64,000 bases of DNA from Balneolales bacterium. GTDB taxonomy: Bacteria > Bacteroidota > Rhodothermia > Balneolales > Cyclonatronaceae. Numbering within the stretch: position 1 is the stretch's first letter; every line of letters begins with the position of its first letter. Under the pieces are notes generated by a model that was not told the origin of the DNA, made no database searches, and worked only from the letters and a program-made list of their open reading frames with translations. This document shows, piece by piece, positions 1 to 64,000 of the stretch. A program made the translations under genes and the position numbers. The stretch covers positions 1 to 64,000 of the forward strand of contig JAFIET010000004.1 of assembly GCA_020832405.1 (NCBI GenBank). The letters are read 5' to 3'.

Positions 1-82
1 CTAAACCAATAGCAATAGCGCGTCCGATTCCGCGGCTGCCACCGAGGATTACACAGTTACGATCTTTAAGTTCTAAATTCAT
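1..82 (-). CDS. SDR-family oxidoreductase, 5' end only
   Basis: Only the first 27 codons lie in the window; the gene runs off the left edge. The N-terminus reads MNLELKDRNCVILGGSRGIG, with the glycine-rich GGSRGIG version of the TGxxxGIG dinucleotide-binding loop of classical short-chain dehydrogenases, so it should be an NAD(P)-dependent cytoplasmic oxidoreductase. The substrate cannot be told. It sits downstream of the promoter module at 245-358 and is separated from it only by a truncated RidA fragment, so it is probably driven by that promoter and belongs to the same regulon as the liv-type transporter operon. Confidence 0.75.
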   Translation of the reverse strand, partial: MNLELKDRNCVILGGSRGIGRAIAIGL

Positions 83-108
83 GATGTTTTGGGGTTATTT
101 AATTATGG

Positions 109-228
109 TTATTTAGTTATATGCGTTTCCAGTTCGATTTCAATCATAAATTCCGGCAGGGCCAGTTCTTTTACCCCCAGCCAGGTGCCGGTTGGGAAAT
201 GGTTTATTTGAGTGATCTGATTGACTCT
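109..228 (-). pseudogene. RidA-family 3' remnant
   Basis: Reading back from the TAA at 109-111, the frame encodes about 39 residues including HFPTGTWLGVKELALPEF and then MIEIELETHITK, which matches the C-terminal end of RidA/YjgF proteins (enamine/imine deaminases of about 125-130 residues). An in-frame TGA at 229-231 stops the frame upstream, so roughly the first 90 residues are absent. The break falls just after the ATG of the duplicated promoter module (230-232), which suggests that recombination placed that promoter in front of the last third of a RidA gene. The next gene, the SDR, is probably still transcribed through it. Confidence 0.6.
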
Positions 229-232
229 TCAT
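140..232 (-). CDS. possible 30-residue leader ORF
   Basis: The ATG at 230-232 sits 12 nt after the conserved leader block, exactly as the ATG of the 56-residue ORF does in the sister module at 7218. Both begin Met-Lys. The frame reads 30 codons (MKSQSDHSNKPFPNRHLAGG onward) and is out of frame with the RidA remnant it overlaps. It may be translated only because the start site came with the duplicated promoter. There is no protein-level support. Confidence 0.25.
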   Translation of the reverse strand: MKSQSDHSNKPFPNRHLAGGKRTGPAGIYD

Positions 233-244
233 AGTGTACGTATG

Positions 245-358
245 GATTGAAGTTTGACCGGAATAAGAGAACCGGTCCCTAGTTTGTTATACCCATAGTA
301 GCTTTTTAAAACAATCCATACTTGGACTATCCGCCCAAATGTTTGGACTTTTCGGTCA
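245..358 (-). promoter_or_regulatory. Duplicated promoter/operator module, copy 1 (21-bp direct repeats)
   Basis: This 114-bp stretch aligns without gaps to 7231-7344, with about 80% identity overall. The 45-bp core 314-358 differs from 7300-7344 at one base only (335). The core holds two direct half-sites TTGGACT (plus-strand view) at 322-328 and 343-349, 21 bp apart or two helical turns, with flanks matching ATRYTTGGACTWT. On the minus strand a TACTAT -10 candidate (295-300) lies so that its -35 position overlaps the proximal half-site, the usual layout of a class II activator site. Tandem 21-bp half-sites are typical of AraC-type proteins, and the only such regulator in the window is the HTCS at 7342. 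The binding assignment is inference. Confidence 0.65.
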
Positions 359-528
359 TATGATAGAATTCTTCGTGAATCTTTGTGGCCCGCAAAGATT
401 TCCCTTTGTGCCCCTTTCTCACGAATCCTCGGAACGGTTAAATTTTCCTGAGCCCTTCCATGCCCACATACACGTGTACATAGTAGCCTGACCTCCTTAC
501 TTCCAGGCCGAACGCAGATCAGTTTCTC
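359..528. other. Intergenic, 3' side of the liv-type operon
   Basis: This lies between the binding-protein stop and the copy 1 promoter. It shows an imperfect fold between TTCGTGA (372-378) and TCACGAA (419-425) and repeated CTTTGTG words, perhaps a weak terminator. No coding signal was seen. Confidence 0.4.
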
Positions 529-1740
529 CTACCTCAGTCTTCGAATTGCTTCATCGATATCGATGTCTGAATCCATAAAATCAGTCAGGATTTCATAATC
601 CAATCCACCCTTTGCTTTTACGAGATAAAGAGATGAAGAACCCTGACGCACTCCGGGCGCAAATGTAACTTCCGCCCCAACGCCTTGCCAGCCTTCAAAT
701 GTTTCCATGGCCTCTATTAAACTCTGCCGTGTAAGGTCTCTGCCTGCCCGCTCCAGTCCTTCAACCAGTACCTCAGCAAACACAAAACCTGACGATGCAA
801 ACAGCCCCCATCTCAGGTCAGGATATTTCTTTTCGAAAGCAGCCCGATATGCTTGCATCTGTTCATGATCACTGTAGGGCATCTCCCCAAACATAGAAAA
901 GAGTACGCCCTCCCATCTTCCTTCGGTAATATCAATCATCAGCCCCATATCACCAAGGGCGCTGCTGGCCATCCATGTGGGATTATAACCCAAAACAGCC
1001 GTATTACCCATTATAATGGCCGCTTGTCGCGGCAGCAGCCACATCATGACCATATCCGCACCCGACTGACGTAAACGCGCAGCGTGAGAGCTCAGGTCAG
1101 AATCAGTGATTTCAACTGATAACCTTTCAACAAAATCCATCCCCCGCTCTTCCAATATCATTTCAGCACCGATCAAACCCCCTCTGCCATAGTCATCATT
1201 TTGATAAATAATCGCTATCCTTTCAGCTCCAAGCTCATCCAGTGCATATTCAGCGTGAACAGCTCCCTCTCTTGCATAGAGGGGAAACAGGGCAAAAATA
1301 TTTTCCTGAGGCGGATAGGCAAAATGGGTACTCCCGGTAAGAGGACCAACCCACGGGATGTTATTTTCAATGATATAATCTTTTACCGCCATTGAAGGAG
1401 CTGTGCCAATACCGCCAACAAATGCAAAAACATTGTCATTCTGGACCATCTGCCTCACGGCCGATACCGTTCTCGGAGGCTCATATCCATCATCCCGATA
1501 AACAAACCGGACATTCCGCCCATGAATGCCGCCCTCTTCATTGACCATATCAAAATATGCGTCCATCCCCCGCAAAATATTCCCCCAGAGAGCGCCCGGA
1601 CCTGTTAGCGGTCCCCACGAACCGATCACGATTTCATCCTCGGTCACACCGGTGGCATCACCACCGCGTTCACATGCTATAAATAGTGTGAATGCAGCAA
1701 TGAACAGAACTGGTACTATTCGATTTAAGTATTTCATCAT
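529..1740 (-). CDS. Branched-chain-type ABC transporter substrate-binding lipoprotein
   Basis: A 403-residue Peripla_BP_6 (LivJ/Leu-Ile-Val-type) binding protein. The N-terminus is a lipoprotein signal ending FIAC with Cys23, so it is anchored to a membrane in the periplasm. The sequence IVIGSWGPLTGPGALWGNIL marks the first beta strand and ligand loop of the family. It is the last gene of the operon livM-livH-livG-livF-acyl-CoA synthetase-binding protein, 21 bp after the synthetase stop. The family binds branched-chain amino acids but also aromatic acids, amides and other carboxylates. The synthetase next door and the upstream lipoxygenase suggest a fatty-acid-like or oxylipin ligand here. 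Start: MM, so 1740 or 1737. Confidence 0.9.
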   Translation of the reverse strand: MMKYLNRIVPVLFIAAFTLFIACERGGDATGVTEDEIVIGSWGPLTGPGALWGNILRGMDAYFDMVNEEGGIHGRNVRFVYRDDGYEPPRTVSAVRQMVQNDNVFAFVGGIGTAPSMAVKDYIIENNIPWVGPLTGSTHFAYPPQENIFALFPLYAREGAVHAEYALDELGAERIAIIYQNDDYGRGGLIGAEMILEERGMDFVERLSVEITDSDLSSHAARLRQSGADMVMMWLLPRQAAIIMGNTAVLGYNPTWMASSALGDMGLMIDITEGRWEGVLFSMFGEMPYSDHEQMQAYRAAFEKKYPDLRWGLFASSGFVFAEVLVEGLERAGRDLTRQSLIEAMETFEGWQGVGAEVTFAPGVRQGSSSLYLVKAKGGLDYEILTDFMDSDIDIDEAIRRLR

Positions 1741-1761
1741 TTCCGTGTTTTAATTTTTTGG

Positions 1762-3591
1762 TTAATCCCGCTGATACATTTTTTCTATTTCTTCCTGATA
1801 CATCTCATTCATTTTATTGCGCTTCACCTTCATGGTTGGGGTCACTTCACCATCTTCCTGATAAAGTCTTTTCGTTAATATGGTAAATTTCCTCACATGT
1901 TCTACGCGTGCCAATTCGTTGTTTACTTTCTTTATTTCAGAATCTATCAACTCTATGATCGACTCATTTTTCGTCAGATCTGAATAGGTCGAAAACTGAA
2001 GTTTATGATCCCCGGCAAATTTCATCACATTATCTTCATCCAATACAATCAGCGCAGATATAAATTTTCTCTGATCGCCAATGACCACGGCATCGTTGAT
2101 GTAAGGGCTCACTTTTAACTTATTTTCGATGTATTGAGGGGCAATATTTTTACCTCCCGCCGTGATGATCAGATCCTTTTTTCGATCCACAATTGTGAGA
2201 TATCCACCTTCATCCAGCTCCCCAATATCGCCGGAGTGGAGCCATCCATTCTTAAGCGTTTCGGAAGTTGCTTCCGGATTTTTATAATACCCTTCAAACA
2301 GGCCCGGAGATTTAATCAATATCTCACCATCTTCGCTCAACCGAAGATCCGCGCCCGGCAGAACTTTTCCTACTGTTCCCAGTTTAAAATCTTTGGCCGT
2401 AGTAAACGTGCTGACACCACTCCCCTCTGTCTGACCATACCCTTCCAGCATGGTTACCCCGATGGCGTGATAAAAACTCAAGATCTCAGGAGAAATCGGT
2501 GCCGCACCGGAAAAGGCAACTTTCATGCGTTTCATTCCAAGCCTCTCCCTGAGCTTTCGGAAAACCATCAGGTCAACGATCTTTCTGGTGATCTTCAGGA
2601 ATAAGGGAACCGGCTTCTTATCGAGTGTATAGCCGGCAGCTTTTTTACAGATTTTGATTCCCTGTTCAAACAGAACCCGTTTGAGCCATGTGGTATCAGC
2701 CATCCGGATCATGATACCCGAATGAATTTTTTCCCAGATCCGTGGTACTGCATAACCAATCGTAGGCTGTATCTCCCTCAGGTTTTCGGGTATGGTTTCC
2801 AGGCTCTCCACAAAATTGACGATATAGCCTACCCGGATGTGCAGGTAGAAACTAAAAAGCCGTTCAAAAATGTGGCACAGCGGCAGAAATGACATCACCT
2901 CGTCATGCTTATTAAATTCCATTTCAGGATCGAGCACTGCAATCGTACCTGACATCCAGGAGAGAGCTCCGTGAGTCAGAATAGCCCCTTTTGGTCTGCC
3001 TGTTGTCCCTGAGGTATAGACCAGAATGGCCGTATTGTCGGGTTGCACAGCATCCGCATACTCTTCAATCGTTTTGCGATTTTTTTCGAGGGTTGAACGA
3101 CCCAGTTCCATAAAGTTATCGAACATGAGGAAGTCGGGATCCTGAAATTCACGCAGCCCCTTATATTCCCAGGCAATGGTTTTCATTAGTCCCGGAGTAT
3201 TTTCCCGAAATTCCAGCCATTTATCGATCTGCTCCTCATTTTCAGCAAAAAGCACTTTACTTTCAGAATGTTCAATCACATATTCACACTGCTGCCAGGA
3301 GTTGGTTGAATAAATCCCCACTGAAATACAGCCGATATACTGAGCCCCCATATCGATCCAGAGCCATTCGGCGCAATTATCCCCCAATATGGAGATAGAG
3401 TCGCCCGGTTTACACCCCAGCTCAATCAGTGCTGAAGAGACCATGAGGGCGCGTTCATGGTATTGATTCCACGACATTCCTTTCCAGACACCCAATTTTT
3501 TTTGGCGCATAGCGGTTCGGTCGCCGTACTTGCTTACGGTTTCACGAAAGATCTTCGGTATGGTTGACTGTCTGATCTCCATCAGTTCCAC
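1762..3591 (-). CDS. Long-chain acyl-CoA synthetase (AMP-binding)
   Basis: A 609-residue ANL-superfamily enzyme that activates a carboxylic acid with ATP and CoA to acyl-CoA plus AMP and PPi. The P-loop TSGTTGRPKG is at residues 193-202, the A5 motif reads GYGQTEGSG, and the C-terminal SGDIGELDEGGYLTIVDRKK hinge and KNIAP region are intact. Length and layout match FadD15/LACS-type long-chain synthetases rather than short-chain ones. The start overlaps the livF stop by 10 bp and the binding-protein gene follows after 21 bp, so uptake and activation are coupled. The substrate is not determined; a long-chain or oxidised fatty acid imported by the adjoining transporter is the simplest reading. 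Confidence 0.92.
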   Translation of the reverse strand: MELMEIRQSTIPKIFRETVSKYGDRTAMRQKKLGVWKGMSWNQYHERALMVSSALIELGCKPGDSISILGDNCAEWLWIDMGAQYIGCISVGIYSTNSWQQCEYVIEHSESKVLFAENEEQIDKWLEFRENTPGLMKTIAWEYKGLREFQDPDFLMFDNFMELGRSTLEKNRKTIEEYADAVQPDNTAILVYTSGTTGRPKGAILTHGALSWMSGTIAVLDPEMEFNKHDEVMSFLPLCHIFERLFSFYLHIRVGYIVNFVESLETIPENLREIQPTIGYAVPRIWEKIHSGIMIRMADTTWLKRVLFEQGIKICKKAAGYTLDKKPVPLFLKITRKIVDLMVFRKLRERLGMKRMKVAFSGAAPISPEILSFYHAIGVTMLEGYGQTEGSGVSTFTTAKDFKLGTVGKVLPGADLRLSEDGEILIKSPGLFEGYYKNPEATSETLKNGWLHSGDIGELDEGGYLTIVDRKKDLIITAGGKNIAPQYIENKLKVSPYINDAVVIGDQRKFISALIVLDEDNVMKFAGDHKLQFSTYSDLTKNESIIELIDSEIKKVNNELARVEHVRKFTILTKRLYQEDGEVTPTMKVKRNKMNEMYQEEIEKMYQRD

Positions 3592-4358
3592 CGTTTTTTC
3601 CGTTTATAGCGCTGGTAACCCTTCACTGATGTCTCCGATTTAAGTCCGAGATAAAACTCCTTTACATCGTCGTTCTCCCTTAGTTTTTCAGAACTCCCCG
3701 ACGTAACAAACCGGCCGTTTTCCAGAATGTATCCATAATGTGCAATACTCAGGGCCATGTTGGCATTCTGTTCTACCAGGAGAATGGTGACCCCATCTTC
3801 ATTGATCGTTTTGATGATACCAAAAATCTCCTTCACCAGGATGGGTGACAATCCGAGGCTAGGCTCATCCAGCATCAGCATTTTGGGGCGGCTCATCAAT
3901 GCCCTGGAGATAGCCAGCATCTGCTGTTCACCGCCTGAAAGAGTGCCCGCAAGCTGTTTCGACCGTTCCTCCAGTACCGGGAAGTATCGGAACATTTTAT
4001 CGATATCATCTGATATCTCTTTTCGGTTACTTCGTGAATAGGCACCCATCTCAAGGTTCTCCTTTACGGTCAGCTCGTTGAATATTTGACGCCCTTCGGG
4101 TGCATAGCCAATTCCCATACCGATAATCTTGACCGTTTTCATTCCATTGATCTTTTTCCCGTCAAACCAGATTTCACCCTTTTCCGGCTGATCGTCGATC
4201 AATCCTGCAATACTGTTTAAGATGGTCGTTTTACCTGCACCATTGTTTCCCAAAATAGTTGTGATGCTTCCCTGTTCAATATTCAGGGAAACACCCCTGA
4301 GAGCATAAACCAACCCGTAATAGGTTTCGATATTTTTAATTTGAAGAAGTGCGCTCAT
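3582..4358 (-). CDS. livF: ABC transporter ATP-binding protein, LivF type
   Basis: A 258-residue cytoplasmic ATPase. Walker A is GNNGAGKT at about 37-44, the signature is LSGGEQQ and Walker B is LMLDEPSLGLSP, which is the LivF pattern. The C-terminus carries a short basic tail (YQRYKRKKRWN) beyond the usual LivF end. The start overlaps the livG stop by four bases (ATGA), so the two are probably translationally coupled. With LivG it forms the heterodimeric motor for the LivH/LivM channel. The gene name reflects family membership, not proof of branched-chain amino acid transport. Confidence 0.93.
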   Translation of the reverse strand: MSALLQIKNIETYYGLVYALRGVSLNIEQGSITTILGNNGAGKTTILNSIAGLIDDQPEKGEIWFDGKKINGMKTVKIIGMGIGYAPEGRQIFNELTVKENLEMGAYSRSNRKEISDDIDKMFRYFPVLEERSKQLAGTLSGGEQQMLAISRALMSRPKMLMLDEPSLGLSPILVKEIFGIIKTINEDGVTILLVEQNANMALSIAHYGYILENGRFVTSGSSEKLRENDDVKEFYLGLKSETSVKGYQRYKRKKRWN

Positions 4359-5125
4359 GGTTGCCCTAAATATGCATTAATAACTTCCTGATGGTTTATG
4401 ACCTCTTCGGGCAGACCCTCTGCCAGTTTTTTCCCGAAATTAATGACCAATATGCGATCGGATATATCCACAACCATCTGCATATTGTGCTCAATCATTA
4501 CCACTGTGATGCCAAATTCATCACGAATATCACGAATCCAGAAAATCAAATCTTCACGCTCTTCATTGTTAAGACCGGCGGCCGGTTCATCCAGTAAAAG
4601 CAGATCGGGTTCCATACATAATGCACGGCCCAGTTCCACCATTTTCTGGATTCCGTACGGCAGCTGCGAAACGAATTTATCGCGATAGGCCTGCAGGTCG
4701 AGTATGTCGATAATCTCTTCCACTTTTTCCCGGTGTTTTATCTCTTCCTGTGCGGCTTTTGACCCTCGCCACCACATCGATGCCGATGCTAACAGTCCGG
4801 TTTTCATATGCAAATGCCTGCCCAGCATCAGATTCTCCATTGTTGTTAACCTGGAAAACAGCTCTATGTTTTGAAATGTACGTGCTATGCCGAGGGATGC
4901 CACACCGTTTGAACTGAGGTTTGTGATCTCTTCCCCTTTATAGGAAATGGTGCCGTTTTCGGGGGTATAGATACTGTTGATGCAATTAAACAGGGTTGAT
5001 TTACCGGCGCCATTCGGTCCGATTACGGAATAGATTTCACCCTTTTCAACCGAAAATGAGAGGTCATCCAGCGCTTTCAGCCCTCCGAATGTTTTGGTGA
5101 TATGTGAAACCTTAAGCATCGGCAT
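4355..5125 (-). CDS. livG: ABC transporter ATP-binding protein, LivG type
   Basis: A 256-residue ATPase with Walker A GPNGAGKST, the Q-loop region RTFQNIELF and Walker B LLLDEPAAGLN, all typical of LivG. The signature motif is divergent: LPYGIQKMVELGRAL in place of LSYGxQRxLEIARAL. It ends with NFGKKLAEGLPEEV and a terminal YLGQP, which is the LivG C-terminal domain. The start overlaps the livH stop by one base (TAATG) and its stop overlaps livF, so all subunits are produced together. Confidence 0.93.
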   Translation of the reverse strand: MPMLKVSHITKTFGGLKALDDLSFSVEKGEIYSVIGPNGAGKSTLFNCINSIYTPENGTISYKGEEITNLSSNGVASLGIARTFQNIELFSRLTTMENLMLGRHLHMKTGLLASASMWWRGSKAAQEEIKHREKVEEIIDILDLQAYRDKFVSQLPYGIQKMVELGRALCMEPDLLLLDEPAAGLNNEEREDLIFWIRDIRDEFGITVVMIEHNMQMVVDISDRILVINFGKKLAEGLPEEVINHQEVINAYLGQP

Positions 5126-5997
5126 TATACTTTCCTCACGTAGTGATGCCCCAAAATACCGGCCGGTTTGAAAACCAGCACCAGCACAATAATCAAAAAT
5201 GCCACAACCGATTTAAACTCTAACGAAACATAAAAGCCGAAAAGATTTTCAATGATACCCAGCAAATATCCGCCGATGATGGCACCGGGCAGGCTGGTCA
5301 TGCCGCCAAGTACGGCCGCTGCAAACCCCTTCATGAGCGGGTCCCACATCATATTTGGATCGAGTGTGGTGATGGGGGCAATCATCATCCCCGCCATGGC
5401 ACCGATCACCGAACTGATGGCAAACGAGATCCCCAGGATACGGTCTTTTGGAATGCCGTTAATCTCGGCGGCCATCGGGTTCTGCTGAACGGCTTTCATG
5501 GCCAGGCCCAATTTGGTCCGGCTCAAAAAGAACCACAACATTACCATAATGATGATTGATGTCAGGATCGTTGCCACTCCCAGGTGGCTGATTACAACAC
5601 CCCCTACATTGATAGTGTCAGTTTCAGAAAAAGGCATCCCAAGCCGGCGTTGATCAGACCCCCATCGCCACCCGGTCATTCCGTACAAAAACAGCTGAAA
5701 CCCGAGAGTGACGATAATGAGGTTTAAAATATTGGGTTCTTTGGCACGCCGGATAAACAAAAACTCAAACAGAAAACCCAGTATCACGGCAAAGATCATA
5801 GCGCCGGCAAATGCCATCCAGAATGGCCATCCATGCACCACCAAAATCATATAGGCAATATAGGTTGAGATCATCCCCATATCACCCTGTGCAAAGTTCG
5901 GAATTTCCGAAGCTTTATAGATGATGGACATAGCAAGGGCAAGCATAGCATAAATGCTTCCAATGGTTAATCCGCTAATGATCAGTTGACCGGTCAT
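5125..5997 (-). CDS. livH: ABC transporter permease, LivH type
   Basis: An integral membrane permease of about 290 residues and eight or so helices. The sequence YKASEIPNFAQGDMGMISTY is the LivH signature near the N-terminus, and AAVLGGMTSLPGAIIGGYLLG is the cytoplasmic loop that contacts the ATPases. An upstream in-frame start at 6066 would add 23 residues that overlap livM and have no family match, so I place the start at 5997, directly after the livM stop. It pairs with LivM to form the translocation pore. Confidence 0.92.
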   Translation of the reverse strand: MTGQLIISGLTIGSIYAMLALAMSIIYKASEIPNFAQGDMGMISTYIAYMILVVHGWPFWMAFAGAMIFAVILGFLFEFLFIRRAKEPNILNLIIVTLGFQLFLYGMTGWRWGSDQRRLGMPFSETDTINVGGVVISHLGVATILTSIIIMVMLWFFLSRTKLGLAMKAVQQNPMAAEINGIPKDRILGISFAISSVIGAMAGMMIAPITTLDPNMMWDPLMKGFAAAVLGGMTSLPGAIIGGYLLGIIENLFGFYVSLEFKSVVAFLIIVLVLVFKPAGILGHHYVRKV

Positions 5998-5998
5998 A

Positions 5999-7048
5999 TT
6001 AAAAGGGCCAGGTTTTCCAGTAGGTTTTAATGCGGCTCCAGATGCCGTACAGGCCAAGCGGTTCAAATAAGACGATCAGTATCAGGATCAACCCTGTTAG
6101 CACCCAAACGATGTTGGGAAGTCCGCTCAGTGTCATAAATTGTTTAGAAAATGCTTCCAGCAGCTGCCCGATGCCGGGAATAGTCTGCACATTTTCGAGC
6201 TGCAGGCTTAGAAAAGTGACCACAACGGCTCCCAGCACAGAGCCGAGAATGGTACCCAGCCCGCCGATCACAACTGTAGCCAGGTACAGTATAGAGAGTA
6301 TAAAGCTAAACAGGCCGGGGTTGATGAAGCCGATCAGAATCGCCCATAACCCTCCTGCAATACCGGCATAAAAGGCACTCACCGCAAAACTGAGGGTTTT
6401 ATAGTAGCTGACATTGACGCCCATCGCGGCCGCTGCAATATCGCTGTCGCGAACTGCCTGAAATGCCCGGCCCGGACGGGTTTTTAAAAAGTTTCGGGCA
6501 AAAATTCCCAGCAGTACAGCGGTGATCATAGCCACATAATAGACAGACTCATCGCGGGTTAAACCTAAGGATTCGAAACGAACAGCAGGCACGGATAGTC
6601 CCATATGTCCGCCGAAAAAGCCCACTCTTCCAATGACAGTTGTGATGGCAAGGCCAAATGCCAGCGTTGCGATAGCCAGATATGGCCCTTCCAGCCGAAG
6701 GGCGGGCAAGCCGAGCAGAAAACCGAAAAAAGCAGCGATGAGTCCGCCGGCAATCATGGCCGGGATAAACGGTACTGCGAATGAAATCATCAGGATAGCG
6801 GTGGTGTAGGCGCCAATCGCAACAAACCCGGCGTGGCCCAGGGAGATCTGTCCGGTATTTCCCACCAGCAGGTTCAGCCCGAGTGCAACAATGACATTAA
6901 CGGCCATCAGGCTCAGGATATAGACATAGTATCCCTTTATTATGAATGGAAGGGAAGCCAATGTGATCAGCAGCAGGAAAAACCAGAACCTGGCTGTTTT
7001 TCCATGCAGAAGCTGCACATCCTCATAATAGTCGCGCTTCATATCCAT
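5999..7048 (-). CDS. livM: ABC transporter permease, LivM type
   Basis: A 349-residue permease with the LivM signature GLNLLVGNTGQISLGHAGFV and the coupling loop VVIGGLGTILGSVLGA. The N-terminus is hydrophilic for 25 residues and then spans the membrane repeatedly. The gene starts at the ATG at 7048 (or 7042) and overlaps by one base the stop of the 56-residue ORF before it. The gene order livM-H-G-F-synthetase-binding protein is not the E. coli order (livKHMGF) but is complete for a functional importer. Confidence 0.93.
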   Translation of the reverse strand: MDMKRDYYEDVQLLHGKTARFWFFLLLITLASLPFIIKGYYVYILSLMAVNVIVALGLNLLVGNTGQISLGHAGFVAIGAYTTAILMISFAVPFIPAMIAGGLIAAFFGFLLGLPALRLEGPYLAIATLAFGLAITTVIGRVGFFGGHMGLSVPAVRFESLGLTRDESVYYVAMITAVLLGIFARNFLKTRPGRAFQAVRDSDIAAAAMGVNVSYYKTLSFAVSAFYAGIAGGLWAILIGFINPGLFSFILSILYLATVVIGGLGTILGSVLGAVVVTFLSLQLENVQTIPGIGQLLEAFSKQFMTLSGLPNIVWVLTGLILILIVLFEPLGLYGIWSRIKTYWKTWPF

Positions 7049-7218
7049 TATAACAGAGTACTGAGATTAGATGGGTTAATTTGCTGCCGTACTGTCAACT
7101 CAGTAGTTGTAAGAAGCAGGCTGCCTTCTTCCAGTGCCAGTGCCTTGACGGTATTGACGGGTAAGGTTCCCATTTTGAGTACCGCTACTAAAGTCAGAAA
7201 CACCCAGTAGTTTTTCAT
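7048..7218 (-). CDS. 56-residue small ORF heading the liv-type operon
   Basis: The frame encodes MKNYWVFLTLVAVLKMGTLP at the start, a hydrophobic stretch resembling a weak signal peptide or membrane segment, then a polar tail ending NPSNLSTLL. The stop overlaps the livM ATG as TAATG, a typical translational-coupling arrangement. The ATG is 12 nt after the conserved leader block at 7231-7243, the same spacing as in the second module. No family is recognised. It could be a regulatory leader peptide that feeds ribosomes into livM, a small membrane protein of the transporter, or a decayed gene. Confidence 0.5.
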   Translation of the reverse strand: MKNYWVFLTLVAVLKMGTLPVNTVKALALEEGSLLLTTTELTVRQQINPSNLSTLL

Positions 7219-7230
7219 TGTCTGTGTGTT

Positions 7231-7344
7231 GATTGAAGTTTGAAAGAAATATGATAATCAATTCCAGGTTTGTGTTGTTTATAGTAGCTCAGAAAAACGA
7301 TCCATACTTGGACTATCCGCGCAAATGTTTGGACTTTTCGGTCA
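7231..7344 (-). promoter_or_regulatory. Promoter/operator module, copy 2, driving the liv-type operon
   Basis: This copy aligns without gaps to 245-358. Half-sites TTGGACT are at 7308-7314 and 7329-7335 (21-bp spacing). The TACTAT -10 candidate on the minus strand is at 7281-7286, and a GATTGAAGTTTGA leader block lies at 7231-7243. The upstream edge of the core coincides with the HTCS stop codon (7342-7344). The spacing of half-sites, -10 and start codon is identical in the two copies. It is the only plausible promoter between the HTCS gene and the transporter operon, and the HTCS with its AraC domain is the obvious candidate to bind it. Confidence 0.65.
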
Positions 7345-10300
7345 AATAGAGAGTTTTCTGAATGCAGAGGGGCTTTTGCCATACTGCTTTTTGAAGGCGC
7401 GTGAAAAGTAGGCCTGATCATTAAAACCGACTTCATAGCAGATTTCAGCTATGGCTTTGTCTGTCTGGTTCAGAAGTTCAGCCGAGCGCTGCAATCGGAT
7501 GGACCTGATGAAGGTTCCGGCCGGCTGATCCACAAGCGCGTTCAGTTTTCGGTTTAACTGGGAAACGCTCATGTTCAGGGAATCAGCTAAACTCTCAACC
7601 CGGTACTCTTCATCATGCAGATGTTGGTCGAGTACATCAATAGCTTTTTTCAGGAAAGCCTGATCCACCGTACTTTCTGCAATGGCTGCAGGCCTGAAAT
7701 AGGTGGCTGTACTGAACTGCTTTTTCAGATTCTTTCGCTGTTCGATGAGGTTTCTGACCCTTGTTTGCAGCTCCCGAAGATGATACGGCTTGGTCAGGTA
7801 GGCATCGGCCCCGGTTTCCAGCCCCTCGATTTTTGAATCCATTCCGGCCTTAGCCGTGAGCATAATCAAAGGGATATGGCTTGTTTTTTCGTTACTCCGG
7901 ATTTTTTCACTGAACTGGTAACCGTCCATTTCGGGCATCATCAGGTCGGTGATAATGAGGTCGGGGATTGCAGCCTGAGAAACCTCAAGTCCTTCCACAC
8001 CATTTGCAGCCTCGAGTACGGTATACTCTTTTTCGAGCTGTTCACGAATAAAGGAACGGACTTCAGCATTGTCTTCTACAATCAGTACAATTTCATTGTG
8101 TTCAGATAGAAGGGACGAGAAATCCGGCATTGCCGGAAGTTCCGCAGTAACATCAGGTGACGACTGAATATCAATTCCTGAATCCGCTTGTGTCAGAATA
8201 CCATTATCCTCATAGGGGAACTTAATCACAAATTCCGTTCCCTCACCTTCTTCACTGAACGCCCGAATGGAGCCCTTATGGAGCTCCACCAGTTCATAAA
8301 CCAGCGACAGGCCAATGCCCGTGCCTTCATATTTGCGGGTGCCGGACTGATCAACCTGGTAAAACCGGTCGAAAATATGCGGAAGGCGGTCTTCGGGAAT
8401 ACCAATTCCGGAATCCTTAATGATAATTTCAACCGACTCCTGTCCGGCTAAATTTATAGTAACGTCTATATGGCCGCCCTTCCCCGTAAACTTGAACGCG
8501 TTCGACAACAGATTTATAAAGATCTGCTCCATTTTTTCAGTGTCAAACTGCACGTAAATAATGGCCTGTGAAGCGTAGAAATTGAGCTGCATCTGGTTTG
8601 CTTCCGCATGCGATTCAAAAGAGAAAAGCAGGTTCTTCAGAAATGAAACAATGTTTTGTGGCTTTGTTTTTAATTCCAGTTTCCCCGCTTCCAGTTTTGA
8701 TAAATCCAGGAGCTGATTGATCAGCGAAAGCAGCCTTTCCGCATTCGAATTAACAGAAATGAGTTTTTCTTTTTTTCTGCGGCTGTCTTCCGTTTGCAGC
8801 AACGCCTCTGTCTGGCCCATGATAAGCGTAAGCGGTGTTCTGAACTCGTGAGAAATATTGGCAAAGAAATGAGACTTTAACTGGTCGAGGTTTCGGAGCG
8901 AATCGGATTGTACCCTTTCAAGCTCAAGCTGATTTTTCAGGTTTAGCCGGTTCATTTCGTACCACCGGAGGAAATAGATAGCCGAAAGAAACAGAAAACC
9001 ATACAAGGCATATGCCCACCAGCTGTGCCACCAGGGAGGCAAAATGATAAAAGCATATTCAAACGGCTCACTCCATACACCACTCTCACCTATGGCACGC
9101 ACCTGAAAGATATGGGTTCCAAAGGGCAGGTTACGGTAATCAGTCATTGGGTCGGCGGTTGGCTGGCTCCAATTTGCATCTAAGCCCACCATTCTGTAGC
9201 TGTACCGGATTTTATGCGGTGCCGCCCAATCTATAGCTGCGAAATAAAAGGTGAGGTGGTTTTTATTGTATGGCAGCTGTAACCCGAGCGGATAGTTCGC
9301 AAAGTTTTGCACACCGGTAAATGTGATTTGATTCCGATCCCTGGCGGGGTTATCCGGCATGTTGCGATAGTCAATAAACTGCTCATTAATTCTTAATTGG
9401 GATAAACGGGGTTGAGGTATTTTAGCAGAAAATGCAAGGGTATTCAGATCCAGCATTGTTATGCCATTTCCGGTGCCCCACCATGCCCGGTTTTTACTGT
9501 CGATAATGGCACCCGGGTTAAATTTCAAGCTTTTCAACCCATCTAAATTGCCAAAGTTTTGAACACTAAACTGAAATTCAGAACCACCGGGCGTAGGATA
9601 ATCCGTCAACGAAATTATTGACAGCCCGTTTTCCGTACCCGCAAAAACACGGGTTTCATGTAAAGGGGCACTTTTATCTTCTATGATGGAGAAAACGCTG
9701 TTATGGGCTAAGCCTTCGTTTACGGTAAAATGGGTAAAGCTTTCTCCGTTAAATATGTTGACCCCTCCGCCTTCAGTAGCCAGCCATATATTACCGTTTT
9801 TGCCCTCCAGAATAGACCAGACGTTATTATTGGATAATCCTTCGTCCACGGTATAATGGGTAAAGCTTTCTCCGTTAAAAACGCTCACCCCACCACCCTG
9901 CGTGCCAAGCCAGATGTTTCCGTCTTTATCCTCTATGATGGAGAAGACAAAGTTACTTGATAATCCTTCGCTTTCGGTGTAATGGGTAAATCTCTCTCCA
10001 TTGTATACGCTCACCCCACCGCCACCTGTGCCCAGCCAGATGTTTCCGCTGCTGTCCTCTAAAATGGAGGAGACGCTGTTATTTGATAAGCCCTGATTTA
10101 TCGTGTAATGGGTAAAGCTTTCACCGTTGTACACGCTCACCCCACCGCCACCGGTCCCCAGCCAGATATTTCCGCTTTGATCCTCCAGAATGGACATCAC
10201 GATACTATTGAATAAGCCTTCGTTTACAGGGTAACGGATAAAGCTTTCTCCGTTAAATACACTCACTCCGCCGCCCCAGGTGCCCAGCCAGATGTTTCCG

Positions 10301-11769
10301 CTTTGATCCTCCAGAATGGTCCAGATGTCATTATGGGATACGCCTTCTTTTGTGGTGTAATGGGTAAAACTCTGGTCATTAATCAGGTTCAGCCCTCCGC
10401 CTTCAGTTCCCAGCCAGATATTACCACTTTGATCCTCCAGAATGGACCAAACGGTATTATGGGATAAGCCTTCGTTTTCGGTGTAATGCGTAAAGCGCTC
10501 TCCATTAAATACGTTAACCCCACCACCTTGTGTGCCAAGCCAGATTTTGCCGCTTTGATCCTCGAGGATGGAGAAGACGGTATTTTGGGATAGGCCTTCG
10601 TTTGTGGTGTAATGGGTAAAGCTACCTCCGTCAAATACATTCACCCCTCCGGACCAGGTACCCATCCATATATTTCCGTTTTGATCTTCCAGAATGGACC
10701 AAACGGTATTATCGGATAAGCCTTCGTTTGTGGTGTAATGGGTAAAGCTATCTCCATCAAACACGTTCACTCCGCCGTCCAAAGTACCTATCCAAATATT
10801 TCCGCTTTGATCTTCCATAAGCGAGAAGACTGTATTTTGGGATAAGCCTTCATTTACGGTATAAGGGTTAAAGCTTTCCCCGTCAAACACGCTCACCCCG
10901 CCACCTTCAGTTCCCACCCAAATATTGCCGTTTTGATCCTCCAATAGGGCCGCGACGAAATTATTGGATAAGCCTTCGTTTACGGTGTAATGGGTAAAAC
11001 TTTCGCCATTGTACACACTCACCCCACCGCCACCAGTGCCGAGCCAGATATTTCCGCTTTTATCCTGCAGAATGGCCCTCACGAGATTATTCGACAAGCC
11101 TTCGGTTACGGTGAAGTGGGTAAAACTATCACCGCTATATACGCTTACCCCTCCACGGGTTCCCACCCAAATATTTCCGCTACGATCCTCCAGGACGGCC
11201 CTTACGTAAGATGAAGCCAAACCATGTTCCACATTTAAAAATTGCAGGTGAGCAATGGCGGCATCCCTGCTTGAGGGTGGCATGGCTATGGTGGCTCTGG
11301 AATGAACAGCATTTACCGGTTTACCGGTAGCCGGGATTGGAACACCGGTGGGTAACGTTTCTCCTGCGGGGCTAACCAAAGCAAAATCGGAGTCGCCCTC
11401 CCCCAGAGAGATGGTTCTGAGATGGCTTCTGTCAATGGGTATGGTAGTTCGTTCGTTGGGTATTGCTTGCCGGTTGGGGTGGGCATTTATTCTGGTTAAC
11501 GCTTCACGGTCAACGGTAAAAGATCGGGGGCTGACCACGCTGTCGGGGTGCATAATTATTGGTGTAGCGGGGACAGGTTGGCCTGGTGTTAGCTGAACCG
11601 TTTTAGGCTGAGGGAAAAGCGTTGGTGGGAGTATGGCGTCCTTATCTCCGAACGTGCGGGTACAGGCCGCAAGAAAAACAAAAGGCAGTAAAACCAGCAG
11701 CATCCCAACAACCCCTGCCTTTCCGGCAGGCAGGCGGGCAGAGGGAAATAGCGTTGTTTGGCTAAACAT
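7342..11769 (-). CDS. Hybrid two-component system regulator (HTCS, AraC output)
   Basis: A single-chain sensor-regulator of about 1475 residues. After a lipoprotein-like signal (FLAAC) and a linker come two-component-regulator propeller blades (twelve GNIW-type repeats plus two degenerate ones, enough for two seven-blade propellers), a Y_Y_Y domain and one membrane segment (WWAYALYGFLFLSAIYFL). The cytoplasmic part has a HisKA domain with phospho-His about 974 (NISHEFRTPL), an HATPase domain, a receiver with Asp about 1275 (TDLMMPEMDG) and a C-terminal AraC helix-turn-helix. HTCS proteins usually sense oligosaccharides beside SusCD genes; none are seen here. The upstream start at 11799 would overlap the kinase gene by 38 bp, so I prefer the Met at 11769 (8-bp overlap). 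Confidence 0.92.
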   Translation of the reverse strand: MFSQTTLFPSARLPAGKAGVVGMLLVLLPFVFLAACTRTFGDKDAILPPTLFPQPKTVQLTPGQPVPATPIIMHPDSVVSPRSFTVDREALTRINAHPNRQAIPNERTTIPIDRSHLRTISLGEGDSDFALVSPAGETLPTGVPIPATGKPVNAVHSRATIAMPPSSRDAAIAHLQFLNVEHGLASSYVRAVLEDRSGNIWVGTRGGVSVYSGDSFTHFTVTEGLSNNLVRAILQDKSGNIWLGTGGGGVSVYNGESFTHYTVNEGLSNNFVAALLEDQNGNIWVGTEGGGVSVFDGESFNPYTVNEGLSQNTVFSLMEDQSGNIWIGTLDGGVNVFDGDSFTHYTTNEGLSDNTVWSILEDQNGNIWMGTWSGGVNVFDGGSFTHYTTNEGLSQNTVFSILEDQSGKIWLGTQGGGVNVFNGERFTHYTENEGLSHNTVWSILEDQSGNIWLGTEGGGLNLINDQSFTHYTTKEGVSHNDIWTILEDQSGNIWLGTWGGGVSVFNGESFIRYPVNEGLFNSIVMSILEDQSGNIWLGTGGGGVSVYNGESFTHYTINQGLSNNSVSSILEDSSGNIWLGTGGGGVSVYNGERFTHYTESEGLSSNFVFSIIEDKDGNIWLGTQGGGVSVFNGESFTHYTVDEGLSNNNVWSILEGKNGNIWLATEGGGVNIFNGESFTHFTVNEGLAHNSVFSIIEDKSAPLHETRVFAGTENGLSIISLTDYPTPGGSEFQFSVQNFGNLDGLKSLKFNPGAIIDSKNRAWWGTGNGITMLDLNTLAFSAKIPQPRLSQLRINEQFIDYRNMPDNPARDRNQITFTGVQNFANYPLGLQLPYNKNHLTFYFAAIDWAAPHKIRYSYRMVGLDANWSQPTADPMTDYRNLPFGTHIFQVRAIGESGVWSEPFEYAFIILPPWWHSWWAYALYGFLFLSAIYFLRWYEMNRLNLKNQLELERVQSDSLRNLDQLKSHFFANISHEFRTPLTLIMGQTEALLQTEDSRRKKEKLISVNSNAERLLSLINQLLDLSKLEAGKLELKTKPQNIVSFLKNLLFSFESHAEANQMQLNFYASQAIIYVQFDTEKMEQIFINLLSNAFKFTGKGGHIDVTINLAGQESVEIIIKDSGIGIPEDRLPHIFDRFYQVDQSGTRKYEGTGIGLSLVYELVELHKGSIRAFSEEGEGTEFVIKFPYEDNGILTQADSGIDIQSSPDVTAELPAMPDFSSLLSEHNEIVLIVEDNAEVRSFIREQLEKEYTVLEAANGVEGLEVSQAAIPDLIITDLMMPEMDGYQFSEKIRSNEKTSHIPLIMLTAKAGMDSKIEGLETGADAYLTKPYHLRELQTRVRNLIEQRKNLKKQFSTATYFRPAAIAESTVDQAFLKKAIDVLDQHLHDEEYRVESLADSLNMSVSQLNRKLNALVDQPAGTFIRSIRLQRSAELLNQTDKAIAEICYEVGFNDQAYFSRAFKKQYGKSPSAFRKLSI
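9706..11220 (-). repeat. Twelve tandem ~126-bp repeats encoding propeller blades
   Basis: Each unit encodes about 42 residues with the core SGNIWLGTxGGGVSVxNGES, then FTHYTVNEGLSNN. Units 2, 9 and 10 share the near-identical stretch NIWLGTGGGGVSVYNGE. The high DNA-level similarity among the middle units points to recent unequal crossing-over or gene conversion, and makes the region prone to length variation and assembly collapse. Confidence 0.9.
11714..11730. repeat. Short CCTGCC/GGCAGG hairpin inside the HTCS signal region
   Basis: CCTGCC (11714-11719) pairs with GGCAGG (11725-11730) and is followed by a further CAGGCGGGC. It encodes the residues LPAGKAG between the start and the hydrophobic core of the HTCS signal peptide. 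Similar CCTGCCGGCAGG hairpin words are common dispersed elements in Bacteroidota genomes, so this may be a small repeat inserted in frame. Confidence 0.4.
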
Positions 11770-14700
11770 GCAGCTCAATGGTAAACGTGGTGCCTTCATG
11801 CTCTTTGGTTTTTATACCGATAGTACCTCCGTGTGCTTTAATAATATCATTGGTAATACTAAGTCCGAGGCCTGTTCCCTGTGTGCCTTTTTTCGTGGTA
11901 AAAAAAGGCTGCATGATTTTATCTTTGATTTCGCGCGGGATACCGGGGCCGTTATCTTCGATTTCAACCAACACTTTACCCTGCTGAAGTTTCGTCCTGA
12001 TGATTAAGCTTGCAGGCCTCTGCTCTGCAATAGTCCGCATGGCATCGAATGCATTGTTGCACAGGTTAATTACTACCCGTGTGAAATCTTCACTGATCAG
12101 GGGCACATTTCCAACAGCAGCATCAAGCTCAAACTCAAGTGCTACATTAAAAGCATCTTTAGCGGCCCGCATACCATGGAAAGAAAGGTTCACATATTCT
12201 TTAATGAGCGCATTCAGGTCTGTTGGTTCCATTTTCCCGGAACTGCCTCTGCTGTGCATGAGCATAGACTGCACAATGGCGTTAGCCCGCGAACCGTGCT
12301 CGTAAATTTTTCGCAGGTTGGCTTCGATATCGTCCAGGATTTCGGTTACGATATCATCCTCTGAACCGGCATTGCCTGCTATCAGGCCTGAGAGTTCTTC
12401 CCGTAATTCATCTACCATTTCAATCGATACCTCCGAGAAATTATTGACGAAATTAAGAGGGTTTTTGATTTCGTGGGCAATACCTGCAGTGAGCTGACCG
12501 AGGGAGGCAAGTTTTTCCTGCTGAATGAGCTGCTCCTGAGTGGCTCTCAGGTTTTCCAGTGAAGCTTTCAGGTCGGATGTTCTTTCCTCAATTTTCAACT
12601 CGAGGTTTTCGTACAGCTGTGCATTTTCAAGGGAAACGGCAATTTGACCGGAAAGCAATTCAAGAAAACGGACCCTGCCCTCGGTAAATACTGAGGTCTG
12701 CAGCTTATTCTCCAGGTACAGAATGCCTTCAGATTTCCCCTTGCTTGATAAGGGAAGGCACATAACCGATTTCAGATTGTTTGCTTTCACGACAGGATCG
12801 GCCATAAAGCGGTTATCTTTGGCGATATCATCTAAAACAAGGCTCTGAGCTGTGTTCTGAACGTACTGAATGAGGCTTTCCGGGACGCGCTCATTTTCCG
12901 GAAGCAGTGTTTCAGTATGCTCAGAAGGATTTTTCGCACCGACAAAATAGGCGCTTTTAATGTACCATTGCTGCCCCTTTTTCATGATGATACAACCGGA
13001 TTCGGCTCCGGCATTTTCAATGCTGATGCTCAGCAGGGTTTTCAGCAGCCGCTCGAGCACAACCTCTCCGGAAATCGCCTGTGCAGCTTTCATCAGGGTA
13101 TCAAGGTCCAGAGCAGCACTTTCTGTAGATGAGGATTCGGACTGTGCGCCTGATTTTGTGGCACTCTGAAGGTCCGGATCCAGCCCGATAAGAAACTGAG
13201 GATACTGTTTTTTCAAATCCAGTGTCTTTGCTGCAGCACCCCACTCTTTATAGGTCTGAAATGCTTTCCGCACATAATTTTCGGCTATGAAATCCTGTCC
13301 GGCTGCGAGGTAGTACATACCGGCTCTTTCAAGAGATAATGCCTGTTCGTTAAGGAATTCCCCCTTTTCCGCACCCTTGATTGCCAGCTCATAGTGTTTT
13401 CGGGCTTTGCTGTCTTCCCCCCTGCACCAGGCCATTTCAGCATTCAGTAAATCCAGTTTGTGCTGATGGTTTACCGGGCAGAACTTAGCCCATTTCCGGA
13501 ACTGAGCGATATTTTTTTTCGCACGGCGCAGCAGGGTTGTACGGTTACTTCCACTCTGCTCACGTGCTACTGCCATAGCTGCCAGCCCTTCATAAAACCA
13601 GAATACCGCCACATCGTATTTGGCGAGTACCGCATCCAGCAAAGGCCGTGCGGATACGGCATGGGCCTGCGCTTTGGTATACTGACGAAAAAGGTACTTA
13701 AGCATCAGGTTGTTGATGTGGATCAGGAAGATTCCGGCCCGGTCTTTCCGCTCTTCATGTAGCGGAGCCATTATTCGTTCATCATAAGCTTCGCCCGACA
13801 ACACCGCCGGGTCGGCAGAAAGACCGAGCAGGTTACGCGCTGCCTGACGGTACACTTCGTTATAATTGTAATTGGTTTCCTGCCTGTAGTTGAGCATCTG
13901 TTCACTGAACATTTTCATCTCCCGCTCAGACTGTTCAAGGGGTTTCCCTCCCAGATAAATATGGTTGCAATAGATGTTCACATTTATGCAGGCGTACTCG
14001 ATTGCGCCTGTTTCAAACCCAACCTTATATGAATAGAGGAAAGGATCAAGCGATTTGTGTACATGCTCGCTCCAGTGATTGATGAGGGCGTAAACCGGGG
14101 TGTAGATCTGCGACAACCATTTTTTGGCTTCAAACCGATCGAGCAGTGCCAGGCCAATCTGCCCGAAGTGATATCCGGAACGCATATCGCCGAGAACCCC
14201 GCACATCAGCAGTCCGTAGGTAGCAAAGCCGAAAGCCGAAATTTCCGTCACCCCGTACTTAAGGGAGAGCCGGACCATCCGGAAAATAACAAAAGGCAGA
14301 ATTTGCGGTCGTGCCCAGTACACCGGCGAAGCAATATCATTGAGCATCCTCAGGGCGGCGGCCTTGTAGGGATTGGTCATTTCCGGCAGGCCTGAAATGG
14401 TTTCTTTATCTTTGCCCCTAAGCATAATTTTGGTACGAATCAAATCAGCCATCACCAGCGGCAGCGGACCCTTTTTGGGGAATTTCTCACCGAGCTGCTC
14501 CAGCACTTCAAGGCCGGTATCGATGGCTTCCTGCAGTTTATTTTGGGCTTTAAGCGCGTTAATACGAATCGCGTAGGGTCTCACCGCATCCATCAGCTCT
14601 TTTCTGTACGTCAGTATGGTGCGTAGTTTTTCTTCCATGGGCCCGAAATCGCCCATATTGTAGGCTGTTTCAGCTGCTTCTGTAAACAGAGCAAGGCTCA

Positions 14701-17023
14701 GATTGTACTGCGACTCCCAGTGATCATCCTTCAATAAACCGATACCTGTTTCGAAATACCCCAAAGCCGGCTGGAAAGCTGATGACTCCCGTGCTTTGAT
14801 GCCGGCACGGAGGTTCAGCTCAATAACCGTTCTCCGCTCAGCTTCAGTGTTGATGAGCTCAAGCCCCTGATTCAGCTGATTTATAATTTCGAAAAGCTGG
14901 GTTTCCAGCTGCTCTTCCGAAACCTTTTCTAAGAGAAGTGAACCAATCTGATAATGTACCGAGCTTGTTCCGCCCTGCGGAATAAGGGAATAAACGGCCT
15001 GCTGAATCCGGTCATGGGTGAAACGATAACGGTTTTCAACCGGCATAATATAGCCATCGGCAAGGGCGGCCTGAAGCGCCCGCAGTATCATCTCATTTTC
15101 AGCATCGGAAACCTGCCCCGGGCCGGATTTCGGGCTATAGCACGCGGCCAGGGTTTCCGTATCGAACTGATTGCCGATACAGGCAGCAATCTTCAGAATT
15201 TCCTGCGTATTTTCCGGAAGGAAGGTGATTTTTCCGGCAAGCAATTCTACCACGTTATCGGTGATGTTCCGCTCCCGAATCTGTTCATCATTCCATTTCC
15301 ACATCCGGTTTTTGTAGTCGAAATGCAGAAGTGATTCCGCTGCAAGGCTCATTAGGAACTGTGTCACAAAAAAAGCATTGCCCAGGGTTTTCTCATAAAC
15401 CAGTCCCGCAAGGGAAGCGGTCTGATTAAGCGGCAGATGTGTAGCGTCTGAAATCAGCTGATGTACATCCGCTTCCTCAAGATTTCTGATGCTGATTTCA
15501 CTAATTACGGCACCTTTTTTCCGCATTTCATCCATCGTTGTGATGAAGGGATGCGCCTCACTCACCTCGTTATCCCGGTAAGCGCAGATGCACATCAGGT
15601 TTTTGAGTTCTTTGTTCGACATCAGCACACTAAGCAGCGAAAGGGATGCGCTGTCGGCCCATTGCAGGTCGTCGATAAACATCACAATGGGGTTTCCGCC
15701 AGCGGTGATCGCCTGTACAAAAGAGCTGAACAGATAATTGAGGCGGTTTTGCGACTCAAGACCACCGAGCCGGGGAATGACGGGCTGCGGGCCAATCAGC
15801 AGCTCAAGGTTCGGGATCAGATCAGTGAGCACCTTTCCTTCATCTCCCACTTTATCTCTGATCTGCTTTTGCAGCTGTTCCAGCCGGGGTTTGTTTTCCG
15901 CAAGCAAAATCGAAACAAAACTGGTAAACAGCTGAATGAACACCAGATAAGGGACGGAGCGCTGAAACTGATCGAATTTCCCTTCAATAAAATACCCTCT
16001 TTGGGCTGTGATCGGGCGGTGTGTTTCATGTACCAGAACTGATTTCCCTGTGCCTGAGTAACCGCCCACGAGCACCGTTTCGACATGGCCGTCAGCGACC
16101 CGGTCGAAGGCGTCCATCAGCATGCCCAGTTCTTTCTCGCGGCCATACAGTTTTTGAGGAAGCCGGAAATCACCAGAGAAATCATGCTGAGCCAGCTCAA
16201 AATCGTAGATACGGCCCAGTTTTTCCCACTCATCGAGGCAATACTGCAGGTCTTTCAACAGGCCCCGTGCTGACTGATAGCGGTCCTCAGCATTTTTGGA
16301 CATGAGTTTAAGGATGATACGCTCCAGCATTTCCGGTATATCCTTCCGGTAAAATGACAGCGCCGGCGGCTGAGCAGCAATATGTGCATGAACAATCTCC
16401 ATGGGGTCGTCCGACTGAAAGGGAAGTTGTCCGGTCAGCATTTCATAAAAAGTAACCCCGAGCGAGTACAGGTCTGTACGGTAATCGACCATTCTGTTCA
16501 TTCGGCCGGTTTGTTCCGGCGAGACGTAAAGCAAAGAGCCCTCAAGCTTTTCCGGGTTCTCCAGGCTCTTCTTTTTCAGATTCAGTTTAGTAGAAATACC
16601 AAAATCAAGCAGATAAACCTCACCGCTATCTTCGCAGATAATAATGTTGTGGCTGTTAATATCCTTATGGATAATTTTTGCCGTATGTACGTCTGATAAA
16701 ATTCCGGAAATTGCAATGGCATATTTCAGGAAATCAGGCGCATTGAACACATCTTTTTCAACGATTTCCCGGATGGTTTTTCCGGGCACGTATTCCAACA
16801 CAATTGCATGTCGATTGTGTACCCTTTTCCGGCCAAAGCTTTTTCGTACCCCTTTGATGGAGAGGCCGTGCGTCAGTTCATGCTCGTTGTAAAACTGATT
16901 GATGAGCTGCAGCGACGGAAACTCCTGGTTCAGAATTTTTGTAACAACTCTGATTCCCCTTTCCTCATCATCATTAAGGACAATCTTTGAGCCCTTGCTT
17001 TCATAAAAAAGTTCTTCTGCCAT
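11762..17023 (-). CDS. Dual Ser/Thr-kinase and histidine-kinase protein (HstK-like)
   Basis: A 1753-residue cytoplasmic signalling protein. The N-terminal Ser/Thr kinase spans about 1-270, with catalytic loop HKDINSHN (Asp121, Asn126), DFG at 140-142 and SPE at 168-170. A STAND/AAA-type ATPase follows with Walker A GGYSGTGKS at 320-328 and Walker B-like IVMFIDDLQWAD, then a long helical TPR-like middle section, a GAF domain (about 1290-1450), and HisKA with His1517 (GIAHEIKNPLN) plus HATPase to the end. The architecture matches the cyanobacterial HstK/multi-kinase family. It follows the catalase-related gene by 12 bp and overlaps the HTCS start, so it is probably co-transcribed with both. No dedicated response regulator is adjacent except the receiver in the HTCS. 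Confidence 0.9.
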   Translation of the reverse strand: MAEELFYESKGSKIVLNDDEERGIRVVTKILNQEFPSLQLINQFYNEHELTHGLSIKGVRKSFGRKRVHNRHAIVLEYVPGKTIREIVEKDVFNAPDFLKYAIAISGILSDVHTAKIIHKDINSHNIIICEDSGEVYLLDFGISTKLNLKKKSLENPEKLEGSLLYVSPEQTGRMNRMVDYRTDLYSLGVTFYEMLTGQLPFQSDDPMEIVHAHIAAQPPALSFYRKDIPEMLERIILKLMSKNAEDRYQSARGLLKDLQYCLDEWEKLGRIYDFELAQHDFSGDFRLPQKLYGREKELGMLMDAFDRVADGHVETVLVGGYSGTGKSVLVHETHRPITAQRGYFIEGKFDQFQRSVPYLVFIQLFTSFVSILLAENKPRLEQLQKQIRDKVGDEGKVLTDLIPNLELLIGPQPVIPRLGGLESQNRLNYLFSSFVQAITAGGNPIVMFIDDLQWADSASLSLLSVLMSNKELKNLMCICAYRDNEVSEAHPFITTMDEMRKKGAVISEISIRNLEEADVHQLISDATHLPLNQTASLAGLVYEKTLGNAFFVTQFLMSLAAESLLHFDYKNRMWKWNDEQIRERNITDNVVELLAGKITFLPENTQEILKIAACIGNQFDTETLAACYSPKSGPGQVSDAENEMILRALQAALADGYIMPVENRYRFTHDRIQQAVYSLIPQGGTSSVHYQIGSLLLEKVSEEQLETQLFEIINQLNQGLELINTEAERRTVIELNLRAGIKARESSAFQPALGYFETGIGLLKDDHWESQYNLSLALFTEAAETAYNMGDFGPMEEKLRTILTYRKELMDAVRPYAIRINALKAQNKLQEAIDTGLEVLEQLGEKFPKKGPLPLVMADLIRTKIMLRGKDKETISGLPEMTNPYKAAALRMLNDIASPVYWARPQILPFVIFRMVRLSLKYGVTEISAFGFATYGLLMCGVLGDMRSGYHFGQIGLALLDRFEAKKWLSQIYTPVYALINHWSEHVHKSLDPFLYSYKVGFETGAIEYACINVNIYCNHIYLGGKPLEQSEREMKMFSEQMLNYRQETNYNYNEVYRQAARNLLGLSADPAVLSGEAYDERIMAPLHEERKDRAGIFLIHINNLMLKYLFRQYTKAQAHAVSARPLLDAVLAKYDVAVFWFYEGLAAMAVAREQSGSNRTTLLRRAKKNIAQFRKWAKFCPVNHQHKLDLLNAEMAWCRGEDSKARKHYELAIKGAEKGEFLNEQALSLERAGMYYLAAGQDFIAENYVRKAFQTYKEWGAAAKTLDLKKQYPQFLIGLDPDLQSATKSGAQSESSSTESAALDLDTLMKAAQAISGEVVLERLLKTLLSISIENAGAESGCIIMKKGQQWYIKSAYFVGAKNPSEHTETLLPENERVPESLIQYVQNTAQSLVLDDIAKDNRFMADPVVKANNLKSVMCLPLSSKGKSEGILYLENKLQTSVFTEGRVRFLELLSGQIAVSLENAQLYENLELKIEERTSDLKASLENLRATQEQLIQQEKLASLGQLTAGIAHEIKNPLNFVNNFSEVSIEMVDELREELSGLIAGNAGSEDDIVTEILDDIEANLRKIYEHGSRANAIVQSMLMHSRGSSGKMEPTDLNALIKEYVNLSFHGMRAAKDAFNVALEFELDAAVGNVPLISEDFTRVVINLCNNAFDAMRTIAEQRPASLIIRTKLQQGKVLVEIEDNGPGIPREIKDKIMQPFFTTKKGTQGTGLGLSITNDIIKAHGGTIGIKTKEHEGTTFTIELHV

Positions 17024-17035
17024 AATAGTACGGGC

Positions 17036-18127
17036 TTAGCTGTTCCTGATGTCATTATCCGGAATCTCAGGCGGCATTCCGAACAATCTGATGGCCCACA
17101 CCCGGGCAAATCGTGCAAAATCCGAGTGCTTGCGAAGGTAGTTGAGCGAATTGTAATCAAAAACAGAGTAGGAAGGAATAATTCCGAGGCCCACTGGCAG
17201 ATGCCTCATGGAAAAAATCATCCTTGTACTCTCCGCCCAGTCAAGAGGTTTGGTCATGGTAATGACCGCAAGATCCATCCACGGATGGGAAGTTTCATCC
17301 CACTCACGGCAGCTATTAAATATTTCATCGTCGTCATCATCCGAAGCCTCATGCAACTGAACCTGAAGTTTGTATTTTACCTGGCCTTCCCGCAATCTTT
17401 CAACATATTCATCTTTCAGGTAATTTCGGCTGCGTGTTTCGCCGGGCAGTATCCGCTGATTTTCAGTAGGTATCATTAAATCATATTCATCCAGTATGCC
17501 CGATTCCGGCACAGCTTCAGCCGGTACTGATCTGTATTTGATATAGCGCAGCACATTGTCGGCGGCTTTATACAGCAAAGGGGTCTGTGAATAATAGGTC
17601 AGGTTTGTAAAGGAAGTCGGATTGCGCCGCATACCGACCTGAGCCCCCTTAACCCCCGCCGGATACTTGCGGTAGTAGGCTTCATACTGCATGCCAAACC
17701 TTGTTTTCTTGTACTTTGCGAACCGGAAGAAGCTTGCAACCGACCAGAACAAGGCGGTTTTCCCGGTGTTGAGCTCGATATCCATCGGGCTTTTGTAGTG
17801 CGTATCAGCCATTTTTACGGACATACTCCGCACCACGCGCATCGCATCATCCATAAATGAGGCAGCGGCATGCCGTACCCTGCAGGGCATGGTTTTTCCC
17901 GGTTCAAAGAACGGATGAAGCGAAAAACCCGGCTCGTCCACAAAACGGATTGAACCCGATGCAGCAATTCCATTGTTGTGCGACATCTTTTTCCTTGCCA
18001 GGATGCTTCCGGCAACGGCGAGTACCAGGGTGAAGGCTTTGGTAGCAAACCAAAGGAAAATCAGGCCGGGCAGGCGGCTTAAAGCAACACGTACGGAGCT
18101 GAGTAACGGGATACGGTTAATTTTCAT
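17036..18127 (-). CDS. Catalase-related heme protein (allene oxide synthase-like), membrane-anchored
   Basis: A 363-residue protein with a hydrophobic anchor at about 18-44. The rest follows the small catalase-related family that includes the coral allene oxide synthase domain and cyanobacterial homologues: RVRHAAASFMDDA with His86 as candidate distal histidine, DIELNTGKTALFWS, NPTSFTNLTYYSQTPLLY (169-186), RYIKYRSVP, TRSRNYLKDEYVERLREG and IPSYSVFDYNSL. Such proteins convert fatty-acid hydroperoxides to allene oxides or other products. It lies 12 bp after the lipoxygenase gene, the same pairing that occurs as a fusion in corals and some cyanobacteria. The usual R-x3-Y proximal heme motif is not plain; Tyr330 (with Asn326 in the Arg position) is the best candidate. 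The chemistry is inferred. Confidence 0.78.
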   Translation of the reverse strand: MKINRIPLLSSVRVALSRLPGLIFLWFATKAFTLVLAVAGSILARKKMSHNNGIAASGSIRFVDEPGFSLHPFFEPGKTMPCRVRHAAASFMDDAMRVVRSMSVKMADTHYKSPMDIELNTGKTALFWSVASFFRFAKYKKTRFGMQYEAYYRKYPAGVKGAQVGMRRNPTSFTNLTYYSQTPLLYKAADNVLRYIKYRSVPAEAVPESGILDEYDLMIPTENQRILPGETRSRNYLKDEYVERLREGQVKYKLQVQLHEASDDDDDEIFNSCREWDETSHPWMDLAVITMTKPLDWAESTRMIFSMRHLPVGLGIIPSYSVFDYNSLNYLRKHSDFARFARVWAIRLFGMPPEIPDNDIRNS

Positions 18128-18139
18128 AGTTCAGGCGGC

Positions 18140-20347
18140 TCAAATGTTGGTTCGCGATTGGATGATGTCTATATCCAGATTGAGTGCGGCAAAATCCTGC
18201 CGGTGCCTTTCCAGTTTTTCCTGAAGCGCAGGCGGCACATCTCCGTCTTCATTGGCCATAATGTATCCGTAACCGGTACGGGAAAGCATATTGCTCCACC
18301 ACATCATCTGCGTTGAGCGGGTAAGATCCGGGGCAATCGAATGATCAGATTCCGGCCCGAGTACGCCATCCGGACCTTTGCCAAAACGGAGCCCAAGGCT
18401 GCAGTACAGAACTTCGCCTATGTCGTCGTACTGTTTTGAGTTCGACCAGGTATGGCCGAAAGTGGCCTGATAAATGATGTAGGTACAGGCCTGCTTCAGC
18501 TGATCAATATCACCCTCTGAAACTTCATGACCTTCTGATGTACCGGTTATTTTTGAAACGGCTCTTTTGATTCCGTCTGCTTCCGGCCGTTCTTCCTTTA
18601 AGTCCATGCGGTGATGCTTCCCGTACCAGTTCGTACTGCCGTCAGTTTTCATCCTGCCATTTTTGTCGAGCAGTGCATTTTGCAGATAATGGCAAAGGAA
18701 GGCAGGCACACTGTGTTTTACCAGATCCTGCGAGAAGCAGTAAATCTCAAACCAGTGTTTTATGATTCCGGCCCGGTTATCCGGATCATCGATATAACCG
18801 GAGACAAAATCTGAGACAATATCCCAGTACAGATTGCAGGCCCTTGCATAAGTATGTGCTGCGCTTACGGGTTGCATAGGGCGGTACCCCTTCCAATCAA
18901 GCATGCCCGTTACCTTGTAAATCACCTGATCAATTCCTTTCGGCGTGAGCGCACAGGCTGAGGTAATGTACCCGTTGCCGATCAGGATGCGGTCGGCGGT
19001 GTGGTTTACAAGCACTACTGAGCGCAGAAAGGATTTAAGCAAACCGGACACGGGATTCAGCCGAAGATTCCTGAAGCAGGCAATGGCATATTGTTCGGTA
19101 TTAACATGCGTTCCGGCAAAATGATGTGCCAGTTCTGCGTGCAAAGCTGCACTCACCCGGCAGATTCGTTTAGCCGCCAGCCACTTTACCCCATCAGCAG
19201 CTGTGAAGGATCTTTTCTGCTTATGATCTTTTTCCGTAGCGGTTAACGGACCTGTGAGAGTGATTTTCACCGGTTTAGGCAGGCCGTTTTCTTTAAGCTC
19301 AAACCACATGTCCACATCCGGCATGGCGTAATGATGGTACCTCTTTTCATAAGAACCCCAGTGATGGTGAACCCAATACAGATTCGGGTTTTTCGGGTCG
19401 CGGTCAAAATCACAGGCATACATGCCGTTCATCATTCGTTCGCCGAACCAATCGTCTTCACGGGTAATACCAGGCGCCTTCTTCTCCATACAAAGGGTCA
19501 GGTTTTCGGGGTAATCCTCTGCAATTTGCTGTTGGGTCAGGCCCTGATTTATACGGATCATTTCAAGGTGCCGGAGTTTGATGAGCTCAACCGGGATAAA
19601 CTGTTTTTCAATGGCCTCATTGTAACCGGGCGAATAAGCGTCTGGCGCATTTTTGTCGTGATCGCTGATAACAACACGGGGCAGCGGCGTATCGCTTCGG
19701 TACTCCCAGTATGAGAGCTGAACCTGCCGGCAGCAGTATTCAATGCCAACCAGATCTCCCTTAGGGATTTTGACCCGCTTTATTTCAGTCAATACAGCAG
19801 CATGCCCGCCTTTTTGATTGAAGTGTTCATAACCAGTCTGATATACCCCAAGCCAGACCCTTGCAATGTAAAACCTGTGTACGTAAAATAAATCATAAGC
19901 AAGGCTAAACTCTCCGTTCCGGTCTGACAGCCCTTCACTGAGCTTGCGGTACCCGCCCCAAATTGTCTGTGCCCACAGCTCGGTATGCATATTAAATACC
20001 GGAGAATCTGCCTCTTCTTTACGGGTGCCAAAAGTAAGGCGGCCGGTTACCACATGATGCATCCCGGGCTTTCCGTAAATTTTGCTCCGCCGTGGAAAAA
20101 TAATCCGGTACAGGGCCTGAAAAAAGCGTACCAGCGTTTCGTATAATTCCCAAACATGCAGCGCTATCCGCTGAACAATGCCCCCGTGTGTCGCTGATCG
20201 GTGAAACTCAGCTTTGTTCAGATTCTTTAAGCGGGGATGAAAAAAACGGCGCTTAAGACCATGGGTAATCTTCGTGCTTTGGATGCATTGCCCTAAATCA
20301 GTCCCCGGCTGTTCTGCTTGTACCGGTACAGTTTCTGTTTTATTCAT
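18140..20347 (-). CDS. Lipoxygenase
   Basis: A 735-residue non-heme iron (or Mn) dioxygenase that makes hydroperoxides from polyunsaturated fatty acids. The central motif ALHAELAHHFAGTH gives His403 and His408 as metal ligands, followed by NTEQYAIACFRNL. The third and fourth ligands are His632 and Asn636 in FGHTWSN, and the chain ends in Ile735, whose carboxylate is the usual fifth ligand. DDWFGERMMNG (about 298-308) is the conserved N-terminal substrate-site motif. One extra residue lies between His408 and the TH pair compared with plant and animal enzymes. No signal peptide is visible; amphipathic helices near 56-85 may insert into membranes. It is the first gene of a four-gene unit with the catalase-related protein, dual kinase and HTCS. 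Confidence 0.88.
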   Translation of the reverse strand: MNKTETVPVQAEQPGTDLGQCIQSTKITHGLKRRFFHPRLKNLNKAEFHRSATHGGIVQRIALHVWELYETLVRFFQALYRIIFPRRSKIYGKPGMHHVVTGRLTFGTRKEEADSPVFNMHTELWAQTIWGGYRKLSEGLSDRNGEFSLAYDLFYVHRFYIARVWLGVYQTGYEHFNQKGGHAAVLTEIKRVKIPKGDLVGIEYCCRQVQLSYWEYRSDTPLPRVVISDHDKNAPDAYSPGYNEAIEKQFIPVELIKLRHLEMIRINQGLTQQQIAEDYPENLTLCMEKKAPGITREDDWFGERMMNGMYACDFDRDPKNPNLYWVHHHWGSYEKRYHHYAMPDVDMWFELKENGLPKPVKITLTGPLTATEKDHKQKRSFTAADGVKWLAAKRICRVSAALHAELAHHFAGTHVNTEQYAIACFRNLRLNPVSGLLKSFLRSVVLVNHTADRILIGNGYITSACALTPKGIDQVIYKVTGMLDWKGYRPMQPVSAAHTYARACNLYWDIVSDFVSGYIDDPDNRAGIIKHWFEIYCFSQDLVKHSVPAFLCHYLQNALLDKNGRMKTDGSTNWYGKHHRMDLKEERPEADGIKRAVSKITGTSEGHEVSEGDIDQLKQACTYIIYQATFGHTWSNSKQYDDIGEVLYCSLGLRFGKGPDGVLGPESDHSIAPDLTRSTQMMWWSNMLSRTGYGYIMANEDGDVPPALQEKLERHRQDFAALNLDIDIIQSRTNI

Positions 20348-21149
20348 GGCTTAAAGCTGTGACTTGCAGTTGTTGTTATGATTTCAAAATCAGTAAGCGC
20401 CTATGAAATGGTTTACCTGAAGGCTACTAAACCGGTAATAGTGGGCTGATGAAACTTACGAAGCTCGGCAAATACGACCGCAGCGCTGATTCCGGCATCC
20501 TTACAAAACAACTTTAGTTTGCCGCAATCCATAATAACTCTTTATTTAGTAGGAAATTTAACGTTTAGATTTCTGCGGATAAGTGTTTAACTAAGAACTA
20601 AGAGCTAAGAACTCAGCCTACTGCTTCAGCAAAGCTACAGAGCGTTTTTGAGCAAATGCTGCTATTTCAAAAAAGAAATGCTGAAGGCTGATTGCATTCT
20701 TTTGAGAAGCCCTCATTAATTTGCGCGGCTCGATCAGCATCAGAATATGAGCATACTGTATCATGTTTATCAGCTTAATTCACAACTGCGAAGCTTTTGG
20801 TGTGGGAATTAATGATTGTTGTAAAATGACAGTGCATGTCGATACCGGCCTTATGCACTGCTCATTACACTGAATGAAACCCTGAAACTTAGATTTTACT
20901 AAGCAACTGCTTCTACAGTCTCACATGCAAAAAACCTTTTATAATGGATGCTTCACATTCCGGGAAAAAGAAAATTTGATAAACCCTTAATTTTCTTTTT
21001 AATAACCGCACCAAACTAAGCTTTTTTCGGATATATACAGTACCCTATTTTTCCGTTTGTGGAGAGTTTGGTAAAAACCGCTGCCAAAATGACCTGCAAA
21101 TTAATACTCAAAACAATACTCAGGACTTCCGGGAGGTCCGCTTCACTCC
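20348..21149. other. Upstream region of the lipoxygenase operon
   Basis: About 800 bp without a credible gene. It should hold the lipoxygenase promoter. I found no TTGGACT half-sites here, so the operon may not be autoregulated by the same element. A small run of related words (CTAAGAACTAAGAGCTAAGAACT, split by one base changes) lies near 20590-20615. Nothing else stands out. Confidence 0.5.
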
Positions 21150-21289
21150 ATGAGCCTTAGCAGAAAGGCCCAAGCCGCGGTACACCACACAGTAAGTTTT
21201 GACGCCCCCGCCTCGCAAGCGGCACCTACATCTACCGCCTGCAAACCGGCAGCACAAGCATCACCAAAATGATGATGCTGGTGAAATAG
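21150..21289 (+). pseudogene. Remnant of a type IX secretion C-terminal domain
   Basis: One frame gives HHTVSFDA (to about 21206) and, after a net one-base loss between 21204 and 21211, the -1 frame gives LASGTYIYRLQTGSTSITK, then MMMLVK and a TAG at 21287-21289. Together these reproduce the end of a T9SS type A sorting domain (compare GRHTVSFDASRLASGVYLY at the end of the gene at 49275). No upstream part of the secreted protein is recognisable, so only the tail of a lost gene survives, still followed by its terminator. Confidence 0.6.
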
Positions 21290-21322
21290 ACCTCACCTTA
21301 AAAACGAGTCCTAAAAATTTAC

Positions 21323-21359
21323 AGCCTCAGTCGCCGGAAAGCGGCTGAGGCTTTTTTTT
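21323..21359 (+). terminator. Intrinsic terminator after the T9SS remnant
   Basis: A 12-bp stem (21323-21334 with 21341-21352, one G-T pair) and CGGAAA loop are followed by a run of T. It is the expected terminator of the decayed plus-strand gene. Confidence 0.85.
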
Positions 21360-21490
21360 AGGATGATGTGATGCGGCCCGCGACACTGAATAAGCATTAT
21401 ATTGATTTCAGGTCTTCGCCACAGCTTTTTATATTTCAGCTACCGATTTGGTAACCCTTCAGAAACCCTAATCCAAAACGTCTTCACATC

Positions 21491-21922
21491 ATGAAATTCC
21501 CTGACGAGGAAACGATCAGACAAATCACAGAGATGCTTAACGATGGCATCATGTGTGTGTACATCCACAAAGAAACCGGAGAGTTGCTCCTCATCCCTAC
21601 ACAAGAAAACCTGGACTATATGGGGAGTGATTTTATGGAGGAGGAAAGAAAAGAACTTGAGGAAAATGAAGAGCAATACGCTGAGATTTCGGGATGGGAA
21701 ACCTGGGAGGCATTTGAGTATATGAAGGTTTTCGCCGAATACCTTAGCTCTCATCCGGAACTTCAGGAACAGCTTTTGGAAGCACTTTCGAGGAGTAAAC
21801 CCTTCCGGAATTTTAAAGACGTTCTTTTTGAAGACGAAGAGGTTCGGCAGCAGTGGTTCGATTTTGAAAGCAAATGGCAGCAGGCGCATGTAAGGAAGCG
21901 GCTTGAGTTCATCTTTGATTAA
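21491..21922 (+). CDS. UPF0158 family protein
   Basis: A 143-residue acidic cytoplasmic protein, MKFPDEETIRQITEMLNDGI at the start, with the pattern of the UPF0158 family (short N-terminal helix, then YIHKETGELLLIP as a beta hairpin, then a helical part ending RRxxxEFIFD-like). Its molecular role is unknown. It stands alone between the T9SS remnant and a bidirectional terminator shared with the convergent DUF2207 gene. Confidence 0.75.
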   Translation: MKFPDEETIRQITEMLNDGIMCVYIHKETGELLLIPTQENLDYMGSDFMEEERKELEENEEQYAEISGWETWEAFEYMKVFAEYLSSHPELQEQLLEALSRSKPFRNFKDVLFEDEEVRQQWFDFESKWQQAHVRKRLEFIFD

Positions 21923-21955
21923 AGATGCCTGCCCTGCATCTCGTGCATAAAACAT

Positions 21956-21992
21956 GAAAAGCTGACGTACTTTTGAGTTACGTCAGCTTTTC
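21956..21992. terminator. Bidirectional terminator
   Basis: A perfect 14-bp stem (21956-21969 with 21979-21992) has AAAA on one side and TTTT on the other. It lies between the convergent UPF0158 gene and the DUF2207 gene and can serve both. Confidence 0.85.
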
Positions 21993-22019
21993 TGCTTCAT
22001 ACGGGAGGATACGCGGCCT

Positions 22020-24107
22020 TTAAATTCCTTTTTTTTCGTCATCAGGGCCCGCAGGTTCGCCCTTCCTGATTTTGAGTTCTGAGCCTTTAAAATCTGTGTA
22101 CTGCTTGAAGCTGCGCAGGGCCGTATCCTGCATAATGAAGTTGGTGAAATGCAGCACCTTGTCAGGGTCCGTATTTAGGTCAGGGCCCGGGCTGATGTTC
22201 TTTAGCTTTGTGAGCACCATGTTTTTCTGTTCCGGGGAAGCCGCATAAATGGGATAGTACGGCCTGCTGTTCAGCTCGTTATAATTGTGCGGCCAGTTCA
22301 GCACCATGAAATCGGCCAGCAGGTCTGAGGGGTTTTCGGTCTCTTCCGCTGGCCTCACATTTTTTCTGAGCGAGTTGATGTGGTCCCGGATGAATTTGCT
22401 GTAGCGCAGGCCTTCCGCGCTTAGCTCGTAACGATTCAGGACCGCAAAAATCAGCGCCGGAGCAGCAAACACAAAAAGGAACAGCCCCAGGAAAGACTCA
22501 ATCGCCATTAGGTAAACGGCCACAAGCAGGGCGATGAGGCAAATATAAACCGGGTTACGCTTTTCTTCATAGAAGCTGAATCCGTCCTCCAGATCTTCGA
22601 AGTAACTTTCGCGCACTTTTTCCCCGAGCATTTTGAGCGCAGCGCGGATTTCATCCGCTTCCTTTTTACCCGCCGCACCGCTGTCGAGCAGCAGCTTCAG
22701 CTTTGTTTTCGTGGGAAAAAGGGTTTTGAATTCAATCGCCTTTCCGCCGCTGCGGCTGCGCACATAAGCAAGCAGCAGTTTATGCCAGGGTCGAAGGTTT
22801 TCATCCGGCTTGTCTTCAAGGGGAAGAATCTCAATTTTGGACCGCTCGATGAGCTGTTTAATCTGAAATGGCAGCATCTTCCGCAGAGCCGAATTTCCGA
22901 GCATCGATGTGATGGTTCTGTCTGTGAGATAGTCCGGCGGGATGTTGATTGTGATGCTGAGGTGTCCTTGCCGGGCCAAATCAATCAGCGCAAGGCCGGT
23001 GAGCCTGTGCACCCGGTTTCGGGGCTGCAGCACTTCCGCACTGTAGAGCGTTTTCATGACCCCGACCGGCAGCCGGCGGATATCGGCCATGATGAGCGGC
23101 TGGTTGAAGTCCAGCTCTTTGACCTGCTTCTTCCGCTTTCTATTGCGGGATCGCCGGGCTATGATGGTGAGCAGGCTCAGCAACAGCATCACCCAGCCAA
23201 GCGGGCGGGCGAAGCCGCGTTTTTGTTCGAGCCCCTGCTCGCGCAGCTGCCTTTCTTCGGTGCGTGTCACCCAGAGTTCGTATTCAGCTTCGAGGCTCTG
23301 CACGCTCACAGCCGATCTGCCCGCAGTTCCGGGAAGGTCCGGTACGGCATCACCGGAAAACAACGCTCTGAGGTGCACCGGGCGCGCAAACCGCAGGTTT
23401 ACCGGGGGCAGGGTGATCCGGGTTTCTTCGGTTCCCTCGGTTTGGAGCTGCAGCGGCTCTCCGTCATTCTCCGTGAACAGTCGCGCAAACGGAACTTCTG
23501 CCGGTTCCGTCTCAAACCCAAGTGAGAGTGAAATGGCGAGCCCGCCAACCGACGGACGCGCCTGCCCTTCGGCCATGTTCAGTTCGCCTCCGTTCGCGAA
23601 AATGTGGTTGAGGTACGCAAATTCACCCGCCTGCTGAACGGCGCCTGAAAGCCGGTAGCGGATCCGGACCTCGGTTTCCCCGAACCTGCCAAAAATGAGC
23701 AGCGTTTGCCGGTCGGGCTGCTGCTGCACGAAATAGCCCGGCCCCGGCTCTTCAGCCGCGGGATTGCTTGCGTATTCAGGCAGCGTTCTGAAAGCTTCGA
23801 TAGGCTCCCCGTTCAAAACCACATCCATCACCTCAAGCTGACGGCCGCCGTGAAAGAGGTCAGCCGGAAAATGCGACCGGAAAAAATTCAGCTTGTAGCG
23901 GCGGGTTTCGGAAACCATCAGGCTGCCGTCGGCCTGAACCTCCGCCTCAATCTGCAGCTGCTCGAAGGTGTCCCGGTTGGATTGTGCGTTCGCAGCGGTA
24001 ACATGCGGGCCGATTGCATCAGCAGCGGCAGTTATCAAAAAACAAAGCGCTAACACGCGCAGCAAGCCGGTCCCGGCCCGGGGACTCATCATACAAAACA
24101 AAAACAT
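22020..24107 (-). CDS. DUF2207 membrane protein, paralogue A
   Basis: A 695-residue protein with a signal peptide, an extracytoplasmic beta-rich DUF2207 domain (EAEVQADGSLMVSETRRYKL at the start of it), a membrane segment near 305, a cytoplasmic domain including RNRVHRLTGLALIDLARQGHL, two further membrane helices near 520-560 and a C-terminal cytoplasmic tail. Its function is unknown; the family is often annotated as predicted membrane protein. A close paralogue sits at 31918-34014. Start choice is uncertain: the ATG at 24107 abuts a strong stem-loop, and ATGs at 24092/24089 are alternatives that keep the signal peptide. Confidence 0.82.
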   Translation of the reverse strand: MFLFCMMSPRAGTGLLRVLALCFLITAAADAIGPHVTAANAQSNRDTFEQLQIEAEVQADGSLMVSETRRYKLNFFRSHFPADLFHGGRQLEVMDVVLNGEPIEAFRTLPEYASNPAAEEPGPGYFVQQQPDRQTLLIFGRFGETEVRIRYRLSGAVQQAGEFAYLNHIFANGGELNMAEGQARPSVGGLAISLSLGFETEPAEVPFARLFTENDGEPLQLQTEGTEETRITLPPVNLRFARPVHLRALFSGDAVPDLPGTAGRSAVSVQSLEAEYELWVTRTEERQLREQGLEQKRGFARPLGWVMLLLSLLTIIARRSRNRKRKKQVKELDFNQPLIMADIRRLPVGVMKTLYSAEVLQPRNRVHRLTGLALIDLARQGHLSITINIPPDYLTDRTITSMLGNSALRKMLPFQIKQLIERSKIEILPLEDKPDENLRPWHKLLLAYVRSRSGGKAIEFKTLFPTKTKLKLLLDSGAAGKKEADEIRAALKMLGEKVRESYFEDLEDGFSFYEEKRNPVYICLIALLVAVYLMAIESFLGLFLFVFAAPALIFAVLNRYELSAEGLRYSKFIRDHINSLRKNVRPAEETENPSDLLADFMVLNWPHNYNELNSRPYYPIYAASPEQKNMVLTKLKNISPGPDLNTDPDKVLHFTNFIMQDTALRSFKQYTDFKGSELKIRKGEPAGPDDEKKGI

Positions 24108-24177
24108 TTGCCCGTCTGTTTAGATCGTCATTTCAGTAGTTGATTGAAAATACTAAAATGAAATCAAAGACGGGCAA
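24108..24177 (-). terminator. Two-tier 70-nt stem-loop between efflux operon and DUF2207 gene
   Basis: TTGCCCGTCT (24108-24117) pairs perfectly with AGACGGGCAA (24168-24177), and inside it CATTTCAGTA-type and TACTAAAATG-type arms form a second stem. On the minus strand the structure is followed by ATGTTTTTGTTTTG, a T-rich tract. It may terminate the efflux operon, or it may block translation of DUF2207 paralogue A, whose first ATG starts at the base of the stem. Confidence 0.55.
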
Positions 24178-24290
24178 CTCGATTCAGGTGTTAATCTCCG
24201 GAATCATTATGCAGCCCATAAAGTTATTGGGAGCCGTTTAGCCGGGTTTTCTCCGGGATGGCATCTGCCGGCAGGCAAACGAATTTCGGC

Positions 24291-24602
24291 TTAGACAAAT
24301 GCATCTACCGCAATTTCATAGGCGTGCAGCGGGTTGTCGCGGCGGCCAGCCCAGCTTTCGTTGTAGGCCCGGATCTCGTCCAGCACCACTTTCACCGTTT
24401 CTTCGGTCTGAAAGGAAAAAAACAGGGTCGAATAAATGCCGTGATCGCCCTGCGAGAACCAGCTGCGCACGTCGGGCTGATGCTTTTCGGTCCGGAAGCC
24501 ATGCATGGGCGTTTCGCTGAAAACCGAAACCTTGTTCCGGCTCATCATCTGCCGGACTTCGTCTGCAAATTCAGCTACACTGAGGATTATGAGGAGTTTC
24601 AT
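24291..24602 (-). CDS. Small PII-like/ferredoxin-fold protein at end of efflux operon
   Basis: A 103-residue cytoplasmic protein beginning MKLLIILSVAEFADEVRQMM and ending HAYEIAVDAFV. The strand-helix-strand pattern and length resemble the small PII-like proteins (DUF3240 type) that occur beside RND efflux genes, but I cannot assign the family securely. It follows the RND gene by 92 bp on the same strand, so it is probably an accessory or regulator of the pump. Confidence 0.55.
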   Translation of the reverse strand: MKLLIILSVAEFADEVRQMMSRNKVSVFSETPMHGFRTEKHQPDVRSWFSQGDHGIYSTLFFSFQTEETVKVVLDEIRAYNESWAGRRDNPLHAYEIAVDAFV

Positions 24603-24694
24603 AGCGGCTTGAGAATTGGGTTGAGTGGTGAAACAGAGCCTGCCGGAGCCCGCAAAACTGCGGCACCGGCAGGATGTTTTTTTGAATGAAGGAA

Positions 24695-27600
24695 TTACTT
24701 CTTGACCATGAAATAAATCAGGGGCACGGTAATGAGGGTGAGCGCGGTAGAGGCAAGTGCCCCTCCCATGAGCGAAATAGCCAGACCCTGGAAAATCGGG
24801 TCGAACAGAATCACGATGGCACCGATCACTACGGTACCGGCCGTGAGCAGAATCGGCATGGTGCGAACGGCACCGGCTTCGATAACGGCATCGTGCAGGT
24901 TTTTGCCCTCTTTAAGGCTGATTTGGATGAAGTCGATGAGGAGCACCGAGTTCCGCACCATAATCCCGGCCAGCGCAATGAGGCCGATCATGGAAGTAGC
25001 GGTAAAGAAGGCGCCGGTGAACCAGTGACCGAGCAGGATGCCGATCAGCGACAGCGGGATGGCGATCATCATGATGATGGGCACCCCGAAATCCTGGAAC
25101 CAGCCCACAATCAGGATATAGATAATGATGAGCACGACCGCAAAGGCAATACCGAGGTCACGAAAGACCTCAAGGGTGATCTGCCACTCGCCGTCCCATT
25201 TTACGGTTACGTTTTCGCTGTTGAAGGGCTGCCCGGCGAAAAGCTGCGTAACGCTTGTGCCGCCGGCCTGAAGGGCGTCGATCTGCGCGCCGGCATCGAG
25301 GATGGCGTAAACCGGGCTTTCGATAGCTCCGGCAACTTCAGCCACTACATACACAACCCGCCGCTGATTTTTCCGGAAGATGCTGCTTTGCAGGGTCTGC
25401 TCTTCTACCTGAACGAGATCCGCAACCGGTAGCATGGCGCCCGTTTGCGACTGCACGTGCAGGCCGGCAAGGCTGCCGATACCCGAGCGGGATGCTTCAT
25501 CGAGCTTCAGCACCATCGGGATGGGATCGGCATGGCGCGGCTGATACAGGTGCGACACCGGATGCTCACCGAGCACAAGGCCCAGACTCTCCGTAAGCTG
25601 CATCGGGGCGACGCCGCTGAGCGCGGCTTTTTCGCGCATCACCGAGAAGCGGTATTCGGTTTGGGCGGCTTCAACCATCCAGTCAACATCCACAATACCG
25701 TCGGTTTGTTCGAAGATGGTCATAATTTCGGCGGCAACACTTCGCTGCAGCTCAAGGTCAGGCCCGTACACTTCGGCTACCAGCGTTGACAGTACGGGCG
25801 GTCCCGGAGGCACTTCAACAACTTTTACGTTCGCGCTGTACCGCAGCCCGATTTCCTGCACCAACGGACGCATCCGCTTGGCGATGTCGTGGCTCTGATC
25901 CGAGCGCTCGCTTTTATCCACAAGGTTCACCTGTATATCGGCCACATGTGGCAGCTGCCGCATGTCGTAGCTGCGCACCAGCCCGTTGAAGTTGATCGGC
26001 GCATTTGTACCCACATACACCTGATAATCATACACTTCCGGAATCTGAAGCAGCCCCAGGGCTACTTCCTGTGCTACGGCATGCGTGCGCTCCAGGGTTG
26101 TGCCTTCCGGCATATCGATGATGAGCTGAACCTCATTTTTATTGTCGAACGGAAGCATCTTCACTTCCACCCAGCGCACATAAAAGAGCAGCAGGGTTGC
26201 GAACAGTACCGCGGTAGTGCCGAGCAGGAAGGTCCACCGGAGCCAGGCTTTCGCCATGAGCGGACGCATGGTGCCCGCGTAGATTTTGAAAATCACGGTT
26301 TCTTCGAGCTTATACGGTTTCGGCTGCTTTTTGCCGGCTTTGGGCTCGGGCTCCTGAAGCAGGCGGTACCCCAGCCAGGGCGTCACAATCAGGGAAACGA
26401 TGAGGGAGAAAATCATCGCAACGGTTGCGCCAATGGCGATGGGGCTCATGTAGGGGCCCATCAGTCCGGAAACAAACGCCATCGGGATAACCGCAGCAAT
26501 TACGGTGAAGGTCGCCAGAATGGTCGGGTTGCCGACTTCATTTATCGCGTAGATGGCTGCCTGCCGGAAAGGCAGTTTCTTGATCTTGAAGTGACGGTGC
26601 ATATTTTCCGCCACGATAATCGAGTTATCGACCACGATACCCGTAACAAACACCAGCGCAAACAGGGTGATGCGGTTAAGGGTGTAATCGTACATGTAGT
26701 AGAAAAACAGCGTGAGGGCAAAGGTGATGGGTACCGAAATGAAAACCACGAGTCCGCCGCGCCAGCCCATAGCAAGGAATACCACAAAGGTAACCGCAAG
26801 CACAGCCACCAGCAGATGCACGAGCAGGGTGTTTACTTTCTCGGTTGCGGTCATGCCGTAGTTTCGGGTTACGACCACTTCTACATCATCAGTAAGCAGA
26901 CTGCCGCTGAGCTGCCGGTTCATCTCCAGTACCTGATTGGCGATGGTGTTGGCATCGGCGCCCTGCCGCTTGGCAATCGAAATGGTGACCGCCGGATAGC
27001 TGAGCCCGGCTTCAGTTTCGTAACGCTCCGCCGCTGCAGGACCGTGGCTGTAGGTCGCGTAATTCACGGCGCGGCCGGGTCCGTCGGTTACGCGGGCAAC
27101 ATCCCGAAGGAAAACCGGCTCGCCCTCGTGTACGCCCAAAACCAGGGAGGCCACATCATCAGCTGATTCGAGAAAGCTTCCGGTCTGCACCAGAAACTCG
27201 GTATCGTTTCGGCTGAAGCTGCCGCTGCGGAACTCACTGTTCGCCGCCTGAATGGTTTGGGCTACCCGGATGGCATCAACCCCGAAAGCCGCCATACGGG
27301 CTGGATCGAGGGTAATTTCCACCGCGCGGGTGCGCCCGCCGTGAATCCGGATCTGCGAAACATCGGGGATGCTCGTGAGCTCGTTGGAGAGCTGCTGCGC
27401 CATCTGCCGGAGCAGGTAGTCGTCTTTGGAGCCGTCGCGGCTGTACATTGTGAGGGTTACGATGGGCACATCATTGATCGAGCGGGACTTCACCAGCGGC
27501 ATCGTAACGCGCTCGGGCTTGGTATCCATGAAGCGCATGATTTCATTGTAGAGGCGCACAAGGCTGCGCTCCACATCTTCACCCACATAAAAACGGGCAG

Positions 27601-27889
27601 AAACCACGGCCATTTCCGGCATGGAAGTCGAGTAGATGTACTCCACGCCCGAAATGTTCGAAATTACTTTTTCAAGGGGGATAGAGATGGTGTTCTCCAC
27701 TTCTTCGGGAGATGCACCGGGGTAACCGATAAAAATATCGGCCATGGGCACATCAATCTGAGGCTCCTCCTCGCTCGGGGTCAGCCAAACGCCGTAGGCC
27801 CCGATGGCGAGGAAGGCGATCATGAGCAACAGCGTGAGCTTGGAGTCGATGAAGGCCTGTGCAATTTTTCCTGCTAAACCAGTATTCAT
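24695..27889 (-). CDS. RND efflux transporter, inner-membrane permease
   Basis: A 1064-residue proton-driven pump of the AcrB/MexB/CzcA superfamily with twelve helices in two halves. The N-terminus has the short helix and first membrane span, and the fourth span carries GIVVDNSIIVAENMHRHFK with the Asp used in proton relay. The second half contains GWFQDFGVPIIMMIAIPLSL and GIMVRNSVLLIDF. It is the core of a tripartite pump with the MFP (27956-29044) and TolC-type protein (29088-30455). The ArsR-type regulator at the head of the operon hints at a metal, sulfur or oxidant trigger, but the substrate is unknown. Confidence 0.92.
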   Translation of the reverse strand: MNTGLAGKIAQAFIDSKLTLLLMIAFLAIGAYGVWLTPSEEEPQIDVPMADIFIGYPGASPEEVENTISIPLEKVISNISGVEYIYSTSMPEMAVVSARFYVGEDVERSLVRLYNEIMRFMDTKPERVTMPLVKSRSINDVPIVTLTMYSRDGSKDDYLLRQMAQQLSNELTSIPDVSQIRIHGGRTRAVEITLDPARMAAFGVDAIRVAQTIQAANSEFRSGSFSRNDTEFLVQTGSFLESADDVASLVLGVHEGEPVFLRDVARVTDGPGRAVNYATYSHGPAAAERYETEAGLSYPAVTISIAKRQGADANTIANQVLEMNRQLSGSLLTDDVEVVVTRNYGMTATEKVNTLLVHLLVAVLAVTFVVFLAMGWRGGLVVFISVPITFALTLFFYYMYDYTLNRITLFALVFVTGIVVDNSIIVAENMHRHFKIKKLPFRQAAIYAINEVGNPTILATFTVIAAVIPMAFVSGLMGPYMSPIAIGATVAMIFSLIVSLIVTPWLGYRLLQEPEPKAGKKQPKPYKLEETVIFKIYAGTMRPLMAKAWLRWTFLLGTTAVLFATLLLFYVRWVEVKMLPFDNKNEVQLIIDMPEGTTLERTHAVAQEVALGLLQIPEVYDYQVYVGTNAPINFNGLVRSYDMRQLPHVADIQVNLVDKSERSDQSHDIAKRMRPLVQEIGLRYSANVKVVEVPPGPPVLSTLVAEVYGPDLELQRSVAAEIMTIFEQTDGIVDVDWMVEAAQTEYRFSVMREKAALSGVAPMQLTESLGLVLGEHPVSHLYQPRHADPIPMVLKLDEASRSGIGSLAGLHVQSQTGAMLPVADLVQVEEQTLQSSIFRKNQRRVVYVVAEVAGAIESPVYAILDAGAQIDALQAGGTSVTQLFAGQPFNSENVTVKWDGEWQITLEVFRDLGIAFAVVLIIIYILIVGWFQDFGVPIIMMIAIPLSLIGILLGHWFTGAFFTATSMIGLIALAGIMVRNSVLLIDFIQISLKEGKNLHDAVIEAGAVRTMPILLTAGTVVIGAIVILFDPIFQGLAISLMGGALASTALTLITVPLIYFMVKK

Positions 27890-27955
27890 AAAATTTTTGA
27901 GTTATTCCGTAATCGGTTTTTGATATCGTTGCTTTTCAGAGGGGGTGAAACTGAT

Positions 27956-29044
27956 TTACCAGCTCAGCAGCTGACCCTGACGAACCGGGCTTTCAAGCTC
28001 GCTGATATAGCGCTCGCCCTCACGCAGACCGGAGATGATTTCGACCCGGCCTTCGTGTTCGCGGCCGGTACGCACCCAGCGCAGCACCGCCTGATTCGAT
28101 TCGGTAACGGCATAAATACCGGTGAGCTGCCCGCGATGTACGAGCGCCGTTTGCGGGATGAAGATGGCAGGATCGTCGGTAACGCTCAGGTGCAGGCTTG
28201 CAAACATGCCGGGCCTAACGCCGGTGGTATCGGCCGAAAACGGCAGCAGGGCCTCAGCAGAAAACTGCCGCGACATCTGATCTCCGGTGCTGTTAATGCG
28301 CGTAAGGGCTACTTCCTGCAGCTCCATGCCGGCCGCCGGAATGCTGTAACGAACCACATCGCCGGGCTGAATGCCGCTCACGAGACTTTCGGGGAGATGC
28401 GCCCGAACCTTGAGCAGCCCCGGGCTTGAGAGCGTTACGATAGGATGTCCGGGCGCGGCAAGATCGCCCGTGCGCATAAATTTGCGGGATACAACGCCGT
28501 CGAAAGGCGCCCGGATTACGGTGTAGGCCAGCATCTCGCGAACTTCCTGCTCAGAGGCATCCAGCATTTCGAGCTGCGCTTTAGCCATGTTGTAGGCTGC
28601 GGTAACTTCATCGAGCTCGTGCCGGGTTGCGCTCTCCTGCTCAAACAAATTCGTGATGCGGCGGAAAGAAGCTGCGGCAAGCTCATAGCCGGCAGAGGCC
28701 TGCAACTTAGCCGCCTGTATCTGCATCAGCTGTGCGCGGATCTGATCATCTTTGATGCGGGCAACGACCTCGCCCCTTCTCACGCGGTCGCCTTCGTTTA
28801 CGTCAAGCTGTGTGATGGTGCCCATTACGATGGTGCTGAGGCGGGCTTCCTGCGTGCTCACAACGGAGGCCGGGAAGGTGTGGGTTGCCGGCGTTACTTC
28901 GCTCTGTGCAAGTGCAGTGCTGACCGCAAGCGGACGCTCAGGTTCCTGAACATCGGGGCTCCCTCCGCAGGCCTGCAAAAACAGGGCAGACGCCATAAGT
29001 GCGGAAATCAAAAGGACGGTTTTGTAGCTATGGATGAATTTCAT
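27956..29044 (-). CDS. RND pump periplasmic adaptor (membrane fusion lipoprotein)
   Basis: A 362-residue lipoprotein (lipobox LQAC, Cys26) of the HlyD/AcrA adaptor family. The lipoyl-like motif VNEGDRVRRGEVVARI and the partner half YTVIRAPFDGVVSRKFMRTG are clear, joined by an alpha-hairpin (about 95-150) and followed by beta-barrel and membrane-proximal domains ending with REGERYISELES. It links the RND permease to the outer-membrane channel. Spacing to its neighbours is 43 and 66 bp. Confidence 0.93.
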   Translation of the reverse strand: MKFIHSYKTVLLISALMASALFLQACGGSPDVQEPERPLAVSTALAQSEVTPATHTFPASVVSTQEARLSTIVMGTITQLDVNEGDRVRRGEVVARIKDDQIRAQLMQIQAAKLQASAGYELAAASFRRITNLFEQESATRHELDEVTAAYNMAKAQLEMLDASEQEVREMLAYTVIRAPFDGVVSRKFMRTGDLAAPGHPIVTLSSPGLLKVRAHLPESLVSGIQPGDVVRYSIPAAGMELQEVALTRINSTGDQMSRQFSAEALLPFSADTTGVRPGMFASLHLSVTDDPAIFIPQTALVHRGQLTGIYAVTESNQAVLRWVRTGREHEGRVEIISGLREGERYISELESPVRQGQLLSW

Positions 29045-29087
29045 TGATTTTTGAGTTTAACAGATGGATTATTTTGATTTCTAAAAC

Positions 29088-30455
29088 TTAGTTGCCGAGC
29101 AGCAGCTCAAGGGCGGCAGCGCTCATATTGAATTGGAAATAAGCTTCAAGCTGCTGAAGCTGGCTTTCTGAAAGGCGGGTCTGCGCCACGAGCAGATCTG
29201 TTGTGCGCTCCATGCCTTCCGCGTAGCGGTTGGCGCGGATGCGGGCATTTTCCGAGGCCCCGGCTATGGCTTCTTCTGAAAGGGCGATGCGGTCGCGGGC
29301 ATGCTCAAGCGCCCGGGCTGCCTGACGCAGCTGCGTGTGCTGCTCATGCTGAAACTGTTCGAGTCCGGTGCGGGCCATCCTGGCCCGTGCTGAAGCTTCG
29401 GCATAGCGGCCGGCCTGCTGCATTCCGGAAAAGAGATTCCAGCTGAGGTTGGCGCCTATCATGTAGGCCGAGGAGCCAAAACCGAAGGGATCATTGTCGT
29501 TCAGCTCGAAACTGCCGAACACATTCAGGCGGGGCAGAAAGCTGTAGGCCGCCGATTTCACCATCTGATCGGCCGCATCAGCCTGAAGAGAGGCGGAACG
29601 CACAAAAGCATTGTCGGGCGCGGATTCAGGGAGTCCGGTTCCCGGCTGCATTGGGCTGCTGTCAGTGAGGGCATCGGTCGTATGGATTTGCGTGAGGGAA
29701 TCCATGCCAAGCAGCAGTGCCAGGTTTTCTTGTGCGGCATCTGCATCATTTGCGGCCTTTACCAGCTTGTTTTCGAGTTCGAGGCGATGCACGCGGGCGG
29801 CAAGCAGGTCTTCACGGCTTAGCATGCCTTCATCAAAAAAGTTCTGCGCCTGTGTTTCGTAGGCCTTCGCTGTTTCCACGGCTTCGGCAAGTACCTGCTG
29901 TACTTCGCGGTACAGCACAAGCTCGAAATAGGCCTGCTTCACCCGGTAGGCGGTCATAGCGGCGGTGCCCTGCACCATATAGCCGGCGGCCTCATACTGC
30001 GTGCGGGCAGCGCGCCTTGCCTGAATCATGTCCGGATTAAAAACCGGCTGCTGCACCATAAGCCGCGCCGAGAAGTTTTCGTAAGCACCGGGATCATTGA
30101 GCCGGGTCGGATCAAAATCCTGCGCTGTTACCTGCTGCTGTTTCAGCTTAAAGCCGAAAACATTTAGCGGATCGTCGGTTGAAAGCGCCTGATACTCGAG
30201 GGAAACCGAAGGCAGAAACACCGCATTTGACTGACGAAACTGCGCCCGCGCGGCCTGCTGCTCGTGCTGCTTCATGCGGATATCGCGGTTGCTTTCAGCA
30301 GCCAGCTCAAGCGCCTGCTCCAGCGACAAATCCAGCTGCTGCTGCGCGCTGAGCTGTTTGGGCATCAGCAGCAGGGCTGCGATGAGCAGCAGTAAAGCTG
30401 TAACACCAGGCCAGCGGTGAAGGGTAAAAGGTGATGTTGATTCCTGATAATTCAT
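29088..30455 (-). CDS. TolC-family outer-membrane efflux protein
   Basis: A 455-residue outer membrane factor. A signal peptide (to about residue 37) precedes two TolC repeats; LSLEQALELAAESNRDIRMK begins the first coiled-coil and PVFNPDMIQARRAARTQYEA the second strand. The second repeat includes SYSFLPRLNVFGSFELN-like sequence. Placed first after the regulator in the pump operon, it forms the exit duct with the adaptor and RND permease. Confidence 0.92.
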   Translation of the reverse strand: MNYQESTSPFTLHRWPGVTALLLLIAALLLMPKQLSAQQQLDLSLEQALELAAESNRDIRMKQHEQQAARAQFRQSNAVFLPSVSLEYQALSTDDPLNVFGFKLKQQQVTAQDFDPTRLNDPGAYENFSARLMVQQPVFNPDMIQARRAARTQYEAAGYMVQGTAAMTAYRVKQAYFELVLYREVQQVLAEAVETAKAYETQAQNFFDEGMLSREDLLAARVHRLELENKLVKAANDADAAQENLALLLGMDSLTQIHTTDALTDSSPMQPGTGLPESAPDNAFVRSASLQADAADQMVKSAAYSFLPRLNVFGSFELNDNDPFGFGSSAYMIGANLSWNLFSGMQQAGRYAEASARARMARTGLEQFQHEQHTQLRQAARALEHARDRIALSEEAIAGASENARIRANRYAEGMERTTDLLVAQTRLSESQLQQLEAYFQFNMSAAALELLLGN

Positions 30456-30498
30456 AGAATATATGACTATGTAGTAATATTTTGGTTAAAAAAAGTTC

Positions 30499-31152
30499 TT
30501 ACTCAGCAACCTGACTTTGCTCCCACTCGGGCAGCCCCTTTTCCATGCGCCGGGCTCTGAAGCCGTTTGCCCGAAGCAGCTCAACGGCTTCGTCAGCCAT
30601 CAGGCAGAACTCGCCCCGGCAGTAGGTGATGATCTCGCGGTCGGCGGGTAGCTCCGCCATGCGCGCTTTCAGCTCCCGCACGGGGATTGAAATGGCACCG
30701 GGCAGGCGCGCAATCTGAAATTCTTCGGCTGGGCGCACATCAAGCAGCAGGATTTCGCCGCTGTTCAGCTTTTGGGAAATTTCCTCAAACGAAACCTGAT
30801 TGCTGCTGTTTTTTTCAGCCCGGTAGGCGTCGAGCAGCCTCCCGATTTCAGCATTTTGCCGCGCCGCCGTGGAGCGAAGCAGGCAGAGGAGCTGAAGCAT
30901 ACCGGCATCAGCAAGCTGGTAAAAAACCTGCTTCCCGTCTTTGTCAGCACTCACCAGCCGCGCCTTACGAAGCACCTGCAGGTGGGCCGAAGTATTTGCC
31001 ACACTCAGGCCGGTATGCCCGGCAACGTACTCAACCGATACCGGACCCTGCGCAAGCAGGTCCAGAATCTCCAGACGCAGCGGATTCCCCAGCGCCTTGG
31101 TTAAAGAAGCTGACTCCGAGTAAAGCTGTTTTTTGAGTTGTGATGTTTTCAT
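30499..31152 (-). CDS. ArsR-type repressor fused to a rhodanese domain
   Basis: A 217-residue protein from the Met at 31152. Residues 10-95 form an ArsR/SmtB winged helix (LGNPLRLEILDLLAQGPVSV, recognition helix around LSVANTSAHLQVLRKARLV). Residues 117-215 are a rhodanese fold, DVRPAEEFQIARLPGAISIP, with loop YCRGEFC giving catalytic Cys178 plus Cys183. I see no ELCVC metal site, so sulfur or oxidant sensing by the rhodanese cysteines is plausible. An upstream Met at 31194 falls inside the operator, so I prefer 31152. It probably represses its own operon and thereby the efflux pump. Confidence 0.88.
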   Translation of the reverse strand: MKTSQLKKQLYSESASLTKALGNPLRLEILDLLAQGPVSVEYVAGHTGLSVANTSAHLQVLRKARLVSADKDGKQVFYQLADAGMLQLLCLLRSTAARQNAEIGRLLDAYRAEKNSSNQVSFEEISQKLNSGEILLLDVRPAEEFQIARLPGAISIPVRELKARMAELPADREIITYCRGEFCLMADEAVELLRANGFRARRMEKGLPEWEQSQVAE

Positions 31153-31187
31153 AGGCTTTTTGATTCGGCCTAATATACGGCAATATT

Positions 31188-31217
31188 CAATCATTCAAAA
31201 TATTTATTGAATGATTG
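31188..31217. promoter_or_regulatory. ArsR-type operator, perfect 11-8-11 inverted repeat
   Basis: CAATCATTCAA (31188-31198) and TTGAATGATTG (31207-31217) are perfect inverted arms around an 8-bp AT spacer. The site lies 36-65 bp before the ArsR-rhodanese start and has the size and AT-rich imperfect-12-2-12-like form of SmtB/ArsR operators. Confidence 0.8.
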
Positions 31218-31917
31218 TTTTTCAGAAATACCAACGGAATGCAGATGAGATGCCCCTTCCGGAGAGCGTACTTGCACTCACGGGCAAGAAACCAATCGCA
31301 TGGGCCGGATTTAAACTTCCCGACAGAGAAATAATATGGGCAGGAAAAACAGGCCACATCCCTTTTTATCATGTTAATATTACAGGTGTTAAGTTCCCCT
31401 ATAAATCACGTACACCATCTGTAATCCATTCATTGGTACAGCCCTATCCGCTGAGAACAGGCAACCCGATAAGCTTGTCAGTAAACGTACTTTATAAGGA
31501 CCTTTATCAGACGAGTGCCGGGTATTCAATTTCAAACTGCGTTCCGGACGGTAAATCAGATACCGTATCTGCGGCGTATATTTTCAATTGCTTCCCACGC
31601 ATCGAAACCCGGCCATCATCCATAATTTCAGCTTTTCCGCATAATGGGTCTGACTGGTGAGTAACATCATCAAAGCCATCATGGCCATAACAGGTTTGGT
31701 GATGCACCTCAAACATCCAGGTGATTATCGGGCAGCAGACCGCACCTCTGCCAAAACATCCGACATTAGCGGACAGTAATTAGGCAAAATGGCAAAAGAA
31801 CCAGAAGCACATTTAAACGACTGGTTCTTTTGAAATCGGCATTAGGCAGGAGTCTGACCGGAAAGCAGGCGAGTTCCAGAAGTCAGGCAGGTCAGTTTTG
31901 TTACTCCGGCAGCTGTA
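31218..31917. other. 700-bp gene-poor stretch, possible NfeD-like fragment at 31507-31716
   Basis: No intact gene is convincing. A minus-strand frame at 31507-31716 reads GKAEIMDDGRVSMRGKQLKI and ends GTQFEIEYPALV, which resembles the small OB-fold at the end of NfeD-like proteins, but the frame is only 69 residues from its Met and closes upstream near 31780. I treat it as a possible gene remnant. A 149-codon plus-strand frame starting inside the ArsR operator has no family character. Confidence 0.3.
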
Positions 31918-34014
31918 TCAGTCATATTTTTTTTTCTTAACCTGACCTTTGTAAACATTCCTGAAGAATCCGGGGTCAGATGCCACGAAATCCACATAAT
32001 GCATGAAGCTTCGCAGGCAAGTATCCTGCATAACGTAATTGCTGTAATGCAAAACCCGGTCGAGTTCAATATCGGGTTCGGGACCAAAACTGATGTTTTC
32101 TGTTTTTTGCAGTACCAGCTTAGCATGCTTCGGCGATTTTGCAAAAATAGGGTAATCAGGCCGGTTATGAAGCTCGCTGTAAAGTTGCGGCCAGTTCAGT
32201 ACCATGAAATCGGTCACCAGATCGGCAGGGTTTTCAGATTCATCAGCAGGTATTCCGTTTTTCCGAAGCCAGTTGATGTGCTCACGAATTTTTTTACTGT
32301 AGCGCAAGCCTTCAGCCGTTAACTCATAACGGTTCAGGAGGGCAAAGAGCAGTGCCGGGGCTGCAAAAACAAACAGAAAAAGGCCCATAAATGACTCAAG
32401 GGCCATGAAATAGACAGACACAAGCAGTGCAATCAGGCAAATGTAAACCGAGTTTCGCTTCTCTTCAAAAAGCCCCAGACCATCCTCCAGGTCTTCGAAG
32501 AAAGTTTCCCGCAGGGTTTCTTTCAGCATTTTAAGGACATTACGCAATTCCTCAGCTTGTTTCTCCCCATCATTGCCGGTCTTCCTAAGCTCCTGCAGTT
32601 TGGTCTTGGTCGGAAAAAGTGCTTTCAGTTCGATTGCTTCCCCCTTGCAACGGTTTCTGATGTAGGCGAGCAGCACCTTATGCCAGGGCCTGATTGTTTC
32701 TTCCTGCTTGTCTTCGAGGGGAAGAATCCGGATTTGTGCATTTTCGATGATCTTTTTGACTCCGAAAGGCAACATCTCCCGGAAAGAATTTTCGCGAAAA
32801 TATGGGATAATGTCGGGATCCGATAAAAAAGATTGCGGCAGGTAGATTTCCATTTTTATATGTCCGGCGCGGGCCAAATCAATCAAAGCGAGTCCGGTGA
32901 GCCTGTGTACGCGGTTTCGCGGCTGCAGCGTATCAACGCTGTAGAGTGTATTTACCACACCGCCCGGAAGCTTCCGGATATCAGCCAGGGTGAGCTCCTG
33001 ATCAAAATCGAGCTCTTTGACCTTTTTTTTGCGTTTCCTGTTCCTGGATCGTCTTGAAAATATTGTGTACAAACAAAGCAGCAGCATTACCCAGCCTGCA
33101 GGCATAAAAAGCTTGCTTTTACCTGCCAGCCGCTCTTCCCGCTGCTGCGCTTCCTCTAACCGGTTCACCCATGATTCATACTCTGCCTCCAGGCTCTCCA
33201 CTGTTACATTGGAAAGAGCGGCGGTTGCGGGCAGGTCTGGTACCGCATCAAAACTGAATAAGACCCTCGCCCTTTGCGTAGGGGAGAGTTGATTGGGATA
33301 AGGAGGCATCCGCATTACGACCTCCGGCTGCTCTGTAAGCTCAAATTCTACCGGCACCCTGCGCATATCGGCTAACAGCCGGGCAAAGGGTACTTCTTCC
33401 GGTTGCTGCTCAAAACGGATTTCCAAAGTTTTTCCCCAGTCCCGCCGGACCGGCCACCGCAGCTCATTATCCGCAGTTCCCCGCGGTCTGGCATCTGCAA
33501 ATGTATAGTTCAGAAAGGCAAAACGACCGGCATTCTCAACAGCTCCTTCAATTCTGTAGCGCAGCCGTAGTTCAAATTCTCCAAACCGGCCAAAGAAAAT
33601 CAGTGTTTTGAATGTATTATGATGCTCTAAAACAAAACCCCGGCGGCTTTCAGCATCATCTTCAGGATTATACGAAAAAGCTGGCTGCGACTCCGCTTCC
33701 TCAAGCTTTTCATCGTTGAAGAATACTTCCAGATCAGAAATCCGATGGTTTCCGTGTATGATGTCAGCGGGGAAATACTCACGGAACAAATAGATGTTGT
33801 ACCTGCGGGTTTCCTTGATGAGGAGGGAACCGTCAGTTTGCACCCTTACATCCATATCCAGCCGTTCGTAAACATCAGGATTGAAATGCTGCATGGGCAC
33901 TCCGTAAAGCTCAGAATTACCCGGCAGTAAGGATGCAGGAAACTGAATGAATAACACAAGCAATGCGGCCCCAAAAAAACGACGAAGCTTCACATCAAAA
34001 AACATTTTTGCCAT
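31918..34014 (-). CDS. DUF2207 membrane protein, paralogue B
   Basis: A 698-residue paralogue of the protein at 22020-24107 with the same order: signal peptide, beta-rich DUF2207 ectodomain (DVRVQTDGSLLIKETRRYNI), membrane span near 320, cytoplasmic RNRVHRLTGLALIDLARAGH segment, two helices near 525-560 and a C-terminal tail. The shared stretches EEKRNSVYICLIALLVSVYF and LFLFVFAAPALLFALLNRYE are almost the same in the two copies, while the ectodomains have diverged. Function unknown; duplication followed by divergence of the exposed part suggests different ligands or partners. Confidence 0.82.
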   Translation of the reverse strand: MAKMFFDVKLRRFFGAALLVLFIQFPASLLPGNSELYGVPMQHFNPDVYERLDMDVRVQTDGSLLIKETRRYNIYLFREYFPADIIHGNHRISDLEVFFNDEKLEEAESQPAFSYNPEDDAESRRGFVLEHHNTFKTLIFFGRFGEFELRLRYRIEGAVENAGRFAFLNYTFADARPRGTADNELRWPVRRDWGKTLEIRFEQQPEEVPFARLLADMRRVPVEFELTEQPEVVMRMPPYPNQLSPTQRARVLFSFDAVPDLPATAALSNVTVESLEAEYESWVNRLEEAQQREERLAGKSKLFMPAGWVMLLLCLYTIFSRRSRNRKRKKKVKELDFDQELTLADIRKLPGGVVNTLYSVDTLQPRNRVHRLTGLALIDLARAGHIKMEIYLPQSFLSDPDIIPYFRENSFREMLPFGVKKIIENAQIRILPLEDKQEETIRPWHKVLLAYIRNRCKGEAIELKALFPTKTKLQELRKTGNDGEKQAEELRNVLKMLKETLRETFFEDLEDGLGLFEEKRNSVYICLIALLVSVYFMALESFMGLFLFVFAAPALLFALLNRYELTAEGLRYSKKIREHINWLRKNGIPADESENPADLVTDFMVLNWPQLYSELHNRPDYPIFAKSPKHAKLVLQKTENISFGPEPDIELDRVLHYSNYVMQDTCLRSFMHYVDFVASDPGFFRNVYKGQVKKKKYD

Positions 34015-34465
34015 TATGTTTATTTTAAATTCAATATTATCAACATCAGCAATAATAATACTGAATCTCAGGTAAACTTGGGCAAGCCGTTTTGACCAAA
34101 TTTTCCTGACCGCTTTTTAATCTCCCCCCTAATGGAGCCCGTATTGCCCGATTTTGGGGAGATGAGTGCTGCAGAACCGGACCGGCATCGGGTTTACAAA
34201 AAGTATTTGTCAGCAATCTGATAGGTGTGCAACGGTTTATAACTGAGCACTCTTCTGTCCGCATGATATTAATGCTGGATAAAGGTGCGGCACCTCGTTT
34301 TTCTGACAGGGGCCGAATTTCTGTTATAATAGCAATACGGGGAGAAAAACCTGCTCACCCTTCATTTTCGGGAATACCATAGTCGTGATGTGACCGGCAA
34401 AGCCGCATCTAAAGGTCTGTGTCAGGTCAGGAATTGAGCTGAGGCCTCTTCGCCATCACCCTAAA
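34015..34465. other. Intergenic region upstream of DUF2207 paralogue B
   Basis: About 450 bp. The AT-rich part next to 34014 (34020-34070) probably contains the paralogue B promoter. I see no gene, repeat or RNA in the remainder. Confidence 0.5.
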
Positions 34466-34500
34466 TAAAAAACCCCGGCCTGCTGATGCAAACCGGGGGT
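34466..34500 (-). terminator. Terminator of the DUF3467 gene
   Basis: ACCCCCGG and CCGGGGTT arms (34493-34500 and 34471-34478) enclose a 14-nt loop and are followed on the minus strand by TTTTTT. Confidence 0.8.
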
Positions 34501-34527
34501 GATTTCGGGTTTCGGGAACTGAAAAAA

Positions 34528-34845
34528 TCAAGCTTCCGGCAGCGGACCGCGGTAGTTGAACGGCACATCGGGCCTTCCGCTGGTTTTGATGGTGCCGTGC
34601 TGCTTTTCGTAGCGGTTAATGTTATCGTTCAGCGCACCGGCAAGCCGCTTGGCATGGTCGGGCGTGAGCACGAGGCGCTTCATTACCTTGGCTTTGGGCA
34701 GGCCCGGCATCACCGCGATAAAATCAAACACAAACTCTGAGGCAGAGTGTGTAATCATCACGAGATTGGAGTAGGTGCCGGGGGCTTCCTCTTTGGTGAG
34801 TTCAATTTCAAGTTTTTGCTGCTTTCCTTGCTTTTGCTGATCCAT
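34528..34845 (-). CDS. DUF3467 family protein
   Basis: A 105-residue cytoplasmic protein. The core YSNLVMITHSASEFVFDFIA and the later LTPDHAKRLAGALNDNINRYE match the DUF3467 family, small proteins of unknown function widespread in Bacteroidota. It starts 65 bp after the cystathionine beta-synthase stop on the same strand and has its own terminator, so it may be read through from that gene. Confidence 0.85.
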   Translation of the reverse strand: MDQQKQGKQQKLEIELTKEEAPGTYSNLVMITHSASEFVFDFIAVMPGLPKAKVMKRLVLTPDHAKRLAGALNDNINRYEKQHGTIKTSGRPDVPFNYRGPLPEA

Positions 34846-34910
34846 GATTGATTGGGTTGATGTACGTTTAATTAACGGATGATGGTTTTCCGGCGGATTC
34901 GGGAATCCGG

Positions 34911-36296
34911 TCAGGCCGACAGGGTCTGGATTAAATCGCTTCGGGTGATGATTTCGTAGCTGCCGTCTTTCATCCGGACAACGACCGCCTGATTCGACTG
35001 ATTCAGCAGGGCCGTAACTTCCGGAAACGGGGTTGAGTATTCAACAACCGGAAACGGTTTGTCCATCAGTTTGGCAACTTTCATGCCACGCGCGCCCGGG
35101 TCCTGAATTAAAAGGGAAAGAATCATCGAATCGGTAACACTTCCTGTAAATTTATTACCGTCCATTACGGGCACCTGAGAAATGCCGCTTTCGTTCATGC
35201 GGTCGATTACATCCGAAAGTTTTTCATGCTCCTGCGCCACGATCAGGCCTGAGGCGCTTTCACCCTTCATACGAACCACAAAATCCGCAACGCGGGAAGA
35301 AGGCGGCTCCATGAAGTTATTCTGAATCATCCATTCGTCGTTGTAAATCTTTGATACGTAACGGGTTCCGCTGTCCGGTAGGATTACAACCACCACATCA
35401 TTCTCACCAAGATTATTGATGCGGGCATACTCGAGCGCACCCCAAACGGCCGCCCCGCAGGAGCCGCCGATGAAAATACCTTCCTTGCGTGCGAGATCAC
35501 GGGTAGTTACAAAGGCCTCCTTATCGGGGCACTGAATCACTTCATCGATGTAATCAAAATCGACATTAGCGGGAATAATATCCTCTCCTATACCTTCTGT
35601 CAGGTATGGTGCAATCTGCGTTTTGTCAAATTCCCGTGTCTTGAAATACGACAGATAGACAGAACCGACGGAATCGACCCCGACTACTTTTATTTTTGAA
35701 TTCTGCTCTTTCAGGAATTTTGCTGTACCTGTTATAGTGCCGCCCGTGCCCATACCTGCCACGTAGTGCGTCACTTTACCATCGGTTTGTTCCCAGATTT
35801 CGGGGCCGGTTGTTTCGTAGTGTGCCTGACGGTTGCTCAGGTTGTCGTACTGATTCGGATAATAGGAATTGGGAATTTCCTCGCTCAGCCTTTTGGCAAC
35901 CGAGTAATAGCTGCGAGGGTCGTCAGGCTCCACATTGGTCGGGCAGATGCGCACCTCTGCGCCAAGGGCACGGAGCAGGTTTACCTTTTCCATGCTCTGC
36001 TTGTCGGTGGTGGTGAAAATACATTTGTAACCTTTAACGGCAGCGGCAAGAGCAAGCCCCATACCCGTGTTACCGGAAGTTCCTTCAATAATGGTTCCCC
36101 CGGGTTTGATGAGGCCTTTCGCCTCGGCATCTTCAATCATTTTAACGGCGATGCGATCTTTCACACTTTGGCCGGGATTGAAGTACTCGACTTTAACCAG
36201 CACGGTCGCTTTGGTTTTAGCCGCCACTTTCTGGAGCTTAATGAGCGGCGTGTTGCCGATGGTTTCAAGGATTGATTGTTTCCACATAACATTCAA
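34911..36296 (-). CDS. Cystathionine beta-synthase
   Basis: A 461-residue PLP enzyme of the fold-type II family that condenses serine and homocysteine to cystathionine (or makes cysteine from O-acetylserine in some relatives). PLP lysine is about Lys46 in NPGQSVKDRIA; the phosphate loop and substrate loop read IEGTSGNTGMG and GMGTGGTITGTA. The C-terminal 120 residues hold two CBS domains (QVPVMDGNKFTGSVTDSMIL in the first), which bind adenosyl ligands in the eukaryotic enzyme. There is no N-terminal heme-binding extension. The start is 36296 or the Met at 36287. Confidence 0.92.
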   Translation of the reverse strand: MNVMWKQSILETIGNTPLIKLQKVAAKTKATVLVKVEYFNPGQSVKDRIAVKMIEDAEAKGLIKPGGTIIEGTSGNTGMGLALAAAVKGYKCIFTTTDKQSMEKVNLLRALGAEVRICPTNVEPDDPRSYYSVAKRLSEEIPNSYYPNQYDNLSNRQAHYETTGPEIWEQTDGKVTHYVAGMGTGGTITGTAKFLKEQNSKIKVVGVDSVGSVYLSYFKTREFDKTQIAPYLTEGIGEDIIPANVDFDYIDEVIQCPDKEAFVTTRDLARKEGIFIGGSCGAAVWGALEYARINNLGENDVVVVILPDSGTRYVSKIYNDEWMIQNNFMEPPSSRVADFVVRMKGESASGLIVAQEHEKLSDVIDRMNESGISQVPVMDGNKFTGSVTDSMILSLLIQDPGARGMKVAKLMDKPFPVVEYSTPFPEVTALLNQSNQAVVVRMKDGSYEIITRSDLIQTLSA

Positions 36297-36627
36297 AATT
36301 TGTAGGTTGATTAAAACAACTTCCGGCCGGCGTAACAGCCTGAATCAGGTGTGCCATTTTCTAAGAACAAAACAGCTTTAAAATTTGTGCGCCTTTGGTT
36401 TTAGCTGAGAAAGACTTGCTCTATCTTGTTCTTTCAGGATTTTTTCCGATGGATGGCTTTCTGAGCCAGCCAGGAAATCATCAATTGTCAAAAGGTCTTT
36501 TTTCTTCCGGTAAAGGATCCTACCGGCAGACTTTGTAATAAATTTAACTTACGCCTTGAGCCGAAAAAAACCAACTTTAAACCATTATCAAACACGGAAA
36601 TTGTATTCAGGCGGGCCGGTGAGTACA
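36297..36627. other. Divergent intergenic region
   Basis: It separates the minus-strand cystathionine beta-synthase from the plus-strand SpoIID gene and should hold both promoters. An in-frame TTG at 36556 could extend the SpoIID reading frame, but the extension has no signal-peptide character. Nothing else was seen. Confidence 0.5.
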
Positions 36628-37995
36628 ATGCGGGCTCAGGCATGGCCGAAGTTTATTTTGCCCGTGCACGCGCTGCTGTTGCTGCTGCTCGTTTGGGGAT
36701 CGGCCTGCTCCACGCTAATCGAACGTCGTACCCTGCCGCGCGACGGAAGTAAGCCAGCCAAACCTGATGCGCAAATTGATGCTGAAAGCCCGACACCTGA
36801 CTTCATCAGCCGGCACGATTATTTCCGCTTTGAGCCGCTCGGTCTGCCTGAGTCAGCCGCACCCGAAGCCGATGAAACAACCGGAGAGCTTCCCTACATT
36901 GACCTCAGCTGGAACCCGGTACTCAGAATCCGGCTTTTTTCGCAGCAGCCGGCCCAAAGCCTGCAAATCAGGCCGCACGAAGGTCAGCTTACCGTGCAGA
37001 CCGGTGATGCGCCTCCCTTCAGCCTTCACCCTCAGAGCACACATTTGCAGCTCGAGGCCTCAGGAAGTACGGTGATCCTCACAATCGGTGACCGGCAGCT
37101 CCGGCTGCAGCAGGCCGAACTGCATAACAGCGCCAACGGACTTTCGCGCGTCATTCACCCGGCGCTCGACTGGCGCTATTACCGCGGCTCACTGCGGATA
37201 ACAGCCGAAAACGGTCAGCTTAGCGTTGTGAACTATGTATCGCTCGAAGATTACGTGGGCAGCGTTGTGGGCAGTGAGATGAATTTCACCAACCCTGAAG
37301 CCCTTAAGGTGCAGGCCGTCATCTCCCGGACCTATGCGCTGTGGAACAGCCGGACCCCCGGCCCGGATTATGACCTCAACGACAGTGTACTGAATCAGGT
37401 TTATCTGGGTGAACTGATTCAAAGCCCGCGGTTTCGTCAGGCGGCACTTTCTACAGCCGGCGAGGTGCTCAGCTGGAGCGGGGAGCTGATTCTGGCGGCT
37501 TACCACAGCACCTGCGGCGGCCGCACCGTAGCCAACGAAACCGTTTGGAGCGGCGGGCCGCTGCCCTGGCTGCGCGGCACCGAAGACCTCGCAAGCTGCT
37601 CGGCTTCCCCGCACTACCGCTGGCGGTTTGAGGTACCCAAAACTGAGTTGCACCAGAAATTCAATGCTGCCGCCATCCGTGTCGAAAACGGCAACGGAGA
37701 ACACCGGGCATCTACGGTTTACCTTGAAAGAGGCGGACAGACCGAAAGCCTCAGCGCCAACGCTTTTCGGTTGCGCTTTAACCAGCGCTACGGCACGCTT
37801 GCCCTGCGCAGCACGCATTTCCGATTGGAAGAGGCCGCGGAAACCTATATTTTTGAAGGCCGCGGTTTAGGGCACGGTATCGGGCTGTGCCAGTGGGGCG
37901 CCCTTGGCAAAGCCGAAGCCGGCTGGAACTACCGCGATATACTGCGGTTTTATTACAACGGTGTAATCCCCGGCAGGCTTCCGGGCACTCCCTGA
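36628..37995 (+). CDS. SpoIID/LytB-domain lipoprotein (peptidoglycan-acting)
   Basis: About 455 residues from the ATG at 36628, which begins a good lipoprotein signal (MRAQAWPKFILPVHALLLLL, lipobox GSAC). The SpoIID domain follows: VSLEDYVGSVVGSEM, ALKVQAVISRTYALW, AAYHSTCGGRTVANETVW and the C-terminal GRGLGHGIGLCQWGALGKAE. SpoIID-type proteins are lytic transglycosylases or amidase enhancers acting on denuded glycan strands. In a non-sporulating cell it is expected to help cell-wall remodelling in the periplasm. Confidence 0.88.
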   Translation: MRAQAWPKFILPVHALLLLLLVWGSACSTLIERRTLPRDGSKPAKPDAQIDAESPTPDFISRHDYFRFEPLGLPESAAPEADETTGELPYIDLSWNPVLRIRLFSQQPAQSLQIRPHEGQLTVQTGDAPPFSLHPQSTHLQLEASGSTVILTIGDRQLRLQQAELHNSANGLSRVIHPALDWRYYRGSLRITAENGQLSVVNYVSLEDYVGSVVGSEMNFTNPEALKVQAVISRTYALWNSRTPGPDYDLNDSVLNQVYLGELIQSPRFRQAALSTAGEVLSWSGELILAAYHSTCGGRTVANETVWSGGPLPWLRGTEDLASCSASPHYRWRFEVPKTELHQKFNAAAIRVENGNGEHRASTVYLERGGQTESLSANAFRLRFNQRYGTLALRSTHFRLEEAAETYIFEGRGLGHGIGLCQWGALGKAEAGWNYRDILRFYYNGVIPGRLPGTP

Positions 37996-38041
37996 AACAG
38001 CTCAACTCATTCACATAACCAGCATTTTACTGCAAAAACAT

Positions 38042-38317
38042 ATGTTTATCCCCGTGAAAAAACCGAAAGATTTTGACTGTGGCTACAACCTCGACCTCAT
38101 GATCGAAGCCCTCCCCCGTATTCAGGATGAGGAAGAGCGCAAAACCTATGCTAAGCGGATAGTAGGCCTCATTAAACAAAGCCACATCAGCTGGGTCAAT
38201 ATGAAAGGGGAAAGCGAAGCTGCCTGGGATTACTTTTTCAAACTGGCCGATTATGACCCTGAAAAATACGGAATTGTGAGCCCTTACAAATCCGGCGAGG
38301 TGGACGACGCCCGCTGA
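38042..38317 (+). CDS. Small conserved protein (DUF4290-like N-terminal part)
   Basis: A 91-residue acidic cytoplasmic protein. The stretch YNLDLMIEALPRIQDEEERK and then IVGLIKQSH resembles the start of the longer Bacteroidota DUF4290 proteins, but the match is not certain and the remaining part is missing or different. It follows the SpoIID gene after 46 bp and overlaps the convergent coaE end by 34 bp. Confidence 0.5.
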   Translation: MFIPVKKPKDFDCGYNLDLMIEALPRIQDEEERKTYAKRIVGLIKQSHISWVNMKGESEAAWDYFFKLADYDPEKYGIVSPYKSGEVDDAR

Positions 38318-38922
38318 TTTAAGCCTGTGCTGCTACTGAGCTGTTCCCAAACCTGCATCGCAGTTTTGTGGAGCCCGGCGAGTGTACCGTTATTTTTAAT
38401 GATGATATCCCGGTCGGGGTCGATGGCGTCAAAAAGCCCTTCTTGTTTGGCCATTCGCTGTAAAATGTGCTTAGCGCTGAGTCCGTCACGTTGCTGAACG
38501 CGTTCAAGCCGTTGTTTTTCAGGGGCTTCACACAAAACGACCACATCCAGATTTTCAGGCCGGCCATATTTCAGCAGCAGGGCTGCTTCTTTCACAAAAA
38601 CGGCTGTACCTTTCTTCCGCTGCTCAGCGATTAAGCGGTCCGTTTCGCGGTGCACAGCCGGATGAACAAGGCGGTTCAGATCTTCCACACGGCCTTTTTC
38701 AAAAGCTTCCTGTGCAAGGTACGGCCGGTTCAGGCTTCCGTCGGGCAAAAAAACGGCATCGCCGAAGGCTTCAATCAGACCTTCCCTTAACAGCGGGTCT
38801 GTTGCCATGAGGCTTTTGGCTGTAGTGTCGGCATCCATCACAAAAGCGCCGCACGCTTTCCAGACACGTGCTACTTCGCTTTTTCCGCTTCCGATTCCGC
38901 CGGTAAGGCCTGCGACAATCAT
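38284..38922 (-). CDS. coaE: Dephospho-CoA kinase
   Basis: A 212-residue P-loop kinase that phosphorylates dephospho-CoA, the last step of CoA synthesis. Walker A GGIGSGKS is at 8-15, followed by VMDADTTAKSL and the CoA-domain sequence NRLVHPAVHRETDRLI. Its last 34 bp overlap the end of the convergent small gene. The nadB gene follows 12 bp upstream on the same strand, so nadB and coaE form a cofactor-synthesis pair. Confidence 0.93.
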   Translation of the reverse strand: MIVAGLTGGIGSGKSEVARVWKACGAFVMDADTTAKSLMATDPLLREGLIEAFGDAVFLPDGSLNRPYLAQEAFEKGRVEDLNRLVHPAVHRETDRLIAEQRKKGTAVFVKEAALLLKYGRPENLDVVVLCEAPEKQRLERVQQRDGLSAKHILQRMAKQEGLFDAIDPDRDIIIKNNGTLAGLHKTAMQVWEQLSSSTGLNQRASSTSPDL

Positions 38923-38934
38923 CCTGAGAGCCTC

Positions 38935-40515
38935 CTAAAGTATATTGTGGTGCTCGGCCACTTCATTAGTATTGGGATAGTCGGTCGTAAAATGCAGGCC
39001 GCGGCTTTCTTTGCGAAGTAAGGCTGACCGAATGATGAGATAGGCAACTGCAATCATATTCCGAAGCTGACAAACCGGCACGCTTATCTTTGATTTTTTA
39101 TAGAAACTTTCAACTTCCTCATGCAGCAAACGGGTCCGGCGAAAAGCCCTCATCAGGCGCAGGTCGCTGCGCACAATACCCACGTAATCGGTCATAATCT
39201 GCTGCAGCTCCCGCTTATCGTGTGAAACGAGCACCCACTCTTCGGTATCAAAAGTTCCTGAATCATCCCATTCAGGAATATCGGTACGAAAATCAGTGCG
39301 CTTCATTACCCCGGCTGCAACTTTCGCAGCCTTTTCAGCAACGACGAGAGCTTCGAGCAGGCTGTTTGAAGCAAGACGGTTGGCCCCGTGCAGCCCGGTA
39401 CAGGCCACTTCACCCGCTGCGAACAAATTGTTAATGGTCGTTTGCCCGTTAATATCGGTCCATACCCCGCCGCACATGTAATGCGCGGCCGGCACAATGG
39501 GGATCAGATCCGCAGCCATATTCATATTGTGTTCGAGGCATTTGCTGAAAATATTGGGGAAGGTCTTTCGGAGTTCGGCCTCTCCCAGATGGCGTACATC
39601 AAGCAGTACGTACTCATCACCGCGTTTTTTTAGCTGATCATCAATAGCACGTGCAACAATATCGCGCGGGGCAAGCTCTTTACGGGGGTCGTACTGTGCC
39701 ATAAACGCTTCGCCGTCGGTATTCCGGAGGATGGCTCCGTGCCCGCGCACGGCTTCAGAGATGAGAAAGGAATCGGCCTCCGGGTGCCACAGCGAGGTGG
39801 GGTGAAACTGAATAAACTCCATATTGGAAACCCGCGCCTTCGCGCGGTATGCCATGGCAACACCATCGCCGGTCGCAATTTCAGGATTGGTTGTATGCAG
39901 ATAAACCTGCCCCGCACCCCCGGTAGCAAGCAGCGTAACGCGTGCCAGCACCCGTTCCACTTTGTCGGTATTGGTATCAAGCACGTAGGCACCAAAACAT
40001 GTTTTATCTACATATTTGGTCACTTTCATACCGAGGTGATGCTCGGTAATCAGCTCAACGGCAAAGTGATGCTCCAGAATAGTGATATTGGGGTGCTCGT
40101 CTGCCTTTGCAAGCAGCACGCGCTCAATCTCGCGGCCGGTCATGTCGTCGGCATGGATGATGCGGTTATGGCTGTGGCCGCCTTCCCGCACAAGGTGCAG
40201 TTCTCCCTCCCGCTTTGTGAATTCGGCCCCCATGGCAATAAGTTTCCGGATGGTATCGGGGCCGCTTTTTACAATTTCTTCAACAACCTGCCGGTCACAA
40301 AGATCGGCTCCGGCAACGAGGGTATCTTCCACGTGCTTTTCATAGCTGTCAGCTGTATCAAGCACTGATGCAATACCGCCCTGTGCATAGTTGGTGTTCG
40401 ATTCGGCCCGTTCTTTTTTTGTGATGATGCCGACCGTGCCCTTATCTGCGACTTCAAGTGCAAATGAAAGTCCGGCACTGCCGCTGCCTATCACCAAAAA
40501 GTCAAATTGTGTCAT
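38935..40515 (-). CDS. nadB: L-aspartate oxidase
   Basis: About 526 residues. This flavoenzyme oxidises aspartate to iminoaspartate, the first step of de novo NAD synthesis. The FAD loop FLVIGSGSAGLSFALEVADK is at the N-terminus, with NTNYAQGGIASVL, IQFHPTSLWHP and CGGVWTDINGQTTI in order and a C-terminal helical domain (RRTRLLHEEVESFY). An upstream Met at 40596 would run through the prfB terminator and add 27 unrelated residues, so the start is put at 40515. It is followed by coaE after 12 bp. Confidence 0.93.
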   Translation of the reverse strand: MTQFDFLVIGSGSAGLSFALEVADKGTVGIITKKERAESNTNYAQGGIASVLDTADSYEKHVEDTLVAGADLCDRQVVEEIVKSGPDTIRKLIAMGAEFTKREGELHLVREGGHSHNRIIHADDMTGREIERVLLAKADEHPNITILEHHFAVELITEHHLGMKVTKYVDKTCFGAYVLDTNTDKVERVLARVTLLATGGAGQVYLHTTNPEIATGDGVAMAYRAKARVSNMEFIQFHPTSLWHPEADSFLISEAVRGHGAILRNTDGEAFMAQYDPRKELAPRDIVARAIDDQLKKRGDEYVLLDVRHLGEAELRKTFPNIFSKCLEHNMNMAADLIPIVPAAHYMCGGVWTDINGQTTINNLFAAGEVACTGLHGANRLASNSLLEALVVAEKAAKVAAGVMKRTDFRTDIPEWDDSGTFDTEEWVLVSHDKRELQQIMTDYVGIVRSDLRLMRAFRRTRLLHEEVESFYKKSKISVPVCQLRNMIAVAYLIIRSALLRKESRGLHFTTDYPNTNEVAEHHNIL

Positions 40516-40575
40516 TAATTTCAATAGTTGAGATTTGCCCCGGAACACCCGTAACCAAAAGGGGAGAAAAGAAAA

Positions 40576-40607
40576 AAACGGACCGGATGCCTGCATCCGG
40601 TCCGTTT
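40576..40607 (-). terminator. prfB terminator
   Basis: A near-perfect 15-bp palindrome (arms 40576-40590 and 40593-40607, loop closing over CT and adjoining bases) is followed on the minus strand by TTTTTTT. It is 7 bp past the prfB stop. Confidence 0.9.
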
Positions 40608-40613
40608 AAAAAA

Positions 40614-41739
40614 TTACTTCGATTCGCTCATCAGAAAAGCTTTGATTAAAGCATCAAGGTCGCCTTCCATCACGGCATCCACATTGGAAGTTTCGTGATT
40701 GGTGCGGTGATCCTTAACCATATTGTAAGGATGCATCACATAAGAGCGAATTTGCGAGCCCCATTCATTGGCTTTTTTTGTACCCTCAAGGGCGCTGCGC
40801 TGAGCGTCTTTGATTTCCTTTTCGAGCGTATATATGCGCGATTTGAGCAACTGAAGGGCTTTTTCACGGTTTTGCAGCTGACTCCTCTCCTGCTGACACT
40901 CCGCAACTACGCGCGGCTCAGTGCCATCGCTGAGTTTGCCGGTCCAGACCAGGCGCACGCCGGTTTCAACCTTGTTCACATTCTGCCCCCCCGCGCCGGA
41001 GGAATGAAAGCGCTGTAATTCAATATCAGCCGGGTTCAGATCAATTTCGATAGTATCATCAATAATTGGGTAGATGAATACCGAGCAAAACGAAGTGTGC
41101 CTGCGGGCATTTGAATCGAAGGGTGAAATCCGTACGAGCCGGTGAACGCCGTTTTCAGCTTTCAGGTAGCCGTAAGCGAAATCACCCTTAACCTCAATAG
41201 ATGCACTTTTGATACCTGCCACCTCTCCGTGCTGATATTCAACAGTTGATACCGAGAAACCGGCCTTGTCTGCCCAGCGTGTGTACATGCGGTAGAGCAT
41301 GTTGGCCCAGTCCTGACTCTCAGTACCACCCGCACCAGGATTTATGGTGATGAGGGCATCCCTGCGGTCGTCTTCATGCTGAAGCATATTCCGGAATTCC
41401 AGCTCGTCGATGCCAGCAATCAGGGTTTTGATCTCTTTTTCGATTTCCTCAACAACGGGTTCGCCTTCGGCAAGCATCTCCCGGTAAACACCAATATTTT
41501 CACGTTGCTCATCAAGGGCATCCCACGACTGAATCCAGGATTTCTCATTGGTGAGTTCTTTCATCACCTGTTGGGCTTTCGCGGGATCGTCCCAAAAATC
41601 AGGAGCTTGTGTGTTTTGCTCTATCTCTGCAATCCGGAGTTTTCTGTGATCGTAGTCAAAGATACCTCCTCAGCTCGTCGAGCCGCGAAAATTGTTTTTT
41701 GATAAAATCAGAAGTATAGCTTAATTCTTTGGTAGACAT
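40614..41739 (-). CDS. prfB: Peptide chain release factor 2 with programmed +1 frameshift
   Basis: RF2 ends translation at UGA and UAA. The gene starts at ATG 41739, reads 27 codons to an in-frame TGA at 41656-41658, and continues in the +1 frame to 40614, giving about 374 residues. The shift site reads AGGAGGTATCTTTGAC: an internal Shine-Dalgarno, the slippery CTT and the TGA, as in classic prfB autoregulation. After the shift the protein continues DYDHRKLRIAEIEQNTQAPD. The UGA-recognition tripeptide SPF (RISPFDSNARRHTSF) and the GGQ loop (SSGAGGQNVNK) are present. A frame beginning at 41567 alone would miss the first 57 residues. Confidence 0.96.
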
Positions 41740-41805
41740 CGGTTTAATTTAAAAACAAAGTTTTGGCAGCTGTGGCAAACTGCCGTTTTGAAGGGAAGAA
41801 ATATA

Positions 41806-41848
41806 CAAAAAAGAAAGCGGTCTTCGGCTTTAGAAACCAAAGACCGCT
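41806..41848 (-). terminator. Terminator of the DUF883-like gene
   Basis: AGCGGTCTTTGG and CCGAAGACCGCT arms (41837-41848 and 41816-41827), followed on the minus strand by a T-rich tract, lie 20 bp after the stop at 41868. Confidence 0.8.
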
Positions 41849-41867
41849 CAGTGTCGGGAAATTAAAC

Positions 41868-42095
41868 TTAGTCAAAAAGTTTGGCTACGAGAAAACCAAT
41901 AATAACACCGCCTAAAACGGCAAGGCCAACGCCCTGTTCGGGGTGCGTTCGCACGTATCGCCGGGCGTTGCGGTATTCTTTGTAAAGCTCGCGCTCAAGG
42001 CGTTCTTTTTCGTCAGACAGCTGCTGAACTCTCTCGTCGTATCCTGCCTTATCAAGCACATTGTTAAAGGCTTCACTTACTTTATTTGATTCCAT
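41868..42095 (-). CDS. Small membrane-anchored protein (DUF883/ElaB-like)
   Basis: A 75-residue protein with a charged coiled-coil-like first part (LSDEKERLERELYKEYRNAR) and a C-terminal membrane helix, VGLAVLGGVIIGFLVAKLFD, the layout of ElaB/YgaM/DUF883 tail-anchored proteins. Those bind ribosomes or cope with stress in enterobacteria. Homology is judged from layout only. It is monocistronic with its own terminator. Confidence 0.7.
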   Translation of the reverse strand: MESNKVSEAFNNVLDKAGYDERVQQLSDEKERLERELYKEYRNARRYVRTHPEQGVGLAVLGGVIIGFLVAKLFD

Positions 42096-42279
42096 AAATT
42101 AACTCCGGTATTTAAGTGTCGTTTAGTCTGTATTTTGCTTTTAATCCATGTGATTCACGCAAGCAATATTTTCTGTCGTATCGACATACTAAAATAACTA
42201 TATTTTTCCCCTTATCGTTTGATTGCAGGCATTTATTCAATTTCCCACCTTCTTTTTTTAATAAAAAACGCTATTCATT

Positions 42280-43125
42280 TTGAGCACCTCAATTTCATCT
42301 GCCGAACTCGAACAACGATTTAAAGCCCTTAAAACTGACATCCGTGAAGCCGGGCTGCATGTGATGCATATGAGAAAAATGGGGCAGGCCGAAGTTCGCT
42401 ATAAAGCTGACGAAAGCCCGGTAACTACTGCCGATATTTGGGCAAACACTTTTTTGCGGGAAGCAATTGAAAAACGCTTTCCCGCTGAGCCTATCGTTGG
42501 CGAAGAAGATGAAGTAAAAAGCTACCCTGCCGGCAGCGGTTTGGTTTGGTACCTTGACCCAATCGACGGAACAAACTCATTTGTGAAGGGTGGCAAAGAT
42601 TACTATCTGCTTGCCGGCCTCGTATATGAGGGTCAGCCTGTTTTGGGGATGCATTACCGGCCTGAAACCGACACCATGCTTTACGGATGGAAGGGCTTTG
42701 GTGCCGGGCTGGAAAAAAATCAGCGAAATCCGGAAAGGCTGTACCCAAAACTGACTGAGTGGGGACCTGCTTCCCGGATTTTTATAAAAAGCTATGCGGA
42801 AGAAATACGTGAGCGTGTCAAAAAACTTGGCGTAACCCGGGCCAAATATCTGCCGGGGATGGTTGATATGGTTGGTCCGCTTTTCGGAATGTCGGAAGGT
42901 TTTGTGAGCTATCGCCGCACGGCTTTCTGGGACTTGGCCGCACCTGCCGCAATCATGGCCTCAGCGGGTTTCAGGCACAGCAGCGAGGGGTTCAATGGTG
43001 AATCACCTCAGTTGTTTAACAATGGAGGCTGGCATACTCCTTTTTATTACAGTCTGCCCCCAAACACGCCGGACAGCTTCATTCAGGGCCTTTTTGAGAT
43101 TGATGCTGCCTTCAGTGAGCGCTAA
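42280..43125 (+). CDS. Inositol monophosphatase-family phosphatase (CysQ-like)
   Basis: A 281-residue Mg-dependent phosphatase. Metal ligands appear in VGEEDE and in WYLDPIDGTNSFVKG, with the third site in RRTAFWDLAAPAAIMASAG. The family covers inositol phosphatase, PAP/PAPS phosphatase (CysQ) and histidinol phosphatase; the specificity is open. The N-terminus must begin at a TTG (42280) to cover the first helix; the next in-frame ATG is about 28 codons later, inside the first helix, so TTG is preferred. Confidence 0.82.
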   Translation: MSTSISSAELEQRFKALKTDIREAGLHVMHMRKMGQAEVRYKADESPVTTADIWANTFLREAIEKRFPAEPIVGEEDEVKSYPAGSGLVWYLDPIDGTNSFVKGGKDYYLLAGLVYEGQPVLGMHYRPETDTMLYGWKGFGAGLEKNQRNPERLYPKLTEWGPASRIFIKSYAEEIRERVKKLGVTRAKYLPGMVDMVGPLFGMSEGFVSYRRTAFWDLAAPAAIMASAGFRHSSEGFNGESPQLFNNGGWHTPFYYSLPPNTPDSFIQGLFEIDAAFSER

Positions 43126-43281
43126 GAGTGAACGCGATCGGTTTCAGGAATTTTGACGCTTCTGCTTATACCCGAATTGAAGTTTTATAAAGCGACGTGC
43201 TTACCCTATATTTGAGGTTCGGCATCCGCCTTTTCGGCCATTCCGCAAAACAATATATATCAACATCTTACACCTAACGAG

Positions 43282-44151
43282 ATGTCAGAACAGCAACCCT
43301 TGACGCCAGAAGAACTTTTTAAGAAGGTTGAAGCTTTTCTGAAAGCTCAGCATGAGGTTTACGCACCCGTAGGTGATATCCCCTTACCGGCAGTTACGGG
43401 TTCTGCAGCCCTTCCGCTACAGGAAAGCCCGGCTAAAATTGTAGCATCCGGTAATCCGGCTGCTGCTGCCGGCTCGTCACAGCCAAATCCGGTGGAGGCT
43501 TCACCCGACCAACAACACCCAACTGAAACAAAAGCTGATACTTTGATCCAATCCCTGCAGGACTGTAAAACCCTTGATGCGCTTCGCGAATTGTGTGAAG
43601 CAGCAGCAGTGCTTCGTACCGATCTTACCGGCACCCGCCTTGTATTCGGGAAAGGAAACCCAAAGGCCGATCTGATGCTAATCGGCGAAGCGCCCGGTGC
43701 AAAGGAGGATGAATTGGGTGAGCCTTTTGTGGGCGCATCCGGTAACCTGCTCACTAAAATTCTGGCCGCGATAAAAGTGGACCGGAGTCAGATTTACATC
43801 GCCAATATCCTGAAGCATCGCCCGCCGGACAACCGTAACCCCACCGCCGAAGAGCGCGCCCGAAGCCTGCCCTTCCTCGAGCGGCAGATTGACCTGATTC
43901 AGCCCAAACTCATTTTGTGTCTGGGTCTTATATCGGCGCAAACACTGCTCAACACCACAACTGCGCTCAAAGATATGCGCGGCACTTTTCATCCCTACCG
44001 TGGTGCCGAACTGATGGTAACCTATCATCCGGCGGCCCTGCTGCGCAACAAGCACCTCAAACGCGACACCTGGGAAGACGTTCAGAAACTGCGTCAGCGC
44101 TACGATATCCTCGGCTGTGAGCCGGTACTCCTCCCCTACCTGCAATCATAG
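43282..44151 (+). CDS. Family 4-type uracil-DNA glycosylase lacking Fe-S cysteines
   Basis: A 289-residue protein. After an Ala/Pro-rich N-terminal tail (about 1-90) comes a UDG fold: GEAPGAKEDELGEPFVG (135-151, catalytic loop), NILKHRPPDNRNPT (175-188) and TYHPAALLR (247-255). Family 4 enzymes excise uracil from DNA and normally carry a 4Fe-4S cluster on four cysteines. Here only Cys105 remains: the second is Ala108, the third (KCRPP) is His179 and the fourth is Ser195. The fold and active-site motifs stay intact, so glycosylase activity without the cluster is likely. Confidence 0.87.
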   Translation: MSEQQPLTPEELFKKVEAFLKAQHEVYAPVGDIPLPAVTGSAALPLQESPAKIVASGNPAAAAGSSQPNPVEASPDQQHPTETKADTLIQSLQDCKTLDALRELCEAAAVLRTDLTGTRLVFGKGNPKADLMLIGEAPGAKEDELGEPFVGASGNLLTKILAAIKVDRSQIYIANILKHRPPDNRNPTAEERARSLPFLERQIDLIQPKLILCLGLISAQTLLNTTTALKDMRGTFHPYRGAELMVTYHPAALLRNKHLKRDTWEDVQKLRQRYDILGCEPVLLPYLQS

Positions 44152-44210
44152 ACCACCGCATTCACCTTTTCGATCTTCACCGGTTTTAACCCGGCCTTTC
44201 TCCCAAATAT

Positions 44211-45830
44211 ATGAGTAACGGTTACAACAACAATTCCGGCAACTACTCCGGCCCCCGCGGGCAGGATGGTCCGCCGGTATCTTATTCTGAGGGCGGCATT
44301 CTCCCCCCGCAGGCCATCGAAATCGAGCAGGCCGTTCTTGGCGGCATGCTGATTGAACATGAAGCGGCAACCCAGGCTCTCGAGCTTTTACAGCCATCTG
44401 ATTTCTACCGAAAAGGGCACCGACATGTTTTCGAGGTAATGCAGGAGCTATACGAAAAAAGCAATCCCCTCGACCTCATTACCGTGGAAAGCGAGCTACG
44501 CGACCGCAAACTGCTGGATGAAATCGGCGGTCCTGCCTATTTGGGGGAACTTACCCGCTCTGTGAGTTCAGCCGCGAATATTGAGTATCACTGCCAGATT
44601 CTGACTGAAAAGGCCATCAAGCGAACCATCATCGGGACCTTTACTGAGGTAGTAAAAGAGTCGTACGACCCCGGCACGGATCCCTACGACATGCTCGACA
44701 AGGCCGAGCGAACAATTTACGAGCTTGCCAACGCCAAGCGCGGTGCCGAATCGAACAACATGAGTGATATCCTCAAAAAAACACTTCAGCACCTTGAGGA
44801 TATCCGCGGGCAAAAAGGCGGCATCACCGGCGTACCCTCCGGTACCGATATCGATAAATGGACCGCAGGCTGGCAGCGCGGGGATATGGTAATTATTGCA
44901 GCACGGCCCTCTATGGGAAAAACTGCGTTTGTACTTACTGTAGCCCGCAATGCAGCTTTGTTTCCGGTGGCCGAAAAACGGGCTGCTGTTGCGCTGTTTA
45001 GTCTGGAGATGTCGTCACAACAGCTGGTTCAGCGCCTGCTCACCATGGAAGGCCGCGTGAACGCGCAGGATGCCCGAACCGGCCGCCTCACGGATAATGA
45101 TTTCAAGCTGCTGATTGATGCGGCAAGCCGGCTGTTCAAGGCCAAAATTTTTATTGATGACACCCCGGCCCTCAGCGTTCTCGAACTACGCTCCAAGTGC
45201 CGGCGGCTGAAAAGCGAGCACGATATCGATCTGATCATCATCGATTACCTGCAGCTTATGCGCGGTAATACAAACGACCGCAACTCCAACCGTGAGCAGG
45301 AAATCGCCACCATCTCCCGCGGCCTCAAAAGCCTTGCAAAAGAACTTGACGTGCCTGTTATTGCACTCTCGCAGCTTAGCCGCGCAGTTGAAACCCGAGG
45401 CGGAAGCAAGCGGCCCATGCTGAGTGACCTTCGGGAATCCGGCAGTATTGAGCAGGATGCCGACGTTGTCTGTTTTCTCTACCGCCCGAGCTACTATAAA
45501 ATAACGACCGACGAAGAAGGGCAAAGTACCGAAGGCGTTGCGGAAGTAATTATTGGCAAACAGCGAAACGGTCCGGTCGGGACCGTAAAACTTCAGTTTG
45601 TAGAGCAATACGCGCGCTTTGAAAACTTTGCCTCCTACAACAATGCCGCACCTGGCAACGATGGCGGCTCCGAAGACCGGGGTAACAGCGGCTCTATCCC
45701 TCCTTTTGAGGATGAAGAAGAAAGCGATACCATAATTCCGCCCTCTGAGCCCGGAACCTCCAAAAGGCCGCCCGTTTTCCCCTCCGGTCCCGATCGCCTT
45801 CCCGACGAAGACGGCCCCCCACCATTTTGA
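44211..45830 (+). CDS. dnaB: Replicative DNA helicase
   Basis: A 539-residue hexameric helicase that unwinds DNA at the fork. The N-terminal DnaB domain begins near LPPQAIEIEQAVLGGMLIEH. Walker A is ARPSMGKT at 231-238, followed by FSLEMSSQQLVQRLL, the Walker B region DLIIIDYLQLM and the arginine-finger region KRPMLSDLRESGSIEQDADV. No intein interrupts it. The tail (about 475-539) is acidic, Gly/Ser/Pro-rich and probably disordered. It follows the UDG gene by 59 bp. Confidence 0.95.
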   Translation: MSNGYNNNSGNYSGPRGQDGPPVSYSEGGILPPQAIEIEQAVLGGMLIEHEAATQALELLQPSDFYRKGHRHVFEVMQELYEKSNPLDLITVESELRDRKLLDEIGGPAYLGELTRSVSSAANIEYHCQILTEKAIKRTIIGTFTEVVKESYDPGTDPYDMLDKAERTIYELANAKRGAESNNMSDILKKTLQHLEDIRGQKGGITGVPSGTDIDKWTAGWQRGDMVIIAARPSMGKTAFVLTVARNAALFPVAEKRAAVALFSLEMSSQQLVQRLLTMEGRVNAQDARTGRLTDNDFKLLIDAASRLFKAKIFIDDTPALSVLELRSKCRRLKSEHDIDLIIIDYLQLMRGNTNDRNSNREQEIATISRGLKSLAKELDVPVIALSQLSRAVETRGGSKRPMLSDLRESGSIEQDADVVCFLYRPSYYKITTDEEGQSTEGVAEVIIGKQRNGPVGTVKLQFVEQYARFENFASYNNAAPGNDGGSEDRGNSGSIPPFEDEEESDTIIPPSEPGTSKRPPVFPSGPDRLPDEDGPPPF

Positions 45831-45861
45831 GACTTCTCAACTATATTTTTGATTAATCAAT

Positions 45862-46656
45862 ATGAATTTTGTAAACACTGCCCTGTTTTCTGCCATTCTG
45901 ACCGGCCTTGGCATTTTCATGCTTTCGGGCTGCACTAATTCAGCGCAGGACTCCCCACAGACTGAACCCGAAAACGTTAGCGCCGAGCGTTACACCTTCA
46001 CATCCTGGTCGCCGCAGGTTGAATTCGCCGGTGCCCTGCGCAATATCATGCGGCAGAACAACCTGAGCGCTCATCTGCACTTTAACGGTTTCGACCTGAA
46101 CCCCAACGTTTACGCGCTCGGTGCTTTTGAAAACCTGAAGGGAGAAATTCTGATTCTGCGGGGCACCTCATTCAGCAACCGGGCCGTGGGTGATGAAGCC
46201 GTTATCATTGACTTGAAGGATGAAGCTGCCGCCTTTATGGTTTGGGCTGAGGTAGAAGACTGGCAGGGCTTTCCCGTCGCAGATTCCGTTCGAACCTTTG
46301 CACAGCTGGAAACTTTTGCAGCACTTCAGGCTGAAACTTTCGGGCTCGACACCCGTCAGCCCTTCCCGTTTGGCCTCACCGGTACTGCTGCCGAGCTTGT
46401 GTGGCATGTTATCGACTGGCCCGAAGACGACCCGGTTCATACGCACGAAAAGCACATGGTTACCGGTCCGCACGGTGTGCTCACTAACATTCCGGTTGAG
46501 GTGCTTGGCTTCTACTCCGACAGTCATCACGGTATTTTTACGCATCACAGCACCAACATGCACCTGCACTTTGTGTCGCATGAGGAAAACGAAGCCGGCC
46601 ATGTTGATGACATCACCCTAAGTTCCGGCGCTACGCTCTGGCTGCCGGCCCGCTGA
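45862..46656 (+). CDS. Alpha-acetolactate decarboxylase-like lipoprotein
   Basis: A 264-residue protein of the BudA family, which turns acetolactate into acetoin with a zinc ion held by three histidines. MHLHF gives His234 and His236, and EAGHVDD gives His247, in the right spacing; HTHEKHMVTGPHGVLTNIP resembles the fold's second half. Unlike cytoplasmic BudA it carries a lipoprotein signal with lipobox LSGC (Cys24), so it should act outside the cytoplasmic membrane, where acetolactate is not expected. Another substrate or a binding role is possible. It is 31 bp after dnaB. Confidence 0.78.
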   Translation: MNFVNTALFSAILTGLGIFMLSGCTNSAQDSPQTEPENVSAERYTFTSWSPQVEFAGALRNIMRQNNLSAHLHFNGFDLNPNVYALGAFENLKGEILILRGTSFSNRAVGDEAVIIDLKDEAAAFMVWAEVEDWQGFPVADSVRTFAQLETFAALQAETFGLDTRQPFPFGLTGTAAELVWHVIDWPEDDPVHTHEKHMVTGPHGVLTNIPVEVLGFYSDSHHGIFTHHSTNMHLHFVSHEENEAGHVDDITLSSGATLWLPAR

Positions 46657-46738
46657 TCCGGGCAGCATCATTGTCGGCATCCGGTGGACGGACAACGCCG
46701 GGCATCTCCCCTACTCAGAAAACCTAACCCCACTGCCG

Positions 46739-47479
46739 ATGTTCCGATTTCTTTTCAACCGACGCGGGCGCTGGCTGGAGGAAGGGCTTTCACCGAAGCA
46801 GGCTGAGGTACTGCGCGGGCTGCCGGAAGTGCAGCGGCTGTCTGAAGATCAATTTAAGCTTCTGTGCGGAAAAACAAGAGTGATGCTTGAGGAAAAAACT
46901 TTCGAAGCCTGCGGCGGCATTGCGCTTACAGAGCAGATGAAGCTCGTAATAGCCGGCTACGCAGCCCTAATGCTGCTGGGCGAGGCTTCGGACTATTTCC
47001 CGGCGCTGACGTCCATCCTCGTTTACCCGAAACCTTACATTGCGCCGGTTGAGGATTACGACGAAGCCGGCATCGTAACTACGGGCCATGAGCGGCGCTT
47101 TGGCGAGTCGTGGGAGTTCGGCAGCCTCGTACTGGCCTGGAATGAAATCGAGCGGCACCTGCAAACCGGCTCTGAGGATAACCTCGTAATTCACGAATTT
47201 GCGCATCAGCTTGATGATGAGCTCGGCATTTCGCTCGAAACCGAGCGGGTGCTCAACGGCAACTCCGAAACCGAATGGGCGGTTGTGATGGCCCGCAAGT
47301 TTGAGGCCTTCAGCCGGAATCCGCGGCGGCTGCCTTCGGTCGATCCCTACGGCGCGGAAGACCTGCACGAGTTTTTTGCCGTGCTTTCAGAGCTTTACTT
47401 CACCCGACCGGAAGCCCTGCGCCAGGATTCGGAGCAGCTTTATAAAGTGATGGCGCATATTTACAACCCGACACCCTAA
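46739..47479 (+). CDS. Zinc metallopeptidase, MtfA family
   Basis: A 246-residue cytoplasmic protein. HEFAHQLDDE at 152-161 is the HExxH zinc motif (His152, His156, catalytic Glu153), and LHEFFAVLSELYFTRPEAL holds the third ligand Glu. The N-terminal LSPKQAEVLRGLPEVQRL agrees with the family. In E. coli MtfA inactivates the repressor Mlc and so affects glucose uptake; Mlc is not expected here, so the target is unknown. Confidence 0.87.
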   Translation: MFRFLFNRRGRWLEEGLSPKQAEVLRGLPEVQRLSEDQFKLLCGKTRVMLEEKTFEACGGIALTEQMKLVIAGYAALMLLGEASDYFPALTSILVYPKPYIAPVEDYDEAGIVTTGHERRFGESWEFGSLVLAWNEIERHLQTGSEDNLVIHEFAHQLDDELGISLETERVLNGNSETEWAVVMARKFEAFSRNPRRLPSVDPYGAEDLHEFFAVLSELYFTRPEALRQDSEQLYKVMAHIYNPTP

Positions 47480-47499
47480 CCCTCAGACTGACCCAAAAA

Positions 47500-47727
47500 A
47501 TGGGATACGATTTGAAACAGGAACTCAAAAACATCCGTTATATTTCCGATCAAAACGGAGAAATCACCGATGCAGTCGTTCCGGTTGCGGTTTGGAAGGA
47601 AGTGGTAAATGAGCTAAAGCTGAACGGAATAACGGATGATGACGAGCGCGCTTCAGCCCCACAAAAAGCTTCCCAAACGAGGTCAGCCGTTCGGGAGACC
47701 GATGATTTAAACCGGGATTTTTACTGA
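47500..47727 (+). CDS. Small protein, possible Phd-like antitoxin relic
   Basis: A 75-residue protein, 20 bp after the MtfA gene. The stretch IRYISDQNGEITDAVVPVAV and the following WKEVVNELK resemble the strand-turn-strand of prevent-host-death antitoxins (YxxDExGxxxAVVIPxxxYxxLLEE). No toxin gene adjoins it, and the C-terminal half is polar and low in conservation character. It may be an orphan or an unrelated small protein. Confidence 0.45.
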   Translation: MGYDLKQELKNIRYISDQNGEITDAVVPVAVWKEVVNELKLNGITDDDERASAPQKASQTRSAVRETDDLNRDFY

Positions 47728-47840
47728 GGCAGGTATAATCCCGGAAGCTTGTTCGGGGCAGAAACCCATCCCCCCGCAAAAACACCTTTCTTTCTGTTGA
47801 TTACCGCACACCCTAAACACAGTAAAAACAAGAAACACCC

Positions 47841-48818
47841 ATGACCATAAAAGAGCTGAACGAAATTATAGCAGGATACAGCGACGATTCGCTTAGGTTA
47901 ATCCTGAAGGAGCTGTACAAAGCCGTGCCCAAGGCGCAGCGGGAAGAAAACAAGATCGACGAGCTCATCAAAAATCCGGAAGACTGGAAGAAACCAAAGA
48001 AGGCGTACGCAAAAATACCGGGGGTGAAGGAGCTCGCAATACAAATTGATACGTTTGTGGACCGTGCTTATAACGGGTTGTATATCCGCCCGAACGGTAG
48101 CGTAAACAAAAAAAACCGGTCACAATGGCGGCTGCCGGTAATCAGCTTTGTGAAGGCCCTGCAGGCACATGCGGGGGTAACCGGAGAAGACCGGAAAACA
48201 GCTGCCGACGCGGCCCTTAGCCTGTACGAGCTGATGTGGACTGCCCGCTATGAAGCCAAACTTTTCGCCTCAGATGAACCTTTTGAAGCCATTAATTTCA
48301 GCAACGTGGCTTTTTTCGGACTTGTGCTGAGCTTAATGCGGGGCAGCATGCCGTGGAGCGATTATATACGGGAGGGGCTGGAACTGCTGCTCATGAACAC
48401 AATGGCATCTGCTGACAGAAGGATGTCGCTGATCCAGGAGTTTGTCTATACCATTAATAACACAGAGCTTAGCGAAATAACAATCAGCATCGGTACTGAA
48501 ATGCTGAGGAAACTAAAAAAACCTGAGCGGCAGACCGGCAGGCGCATCATTATCAGTGAAGTTAGTCCCTATGAAACCCTTGTTAAGATCATTTTTGGGT
48601 GCTTCTGTATGCTTCATGAATATGAGCGGGGAGTTGATTTTCTGAAAGAAGAGCTCAGCTACTACGATGAAGAATTAATAACCCATCATGTACTTGGTGC
48701 TCTCATTGGAGTTCGCTCGTTTGATCTTTTCATGCGTGAATATGAGGCCGCAGTGGAAAGCGGCATAACGGTTGACCGGACGCTGGAGAATTACTACGAC
48801 CACCTGAGCAGCATTTAA
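47841..48818 (+). CDS. Uncharacterised helical protein
   Basis: A 325-residue soluble protein beginning MTIKELNEIIAGYSDDSLRL. It is rich in predicted helices with no membrane segment, signal or recognised motif. Basic and aromatic patches (WKKPKKAYAKIP, NKKNRSQWRLP) near the N-terminus could bind nucleic acid, but that is speculation. The following gene is convergent 38 bp away. No family is recognised. Confidence 0.6.
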   Translation: MTIKELNEIIAGYSDDSLRLILKELYKAVPKAQREENKIDELIKNPEDWKKPKKAYAKIPGVKELAIQIDTFVDRAYNGLYIRPNGSVNKKNRSQWRLPVISFVKALQAHAGVTGEDRKTAADAALSLYELMWTARYEAKLFASDEPFEAINFSNVAFFGLVLSLMRGSMPWSDYIREGLELLLMNTMASADRRMSLIQEFVYTINNTELSEITISIGTEMLRKLKKPERQTGRRIIISEVSPYETLVKIIFGCFCMLHEYERGVDFLKEELSYYDEELITHHVLGALIGVRSFDLFMREYEAAVESGITVDRTLENYYDHLSSI

Positions 48819-48856
48819 CGGGGATAAAGATTTTCTGCTGACAAACCGGCATCACA

Positions 48857-49138
48857 TCATTCTTCCCCGCTTTCCATGGTCCAGGCGCTGAGGTCATCCT
48901 GCCAGTTTACGCGCAGCAGGTTGGGGGCGCAGCAGGTCTGGCAGTCTTCAACATACTCCTGTTCCATGCCCTGGCTCGGGTCGATAAACGTATGGTTGGC
49001 AGCCCCGCAGAAGCTGCAGTTGAAGTTTCCCTGCTGAATGCTTACGTCGCTGAAACCGTCGTCGTAGTCATCCCAGGTTTCATCATCATCAAAACCGAAG
49101 TCATCATCGTCGTCATCATCATCATCAAAATTAATCAT
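48857..49138 (-). CDS. CPXCG-motif cysteine-rich protein with poly-Asp N-terminus
   Basis: A 93-residue protein. FNCSFCGAANHTFIDPSQG and ECQTCCAPNLLRV-like sequence (VEDCQTCCAPNL) provide two CxxC zinc knuckles of the Cys_rich_CPXG family. The first 25 residues after the Met are almost all Asp, encoded by GAT/GAC triplets that form a short microsatellite (49096-49130 region). An upstream Met at 49189 adds 17 residues unlike the family, so the Met at 49138 is preferred. Role unknown. Confidence 0.8.
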   Translation of the reverse strand: MINFDDDDDDDDDFGFDDDETWDDYDDGFSDVSIQQGNFNCSFCGAANHTFIDPSQGMEQEYVEDCQTCCAPNLLRVNWQDDLSAWTMESGEE

Positions 49139-49209
49139 ACATAAAATTGTTTTTGACCGGATAAGCAGATGGGGCACAGCAGCCTTCATCCGAAAATTAA
49201 AAAATCAGG

Positions 49210-49250
49210 AAACCAAAAGGGACGCGATTCAGTCGCGTCCCTTTTGGTTT
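49210..49250 (-). terminator. Strong terminator of the secreted PLD-family gene
   Basis: A perfect 18-bp stem (49210-49227 with 49233-49250) and TTCAG loop lie 25 bp past the stop, with a T-rich minus-strand tract after it. Confidence 0.9.
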
Positions 49251-49274
49251 GGAGAAAATAACTGAGGCTTACGC

Positions 49275-52200
49275 TTATTTGATGAGCGTCATTTTACGGG
49301 TAAACTGCTGACCGCTGCCCAGCTGCATGCTGTACAGGTACACGCCGCTTGCCAGCCGTGAGGCATCGAAGCTTACGGTGTGCCTGCCCGCGCTCATGCT
49401 TTCATTGCGCACCAGGGTTGCGACCACCCGACCGGTGATGTCGTACACATTTATCGTAACCTGCTCCTGATTCGGAAGCTCAAAACTGAGGTTCGTTGTA
49501 GGGTTGAACGGGTTCGGATAGTTCTGGGAGAGGGATGCCACCATCGGAACTTCATAACCGGTGTCGTCGATATTCACCGGAACGTTGAAGGTATCTTCCC
49601 CGCCGGCCTGCCAGTAGCGGGCTGCGAACTCCTGGAAGTATTCGTTAGCCAGACGGCTGCTGCGGATGATGAGGGTGTTTTCATCATTTGAGAAGTTGGC
49701 GTTGGCCGACCAGTTGTGTGAGCCGGTGATGACCGTTGCATTGCTGCCGGCTTGTTCGCCGTCAACTATCGCGGTCTTGTGGTGAAGCAGGCCGAACTCG
49801 CCCTGCGGCAGATGGTGCACATCGGCCCAGCCGCTGAGGTAATCCCACTCGCTGCCCTGCCCCGCTATCTGCCCGATTACACCGCGAACGTTCACGCCCT
49901 GATTGAAGCGCGAAAGCATGGTGTTGGAAATCGGCCGGCGGGTAATCAGGTTCAGGTTCAGATCGATGCTTTCCTGTGCCGTAGCCAGGGTGCGGTTGAT
50001 CTGCGCCTCGGTGCTGCCCTGCGGGCTAAAGTACAGCTGCACATAGGTTTGGTCTTCGCCAATCCAGAAAGAGGACGCGTTCACAACCTTCTTATCAGCA
50101 CTGAATCGCGCCTGATTCGGGCGAAACGCGCCGGACTCGGCCCCCCACATCTGGTTGAACTCACGCCAGTAGGAACGGGCGAGGGCCACATCCTGAATGT
50201 TGAGCATGTTCTGGAACTGATTATTGGTGCCGTCGTCGGTGGCATTCCAGGAACTGGTAACGACCCAGGTTTTGTGATAATCCTGATGGAAGGCATCAAT
50301 CACGGCAAATTTGTTGTGCATCTGCTCGATGCTGTTGGCCTGCACAGCCGGTACACCTGCATTTTGCATACGGGTGATGACCGCGTTGGTATTGCCGGTA
50401 TGATTGGAGCCGATCACGCGAACCTGCACTCCGCGCTGATGCGCAGCGATGATGGCGTCGCCGATGGCGTTGCCTGCCGCACCGCTGATGGAGTAGAAGG
50501 CAAATTCGGCTGAAACTTCGGCAGCATTGATAAACTCAATGAGGCGGTCAGCAAAATTAACGTTCTGCTGTGCTTCGGTGAACAGGGCCAGCTCATGCGC
50601 AACGCTCTGATTAAACAGCGCGATGATCTCCCCGGTTGATCCTGCGGGGGAGGCGGTGGAGCTGAGATAGCGGGACGTTACGCTTGTATCCTGACCTGCA
50701 GCAGAGCGCAGCTCAAACTCGAAGGTTTCGGCATACCAAAGCCCGTCGATAGTAACACTGTGGAAGGTTTTCGGGGTCTCATCAACGATGGTGCCCAGTT
50801 CGAGGGATGAGGTGAGTCCGTAGCGGACTTCCGTGTGCCCCGGCGCTTCCGTTTCCCATTCGAGGGTGATGGAGTTGGCCGTAGTCGTAACCGTGTAAGG
50901 CGGAGCAGTTGCAATGATGGGTCCGACTGTAGAGCGGATATCGCTGCGGAAACGCGGCAGAATCTGCTGATTGGCAAGGAAACGGCCGGCTACCCCGGTA
51001 ATTTCAGTTAAACTGTTGGGGATAAGCGCACCAGGGATGTTGGTGAAGTTATCGACCCGCAGCTGCGACTCAGCCGTGCCGTCGGTAATGGTATAGTTCG
51101 TGCCGCCGGAAAATACGCCCGAGTTGGTGAAGGTAACATCGGTGAGCCGTACAAGCTGCCCTTCAAAATCACCGCTGTTGAGCTGTGCAAGGGTGATGTC
51201 GGCAGGCTCGACTTCATCGTTGGCTTCATTAAATACTTCAAACGAGGTATGATTGATTACCTGAAGCAGCTGATTGAAATTACCGATCTGTCCGGTTACG
51301 ACGAGCGAATCGCCTATGATAGCGCCTACGAGGTAATCCTGCCTCATAATTTCGTCGCTGTACCAGGCAATACCGCCGGTTTCATCCTGAAAATAGACCG
51401 GGCCTGCAAACTGATCGGCTACAGTAACCCGACCGGCAACGGTAACGACCGTGCCCTGCGGCAGGCTGCGGGCAACCGCTATCGGAAGCGGCTCTGAGGT
51501 ATCGAGGGTTTCGGCCGAGAGGTTTATTGTGAAAGCCGGCTGCTCAGGGTCGTTGGTTTCGAAGCTGAGGCTGCCCGAATAAACGCCGTTTTCGGGAGCA
51601 TCAAAGACGATGCTTACCGTGGCCGTTTCCAGATTTCCGAGGGTAACATTCAGGTCGCCTTCAATCGAGAACGCATCACCCTGAACGCTGGCATTGGTGA
51701 TTTCGAGCGGGGTCTGCCCTTCGTTGCGCAGGCGCAGGTTTGCGGAGCCGCTGCCGGTAGTGGTTCCGAAATCGAAGGTGCCGCCGCTCTGGAAAGGCGC
51801 ATCGTTGATACGCACCACAAGTACCGGCTCTTCGGTTTCCTGTACATAATCGGTGATGAGCACATCATCCACGTTGATGCGGTTTCCGGCGGTGCGATCA
51901 AAACGCAGACGCACATTGCCGGGAATGTTCTGGGTTACGGTGTACTGCTCGAGGGTATTGCTAAGAGTGAAGGCCGGACCCACCGGTTGCCATGTAGAGC
52001 CGCCGTTGGTGGAAACGCTGACCTGCACTACACCGCCGGTATCGTTGGCAAATCCGGAATTAGCGGCGTAGAAGGTAACCTCGCTCATACCGTTTGGATA
52101 ATCGAAATTCATTTCAATAAAGCCGGCGCGAATCCGTGCAGAACGGGTGCCGTTTTTGCGGTCGTTTGAGTCTGTGCCAATGAGGGCATCACTAAAAAAC

Positions 52201-52346
52201 CAGGTTCCGGAACTTAAATCAACCGGAGCGGCAGCGTATCCGCCTTTAACTCCCTGTTCCATGTCTTCAAAAAGCTGAGCCTGAACCATAGCGGGCATCG
52301 CCATAACACAAGCCAGCACTGCTGTGCGTAACCAAAATTTCATCAT
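49275..52346 (-). CDS. Secreted phospholipase-D-superfamily protein with OB-like domain and T9SS tail
   Basis: A 1023-residue exported protein. In order: signal peptide (1-23), a jelly-roll-like domain, a beta-sandwich with NDPEQPAFTINLSAE, an OB-like domain (about 290-375, GTVVTVAGRVTVADQF), a fibronectin-type domain, then two PLD motifs, HNKFAVID (His677, Lys679, Asp684) and HHKTAIVD (His855, Lys857, Asp862). The last 90 residues (YPNPFNPTTNLSFELP to the end) are a type IX secretion domain. PLD enzymes cleave phosphodiesters in lipids or DNA; the OB-like domain favours an extracellular nuclease. It is monocistronic. Confidence 0.88.
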   Translation of the reverse strand: MMKFWLRTAVLACVMAMPAMVQAQLFEDMEQGVKGGYAAAPVDLSSGTWFFSDALIGTDSNDRKNGTRSARIRAGFIEMNFDYPNGMSEVTFYAANSGFANDTGGVVQVSVSTNGGSTWQPVGPAFTLSNTLEQYTVTQNIPGNVRLRFDRTAGNRINVDDVLITDYVQETEEPVLVVRINDAPFQSGGTFDFGTTTGSGSANLRLRNEGQTPLEITNASVQGDAFSIEGDLNVTLGNLETATVSIVFDAPENGVYSGSLSFETNDPEQPAFTINLSAETLDTSEPLPIAVARSLPQGTVVTVAGRVTVADQFAGPVYFQDETGGIAWYSDEIMRQDYLVGAIIGDSLVVTGQIGNFNQLLQVINHTSFEVFNEANDEVEPADITLAQLNSGDFEGQLVRLTDVTFTNSGVFSGGTNYTITDGTAESQLRVDNFTNIPGALIPNSLTEITGVAGRFLANQQILPRFRSDIRSTVGPIIATAPPYTVTTTANSITLEWETEAPGHTEVRYGLTSSLELGTIVDETPKTFHSVTIDGLWYAETFEFELRSAAGQDTSVTSRYLSSTASPAGSTGEIIALFNQSVAHELALFTEAQQNVNFADRLIEFINAAEVSAEFAFYSISGAAGNAIGDAIIAAHQRGVQVRVIGSNHTGNTNAVITRMQNAGVPAVQANSIEQMHNKFAVIDAFHQDYHKTWVVTSSWNATDDGTNNQFQNMLNIQDVALARSYWREFNQMWGAESGAFRPNQARFSADKKVVNASSFWIGEDQTYVQLYFSPQGSTEAQINRTLATAQESIDLNLNLITRRPISNTMLSRFNQGVNVRGVIGQIAGQGSEWDYLSGWADVHHLPQGEFGLLHHKTAIVDGEQAGSNATVITGSHNWSANANFSNDENTLIIRSSRLANEYFQEFAARYWQAGGEDTFNVPVNIDDTGYEVPMVASLSQNYPNPFNPTTNLSFELPNQEQVTINVYDITGRVVATLVRNESMSAGRHTVSFDASRLASGVYLYSMQLGSGQQFTRKMTLIK

Positions 52347-52759
52347 AAAAAACTGCTTTCTTTGAATAAAAACGAATTGAGCTATCAGTCGGCCACTAAA
52401 ATCATCAGAGCATTTCGCCCGTCAGCTTTCACCGCAAAAGGGCGACCGGAAACGGGATGAAGTCTCTCAGATTTCTTGAACCGAATGATGCAGAACTGAA
52501 GCGTTCTGATTTATGCTTTCTTTAAACTGAGAGCGATACGGAGGGCACAAAAGCCCCGATTCAGCAGTTTCGAATAACAGTCCGGATATTTGAACATCTA
52601 CCCAATAGTAAAACACGATTGAATGAAACGAAAAACACCAACATAAAAATGAATGCTACAATCCATTACCTAACTTACGAATTAAAAAGGAAAAAGCATT
52701 GATGCTACATCAGGCTTTAACAAATGGGTAATCTGCAGCTAACCGGGGCAACTCCGGTT
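52347..52759. other. Intergenic region
   Basis: About 410 bp upstream of the secreted PLD gene and downstream of the glycosyltransferase. It should contain the PLD gene promoter. AT-rich from 52600 to 52700. No ORF or structure stands out. Confidence 0.5.
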
Positions 52760-53884
52760 TCAGGCCATGCTGTTTCTCTTTTTTACGCCTTCGAGCAGAT
52801 CGTCAAGAACCCTGATGTTTCGTGACCAGTCGAGGTGCCGGTTTATATTTCGAAGGGTTCTTCCCGGAAGTGGTTTAACGCGGCCGAGCAGCAACCTGCG
52901 CATTTTCCGGTAGAGATCGTCTTCATCATCATAAAAAACGGGGGCATGAAGCAGCGGCTCATGCAGGCTTTGGGGGATGAGCTCAGGATACGTAAGATCG
53001 CGGGGTACCATGGGGTGGCAACCACAGTAAACGGCTTCCATAAGTGCTGTACAAAAGAATTCATAGCGGGATGTAGAGAGCACAATATCCCCCTGCTGCA
53101 GCAAGGCTGCATATTTCTGCTGATCCGAAACATAGCCGTAGTGCAGAATGCGGTCGCCGAAACGATCGCGCAGGCTGCGGAGGTCGCGGCTCTCGTTATG
53201 AAGCTGCTCCCCGGCAAGAATGAGATCGAAATCGCACTCTGCATCATCAAGCCGGCTGATGATGCGGTTGAACATTTCCGGATTGCGGTCATACTCCCAC
53301 CGCTGATTCCACACAATTACCGGTGCACGTTTGCGTATCGGTTCTGCAGGTTTTAAATCAAGCTCCCGCAGACTGATGCCGGGATGCACAATCCGGCTTT
53401 TCCCTCTTAGGGTATCAGCCAGCTCGAGATAGCGACGGTCTGAATATTTTTTCAGAAAAGCAGGCAGTGCGGTAAAAAACTCATCGAAGTGAAATTTCGA
53501 GTTGAACCAAAGCTCATCTGCCACAAGCGCGCTTAGGTAATTAATATAACAGTAGGTTTCATCGCGCTCCTCCCCGAGCGGCAGCGGCATGGTAAGCTGA
53601 TTTTCGTGCATATACATCACGCAGGGGGTATGGGCAAAACGCGGGTTGCTGAGTGCAATGAACGCAGGGAGATTGGTCATGGAGCTGGCAAAGATGAGAT
53701 CAACAGAATCCTGAACCAGCCGGGTTTCTTCAGCAAGACTCACAGCGCCGCCGCTCATACGCCACTTCCAGGAGATATCGCTGAGGCTCACCGGGAAAAT
53801 CTGATGCCGGGAGTGTTCGCAAAACCCTTTCATAAAAGCTTTATGTGAGCCGCCGCTATAGGGTTCGAGGTAGAGGATATTCAT
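52760..53884 (-). CDS. DUF3524 glycosyltransferase, probable tRNA-queuosine mannosyltransferase
   Basis: About 374 residues from the Met at 53884, which opens with NILYLEPYSGGSHKAFMKGF, the DUF3524 signature. A GT-B C-terminal half follows: RAPVIVWNQRWEYDRNPEMF, LILAGEQ and STSRYEFFCTALMEAVYCGC with the nucleotide-sugar-binding Glu. The family contains GTDC1/QTMAN, which adds mannose to queuosine in tRNA-Asp. The bacterial function is inferred from family. An upstream Met at 53938 adds 18 residues without family match. Confidence 0.8.
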   Translation of the reverse strand: MNILYLEPYSGGSHKAFMKGFCEHSRHQIFPVSLSDISWKWRMSGGAVSLAEETRLVQDSVDLIFASSMTNLPAFIALSNPRFAHTPCVMYMHENQLTMPLPLGEERDETYCYINYLSALVADELWFNSKFHFDEFFTALPAFLKKYSDRRYLELADTLRGKSRIVHPGISLRELDLKPAEPIRKRAPVIVWNQRWEYDRNPEMFNRIISRLDDAECDFDLILAGEQLHNESRDLRSLRDRFGDRILHYGYVSDQQKYAALLQQGDIVLSTSRYEFFCTALMEAVYCGCHPMVPRDLTYPELIPQSLHEPLLHAPVFYDDEDDLYRKMRRLLLGRVKPLPGRTLRNINRHLDWSRNIRVLDDLLEGVKKRNSMA

Positions 53885-53949
53885 GCACAATTCCATTTCG
53901 ATTGAAGGTAACCGTAGCTGCAAAATACAGCAGTTCACGGTAAAAACAG

Positions 53950-53975
53950 AAAAAGCTGCACAAGGGCAGCTTTTT
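53950..53975 (-). terminator. Peroxiredoxin gene terminator
   Basis: AAAAAGCTGC and GCAGCTTTTT arms (10 bp) close a six-base loop; 30 bp past the peroxiredoxin stop on the minus strand. Confidence 0.85.
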
Positions 53976-54004
53976 CATAATCTGATTTGATTTCAGCCGG
54001 TGAA

Positions 54005-54466
54005 TCAGGCCAGGGCTTCTTTAACCTTGCCAAAATCAGGCAGGTCTGATGCTTTCTCGAGAATTTCAGCATACTGAATGGTTCCTTCTTTATCCACCAC
54101 AAAGGCAGAACGTTTGGCTACGCCGTACATGCCAAAAAACTCGTCGTACAGACAACCGTAAGCTTTCGCAGTTTCCTTGTTGAAATCACTCAGAAGCTGA
54201 AAATTATAGTTTTGGGCTTTTTTGAACTCTTTAAGAGTAAAGAAGCTGTCAACGCTGATGGCAAGTACTTCGGCATCGAGGGTTTCAAACTGCTTCAGGT
54301 TATCACGAACATGACAGAGTTCATCAGTACAAACAGATGTGTAAGCCAGGGGGAAGAACAGAACAACAACATTCTTCTTACCTGCGAAGTCAGAAAGGCT
54401 TACTTCCTGACCGTCTGAATTTTTTAAAGTGAAACCGGGGGCTTTATCGCCTTTAGAAAGTGCCAT
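54005..54466 (-). CDS. Peroxiredoxin (AhpE/Bcp-like)
   Basis: A 153-residue thiol peroxidase. The peroxidatic site PLAYTSVCTDELC has the PxxxTxxC motif, and the chain begins SKGDKAPGFTLKNSDGQEVS as in the AhpC-TSA fold. The Cys pair VCTDELC (five apart) could provide a resolving thiol. It reduces hydrogen or organic hydroperoxides in the cytoplasm. It is unlinked to the lipoxygenase locus. The start is the second ATG of MFM. Confidence 0.9.
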   Translation of the reverse strand: MALSKGDKAPGFTLKNSDGQEVSLSDFAGKKNVVVLFFPLAYTSVCTDELCHVRDNLKQFETLDAEVLAISVDSFFTLKEFKKAQNYNFQLLSDFNKETAKAYGCLYDEFFGMYGVAKRSAFVVDKEGTIQYAEILEKASDLPDFGKVKEALA

Positions 54467-54567
54467 AAACAATTAAGTTAAGATGAATAAAAATTGGGAT
54501 TATATTGAACAGGAAAAGCTTAGGGGTATTGCTTTCCGGAAACTGTTAAACTGCGGAGAGGGGGAAA

Positions 54568-55209
54568 TCAATCCTCAGATTCAGCTTCCTCCAGCCGGAT
54601 TTGCTTAACGGCATGCTGATAACCGCTCACAAAAATCAGAACGCCCGTTGTGGCGATCAGCATCCACACCCACGGGAAAGCGGTAACGGTTTCGGCAGGA
54701 AACCAAAATACGACGAAACTTAGGAGTACGAGTACAATTCCCAAAAAGCTATAGATGTACTCAAACATTTTTGAGGTGAATAAGCCGAAGAGCAGTAAGG
54801 CTACAAAGATAGCACCGCCTTCATAAATACCAATCATCACTTCCTGCAGGTAAACTGTCTGATAGAGCAAAATGTAGGCTGGAATCAGGGCCAGCGGGGC
54901 AAAATTAAACGCGTAGGGATATCGTGCAACCAGAGGGCGGTCTTCCCAGTTTTCGATACTAAGGGCTGTAAGCAACAGGCTTACGCCGGAAACCTGAGCC
55001 CATCCCATCAGGTTCAGCCTGTCAAGCGTTTGCTCGTCGATCAGGTTAAAATCGAGCAGCAACCAGGATGAGGAGCTCAAAAAGTAGAACAGTGACGCCC
55101 CCGCCCACCACAGGAACTTGGTGTTTCTTTCGACATTAAAAATGAGCAAAAAGCGAACGAGTACATACAAAAGCGTTACGCTCAGTGCAATTGATAAATA
55201 CCAAATCAT
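54568..55209 (-). CDS. Multi-spanning membrane protein, uncharacterised
   Basis: A 213-residue protein with about seven predicted membrane helices (first IWYLSIALSVTLLYVLVRFL, last WVWMLIATTGVLIFVSGYQH) and an acidic cytoplasmic tail ending EEAESED. Its start overlaps the stop of the next upstream gene by four bases (ATGA), so the pair is co-translated. I do not recognise a family. Confidence 0.65.
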   Translation of the reverse strand: MIWYLSIALSVTLLYVLVRFLLIFNVERNTKFLWWAGASLFYFLSSSSWLLLDFNLIDEQTLDRLNLMGWAQVSGVSLLLTALSIENWEDRPLVARYPYAFNFAPLALIPAYILLYQTVYLQEVMIGIYEGGAIFVALLLFGLFTSKMFEYIYSFLGIVLVLLSFVVFWFPAETVTAFPWVWMLIATTGVLIFVSGYQHAVKQIRLEEAESED

Positions 55210-55712
55210 AGGCCGGGTTTTCCTTGCTCTTGTTTCGAGCGGTCGATGGAAAGCACGCGTTCTGCAACAAGCTTAAGCTGCTGACGCTCAAATGCGATCA
55301 TTTCCTGTAACAGGCCTGCAATGCTTTGCTCTTCGCTGTTAATGATCCCGGTTTTAAGTATGTGATCCTGCCCGATGGCTTTAAGGTAATCCACAAAACT
55401 CCTCCGGTTTTCAATTATGCTTTTGAGAACTGCTGCCGGGCTTTCATGCAATTGTGCATCATAATCAACGGTTTTTCGGAAGTCCTGAGTAGCAGCATTG
55501 GGATCGGGCAGCGAAAATATTTTTTCAATCAGTGGCCGGTAGTAGGTCTGCTGCGCATGGTCAATCAGGTAAATCATATCAAGCATAGATTCGATGCCGC
55601 CGCGCTTTTCAGCAACCGGTACCACATCAATCACGAGCATCAGCGCCTGTGCTTCATCAATCAGATAAGCAGCATCATTAGTGAGGCGGCTGAAAAGTTC
55701 ATTGGTATTCAT
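55206..55712 (-). CDS. Uncharacterised soluble protein, possibly DinB-like four-helix
   Basis: A 168-residue, all-helical protein by appearance, with no cysteine. The pattern LIDHAQQTYYRPLIEKIF and later SIIENRRSFVDYLKAIG could fit a DinB-like four-helix bundle, but metal histidines are not clear. It is coupled to the membrane protein after it. Confidence 0.55.
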   Translation of the reverse strand: MNTNELFSRLTNDAAYLIDEAQALMLVIDVVPVAEKRGGIESMLDMIYLIDHAQQTYYRPLIEKIFSLPDPNAATQDFRKTVDYDAQLHESPAAVLKSIIENRRSFVDYLKAIGQDHILKTGIINSEEQSIAGLLQEMIAFERQQLKLVAERVLSIDRSKQEQGKPGL

Positions 55713-55743
55713 TTTAGTTGCGCTAAAAATCCTTTCAAAAAAA

Positions 55744-55770
55744 AACCCGGAAATTCTGCTGAAATCCGGG
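55744..55770 (-). terminator. nuoI terminator
   Basis: CCCGGA and TCCGGG arms (six GC-rich pairs extended by AT) followed on the minus strand by a run of ten T. It lies about 85 bp past the nuoI stop. Confidence 0.75.
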
Positions 55771-55852
55771 CCTTAAGTGGTCTTAAATAAAAATTACCGG
55801 TTGGGCTGCGGCTCTGAACCATTCGTAGGGCCCGCAAGCCATTCAGAAATGA

Positions 55853-56527
55853 TCAGTTATTGCCCGACTTGTTTTTGGCTTCAAGAATATCAACAAGGGA
55901 AAGACCTGTGTCCCAGTTTTCATCACGGTTACGGACCGAGTGAATGTTGTTTTCTTCTTTGAAATTCCAGAATTGTCCGAACTGACGGTTCTTGTATTCT
56001 TTCAGAAAGTCGAGACGTTCTTTGAGGTCTTCTTTGGCAACCAGGAGTTTTTCCTTGTCATAAACGGCATCACCGCGGGAGTGAAAAACCAGATCGTAAT
56101 CTTTACTCATCACGATAGCCTCTTCCGGGCATACTTCTTCGCAGAAACCGCAGTAAATACAGCGGAGCATGTTTATTTCAAAAAACTCCGGATAGCGTTC
56201 TTTTTCGTCGTCTGTTTCAGCGGCCTGCATGCTGATGGCGAGCGGCGGACATGCGCGGGCACAAAGGCCACAGGCAACACAGCGTTCTTTGCCATTGTCT
56301 TTAACCAAAACCGGACGCCCTCTGAAAATAGCGGGCGGGTCCCAGCGCTCTTCAGGGTAACGCATGGTTACATCCGGTTTAAACATCTGCTTAAAGGTAT
56401 AGGCCATACCTTTAAGAATTTCCGGAATGTAAAGTTTCTCAAGAAAAGTCAGTTTACGCTCATTCTGATGGTTATCGGTGAGCGCGTTACGTACCGGCTG
56501 ATCAAGATTTTGGGTGTAGTCAATCAT
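55853..56527 (-). CDS. nuoI: NADH-quinone oxidoreductase subunit I (two 4Fe-4S ferredoxin)
   Basis: About 224 residues from the Met at 56527. Two CxxCxxCxxxCP motifs are present, [13 protein letters not shown] and [14 protein letters not shown], and the N-terminal region [18 protein letters not shown] matches NuoI, the peripheral-arm subunit of complex I that passes electrons from NuoG to NuoB. No other nuo gene is adjacent: it lies between der and two unknown genes and has its own terminator. The upstream start at 56638 would add 37 residues unlike the family. Confidence 0.9.
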
Positions 56528-56694
56528 AATTATTAGTAATGGTTGAACGGATAAAAAATCGGCAGTAGGTTTTGCTGAAAATCGGGAACAAACACCCGTA
56601 GCAGGCAGATTTAAGCTCAGCTTTCGGAATGGCTGCAAATATCAAAGATACCATTTGTAATTCCGGTTTTCAATTCAAAAAAGGCATTATTGCC

Positions 56695-57999
56695 TTATTT
56701 CTCTTTAAAAACCATTGTAATGGGTACACCTTCAAAATCAAAGGTGTCACGGATTTTATTTTCGATGTATCTGCGGTAATTAACAGGTAATTCCTTTGGT
56801 TTGTTCATGAAAAAAGCAAAAACAGGCGGGTTTTGCTTAACCTGAGTTACATAGTTCATTTTGAGCTGCTGCCCTCTTACATACGGAAGCGGCATTTCAT
56901 TTTTAATCCTCTCCAGGAACTGATTCATTTCGGAGGTTGAAATTTTGCGTTTCCGGTTTTCAAGCACGCGATCCACAATTGGGAGCACTTCAAAAATACG
57001 TTTCCGGTTAAGGGCAGAGATCGAAATAATCGGCACATAACTTAGCATATGAACTTTCTGCCGGATGCCTTCAACATAATATTTGAAGGTATTGGTGTCT
57101 TTTTCGAGTAAATCCCATTTGTTCACAACCATTACAATTCCCTTGTTGAAGCGTTCGGCTTCGGCAAGCACGCGCACATCCTGCGCTTCAAGCCCCTGCG
57201 TTGCATCAACCATAAGTACAGCTACGTCGCATTCCATAAGGCTGCGCATGGTGCGTACCGTGCTGTAAAACTCGATATTTTCCTTTACTTTGGTACGCTT
57301 GCGTAAGCCAGCCGTATCCATCAGCAGGTATTTCCGGCCTTCATACTCAAATGTACTGTTGATGGTATCGCGTGTAGTGCCGGCAACGTCAGTAACTATG
57401 GAGCGGTCGTGATTAAGCAGTGCGTTTACATAGCTACTTTTGCCGACATTGGGCCGGCCGATTATTGCAAGCTTCGGGTAAGGCTCTTCACTGTATGGCT
57501 GGGGGTCGGGCAATGAAGAAACGACGGCATCAAGCAGTTCCCCCGTACCAGAACCATTAACCGACGATACCGGGAAAAGATGCTCAAAACCGAGACTGTA
57601 AAACTCCGCCGTGTTCCACCTGCGCTCTTCATTATCTGCCTTATTTACAACGAGATAAACAGGTTTTGGCTGTGTCCGCAGAATTTCAGCCATAGCTTCA
57701 TCGAGATCAGTAATACCGGTTTCAACATCAACAACAAACAGCACAGCATCTGATTCCTCAAGGGCAATATGCACCTGTTCACGAATAGCGGCAAGAAACA
57801 CATCATCATCTTGCGGCACATATCCTCCGGTATCAATAACGGTAAAATCGGTATCATTCCAGAACGAAGTACCGTAGTGCCGGTCGCGTGTTACACCCGA
57901 AAAGTTGTGAACGATGGCTTTGCGCTGGCCAATAAGTCTGTTAAATAGCGTTGATTTGCCTACATTAGGTCGGCCAACTATGGATACTACGGGGAGCAT
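56695..57999 (-). CDS. der: Ribosome-assembly GTPase Der
   Basis: About 434 residues from the Met at 57999. Two tandem GTPase domains each have a P-loop, GRPNVGKS at 8-15 and GRPNVGKSSYVN in the second, with DTGGY and DTAGL switch regions and NKAD/NKWD guanine motifs. A KH-like C-terminal domain follows. Der (EngA) acts in 50S subunit assembly. The upstream Met at 58092 adds 31 residues not found in the family. Confidence 0.95.
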   Translation of the reverse strand: MLPVVSIVGRPNVGKSTLFNRLIGQRKAIVHNFSGVTRDRHYGTSFWNDTDFTVIDTGGYVPQDDDVFLAAIREQVHIALEESDAVLFVVDVETGITDLDEAMAEILRTQPKPVYLVVNKADNEERRWNTAEFYSLGFEHLFPVSSVNGSGTGELLDAVVSSLPDPQPYSEEPYPKLAIIGRPNVGKSSYVNALLNHDRSIVTDVAGTTRDTINSTFEYEGRKYLLMDTAGLRKRTKVKENIEFYSTVRTMRSLMECDVAVLMVDATQGLEAQDVRVLAEAERFNKGIVMVVNKWDLLEKDTNTFKYYVEGIRQKVHMLSYVPIISISALNRKRIFEVLPIVDRVLENRKRKISTSEMNQFLERIKNEMPLPYVRGQQLKMNYVTQVKQNPPVFAFFMNKPKELPVNYRRYIENKIRDTFDFEGVPITMVFKEK

Positions 58000-58197
58000 A
58001 ATTCTTTTTATTTTTACGCTGATGCGTCTATATTGATGGTCGTATTGACTCACTGTGTTCGGGGGTAATTTACCCTTTTCGTGTTGAGTCAAAAGGTTTT
58101 TGATTCAGCCTGATAATATACGGCTTTCCTGCTTTACATTTCGGACGCATTCTGAATCCCCGCATCCGCTTTTTTTCTTCATTATTCTGATTTCCTG

Positions 58198-58479
58198 ATG
58201 TTACGCGCATTTTATGAACAGCTCGGGTTTTTCCCGACCCTTGTCTTCAGCATTTTATTTTTCCTGAGTTTTGTTTTTTGGCTCGCCGGTATAGCCGGGT
58301 TGCTTGCAAACAAAGACAGGCGCAAACACACGGAATGGGTTACCTATGCTCTAATCATTTTCATTCCGGTTTATCCTATTATCTGGCTGATTGCAGATAT
58401 TTTCCGGCAATATTTCAGAATTACGCGTAAGGCTGCACAGGCACAGTTAGATCGTCAGGCTTCATCTCCTGCAGCCTGA
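58198..58479 (+). CDS. Small two-helix membrane protein
   Basis: A 93-residue protein with two membrane helices (FSILFFLSFVFWLAGIAGLL and WVTYALIIFIPVYPIIWLIA) and a basic cytoplasmic tail (RKAAQAQLDRQ). The first helix-charged loop-second helix layout resembles small phospholipase-N-terminal-like membrane domains. Its last 25 bp overlap the end of the convergent helicase gene. Confidence 0.6.
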   Translation: MLRAFYEQLGFFPTLVFSILFFLSFVFWLAGIAGLLANKDRRKHTEWVTYALIIFIPVYPIIWLIADIFRQYFRITRKAAQAQLDRQASSPAA

Positions 58480-60515
58480 CCATTGCTTCCCCTCGCCGTT
58501 GCAGGAAGTGCCGTTGCTGAAGCTGATGGCAGCGATGCAGCCGGAAGTTCCGATTCATCAACAAGCAGCCAGGGTTCGAGCAACTGCTCGCCCATGCCCT
58601 CCAGAAAGCGGGAGGGTTTCGTGAAAACATCACCGAAACTTCCGTGCTGCAGCACGGGGTAGCTGATATAAAGCATATCCTTAGCTCGTGTTACCGCTAC
58701 ATATAAAAGACGTAGCTCCTCGTCGATTTCATCAGGGTCATCAACCGAATACCCGGAAGGAATAACCCCGTCAAGACACTGAATCAAAAAAACATGCGAC
58801 CATTCAAGCCCCTTAGCTGAATGAATCGTTGATAGTACGAGCGGCGCCTCATCTTCTTTACCCGGCTCGGTTTCCACCGCAGTAGCTTCTATCGGATCGA
58901 GTGCCAGCTCTTCCAGCAACTGCGCATAATCGCGGTAGTTTACAGCAATTCCCTCAAATGCCTCGAGATCTTTGAGCCTCTTGGGATGATCGTCAAATTT
59001 TTTCTCACATACGGGCTTATAGTACGCGTGAATCTGTGAGAGGGCTTCAGCCGGAGTAAGCTCATTTTGCTTCAGATCAATCAGCAGCTGACTCAACCCC
59101 AGTAAGCCCGTCTTAAATTTATCACTCAAAATACCGCTTGAAGCCAGCTCATATGGGTTTCCTGCCGATTCAAGCCAGTTAAGCAGATCGGCCGCCGTTT
59201 TAGGTCCGATTCCGTCAATCAGGGTAAGCACCCGATTCCAGGCAAGGGCATCGGCGGGGTTTATAACCACCCTGAGATGTGCAAGAACATCCTTGATATG
59301 AGCAGCCTCTGAAAACTTTTGACCGCCATATTTAATGAAAGGAATTTTCCTGCGGTTTAGCTCAATTTCAAGGTCAAAAGAATCCCGGCTGTTACGAAAA
59401 AGCACTGCGGTTTCGCCCAAACTGATTTCCTGCTCCCTGAGGTTCATAATCATCTGCACGACAAACCTGGACTGCTCGCGTGTGTCGGCAGTTTTTACCA
59501 GTGCCGGCAAATCGCCGGTTTCGCGCATTGAATATAGTTTCTTTTCATACTTTTCACGGGCCTGCTCCAGCAGCTTGTTGGCCACCTGCAAAATATTGCC
59601 TGTAGAACGGTAGTTTTCTTCCAGGGTGATGCGTTTTGCGCCCTTAAAAAGGTCCGGGAAACGCATAATGTTTTTGTGATCTGCGCCTCTGAAACGATAA
59701 ATACTTTGCGCATCATCTCCCACTACCATAACCCTGCCGTTAGCAGGTGTAAAAAGCCGTACAAGTTCAGCCTGAATTGCGTTGGTATCCTGATATTCAT
59801 CTACAAGCACATGCTCATGGCGGCCCCTGACCTGCTCAAGTACAGTTTCATTCTGAAGAAGCTCAATGGTGCGAACAAGCAGATCGTCAAAATCCATCAC
59901 CCTGTGCTGCTCCTTGTACTGCCTGTATGCATCAGCAAGAGTTTCAATACGCTCTATGTGGCCCAGAAACTGATCGTAACCAGATTCGACTATATCATAT
60001 AAACTCTGCTGCCGGTTTATCGAAGCACTTATTATGTTTTGCAGCGTGCTTTTTTTGGGAAATCGGGTTTTGAGTTTATCGAACTTAAACTCAGCCCGGA
60101 GCATATGCAGAAGGTCCTGAGCATCAGCCGTATCAATAATGGTGAAATTTTGGGGATAACCTGCCTGCTCATGATATTGATGCAGCAGCTGACTGCAATA
60201 AAAATGGAAAGTACCTCCCCTAACCTTACGGCAGCGCTCATCAAGTACGGATGAAGCACGATCGAGCATCTCACGGGCGGCTCGGCGCGTGAAGGTGAGC
60301 AGTAAAATGCGGTTCGGATCGGCACCTGCTTCAATAAGCCTCGCTACCCTGTAAATGAGGGTTCTTGTTTTCCCGGTTCCTGCGCCTGCAATTACAAGGC
60401 CGGGGCCCTCATCATGCATTACCGCTTCAAGCTGTGCTTCGTTGAGCAAAGAAGCATAGTTAATGGCGTATTCCGGTTTACTGACAGGTTCTTTCTTTAA
60501 GACAAATCGTTTCAT
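58455..60515 (-). CDS. UvrD/PcrA-family DNA helicase
   Basis: A 686-residue SF1A 3'-5' helicase. Walker A is AGAGTGKT at 43-50, then RTVRLFTRRAARE-like motif Ia (LLLTFTRRAAREML), EYQDTNAIQ (motif II), VVGDDAQSIYRFRGA (III), EENYRS (IV), STIHSAKGLEW (V) and LLYVAVTRAKD (VI). It is shorter than PcrA at the C-terminal end, lacking the RNA-polymerase-binding tail. It likely works in repair or replication restart. It follows the tRNA-Asn locus on the same strand. Confidence 0.92.
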   Translation of the reverse strand: MKRFVLKKEPVSKPEYAINYASLLNEAQLEAVMHDEGPGLVIAGAGTGKTRTLIYRVARLIEAGADPNRILLLTFTRRAAREMLDRASSVLDERCRKVRGGTFHFYCSQLLHQYHEQAGYPQNFTIIDTADAQDLLHMLRAEFKFDKLKTRFPKKSTLQNIISASINRQQSLYDIVESGYDQFLGHIERIETLADAYRQYKEQHRVMDFDDLLVRTIELLQNETVLEQVRGRHEHVLVDEYQDTNAIQAELVRLFTPANGRVMVVGDDAQSIYRFRGADHKNIMRFPDLFKGAKRITLEENYRSTGNILQVANKLLEQAREKYEKKLYSMRETGDLPALVKTADTREQSRFVVQMIMNLREQEISLGETAVLFRNSRDSFDLEIELNRRKIPFIKYGGQKFSEAAHIKDVLAHLRVVINPADALAWNRVLTLIDGIGPKTAADLLNWLESAGNPYELASSGILSDKFKTGLLGLSQLLIDLKQNELTPAEALSQIHAYYKPVCEKKFDDHPKRLKDLEAFEGIAVNYRDYAQLLEELALDPIEATAVETEPGKEDEAPLVLSTIHSAKGLEWSHVFLIQCLDGVIPSGYSVDDPDEIDEELRLLYVAVTRAKDMLYISYPVLQHGSFGDVFTKPSRFLEGMGEQLLEPWLLVDESELPAASLPSASATALPATARGSNGQAAGDEA

Positions 60516-60637
60516 GCGCTAAAAATACTAATAAAGGAACATATGTAATAAATATATGTGTGTTTTTTATCAGTAGCTTTTGGGTGCCTTTGCGAACCCG
60601 CCTGTAATTGTTCCCGGCTACAATTTGCGGGCAAAAA

Positions 60638-60670
60638 AAAATCCTTTGCAGAAAAACTGCAAAGGATTTT
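60638..60670 (-). terminator. tRNA-Asn terminator
   Basis: A perfect 14-bp stem (60638-60651 with 60657-60670), AAAAA loop, then a long T tract on the minus strand, directly after the tRNA 3' end. Confidence 0.92.
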
Positions 60671-60676
60671 TTGAAG

Positions 60677-60748
60677 CTCCCCGGGCTGGATTCGAACCAG
60701 CGACCGATCGGTTAACAGCCGATTGCTCTGCCACTGAGCTACCGAGGA
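60677..60748 (-). tRNA. tRNA-Asn (anticodon GTT)
   Basis: A complete 72-nt cloverleaf: acceptor TCCTCGG pairs CCGGGGA, D-arm AGCTCAGTGGCAGAGC, anticodon loop CTGTTAA (anticodon GTT) and the T-loop GGTTCGAATCC. The discriminator is G and CCA is not encoded (GCT follows). Confidence 0.97.
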
Positions 60749-61001
60749 ATGTTTTGTTGACAGACCCAAATATACAACCACTACAAAGCCCTTGTCAAGA
60801 ACTTTCTTAATTCTAACCAGACTTTTTTGAACCCGGCTTCCTACCATAAAATAACCAGAGGAATATCCTGATATTTTAACCTCACCCAATAAATTGAATA
60901 TGATTATTATAATTTATTCAGTATATTTATACCAGTTAATCACACTTCCAAACACCTATTGGCTGTCCTGAACCTGAACTAAGCCGCAATGAGGTAACAT
61001 C

Positions 61002-61679
61002 ATGTCACTGAACCCTTTAAACAGAAAACCTGAAGCGAACATTAACCACGGTTATTTTGTGCGCATACAGGCAGGTCTTGTAATTAGCATGCTGCTGTTC
61101 ATAGTGATATTTAAACTTAATATCAGTTTTGAGCAAAGTATGGATTTTGAAGTAACAGAGCGTCAAATCATCGAAATAGAAGAAATCGTGCAAACCGAAA
61201 TCGTGCAGGCACCACCTCCGCCACCCCGGCCACCCGCACCGATTTCCGTTCCTGATGATATTATTATGGACGACAACCTGATAGATTTTGATGCTTTTCT
61301 GGATTTCGACGACGCCCTGGCAGCACAGCCAGCGCCACCTCCGCCGCCACAAGCTGAAGAGGATGAAAACGAAATATTTGTAATTGTTGAGCAAATGCCG
61401 GAACTCATCGGTGGAATGGCCGAACTTCAACGCCAAATCGTGTACCCTGAAATAGCAAGAAGAGCAGGGATACAGGGGCGCGTAGTTGTACAGTTTATTA
61501 TTGATGAGCAGGGCTATGTAAGAAGCCCGGTAGTGGTACGCTCAGCAGGTGGCGGGCTTGATGAAGCAGCCATCGATGCTGTACAAAAAATACGGTTTAC
61601 TCCGGGTATGCAGCGCGGCCGGCCCGTACGTGTACAATACACTTTACCAGTTCAGTTCAGGCTAACACAAGCCGATTAA
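61002..61679 (+). CDS. TonB-family energy transducer
   Basis: A 225-residue protein. One membrane helix (about 24-44), a Pro-rich periplasmic linker (APPPPPRPPAP, then QPAPPPPPQ) and a C-terminal TonB domain with YPEIARRAGIQGRVVVQFII and AVQKIRFTPGMQRGRPVRVQ. It transmits proton-motive force to outer-membrane receptors. No exbB, exbD or TonB-dependent receptor is adjacent. Two plus-strand terminators follow. Confidence 0.93.
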   Translation: MSLNPLNRKPEANINHGYFVRIQAGLVISMLLFIVIFKLNISFEQSMDFEVTERQIIEIEEIVQTEIVQAPPPPPRPPAPISVPDDIIMDDNLIDFDAFLDFDDALAAQPAPPPPPQAEEDENEIFVIVEQMPELIGGMAELQRQIVYPEIARRAGIQGRVVVQFIIDEQGYVRSPVVVRSAGGGLDEAAIDAVQKIRFTPGMQRGRPVRVQYTLPVQFRLTQAD

Positions 61680-61685
61680 CACATC

Positions 61686-61723
61686 AACGGTTCGGCCCTG
61701 AACAGGCCGGACCGTTCTTTTTT
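61686..61723 (+). terminator. First tonB terminator
   Basis: A 12-bp stem with one G-T pair (61686-61697 with 61705-61716), seven-base loop, then CTTTTTT. Confidence 0.85.
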
Positions 61724-61746
61724 GAAACTGAGCTCATTTTTTAAAC

Positions 61747-61780
61747 ACTGCCCTGACAGCTCTGTCGGGCAGTTTTTTTT
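61747..61780 (+). terminator. Second tonB terminator
   Basis: ACTGCCCTGACA and TGTCGGGCAGT arms with one bulged base, then eight T. It lies in tandem after the first and before the convergent truA gene. Confidence 0.8.
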
Positions 61781-61826
61781 AAGCTTTTCCCATCTATTAT
61801 TGACGGTTTATTAAGCTCACAGAAAA

Positions 61827-62618
61827 TTAGCTTTTTGCTGCATGCTGCTGCTGTCCCGGAAGCTTCCATCGCCCGTCATAACCCACTTCATGAAGCACCA
61901 GCCCCTTGGCAGGAGCGGTCGCTCCGGCTTTATTCCGGTCCGGGTTTTTAAACAATTCCAGAAATGCTTCGGGTGAAATCCTGCCCTTCCCTACACTCAC
62001 AAGTGTACCCATAATTGAACGCACAAGATTCCTGAGAAAGCGGTTCGCGCTAATTACATAGCAAAACCTGCCATCTGCATCAGGCGGAAGAAACCGTGAT
62101 TCAAAAAACCAGCACCGGTGATGCGGCAGCTGCGGATCAAAGGGGGTGAACGACAGGCAGTTTAGGTCGCCGTGTATATAGGATGCTGCTTCATGCATTG
62201 CAGCAGCATTCAGCGGGGCCGCAAAAAAAGCTGTTGTATCTGAATGAAGCGGCTGATGACTTTCGGAAAAATAATAATGATAGGTGCGGTAATGGGCATC
62301 GAATCGTGCATGGAAATGTTCCGGTACCGCACGTATTTCTTTCACATAAATATCGTTGGGCAGAAGCCCGTTAAGGCTGCGCCTGAGTCGTTTAAGCTGA
62401 TCTTCAGTAATGATTTGGCCGTAATCAAAATGTGCAACCTGCCCCCTCGCATGTACCCCTGCATCCGTACGACCGGATCCGTAAACCGAAACATGGGTGC
62501 GAAGGGCTAAACTCAGGGCTTTTTCAGTTTCCGACTGTATAGTAGGATCTGAAGGCTGTATCTGCCAGCCGGAGTATTGAGTGCCGTTGTAGGCCATTTT
62601 CAGAGAATATCTGGGCAC
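61827..62618 (-). CDS. truA: tRNA pseudouridine synthase A
   Basis: A 263-residue enzyme that makes pseudouridine at tRNA positions 38-40. The catalytic aspartate is Asp52 in GSGRTDAGVHARGQVAHFD. The start MPRYSLKMAYNGTQYSGWQI is the typical N-terminal strand pair. The C-terminal half contains NRFLRNLVRSIMGTLVSVGK, the usual second conserved block. Confidence 0.95.
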   Translation of the reverse strand: MPRYSLKMAYNGTQYSGWQIQPSDPTIQSETEKALSLALRTHVSVYGSGRTDAGVHARGQVAHFDYGQIITEDQLKRLRRSLNGLLPNDIYVKEIRAVPEHFHARFDAHYRTYHYYFSESHQPLHSDTTAFFAAPLNAAAMHEAASYIHGDLNCLSFTPFDPQLPHHRCWFFESRFLPPDADGRFCYVISANRFLRNLVRSIMGTLVSVGKGRISPEAFLELFKNPDRNKAGATAPAKGLVLHEVGYDGRWKLPGQQQHAAKS

Positions 62619-62690
62619 TTGCTGTTTAGGTTAATAAAGACCTGTTAATATTTCACCATACGAATACGAATCCCCAAGTTCACGCTGTTG

Positions 62691-63479
62691 TCAGAACCGT
62701 AGCAAAAGTCGCGCTTCATAACCACTGCCATTTCCTGATTCAGGCAGGCTAATTCCAATTTCCATATTTCCCATAATACTGCTCTGATTGCGGGCAGTAA
62801 TAAATGCATGTACACCACTCACTACCCGGTTAACAACCATAAGTGTAACTACTGCAGGAATCTGCCGCTCAGCACGATCTTTGCGATCTCTAAGCCTCAG
62901 GAACTCACCCCTGCTTTCCTCTGTCTGCCATTGCCAGCGGTTAGCGGGCACATCGTCAATTAGCCTGTCCCAGTTTCGGCTGCGCAGCTGTGCCTCATTG
63001 TAGCTTGCGAGGGAATTAGAAGAAGCAACCGCAAGTTCAACATTACGCGGTACCGACCTGAGATCAATACCGGCATAACTGCGTGCATGGGCATAAATAT
63101 TATTTTGCAGGATTGAAGCATTGCTGCTTAGATACATCAAACTTCCGATTAACAATAGATCGGCCCCAAGGTGATACTGCCCCCGTCTCCAATCGGAAGA
63201 ATCTGCATAGTACTGCCCCCAGCCGGGCAGCACAAACGAGCGGAGCATTGCTCTGCCGGGATTGGGCTGCGCCTTCACAACCGGAAAAAGCCGGGCATCT
63301 GATTCCGTGAGTATCTGCTGATTTGCGTGCGGTGTATTAAAAAGCATTGCTTCTGTAAACTGCGCCTGAGATGCAGCAGGAAGAATTAGCAGCAAACCAA
63401 AAAGAAAAATCAGGCCTGCCGCAGCAAACCTGATTTTCCGGAATTTGTTATCGTTCAAACTTATTTTAAGACCCTGCAT
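62691..63479 (-). CDS. DUF5683 family protein
   Basis: A 262-residue exported or membrane protein. A signal sequence (AAGLIFLFGLLLILPAASQA) precedes NPGRAMLRSFVLPGWGQYYA, the DUF5683 hallmark, and several short hydrophobic stretches. DUF5683 proteins are common in Bacteroidota and of unknown function. It lies just upstream of truA (73 bp apart) and after the ccmF-like gene on the same strand. Confidence 0.85.
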   Translation of the reverse strand: MQGLKISLNDNKFRKIRFAAAGLIFLFGLLLILPAASQAQFTEAMLFNTPHANQQILTESDARLFPVVKAQPNPGRAMLRSFVLPGWGQYYADSSDWRRGQYHLGADLLLIGSLMYLSSNASILQNNIYAHARSYAGIDLRSVPRNVELAVASSNSLASYNEAQLRSRNWDRLIDDVPANRWQWQTEESRGEFLRLRDRKDRAERQIPAVVTLMVVNRVVSGVHAFITARNQSSIMGNMEIGISLPESGNGSGYEARLLLRF

Positions 63480-63486
63480 AGCGGGA

Positions 63487-64000
63487 TTATGAATTTTGGT
63501 TTTCAGCCTTATCAGCTATCTCTTGCTCATCTTTGTAATGCCGGGCACGCTTGTAAGCCTTGCGCTCGTCGCCCCAGCGGCGATAGATTGCAATTGAGAA
63601 ACCAAACATAAGCAAAAATGTTCCAAGCCAAACTACAGATACCAAAGGCTTCCGCTCTATAGCCACGATAATCCATTCATCTTCAACCTGCTCTTCAATT
63701 CCAATAAGGCGGAAGTGCGCTTCATCAGTTCTGGTGTCTATGGTTTCGAACATCACGTCAAAACCGAAACTTTCTATGCTTAGAGGAGGGCTGTAAATGG
63801 TATTCACTCCATCCTCAAACAAAATTGCATACACAGGTTCGTGAACTTCAGCATGCCGGGTTTGCAGGTTGATGATTTCAATTCTTGCCCGTACACCTAC
63901 TACAGCATTTTCGGGCAGCTCAGATTCGGTCATATTAATAAACCGGTCAAATCGGATGTTGTACTGACCAAGCTGCCGGGTTGATCCGGGACGAAGACGC
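63487..64000 (-). CDS. Cytochrome c biogenesis protein, CcmF-like, C-terminal part
   Basis: The gene enters from the right edge; 170 codons are visible and the frame is open to the end of the window. The segment LRPGSTRQLGQYNIRFDRFI leads into a beta-rich periplasmic part, and a final membrane helix (KPLVSVVWLGTFLLMFGFSI) is followed by a cytoplasmic charged tail. This is the ending of CcmF-type heme lyases, which attach heme to apocytochrome c. The Met at 63933 is internal and not the start. Confidence 0.75.
   Translation of the reverse strand, partial: RLRPGSTRQLGQYNIRFDRFINMTESELPENAVVGVRARIEIINLQTRHAEVHEPVYAILFEDGVNTIYSPPLSIESFGFDVMFETIDTRTDEAHFRLIGIEEQVEDEWIIVAIERKPLVSVVWLGTFLLMFGFSIAIYRRWGDERKAYKRARHYKDEQEIADKAENQNS

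Follow-up and report, generated by a model that had tools for sequence, protein, structure and literature searches.

The window analysed here is a 64,000-nucleotide stretch of a Balneolales bacterium genome (contig JAFIET010000004.1), and the gene cluster described below lies on its minus strand. The first gene encodes a 735-residue lipoxygenase (LOX; 18140..20347) and the second a 363-residue protein of the catalase-related type, similar to coral allene oxide synthase (cAOS) but without the proximal haem tyrosine (17036..18127). Exactly 12 bp separate the LOX stop codon from the next ATG. Both open reading frames were found where a previous sequence-only reading of this DNA had placed them and, as it claimed, the LOX and the catalase-related protein are encoded as two separate genes. 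The third gene, which that reading left out together with the loss of the haem tyrosine, starts 12 bp past the stop codon of the cAOS-like gene and encodes a giant sensor kinase of 1753 residues (11762..17023). The end of the kinase gene is overlapped by the open reading frame of a hybrid two-component protein (7342..11799), which is probably the operon's fourth gene. A scan for sigma-70 promoters returned no excess over shuffled sequences.

The lipoxygenase

The LOX matches Pfam PF00305 with 40.6 bits, above the gathering score of 23.6, and its best phmmer match in the PDB is 5ek8 (E = 5.2e-94, residues 100-734), which bears out the earlier identification of a full lipoxygenase. Alignment to soybean LOX and 5ek8 gives the iron ligands as H409 and H414 (19106..19123), H632 and N636 (18440..18454) and the C-terminal I735 (18143..18145), and all five are invariant in the 13 LOX sequences compared. 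The sequence-only reading was right about the completeness of the metal site and about H632, N636 and I735, but it named His403 and His408 where the ligands are H409 and H414. Neither of these two positions is conserved among the 13 LOX, with 403 being H, Y, N, C, S or V and 408 being H, Q, E or D. The closest LOX by sequence, 5ek8 (668 residues), which we take to be the 9R-LOX CspLOX1 from Cyanothece, has the same five metal ligands; the enzyme described here differs in its longer N-terminal part and in its operon partners. The two also differ at the Gly/Ala switch that governs the stereochemistry of LOX oxygenation (PMC5437038), as the corresponding residue A451 (18995..18997) is Ala in 13 of 13 LOX and Gly in 5ek8; with Ala here, S products would be expected to predominate.

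A 2024 review lists bacterial LOX only from Cyanobacteria and Proteobacteria (PMC11011848), and in the literature searched we found no characterised case from Bacteroidota, as the earlier reading had supposed. Plasmids searched with the LOX query gave no match. The genome containing the window has no desaturase or pfaA scoring above cut-off, so this species probably obtains its polyunsaturated fatty acid (PUFA) from its surroundings.

Haem site of the catalase-related protein

The 363-residue protein has no match in Pfam or NCBIfam. Its sequence matches coral cAOS (1u5u) over residues 32-332 with an E-value of 1.6e-56, in agreement with its earlier placement in the catalase-related family. The fold, which had been named as the point to check, is catalase-like in an AF2 model with a pLDDT of just 60.8, and Foldseek ranks 1u5u first for this model (E = 5.8e-23, probability 1.00); an earlier AF2 model built from 7 sequences was poorer (pLDDT 51.6). 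A hydrophobic N-terminal segment (residues 22-40; 18008..18064), located in a predicted helix spanning residues 8-43, is a putative membrane anchor. Such a segment is found in all 11 cAOS-like proteins, and the stretch of the coral protein used for comparison has it in weak form.

The proximal haem ligand Tyr353 defines the catalase-related family (PMC5617202). In a gapless alignment, coral R349-V-A-V-Y353 corresponds to R332-K-H-S-D336 (17120..17134), placing Asp at the ligand position here and D, E or G in all 11 cAOS-like sequences. When the coral sequence is included in a MAFFT alignment, a 4-residue gap opens after R349 and the site becomes F, Y, N, K or R, with Tyr in one sequence only. 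Under either pairing, tyrosine is not conserved at the proximal site. A conserved substitute was sought in the proximal helix, but no H, Y, C, M or K is invariant among the 11 sequences. A sequencing or annotation fault was also rejected, as the loss is common to 11 loci in different genomes, where the reading frames run on and the sequence is conserved. AF2 models the proximal helix poorly (block mean pLDDT 26-49), so the evidence for a missing ligand comes from the sequence alignments. In a distant Sinorhizobium protein of the catalase-related type (23% identity), R-x-x-x-Y is retained, and the loss of tyrosine is therefore specific to the Bacteroidota clade. The cAOS-like gene is under strong purifying selection, with dN of 0.09 versus dS of 1.7 between the window and locus L002, and dN of 0.07 versus dS of 0.97 between loci L013 and L059; thus, the Tyr-less protein is maintained.

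On the distal side, S49-H50 (coral T66-H67; 17978..17983) and N120 (coral N137; 17768..17770) are invariant, with Ser in place of coral Thr66 in 11 of 11 sequences. R85 and R332 are invariant as well. Lys107 and Lys60, which bind the substrate carboxylate in coral cAOS (PMC5617202), are not conserved, with S or T aligned at 107 and variable residues at 60. F133, also invariant, aligns to coral position 150, which is Phe in coral hydroperoxide lyase and Leu in cAOS.

Retention of the whole distal pocket and of R85/R332 under purifying selection, together with a lyase-like Phe at 150, would suit a protein that continues to work as a haem enzyme, using a residue other than Tyr as axial ligand (for instance His50, formerly distal, or the carboxylate at 336 in sequences that have one), and that acts on the hydroperoxide by lyase, peroxidase or epoxyalcohol chemistry. 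We consider this possible but rather unlikely, because the proximal helix offers no conserved replacement: besides the D, E or G at 336, position 334 is H, N or Q.

Linkage to a giant kinase within Bacteroidota

According to Pfam, the giant sensor is composed of a Ser/Thr kinase, AAA_16, a long middle region without Pfam matches, GAF, HisKA and HATPase, in that order. It thereby resembles the HstK-type dual Ser/Thr-His kinases known from cyanobacteria (cbSTKIII; 'trifunctional serine/threonine-protein kinase/ATP-binding protein/sensor histidine kinase'), which also combine kinase, AAA, GAF and histidine kinase in one chain, and it is 33-39% identical to the best cyanobacterial and proteobacterial plasmid copies. 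The LOX-linked members are distinct, however, as 10 of 11 form a single clade (support 100/99), with 16 unlinked kinases falling outside it, and several have a cyclase end. The family is rare, occurring in 17 of 296 Bacteroidota genomes, which include all 6 where LOX was found. The hybrid two-component protein contains a Reg_prop propeller, Y_Y_Y, HisKA, HATPase, a receiver and an AraC-type HTH (Pfam), and in L002 a Reg_prop/Y_Y_Y/HK gene is found 149 bp upstream of LOX.

Of 13 loci, 11 combine LOX with the giant kinase or its cyclase version, and 9 of these also carry the cAOS-like gene; three gene orders occur. LOX was also the query used to find these loci. The contig scan of the genomes used a single query sequence and reached close relatives only. 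LOX, cAOS-like and kinase genes are adjacent in the window, L002, L004, L011, L013, L059, L060, L061 and L064. L063 and L020 have LOX with the kinase and no cAOS-like gene, and Algoriphagus lacus (L003) has LOX with the cAOS-like gene and no kinase next door, so no member of the unit other than LOX is obligatory.

The kinase/cyclase and the regulator might do no more than control expression of the LOX enzyme set, serving defence, neighbour killing or PUFA removal, in which case the linkage would reflect regulation and not the reading of a LOX product. The kinase is within the same apparent operon, a DNA-binding hybrid two-component protein comes next in the window, and HstK-type kinases of cyanobacteria are reported to be nitrogen- or iron-responsive (PMC2176072), all of which would fit. 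However, the kinases form a LOX-specific clade, and the output end differs between histidine kinase and cyclase among the linked loci while linkage to LOX stays. A common input accounts for this more readily than a common promoter target does, and we give regulation alone a minor share of the probability.

The sequence-only reading had proposed a canonical two-enzyme pathway, in which the LOX hydroperoxide is converted to an allene oxide by the catalase-related protein. Full-length homology to coral cAOS, the catalase-like fold and the invariant distal His and Asn are compatible with this, as is the fact that LOX adjoins the cAOS-like gene in every locus carrying the latter. Nevertheless, with a residue other than Tyr at 353 in all 11 sequences, K60 and K107 not conserved, distal Thr66 changed to Ser and Phe at 150, canonical allene oxide synthesis by the 363-residue protein is not supported by the alignments. 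The pathway also leaves the conserved kinase unexplained, and we regard it as quite improbable. A chance neighbourhood, or hitch-hiking in a recent transfer with no functional link, is hardly credible: the LOX and cAOS-like proteins of the window, L002, L003 and L004 are 73-84% identical in distant Bacteroidota hosts, suggesting block transfer, but the linkage is seen again at 41-50% identity with three gene orders and the linked kinases form a clade.

A candidate signalling module

The best reading of the locus, to which we assign a probability of about 0.5, is a dedicated LOX-based lipid-oxidation signalling module. The usual presence of a giant kinase/cyclase neighbour suggests oxylipin signalling over a simple two-enzyme pathway, and thus points to a module in Bacteroidota that has so far gone unrecognised. 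In the first step, LOX would oxygenate a PUFA to the hydroperoxide, as expected from its complete metal site. The membrane-associated cAOS-like partner would then bind or transform the hydroperoxide, presumably not by canonical tyrosinate-haem AOS chemistry because the proximal tyrosine is gone; it may be a haem-free binding protein or pseudo-enzyme, or a haem protein with another axial ligand. Finally, the giant Ser/Thr-kinase-AAA-GAF protein would read the state of LOX, its product or its partner and respond through its histidine-kinase or cyclase end, a step that we infer from linkage. In the window, a DNA-binding hybrid two-component regulator also appears to belong to the operon. More tentatively, the locus may be a complete sense-and-signal system for oxylipins, in which LOX makes the hydroperoxide, the membrane-anchored Tyr-less catalase fold is its receptor or carrier, and the giant kinase/cyclase converts the signal into phosphorylation or a cyclic nucleotide.

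The AOS-LOX fusion of the coral Plexaura homomalla (PDB 1u5u, 3dy5) similarly unites a catalase-related domain and a LOX in one pathway, and the likeness extends to a 195-bit match, the distal His-Asn pair and the best predicted-fold match. In the window, by contrast, the genes are separate with LOX first and a partner of the kinase/cyclase type, the LOX is nearer to 5ek8 than to the coral enzyme, and the cAOS-like protein has a hydrophobic N-terminal helix as well as the T66S and L150F changes, lacks Tyr353 and does not conserve K60 and K107. The hydroperoxide lyase of Capnella imbricata (cHPL) shares Phe at 150 and a LOX partner, but catalytically important residues are retained there (PMC5617202), whereas the Bacteroidota clade is without the tyrosine. 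The catalase-LOX fusions of Acaryochloris and Anabaena, compared here by description, are bacterial and combine the same two families, but they are fused and characterised (PMC11719350). Oxylipin-dependent quorum sensing (ODS) in Pseudomonas aeruginosa also involves a bacterial oxylipin operon tied to signalling and an exogenous fatty acid, though its components are diol synthases and OdsR, a regulator of the LysR type, while a LOX operon, a catalase-related protein and a giant kinase are all absent. For a possible coupling of oxylipin synthesis to a gene-regulating receptor, as in ODS, the indication here is gene linkage.

Work on LOX and catalase-related oxylipin enzymes has treated them as sources of lipid mediators in animals, plants and cyanobacteria. 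A Bacteroidota LOX with a dedicated kinase/cyclase unit would provide a genetically tractable bacterial case of LOX-based signalling, and a natural catalase fold that is Tyr-less yet strongly maintained allows a direct test of the role of the fold without its haem ligand.

Gene layout in the window

The lipoxygenase (LOX; 735 residues, 18140–20347) and the catalase-related protein (cAOS-like, after the coral allene oxide synthase cAOS; 363 residues, 17036–18127) are encoded on the minus strand with 12 bp between them, at the positions assigned in the sequence-only reading. A third large ORF, absent from that reading, starts 12 bp past the cAOS-like ORF on the same strand (11762–17023) and encodes a giant HstK-type kinase with Ser/Thr kinase, AAA_16, GAF, HisKA and HATPase Pfam domains. 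The end of this gene is overlapped by the ORF of a hybrid two-component protein that carries an AraC-type HTH (7342–11799, minus strand). Because they are closely spaced and share a strand, the four genes appear to form a single operon, as their sequence layout suggests. A promoter scan found no excess over shuffles. A strong terminator-like hairpin (21323–21352; 12 pairs and a T run) lies in the gap that separates the LOX operon from its upstream neighbour. Within the hybrid two-component ORF, a GC-rich stretch (11723–11740) encodes part of the first residues and has two 3-mismatch copies in the window (37970 and 49597), giving three matches in total versus 0.07 expected.

Active sites of the two enzymes

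The best PDB match of LOX is 5ek8 (E = 5.2e-94, LOX residues 100–734), which is titled just ‘Lipoxygenase’ and which we take to be the Cyanothece 9R-LOX. In the alignment with 5ek8 the iron ligands fall on H409, H414, H632, N636 and I735, all invariant in 13 of 13 LOX from separate loci. The last three had been named from the sequence alone, together with H403 and H408; the latter two lie in the His-rich motif but outside its ligand-bearing part, and vary among the 13 proteins. A Gly/Ala switch has been described in lipoxygenases (PMC5437038). The corresponding residue is Ala 451 in all 13 LOX, whereas 5ek8 has Gly. Ala at the switch goes with S products in the lipoxygenase family; since this pairing is general family knowledge, S products of the window LOX are a prediction only.

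The cAOS-like protein has no match in Pfam or NCBIfam. It matches coral cAOS (1u5u) by sequence (E = 1.6e-56), and 1u5u is also the best PDB match, by Foldseek, of an AF2 model built from 11 sequences (E = 5.8e-23; pLDDT only 60.8), which bears out the proposed catalase-related identity. The Foldseek list also includes fungal chanoclavine synthase, an example of unusual chemistry on the catalase fold, which can take on other uses. The dN/dS of about 0.05–0.07 reflects strong purifying selection, so the gene is not in decay. Each of the 11 proteins carries a hydrophobic N-terminal segment (Kyte–Doolittle 1.1–2.6), predicted to be helical, that would anchor it in the membrane, whereas the coral segment compared lacks it.

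In coral cAOS, function is assigned to R64, R102, R360, T66, H67 and N137 and to Y353 as the proximal ligand (PMC5617202); the PDB sequence confirms Y353 within R349-V-A-V-Y353. The gapless equivalent in the window protein is R332-K-H-S-D336. All 11 sequences have D, E or G at position 336, and their proximal helix contains no invariant Tyr, His, Cys or Met. A MAFFT alignment including the coral protein can open a four-residue gap at this site, in which case just one sequence has Tyr. In Sinorhizobium fredii NGR234, a remote catalase-related protein (23% identical) keeps R-A-I-V-Y at the equivalent place, and thus the comparison recovers Tyr where it is present. The alignments show loss of the proximal haem-ligand Tyr in the cAOS-like clade, a claim resting on sequence alignment because the proximal helix is just where the AF2 model is weakest. 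By the same alignments the distal pocket keeps its His and Asn (H50 and N120, invariant), with Ser at coral T66. The coral lysines that bind the substrate carboxylate, K107 and K60 (PMC5617202), have no conserved equivalents, and Phe occupies position 150, a feature shared with coral hydroperoxide lyase. The S. fredii symbiotic plasmid (locus L095, 4892–10945) encodes two tandem catalase-related ORFs, each with R-x-x-x-Y, adjoining a di-haem cytochrome c peroxidase and a patatin-like phospholipase; these may be a separate lipid peroxide gene set.

Distribution and linkage to the kinase

Searches of a sample of 394 Bacteroidota genomes found LOX in 6 and the cAOS-like protein in 5, each also a LOX genome. 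Order-centred searches added further LOX loci, and 13 distinct loci were annotated. Nine of these (the window, L002, L004, L011, L013, L059, L060, L061 and L064) contain LOX, cAOS-like and giant kinase genes, in three orders. L063 has adjacent LOX and kinase/cyclase genes without the cAOS-like gene (3857–11180), so the LOX–kinase pair can exist without it, and L020 has LOX, a 472-residue LOX-like protein and kinase/cyclase. LOX and cAOS-like stand alone in L062, whose contig ends shortly past LOX, and in Algoriphagus lacus (L003; L065 is the same locus). The 472-residue ORF of L020 (11715–13133, plus strand) lies between LOX and kinase/cyclase, the place of the cAOS-like gene in other loci, and matches PF00305 weakly (E = 0.018, below cut-off); it is possibly a divergent mini-LOX serving as an alternative partner. 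The kinase/cyclase gene of L060 (3998–9102) is split into three ORFs by frameshifts or assembly errors.

The output end of the kinase is a histidine kinase in the window, L002, L004 and L064, and a cyclase in L011, L013, L059, L061, L063 and L020. In L064 (genome G307), an ORF resembling a response regulator plus histidine kinase (10058–11290) lies between giant kinase and LOX, which suggests extra phosphorelay parts. This kinase type is present in 17 of 296 genomes, apparently part of the 394, including 6/6 LOX genomes. The LOX-linked copy is the sole full-length strong match in the window genome, G047, G166, G211 and G425; a second such match, unlinked, occurs in each of G307 and G126, and G424 has only unlinked ones. 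In a 27-sequence tree, 10 of 11 linked kinases fall in one clade with zero unlinked members (support 100/99, the bootstrap being not fully settled); the eleventh, from L020, is divergent and unplaced. These sequence comparisons show the LOX–kinase linkage to be conserved and clade-specific.

Among the loci, the window, L002, L003 and L004 are the most alike, with 73–84% identity in LOX and cAOS-like across differing named hosts (Balneolaceae, Algoriphagus and Flammeovirgaceae), and the cAOS-like gene was not found in five same-genus genomes, a pattern that fits horizontal transfer.

Proposed function

None of the open-licence papers found describes a LOX or cAOS-like gene from Bacteroidota, in line with the earlier statement that no characterised case is known in this phylum; our genome survey covered Bacteroidota. 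HstK-type kinases are known in cyanobacteria (PMC2176072), where we found no mention of a LOX link. Oxylipin quorum sensing in Pseudomonas aeruginosa works through diol synthases and OdsR (PMC6377657), a different protein set from the unit considered here.

Neither a match to a fatty acid desaturase nor a PfaA scoring above cut-off was found in the genome of the window's host, so its polyunsaturated fatty acids are likely exogenous; desaturases were found in 11 other hosts. LOX would convert a fatty acid to a hydroperoxide, on which the cAOS-like partner would act, and the giant kinase would read the LOX output. Because the linked kinases share ancestry while their output end has been exchanged, the evidence indicates that the LOX-linked genes form a functional unit.
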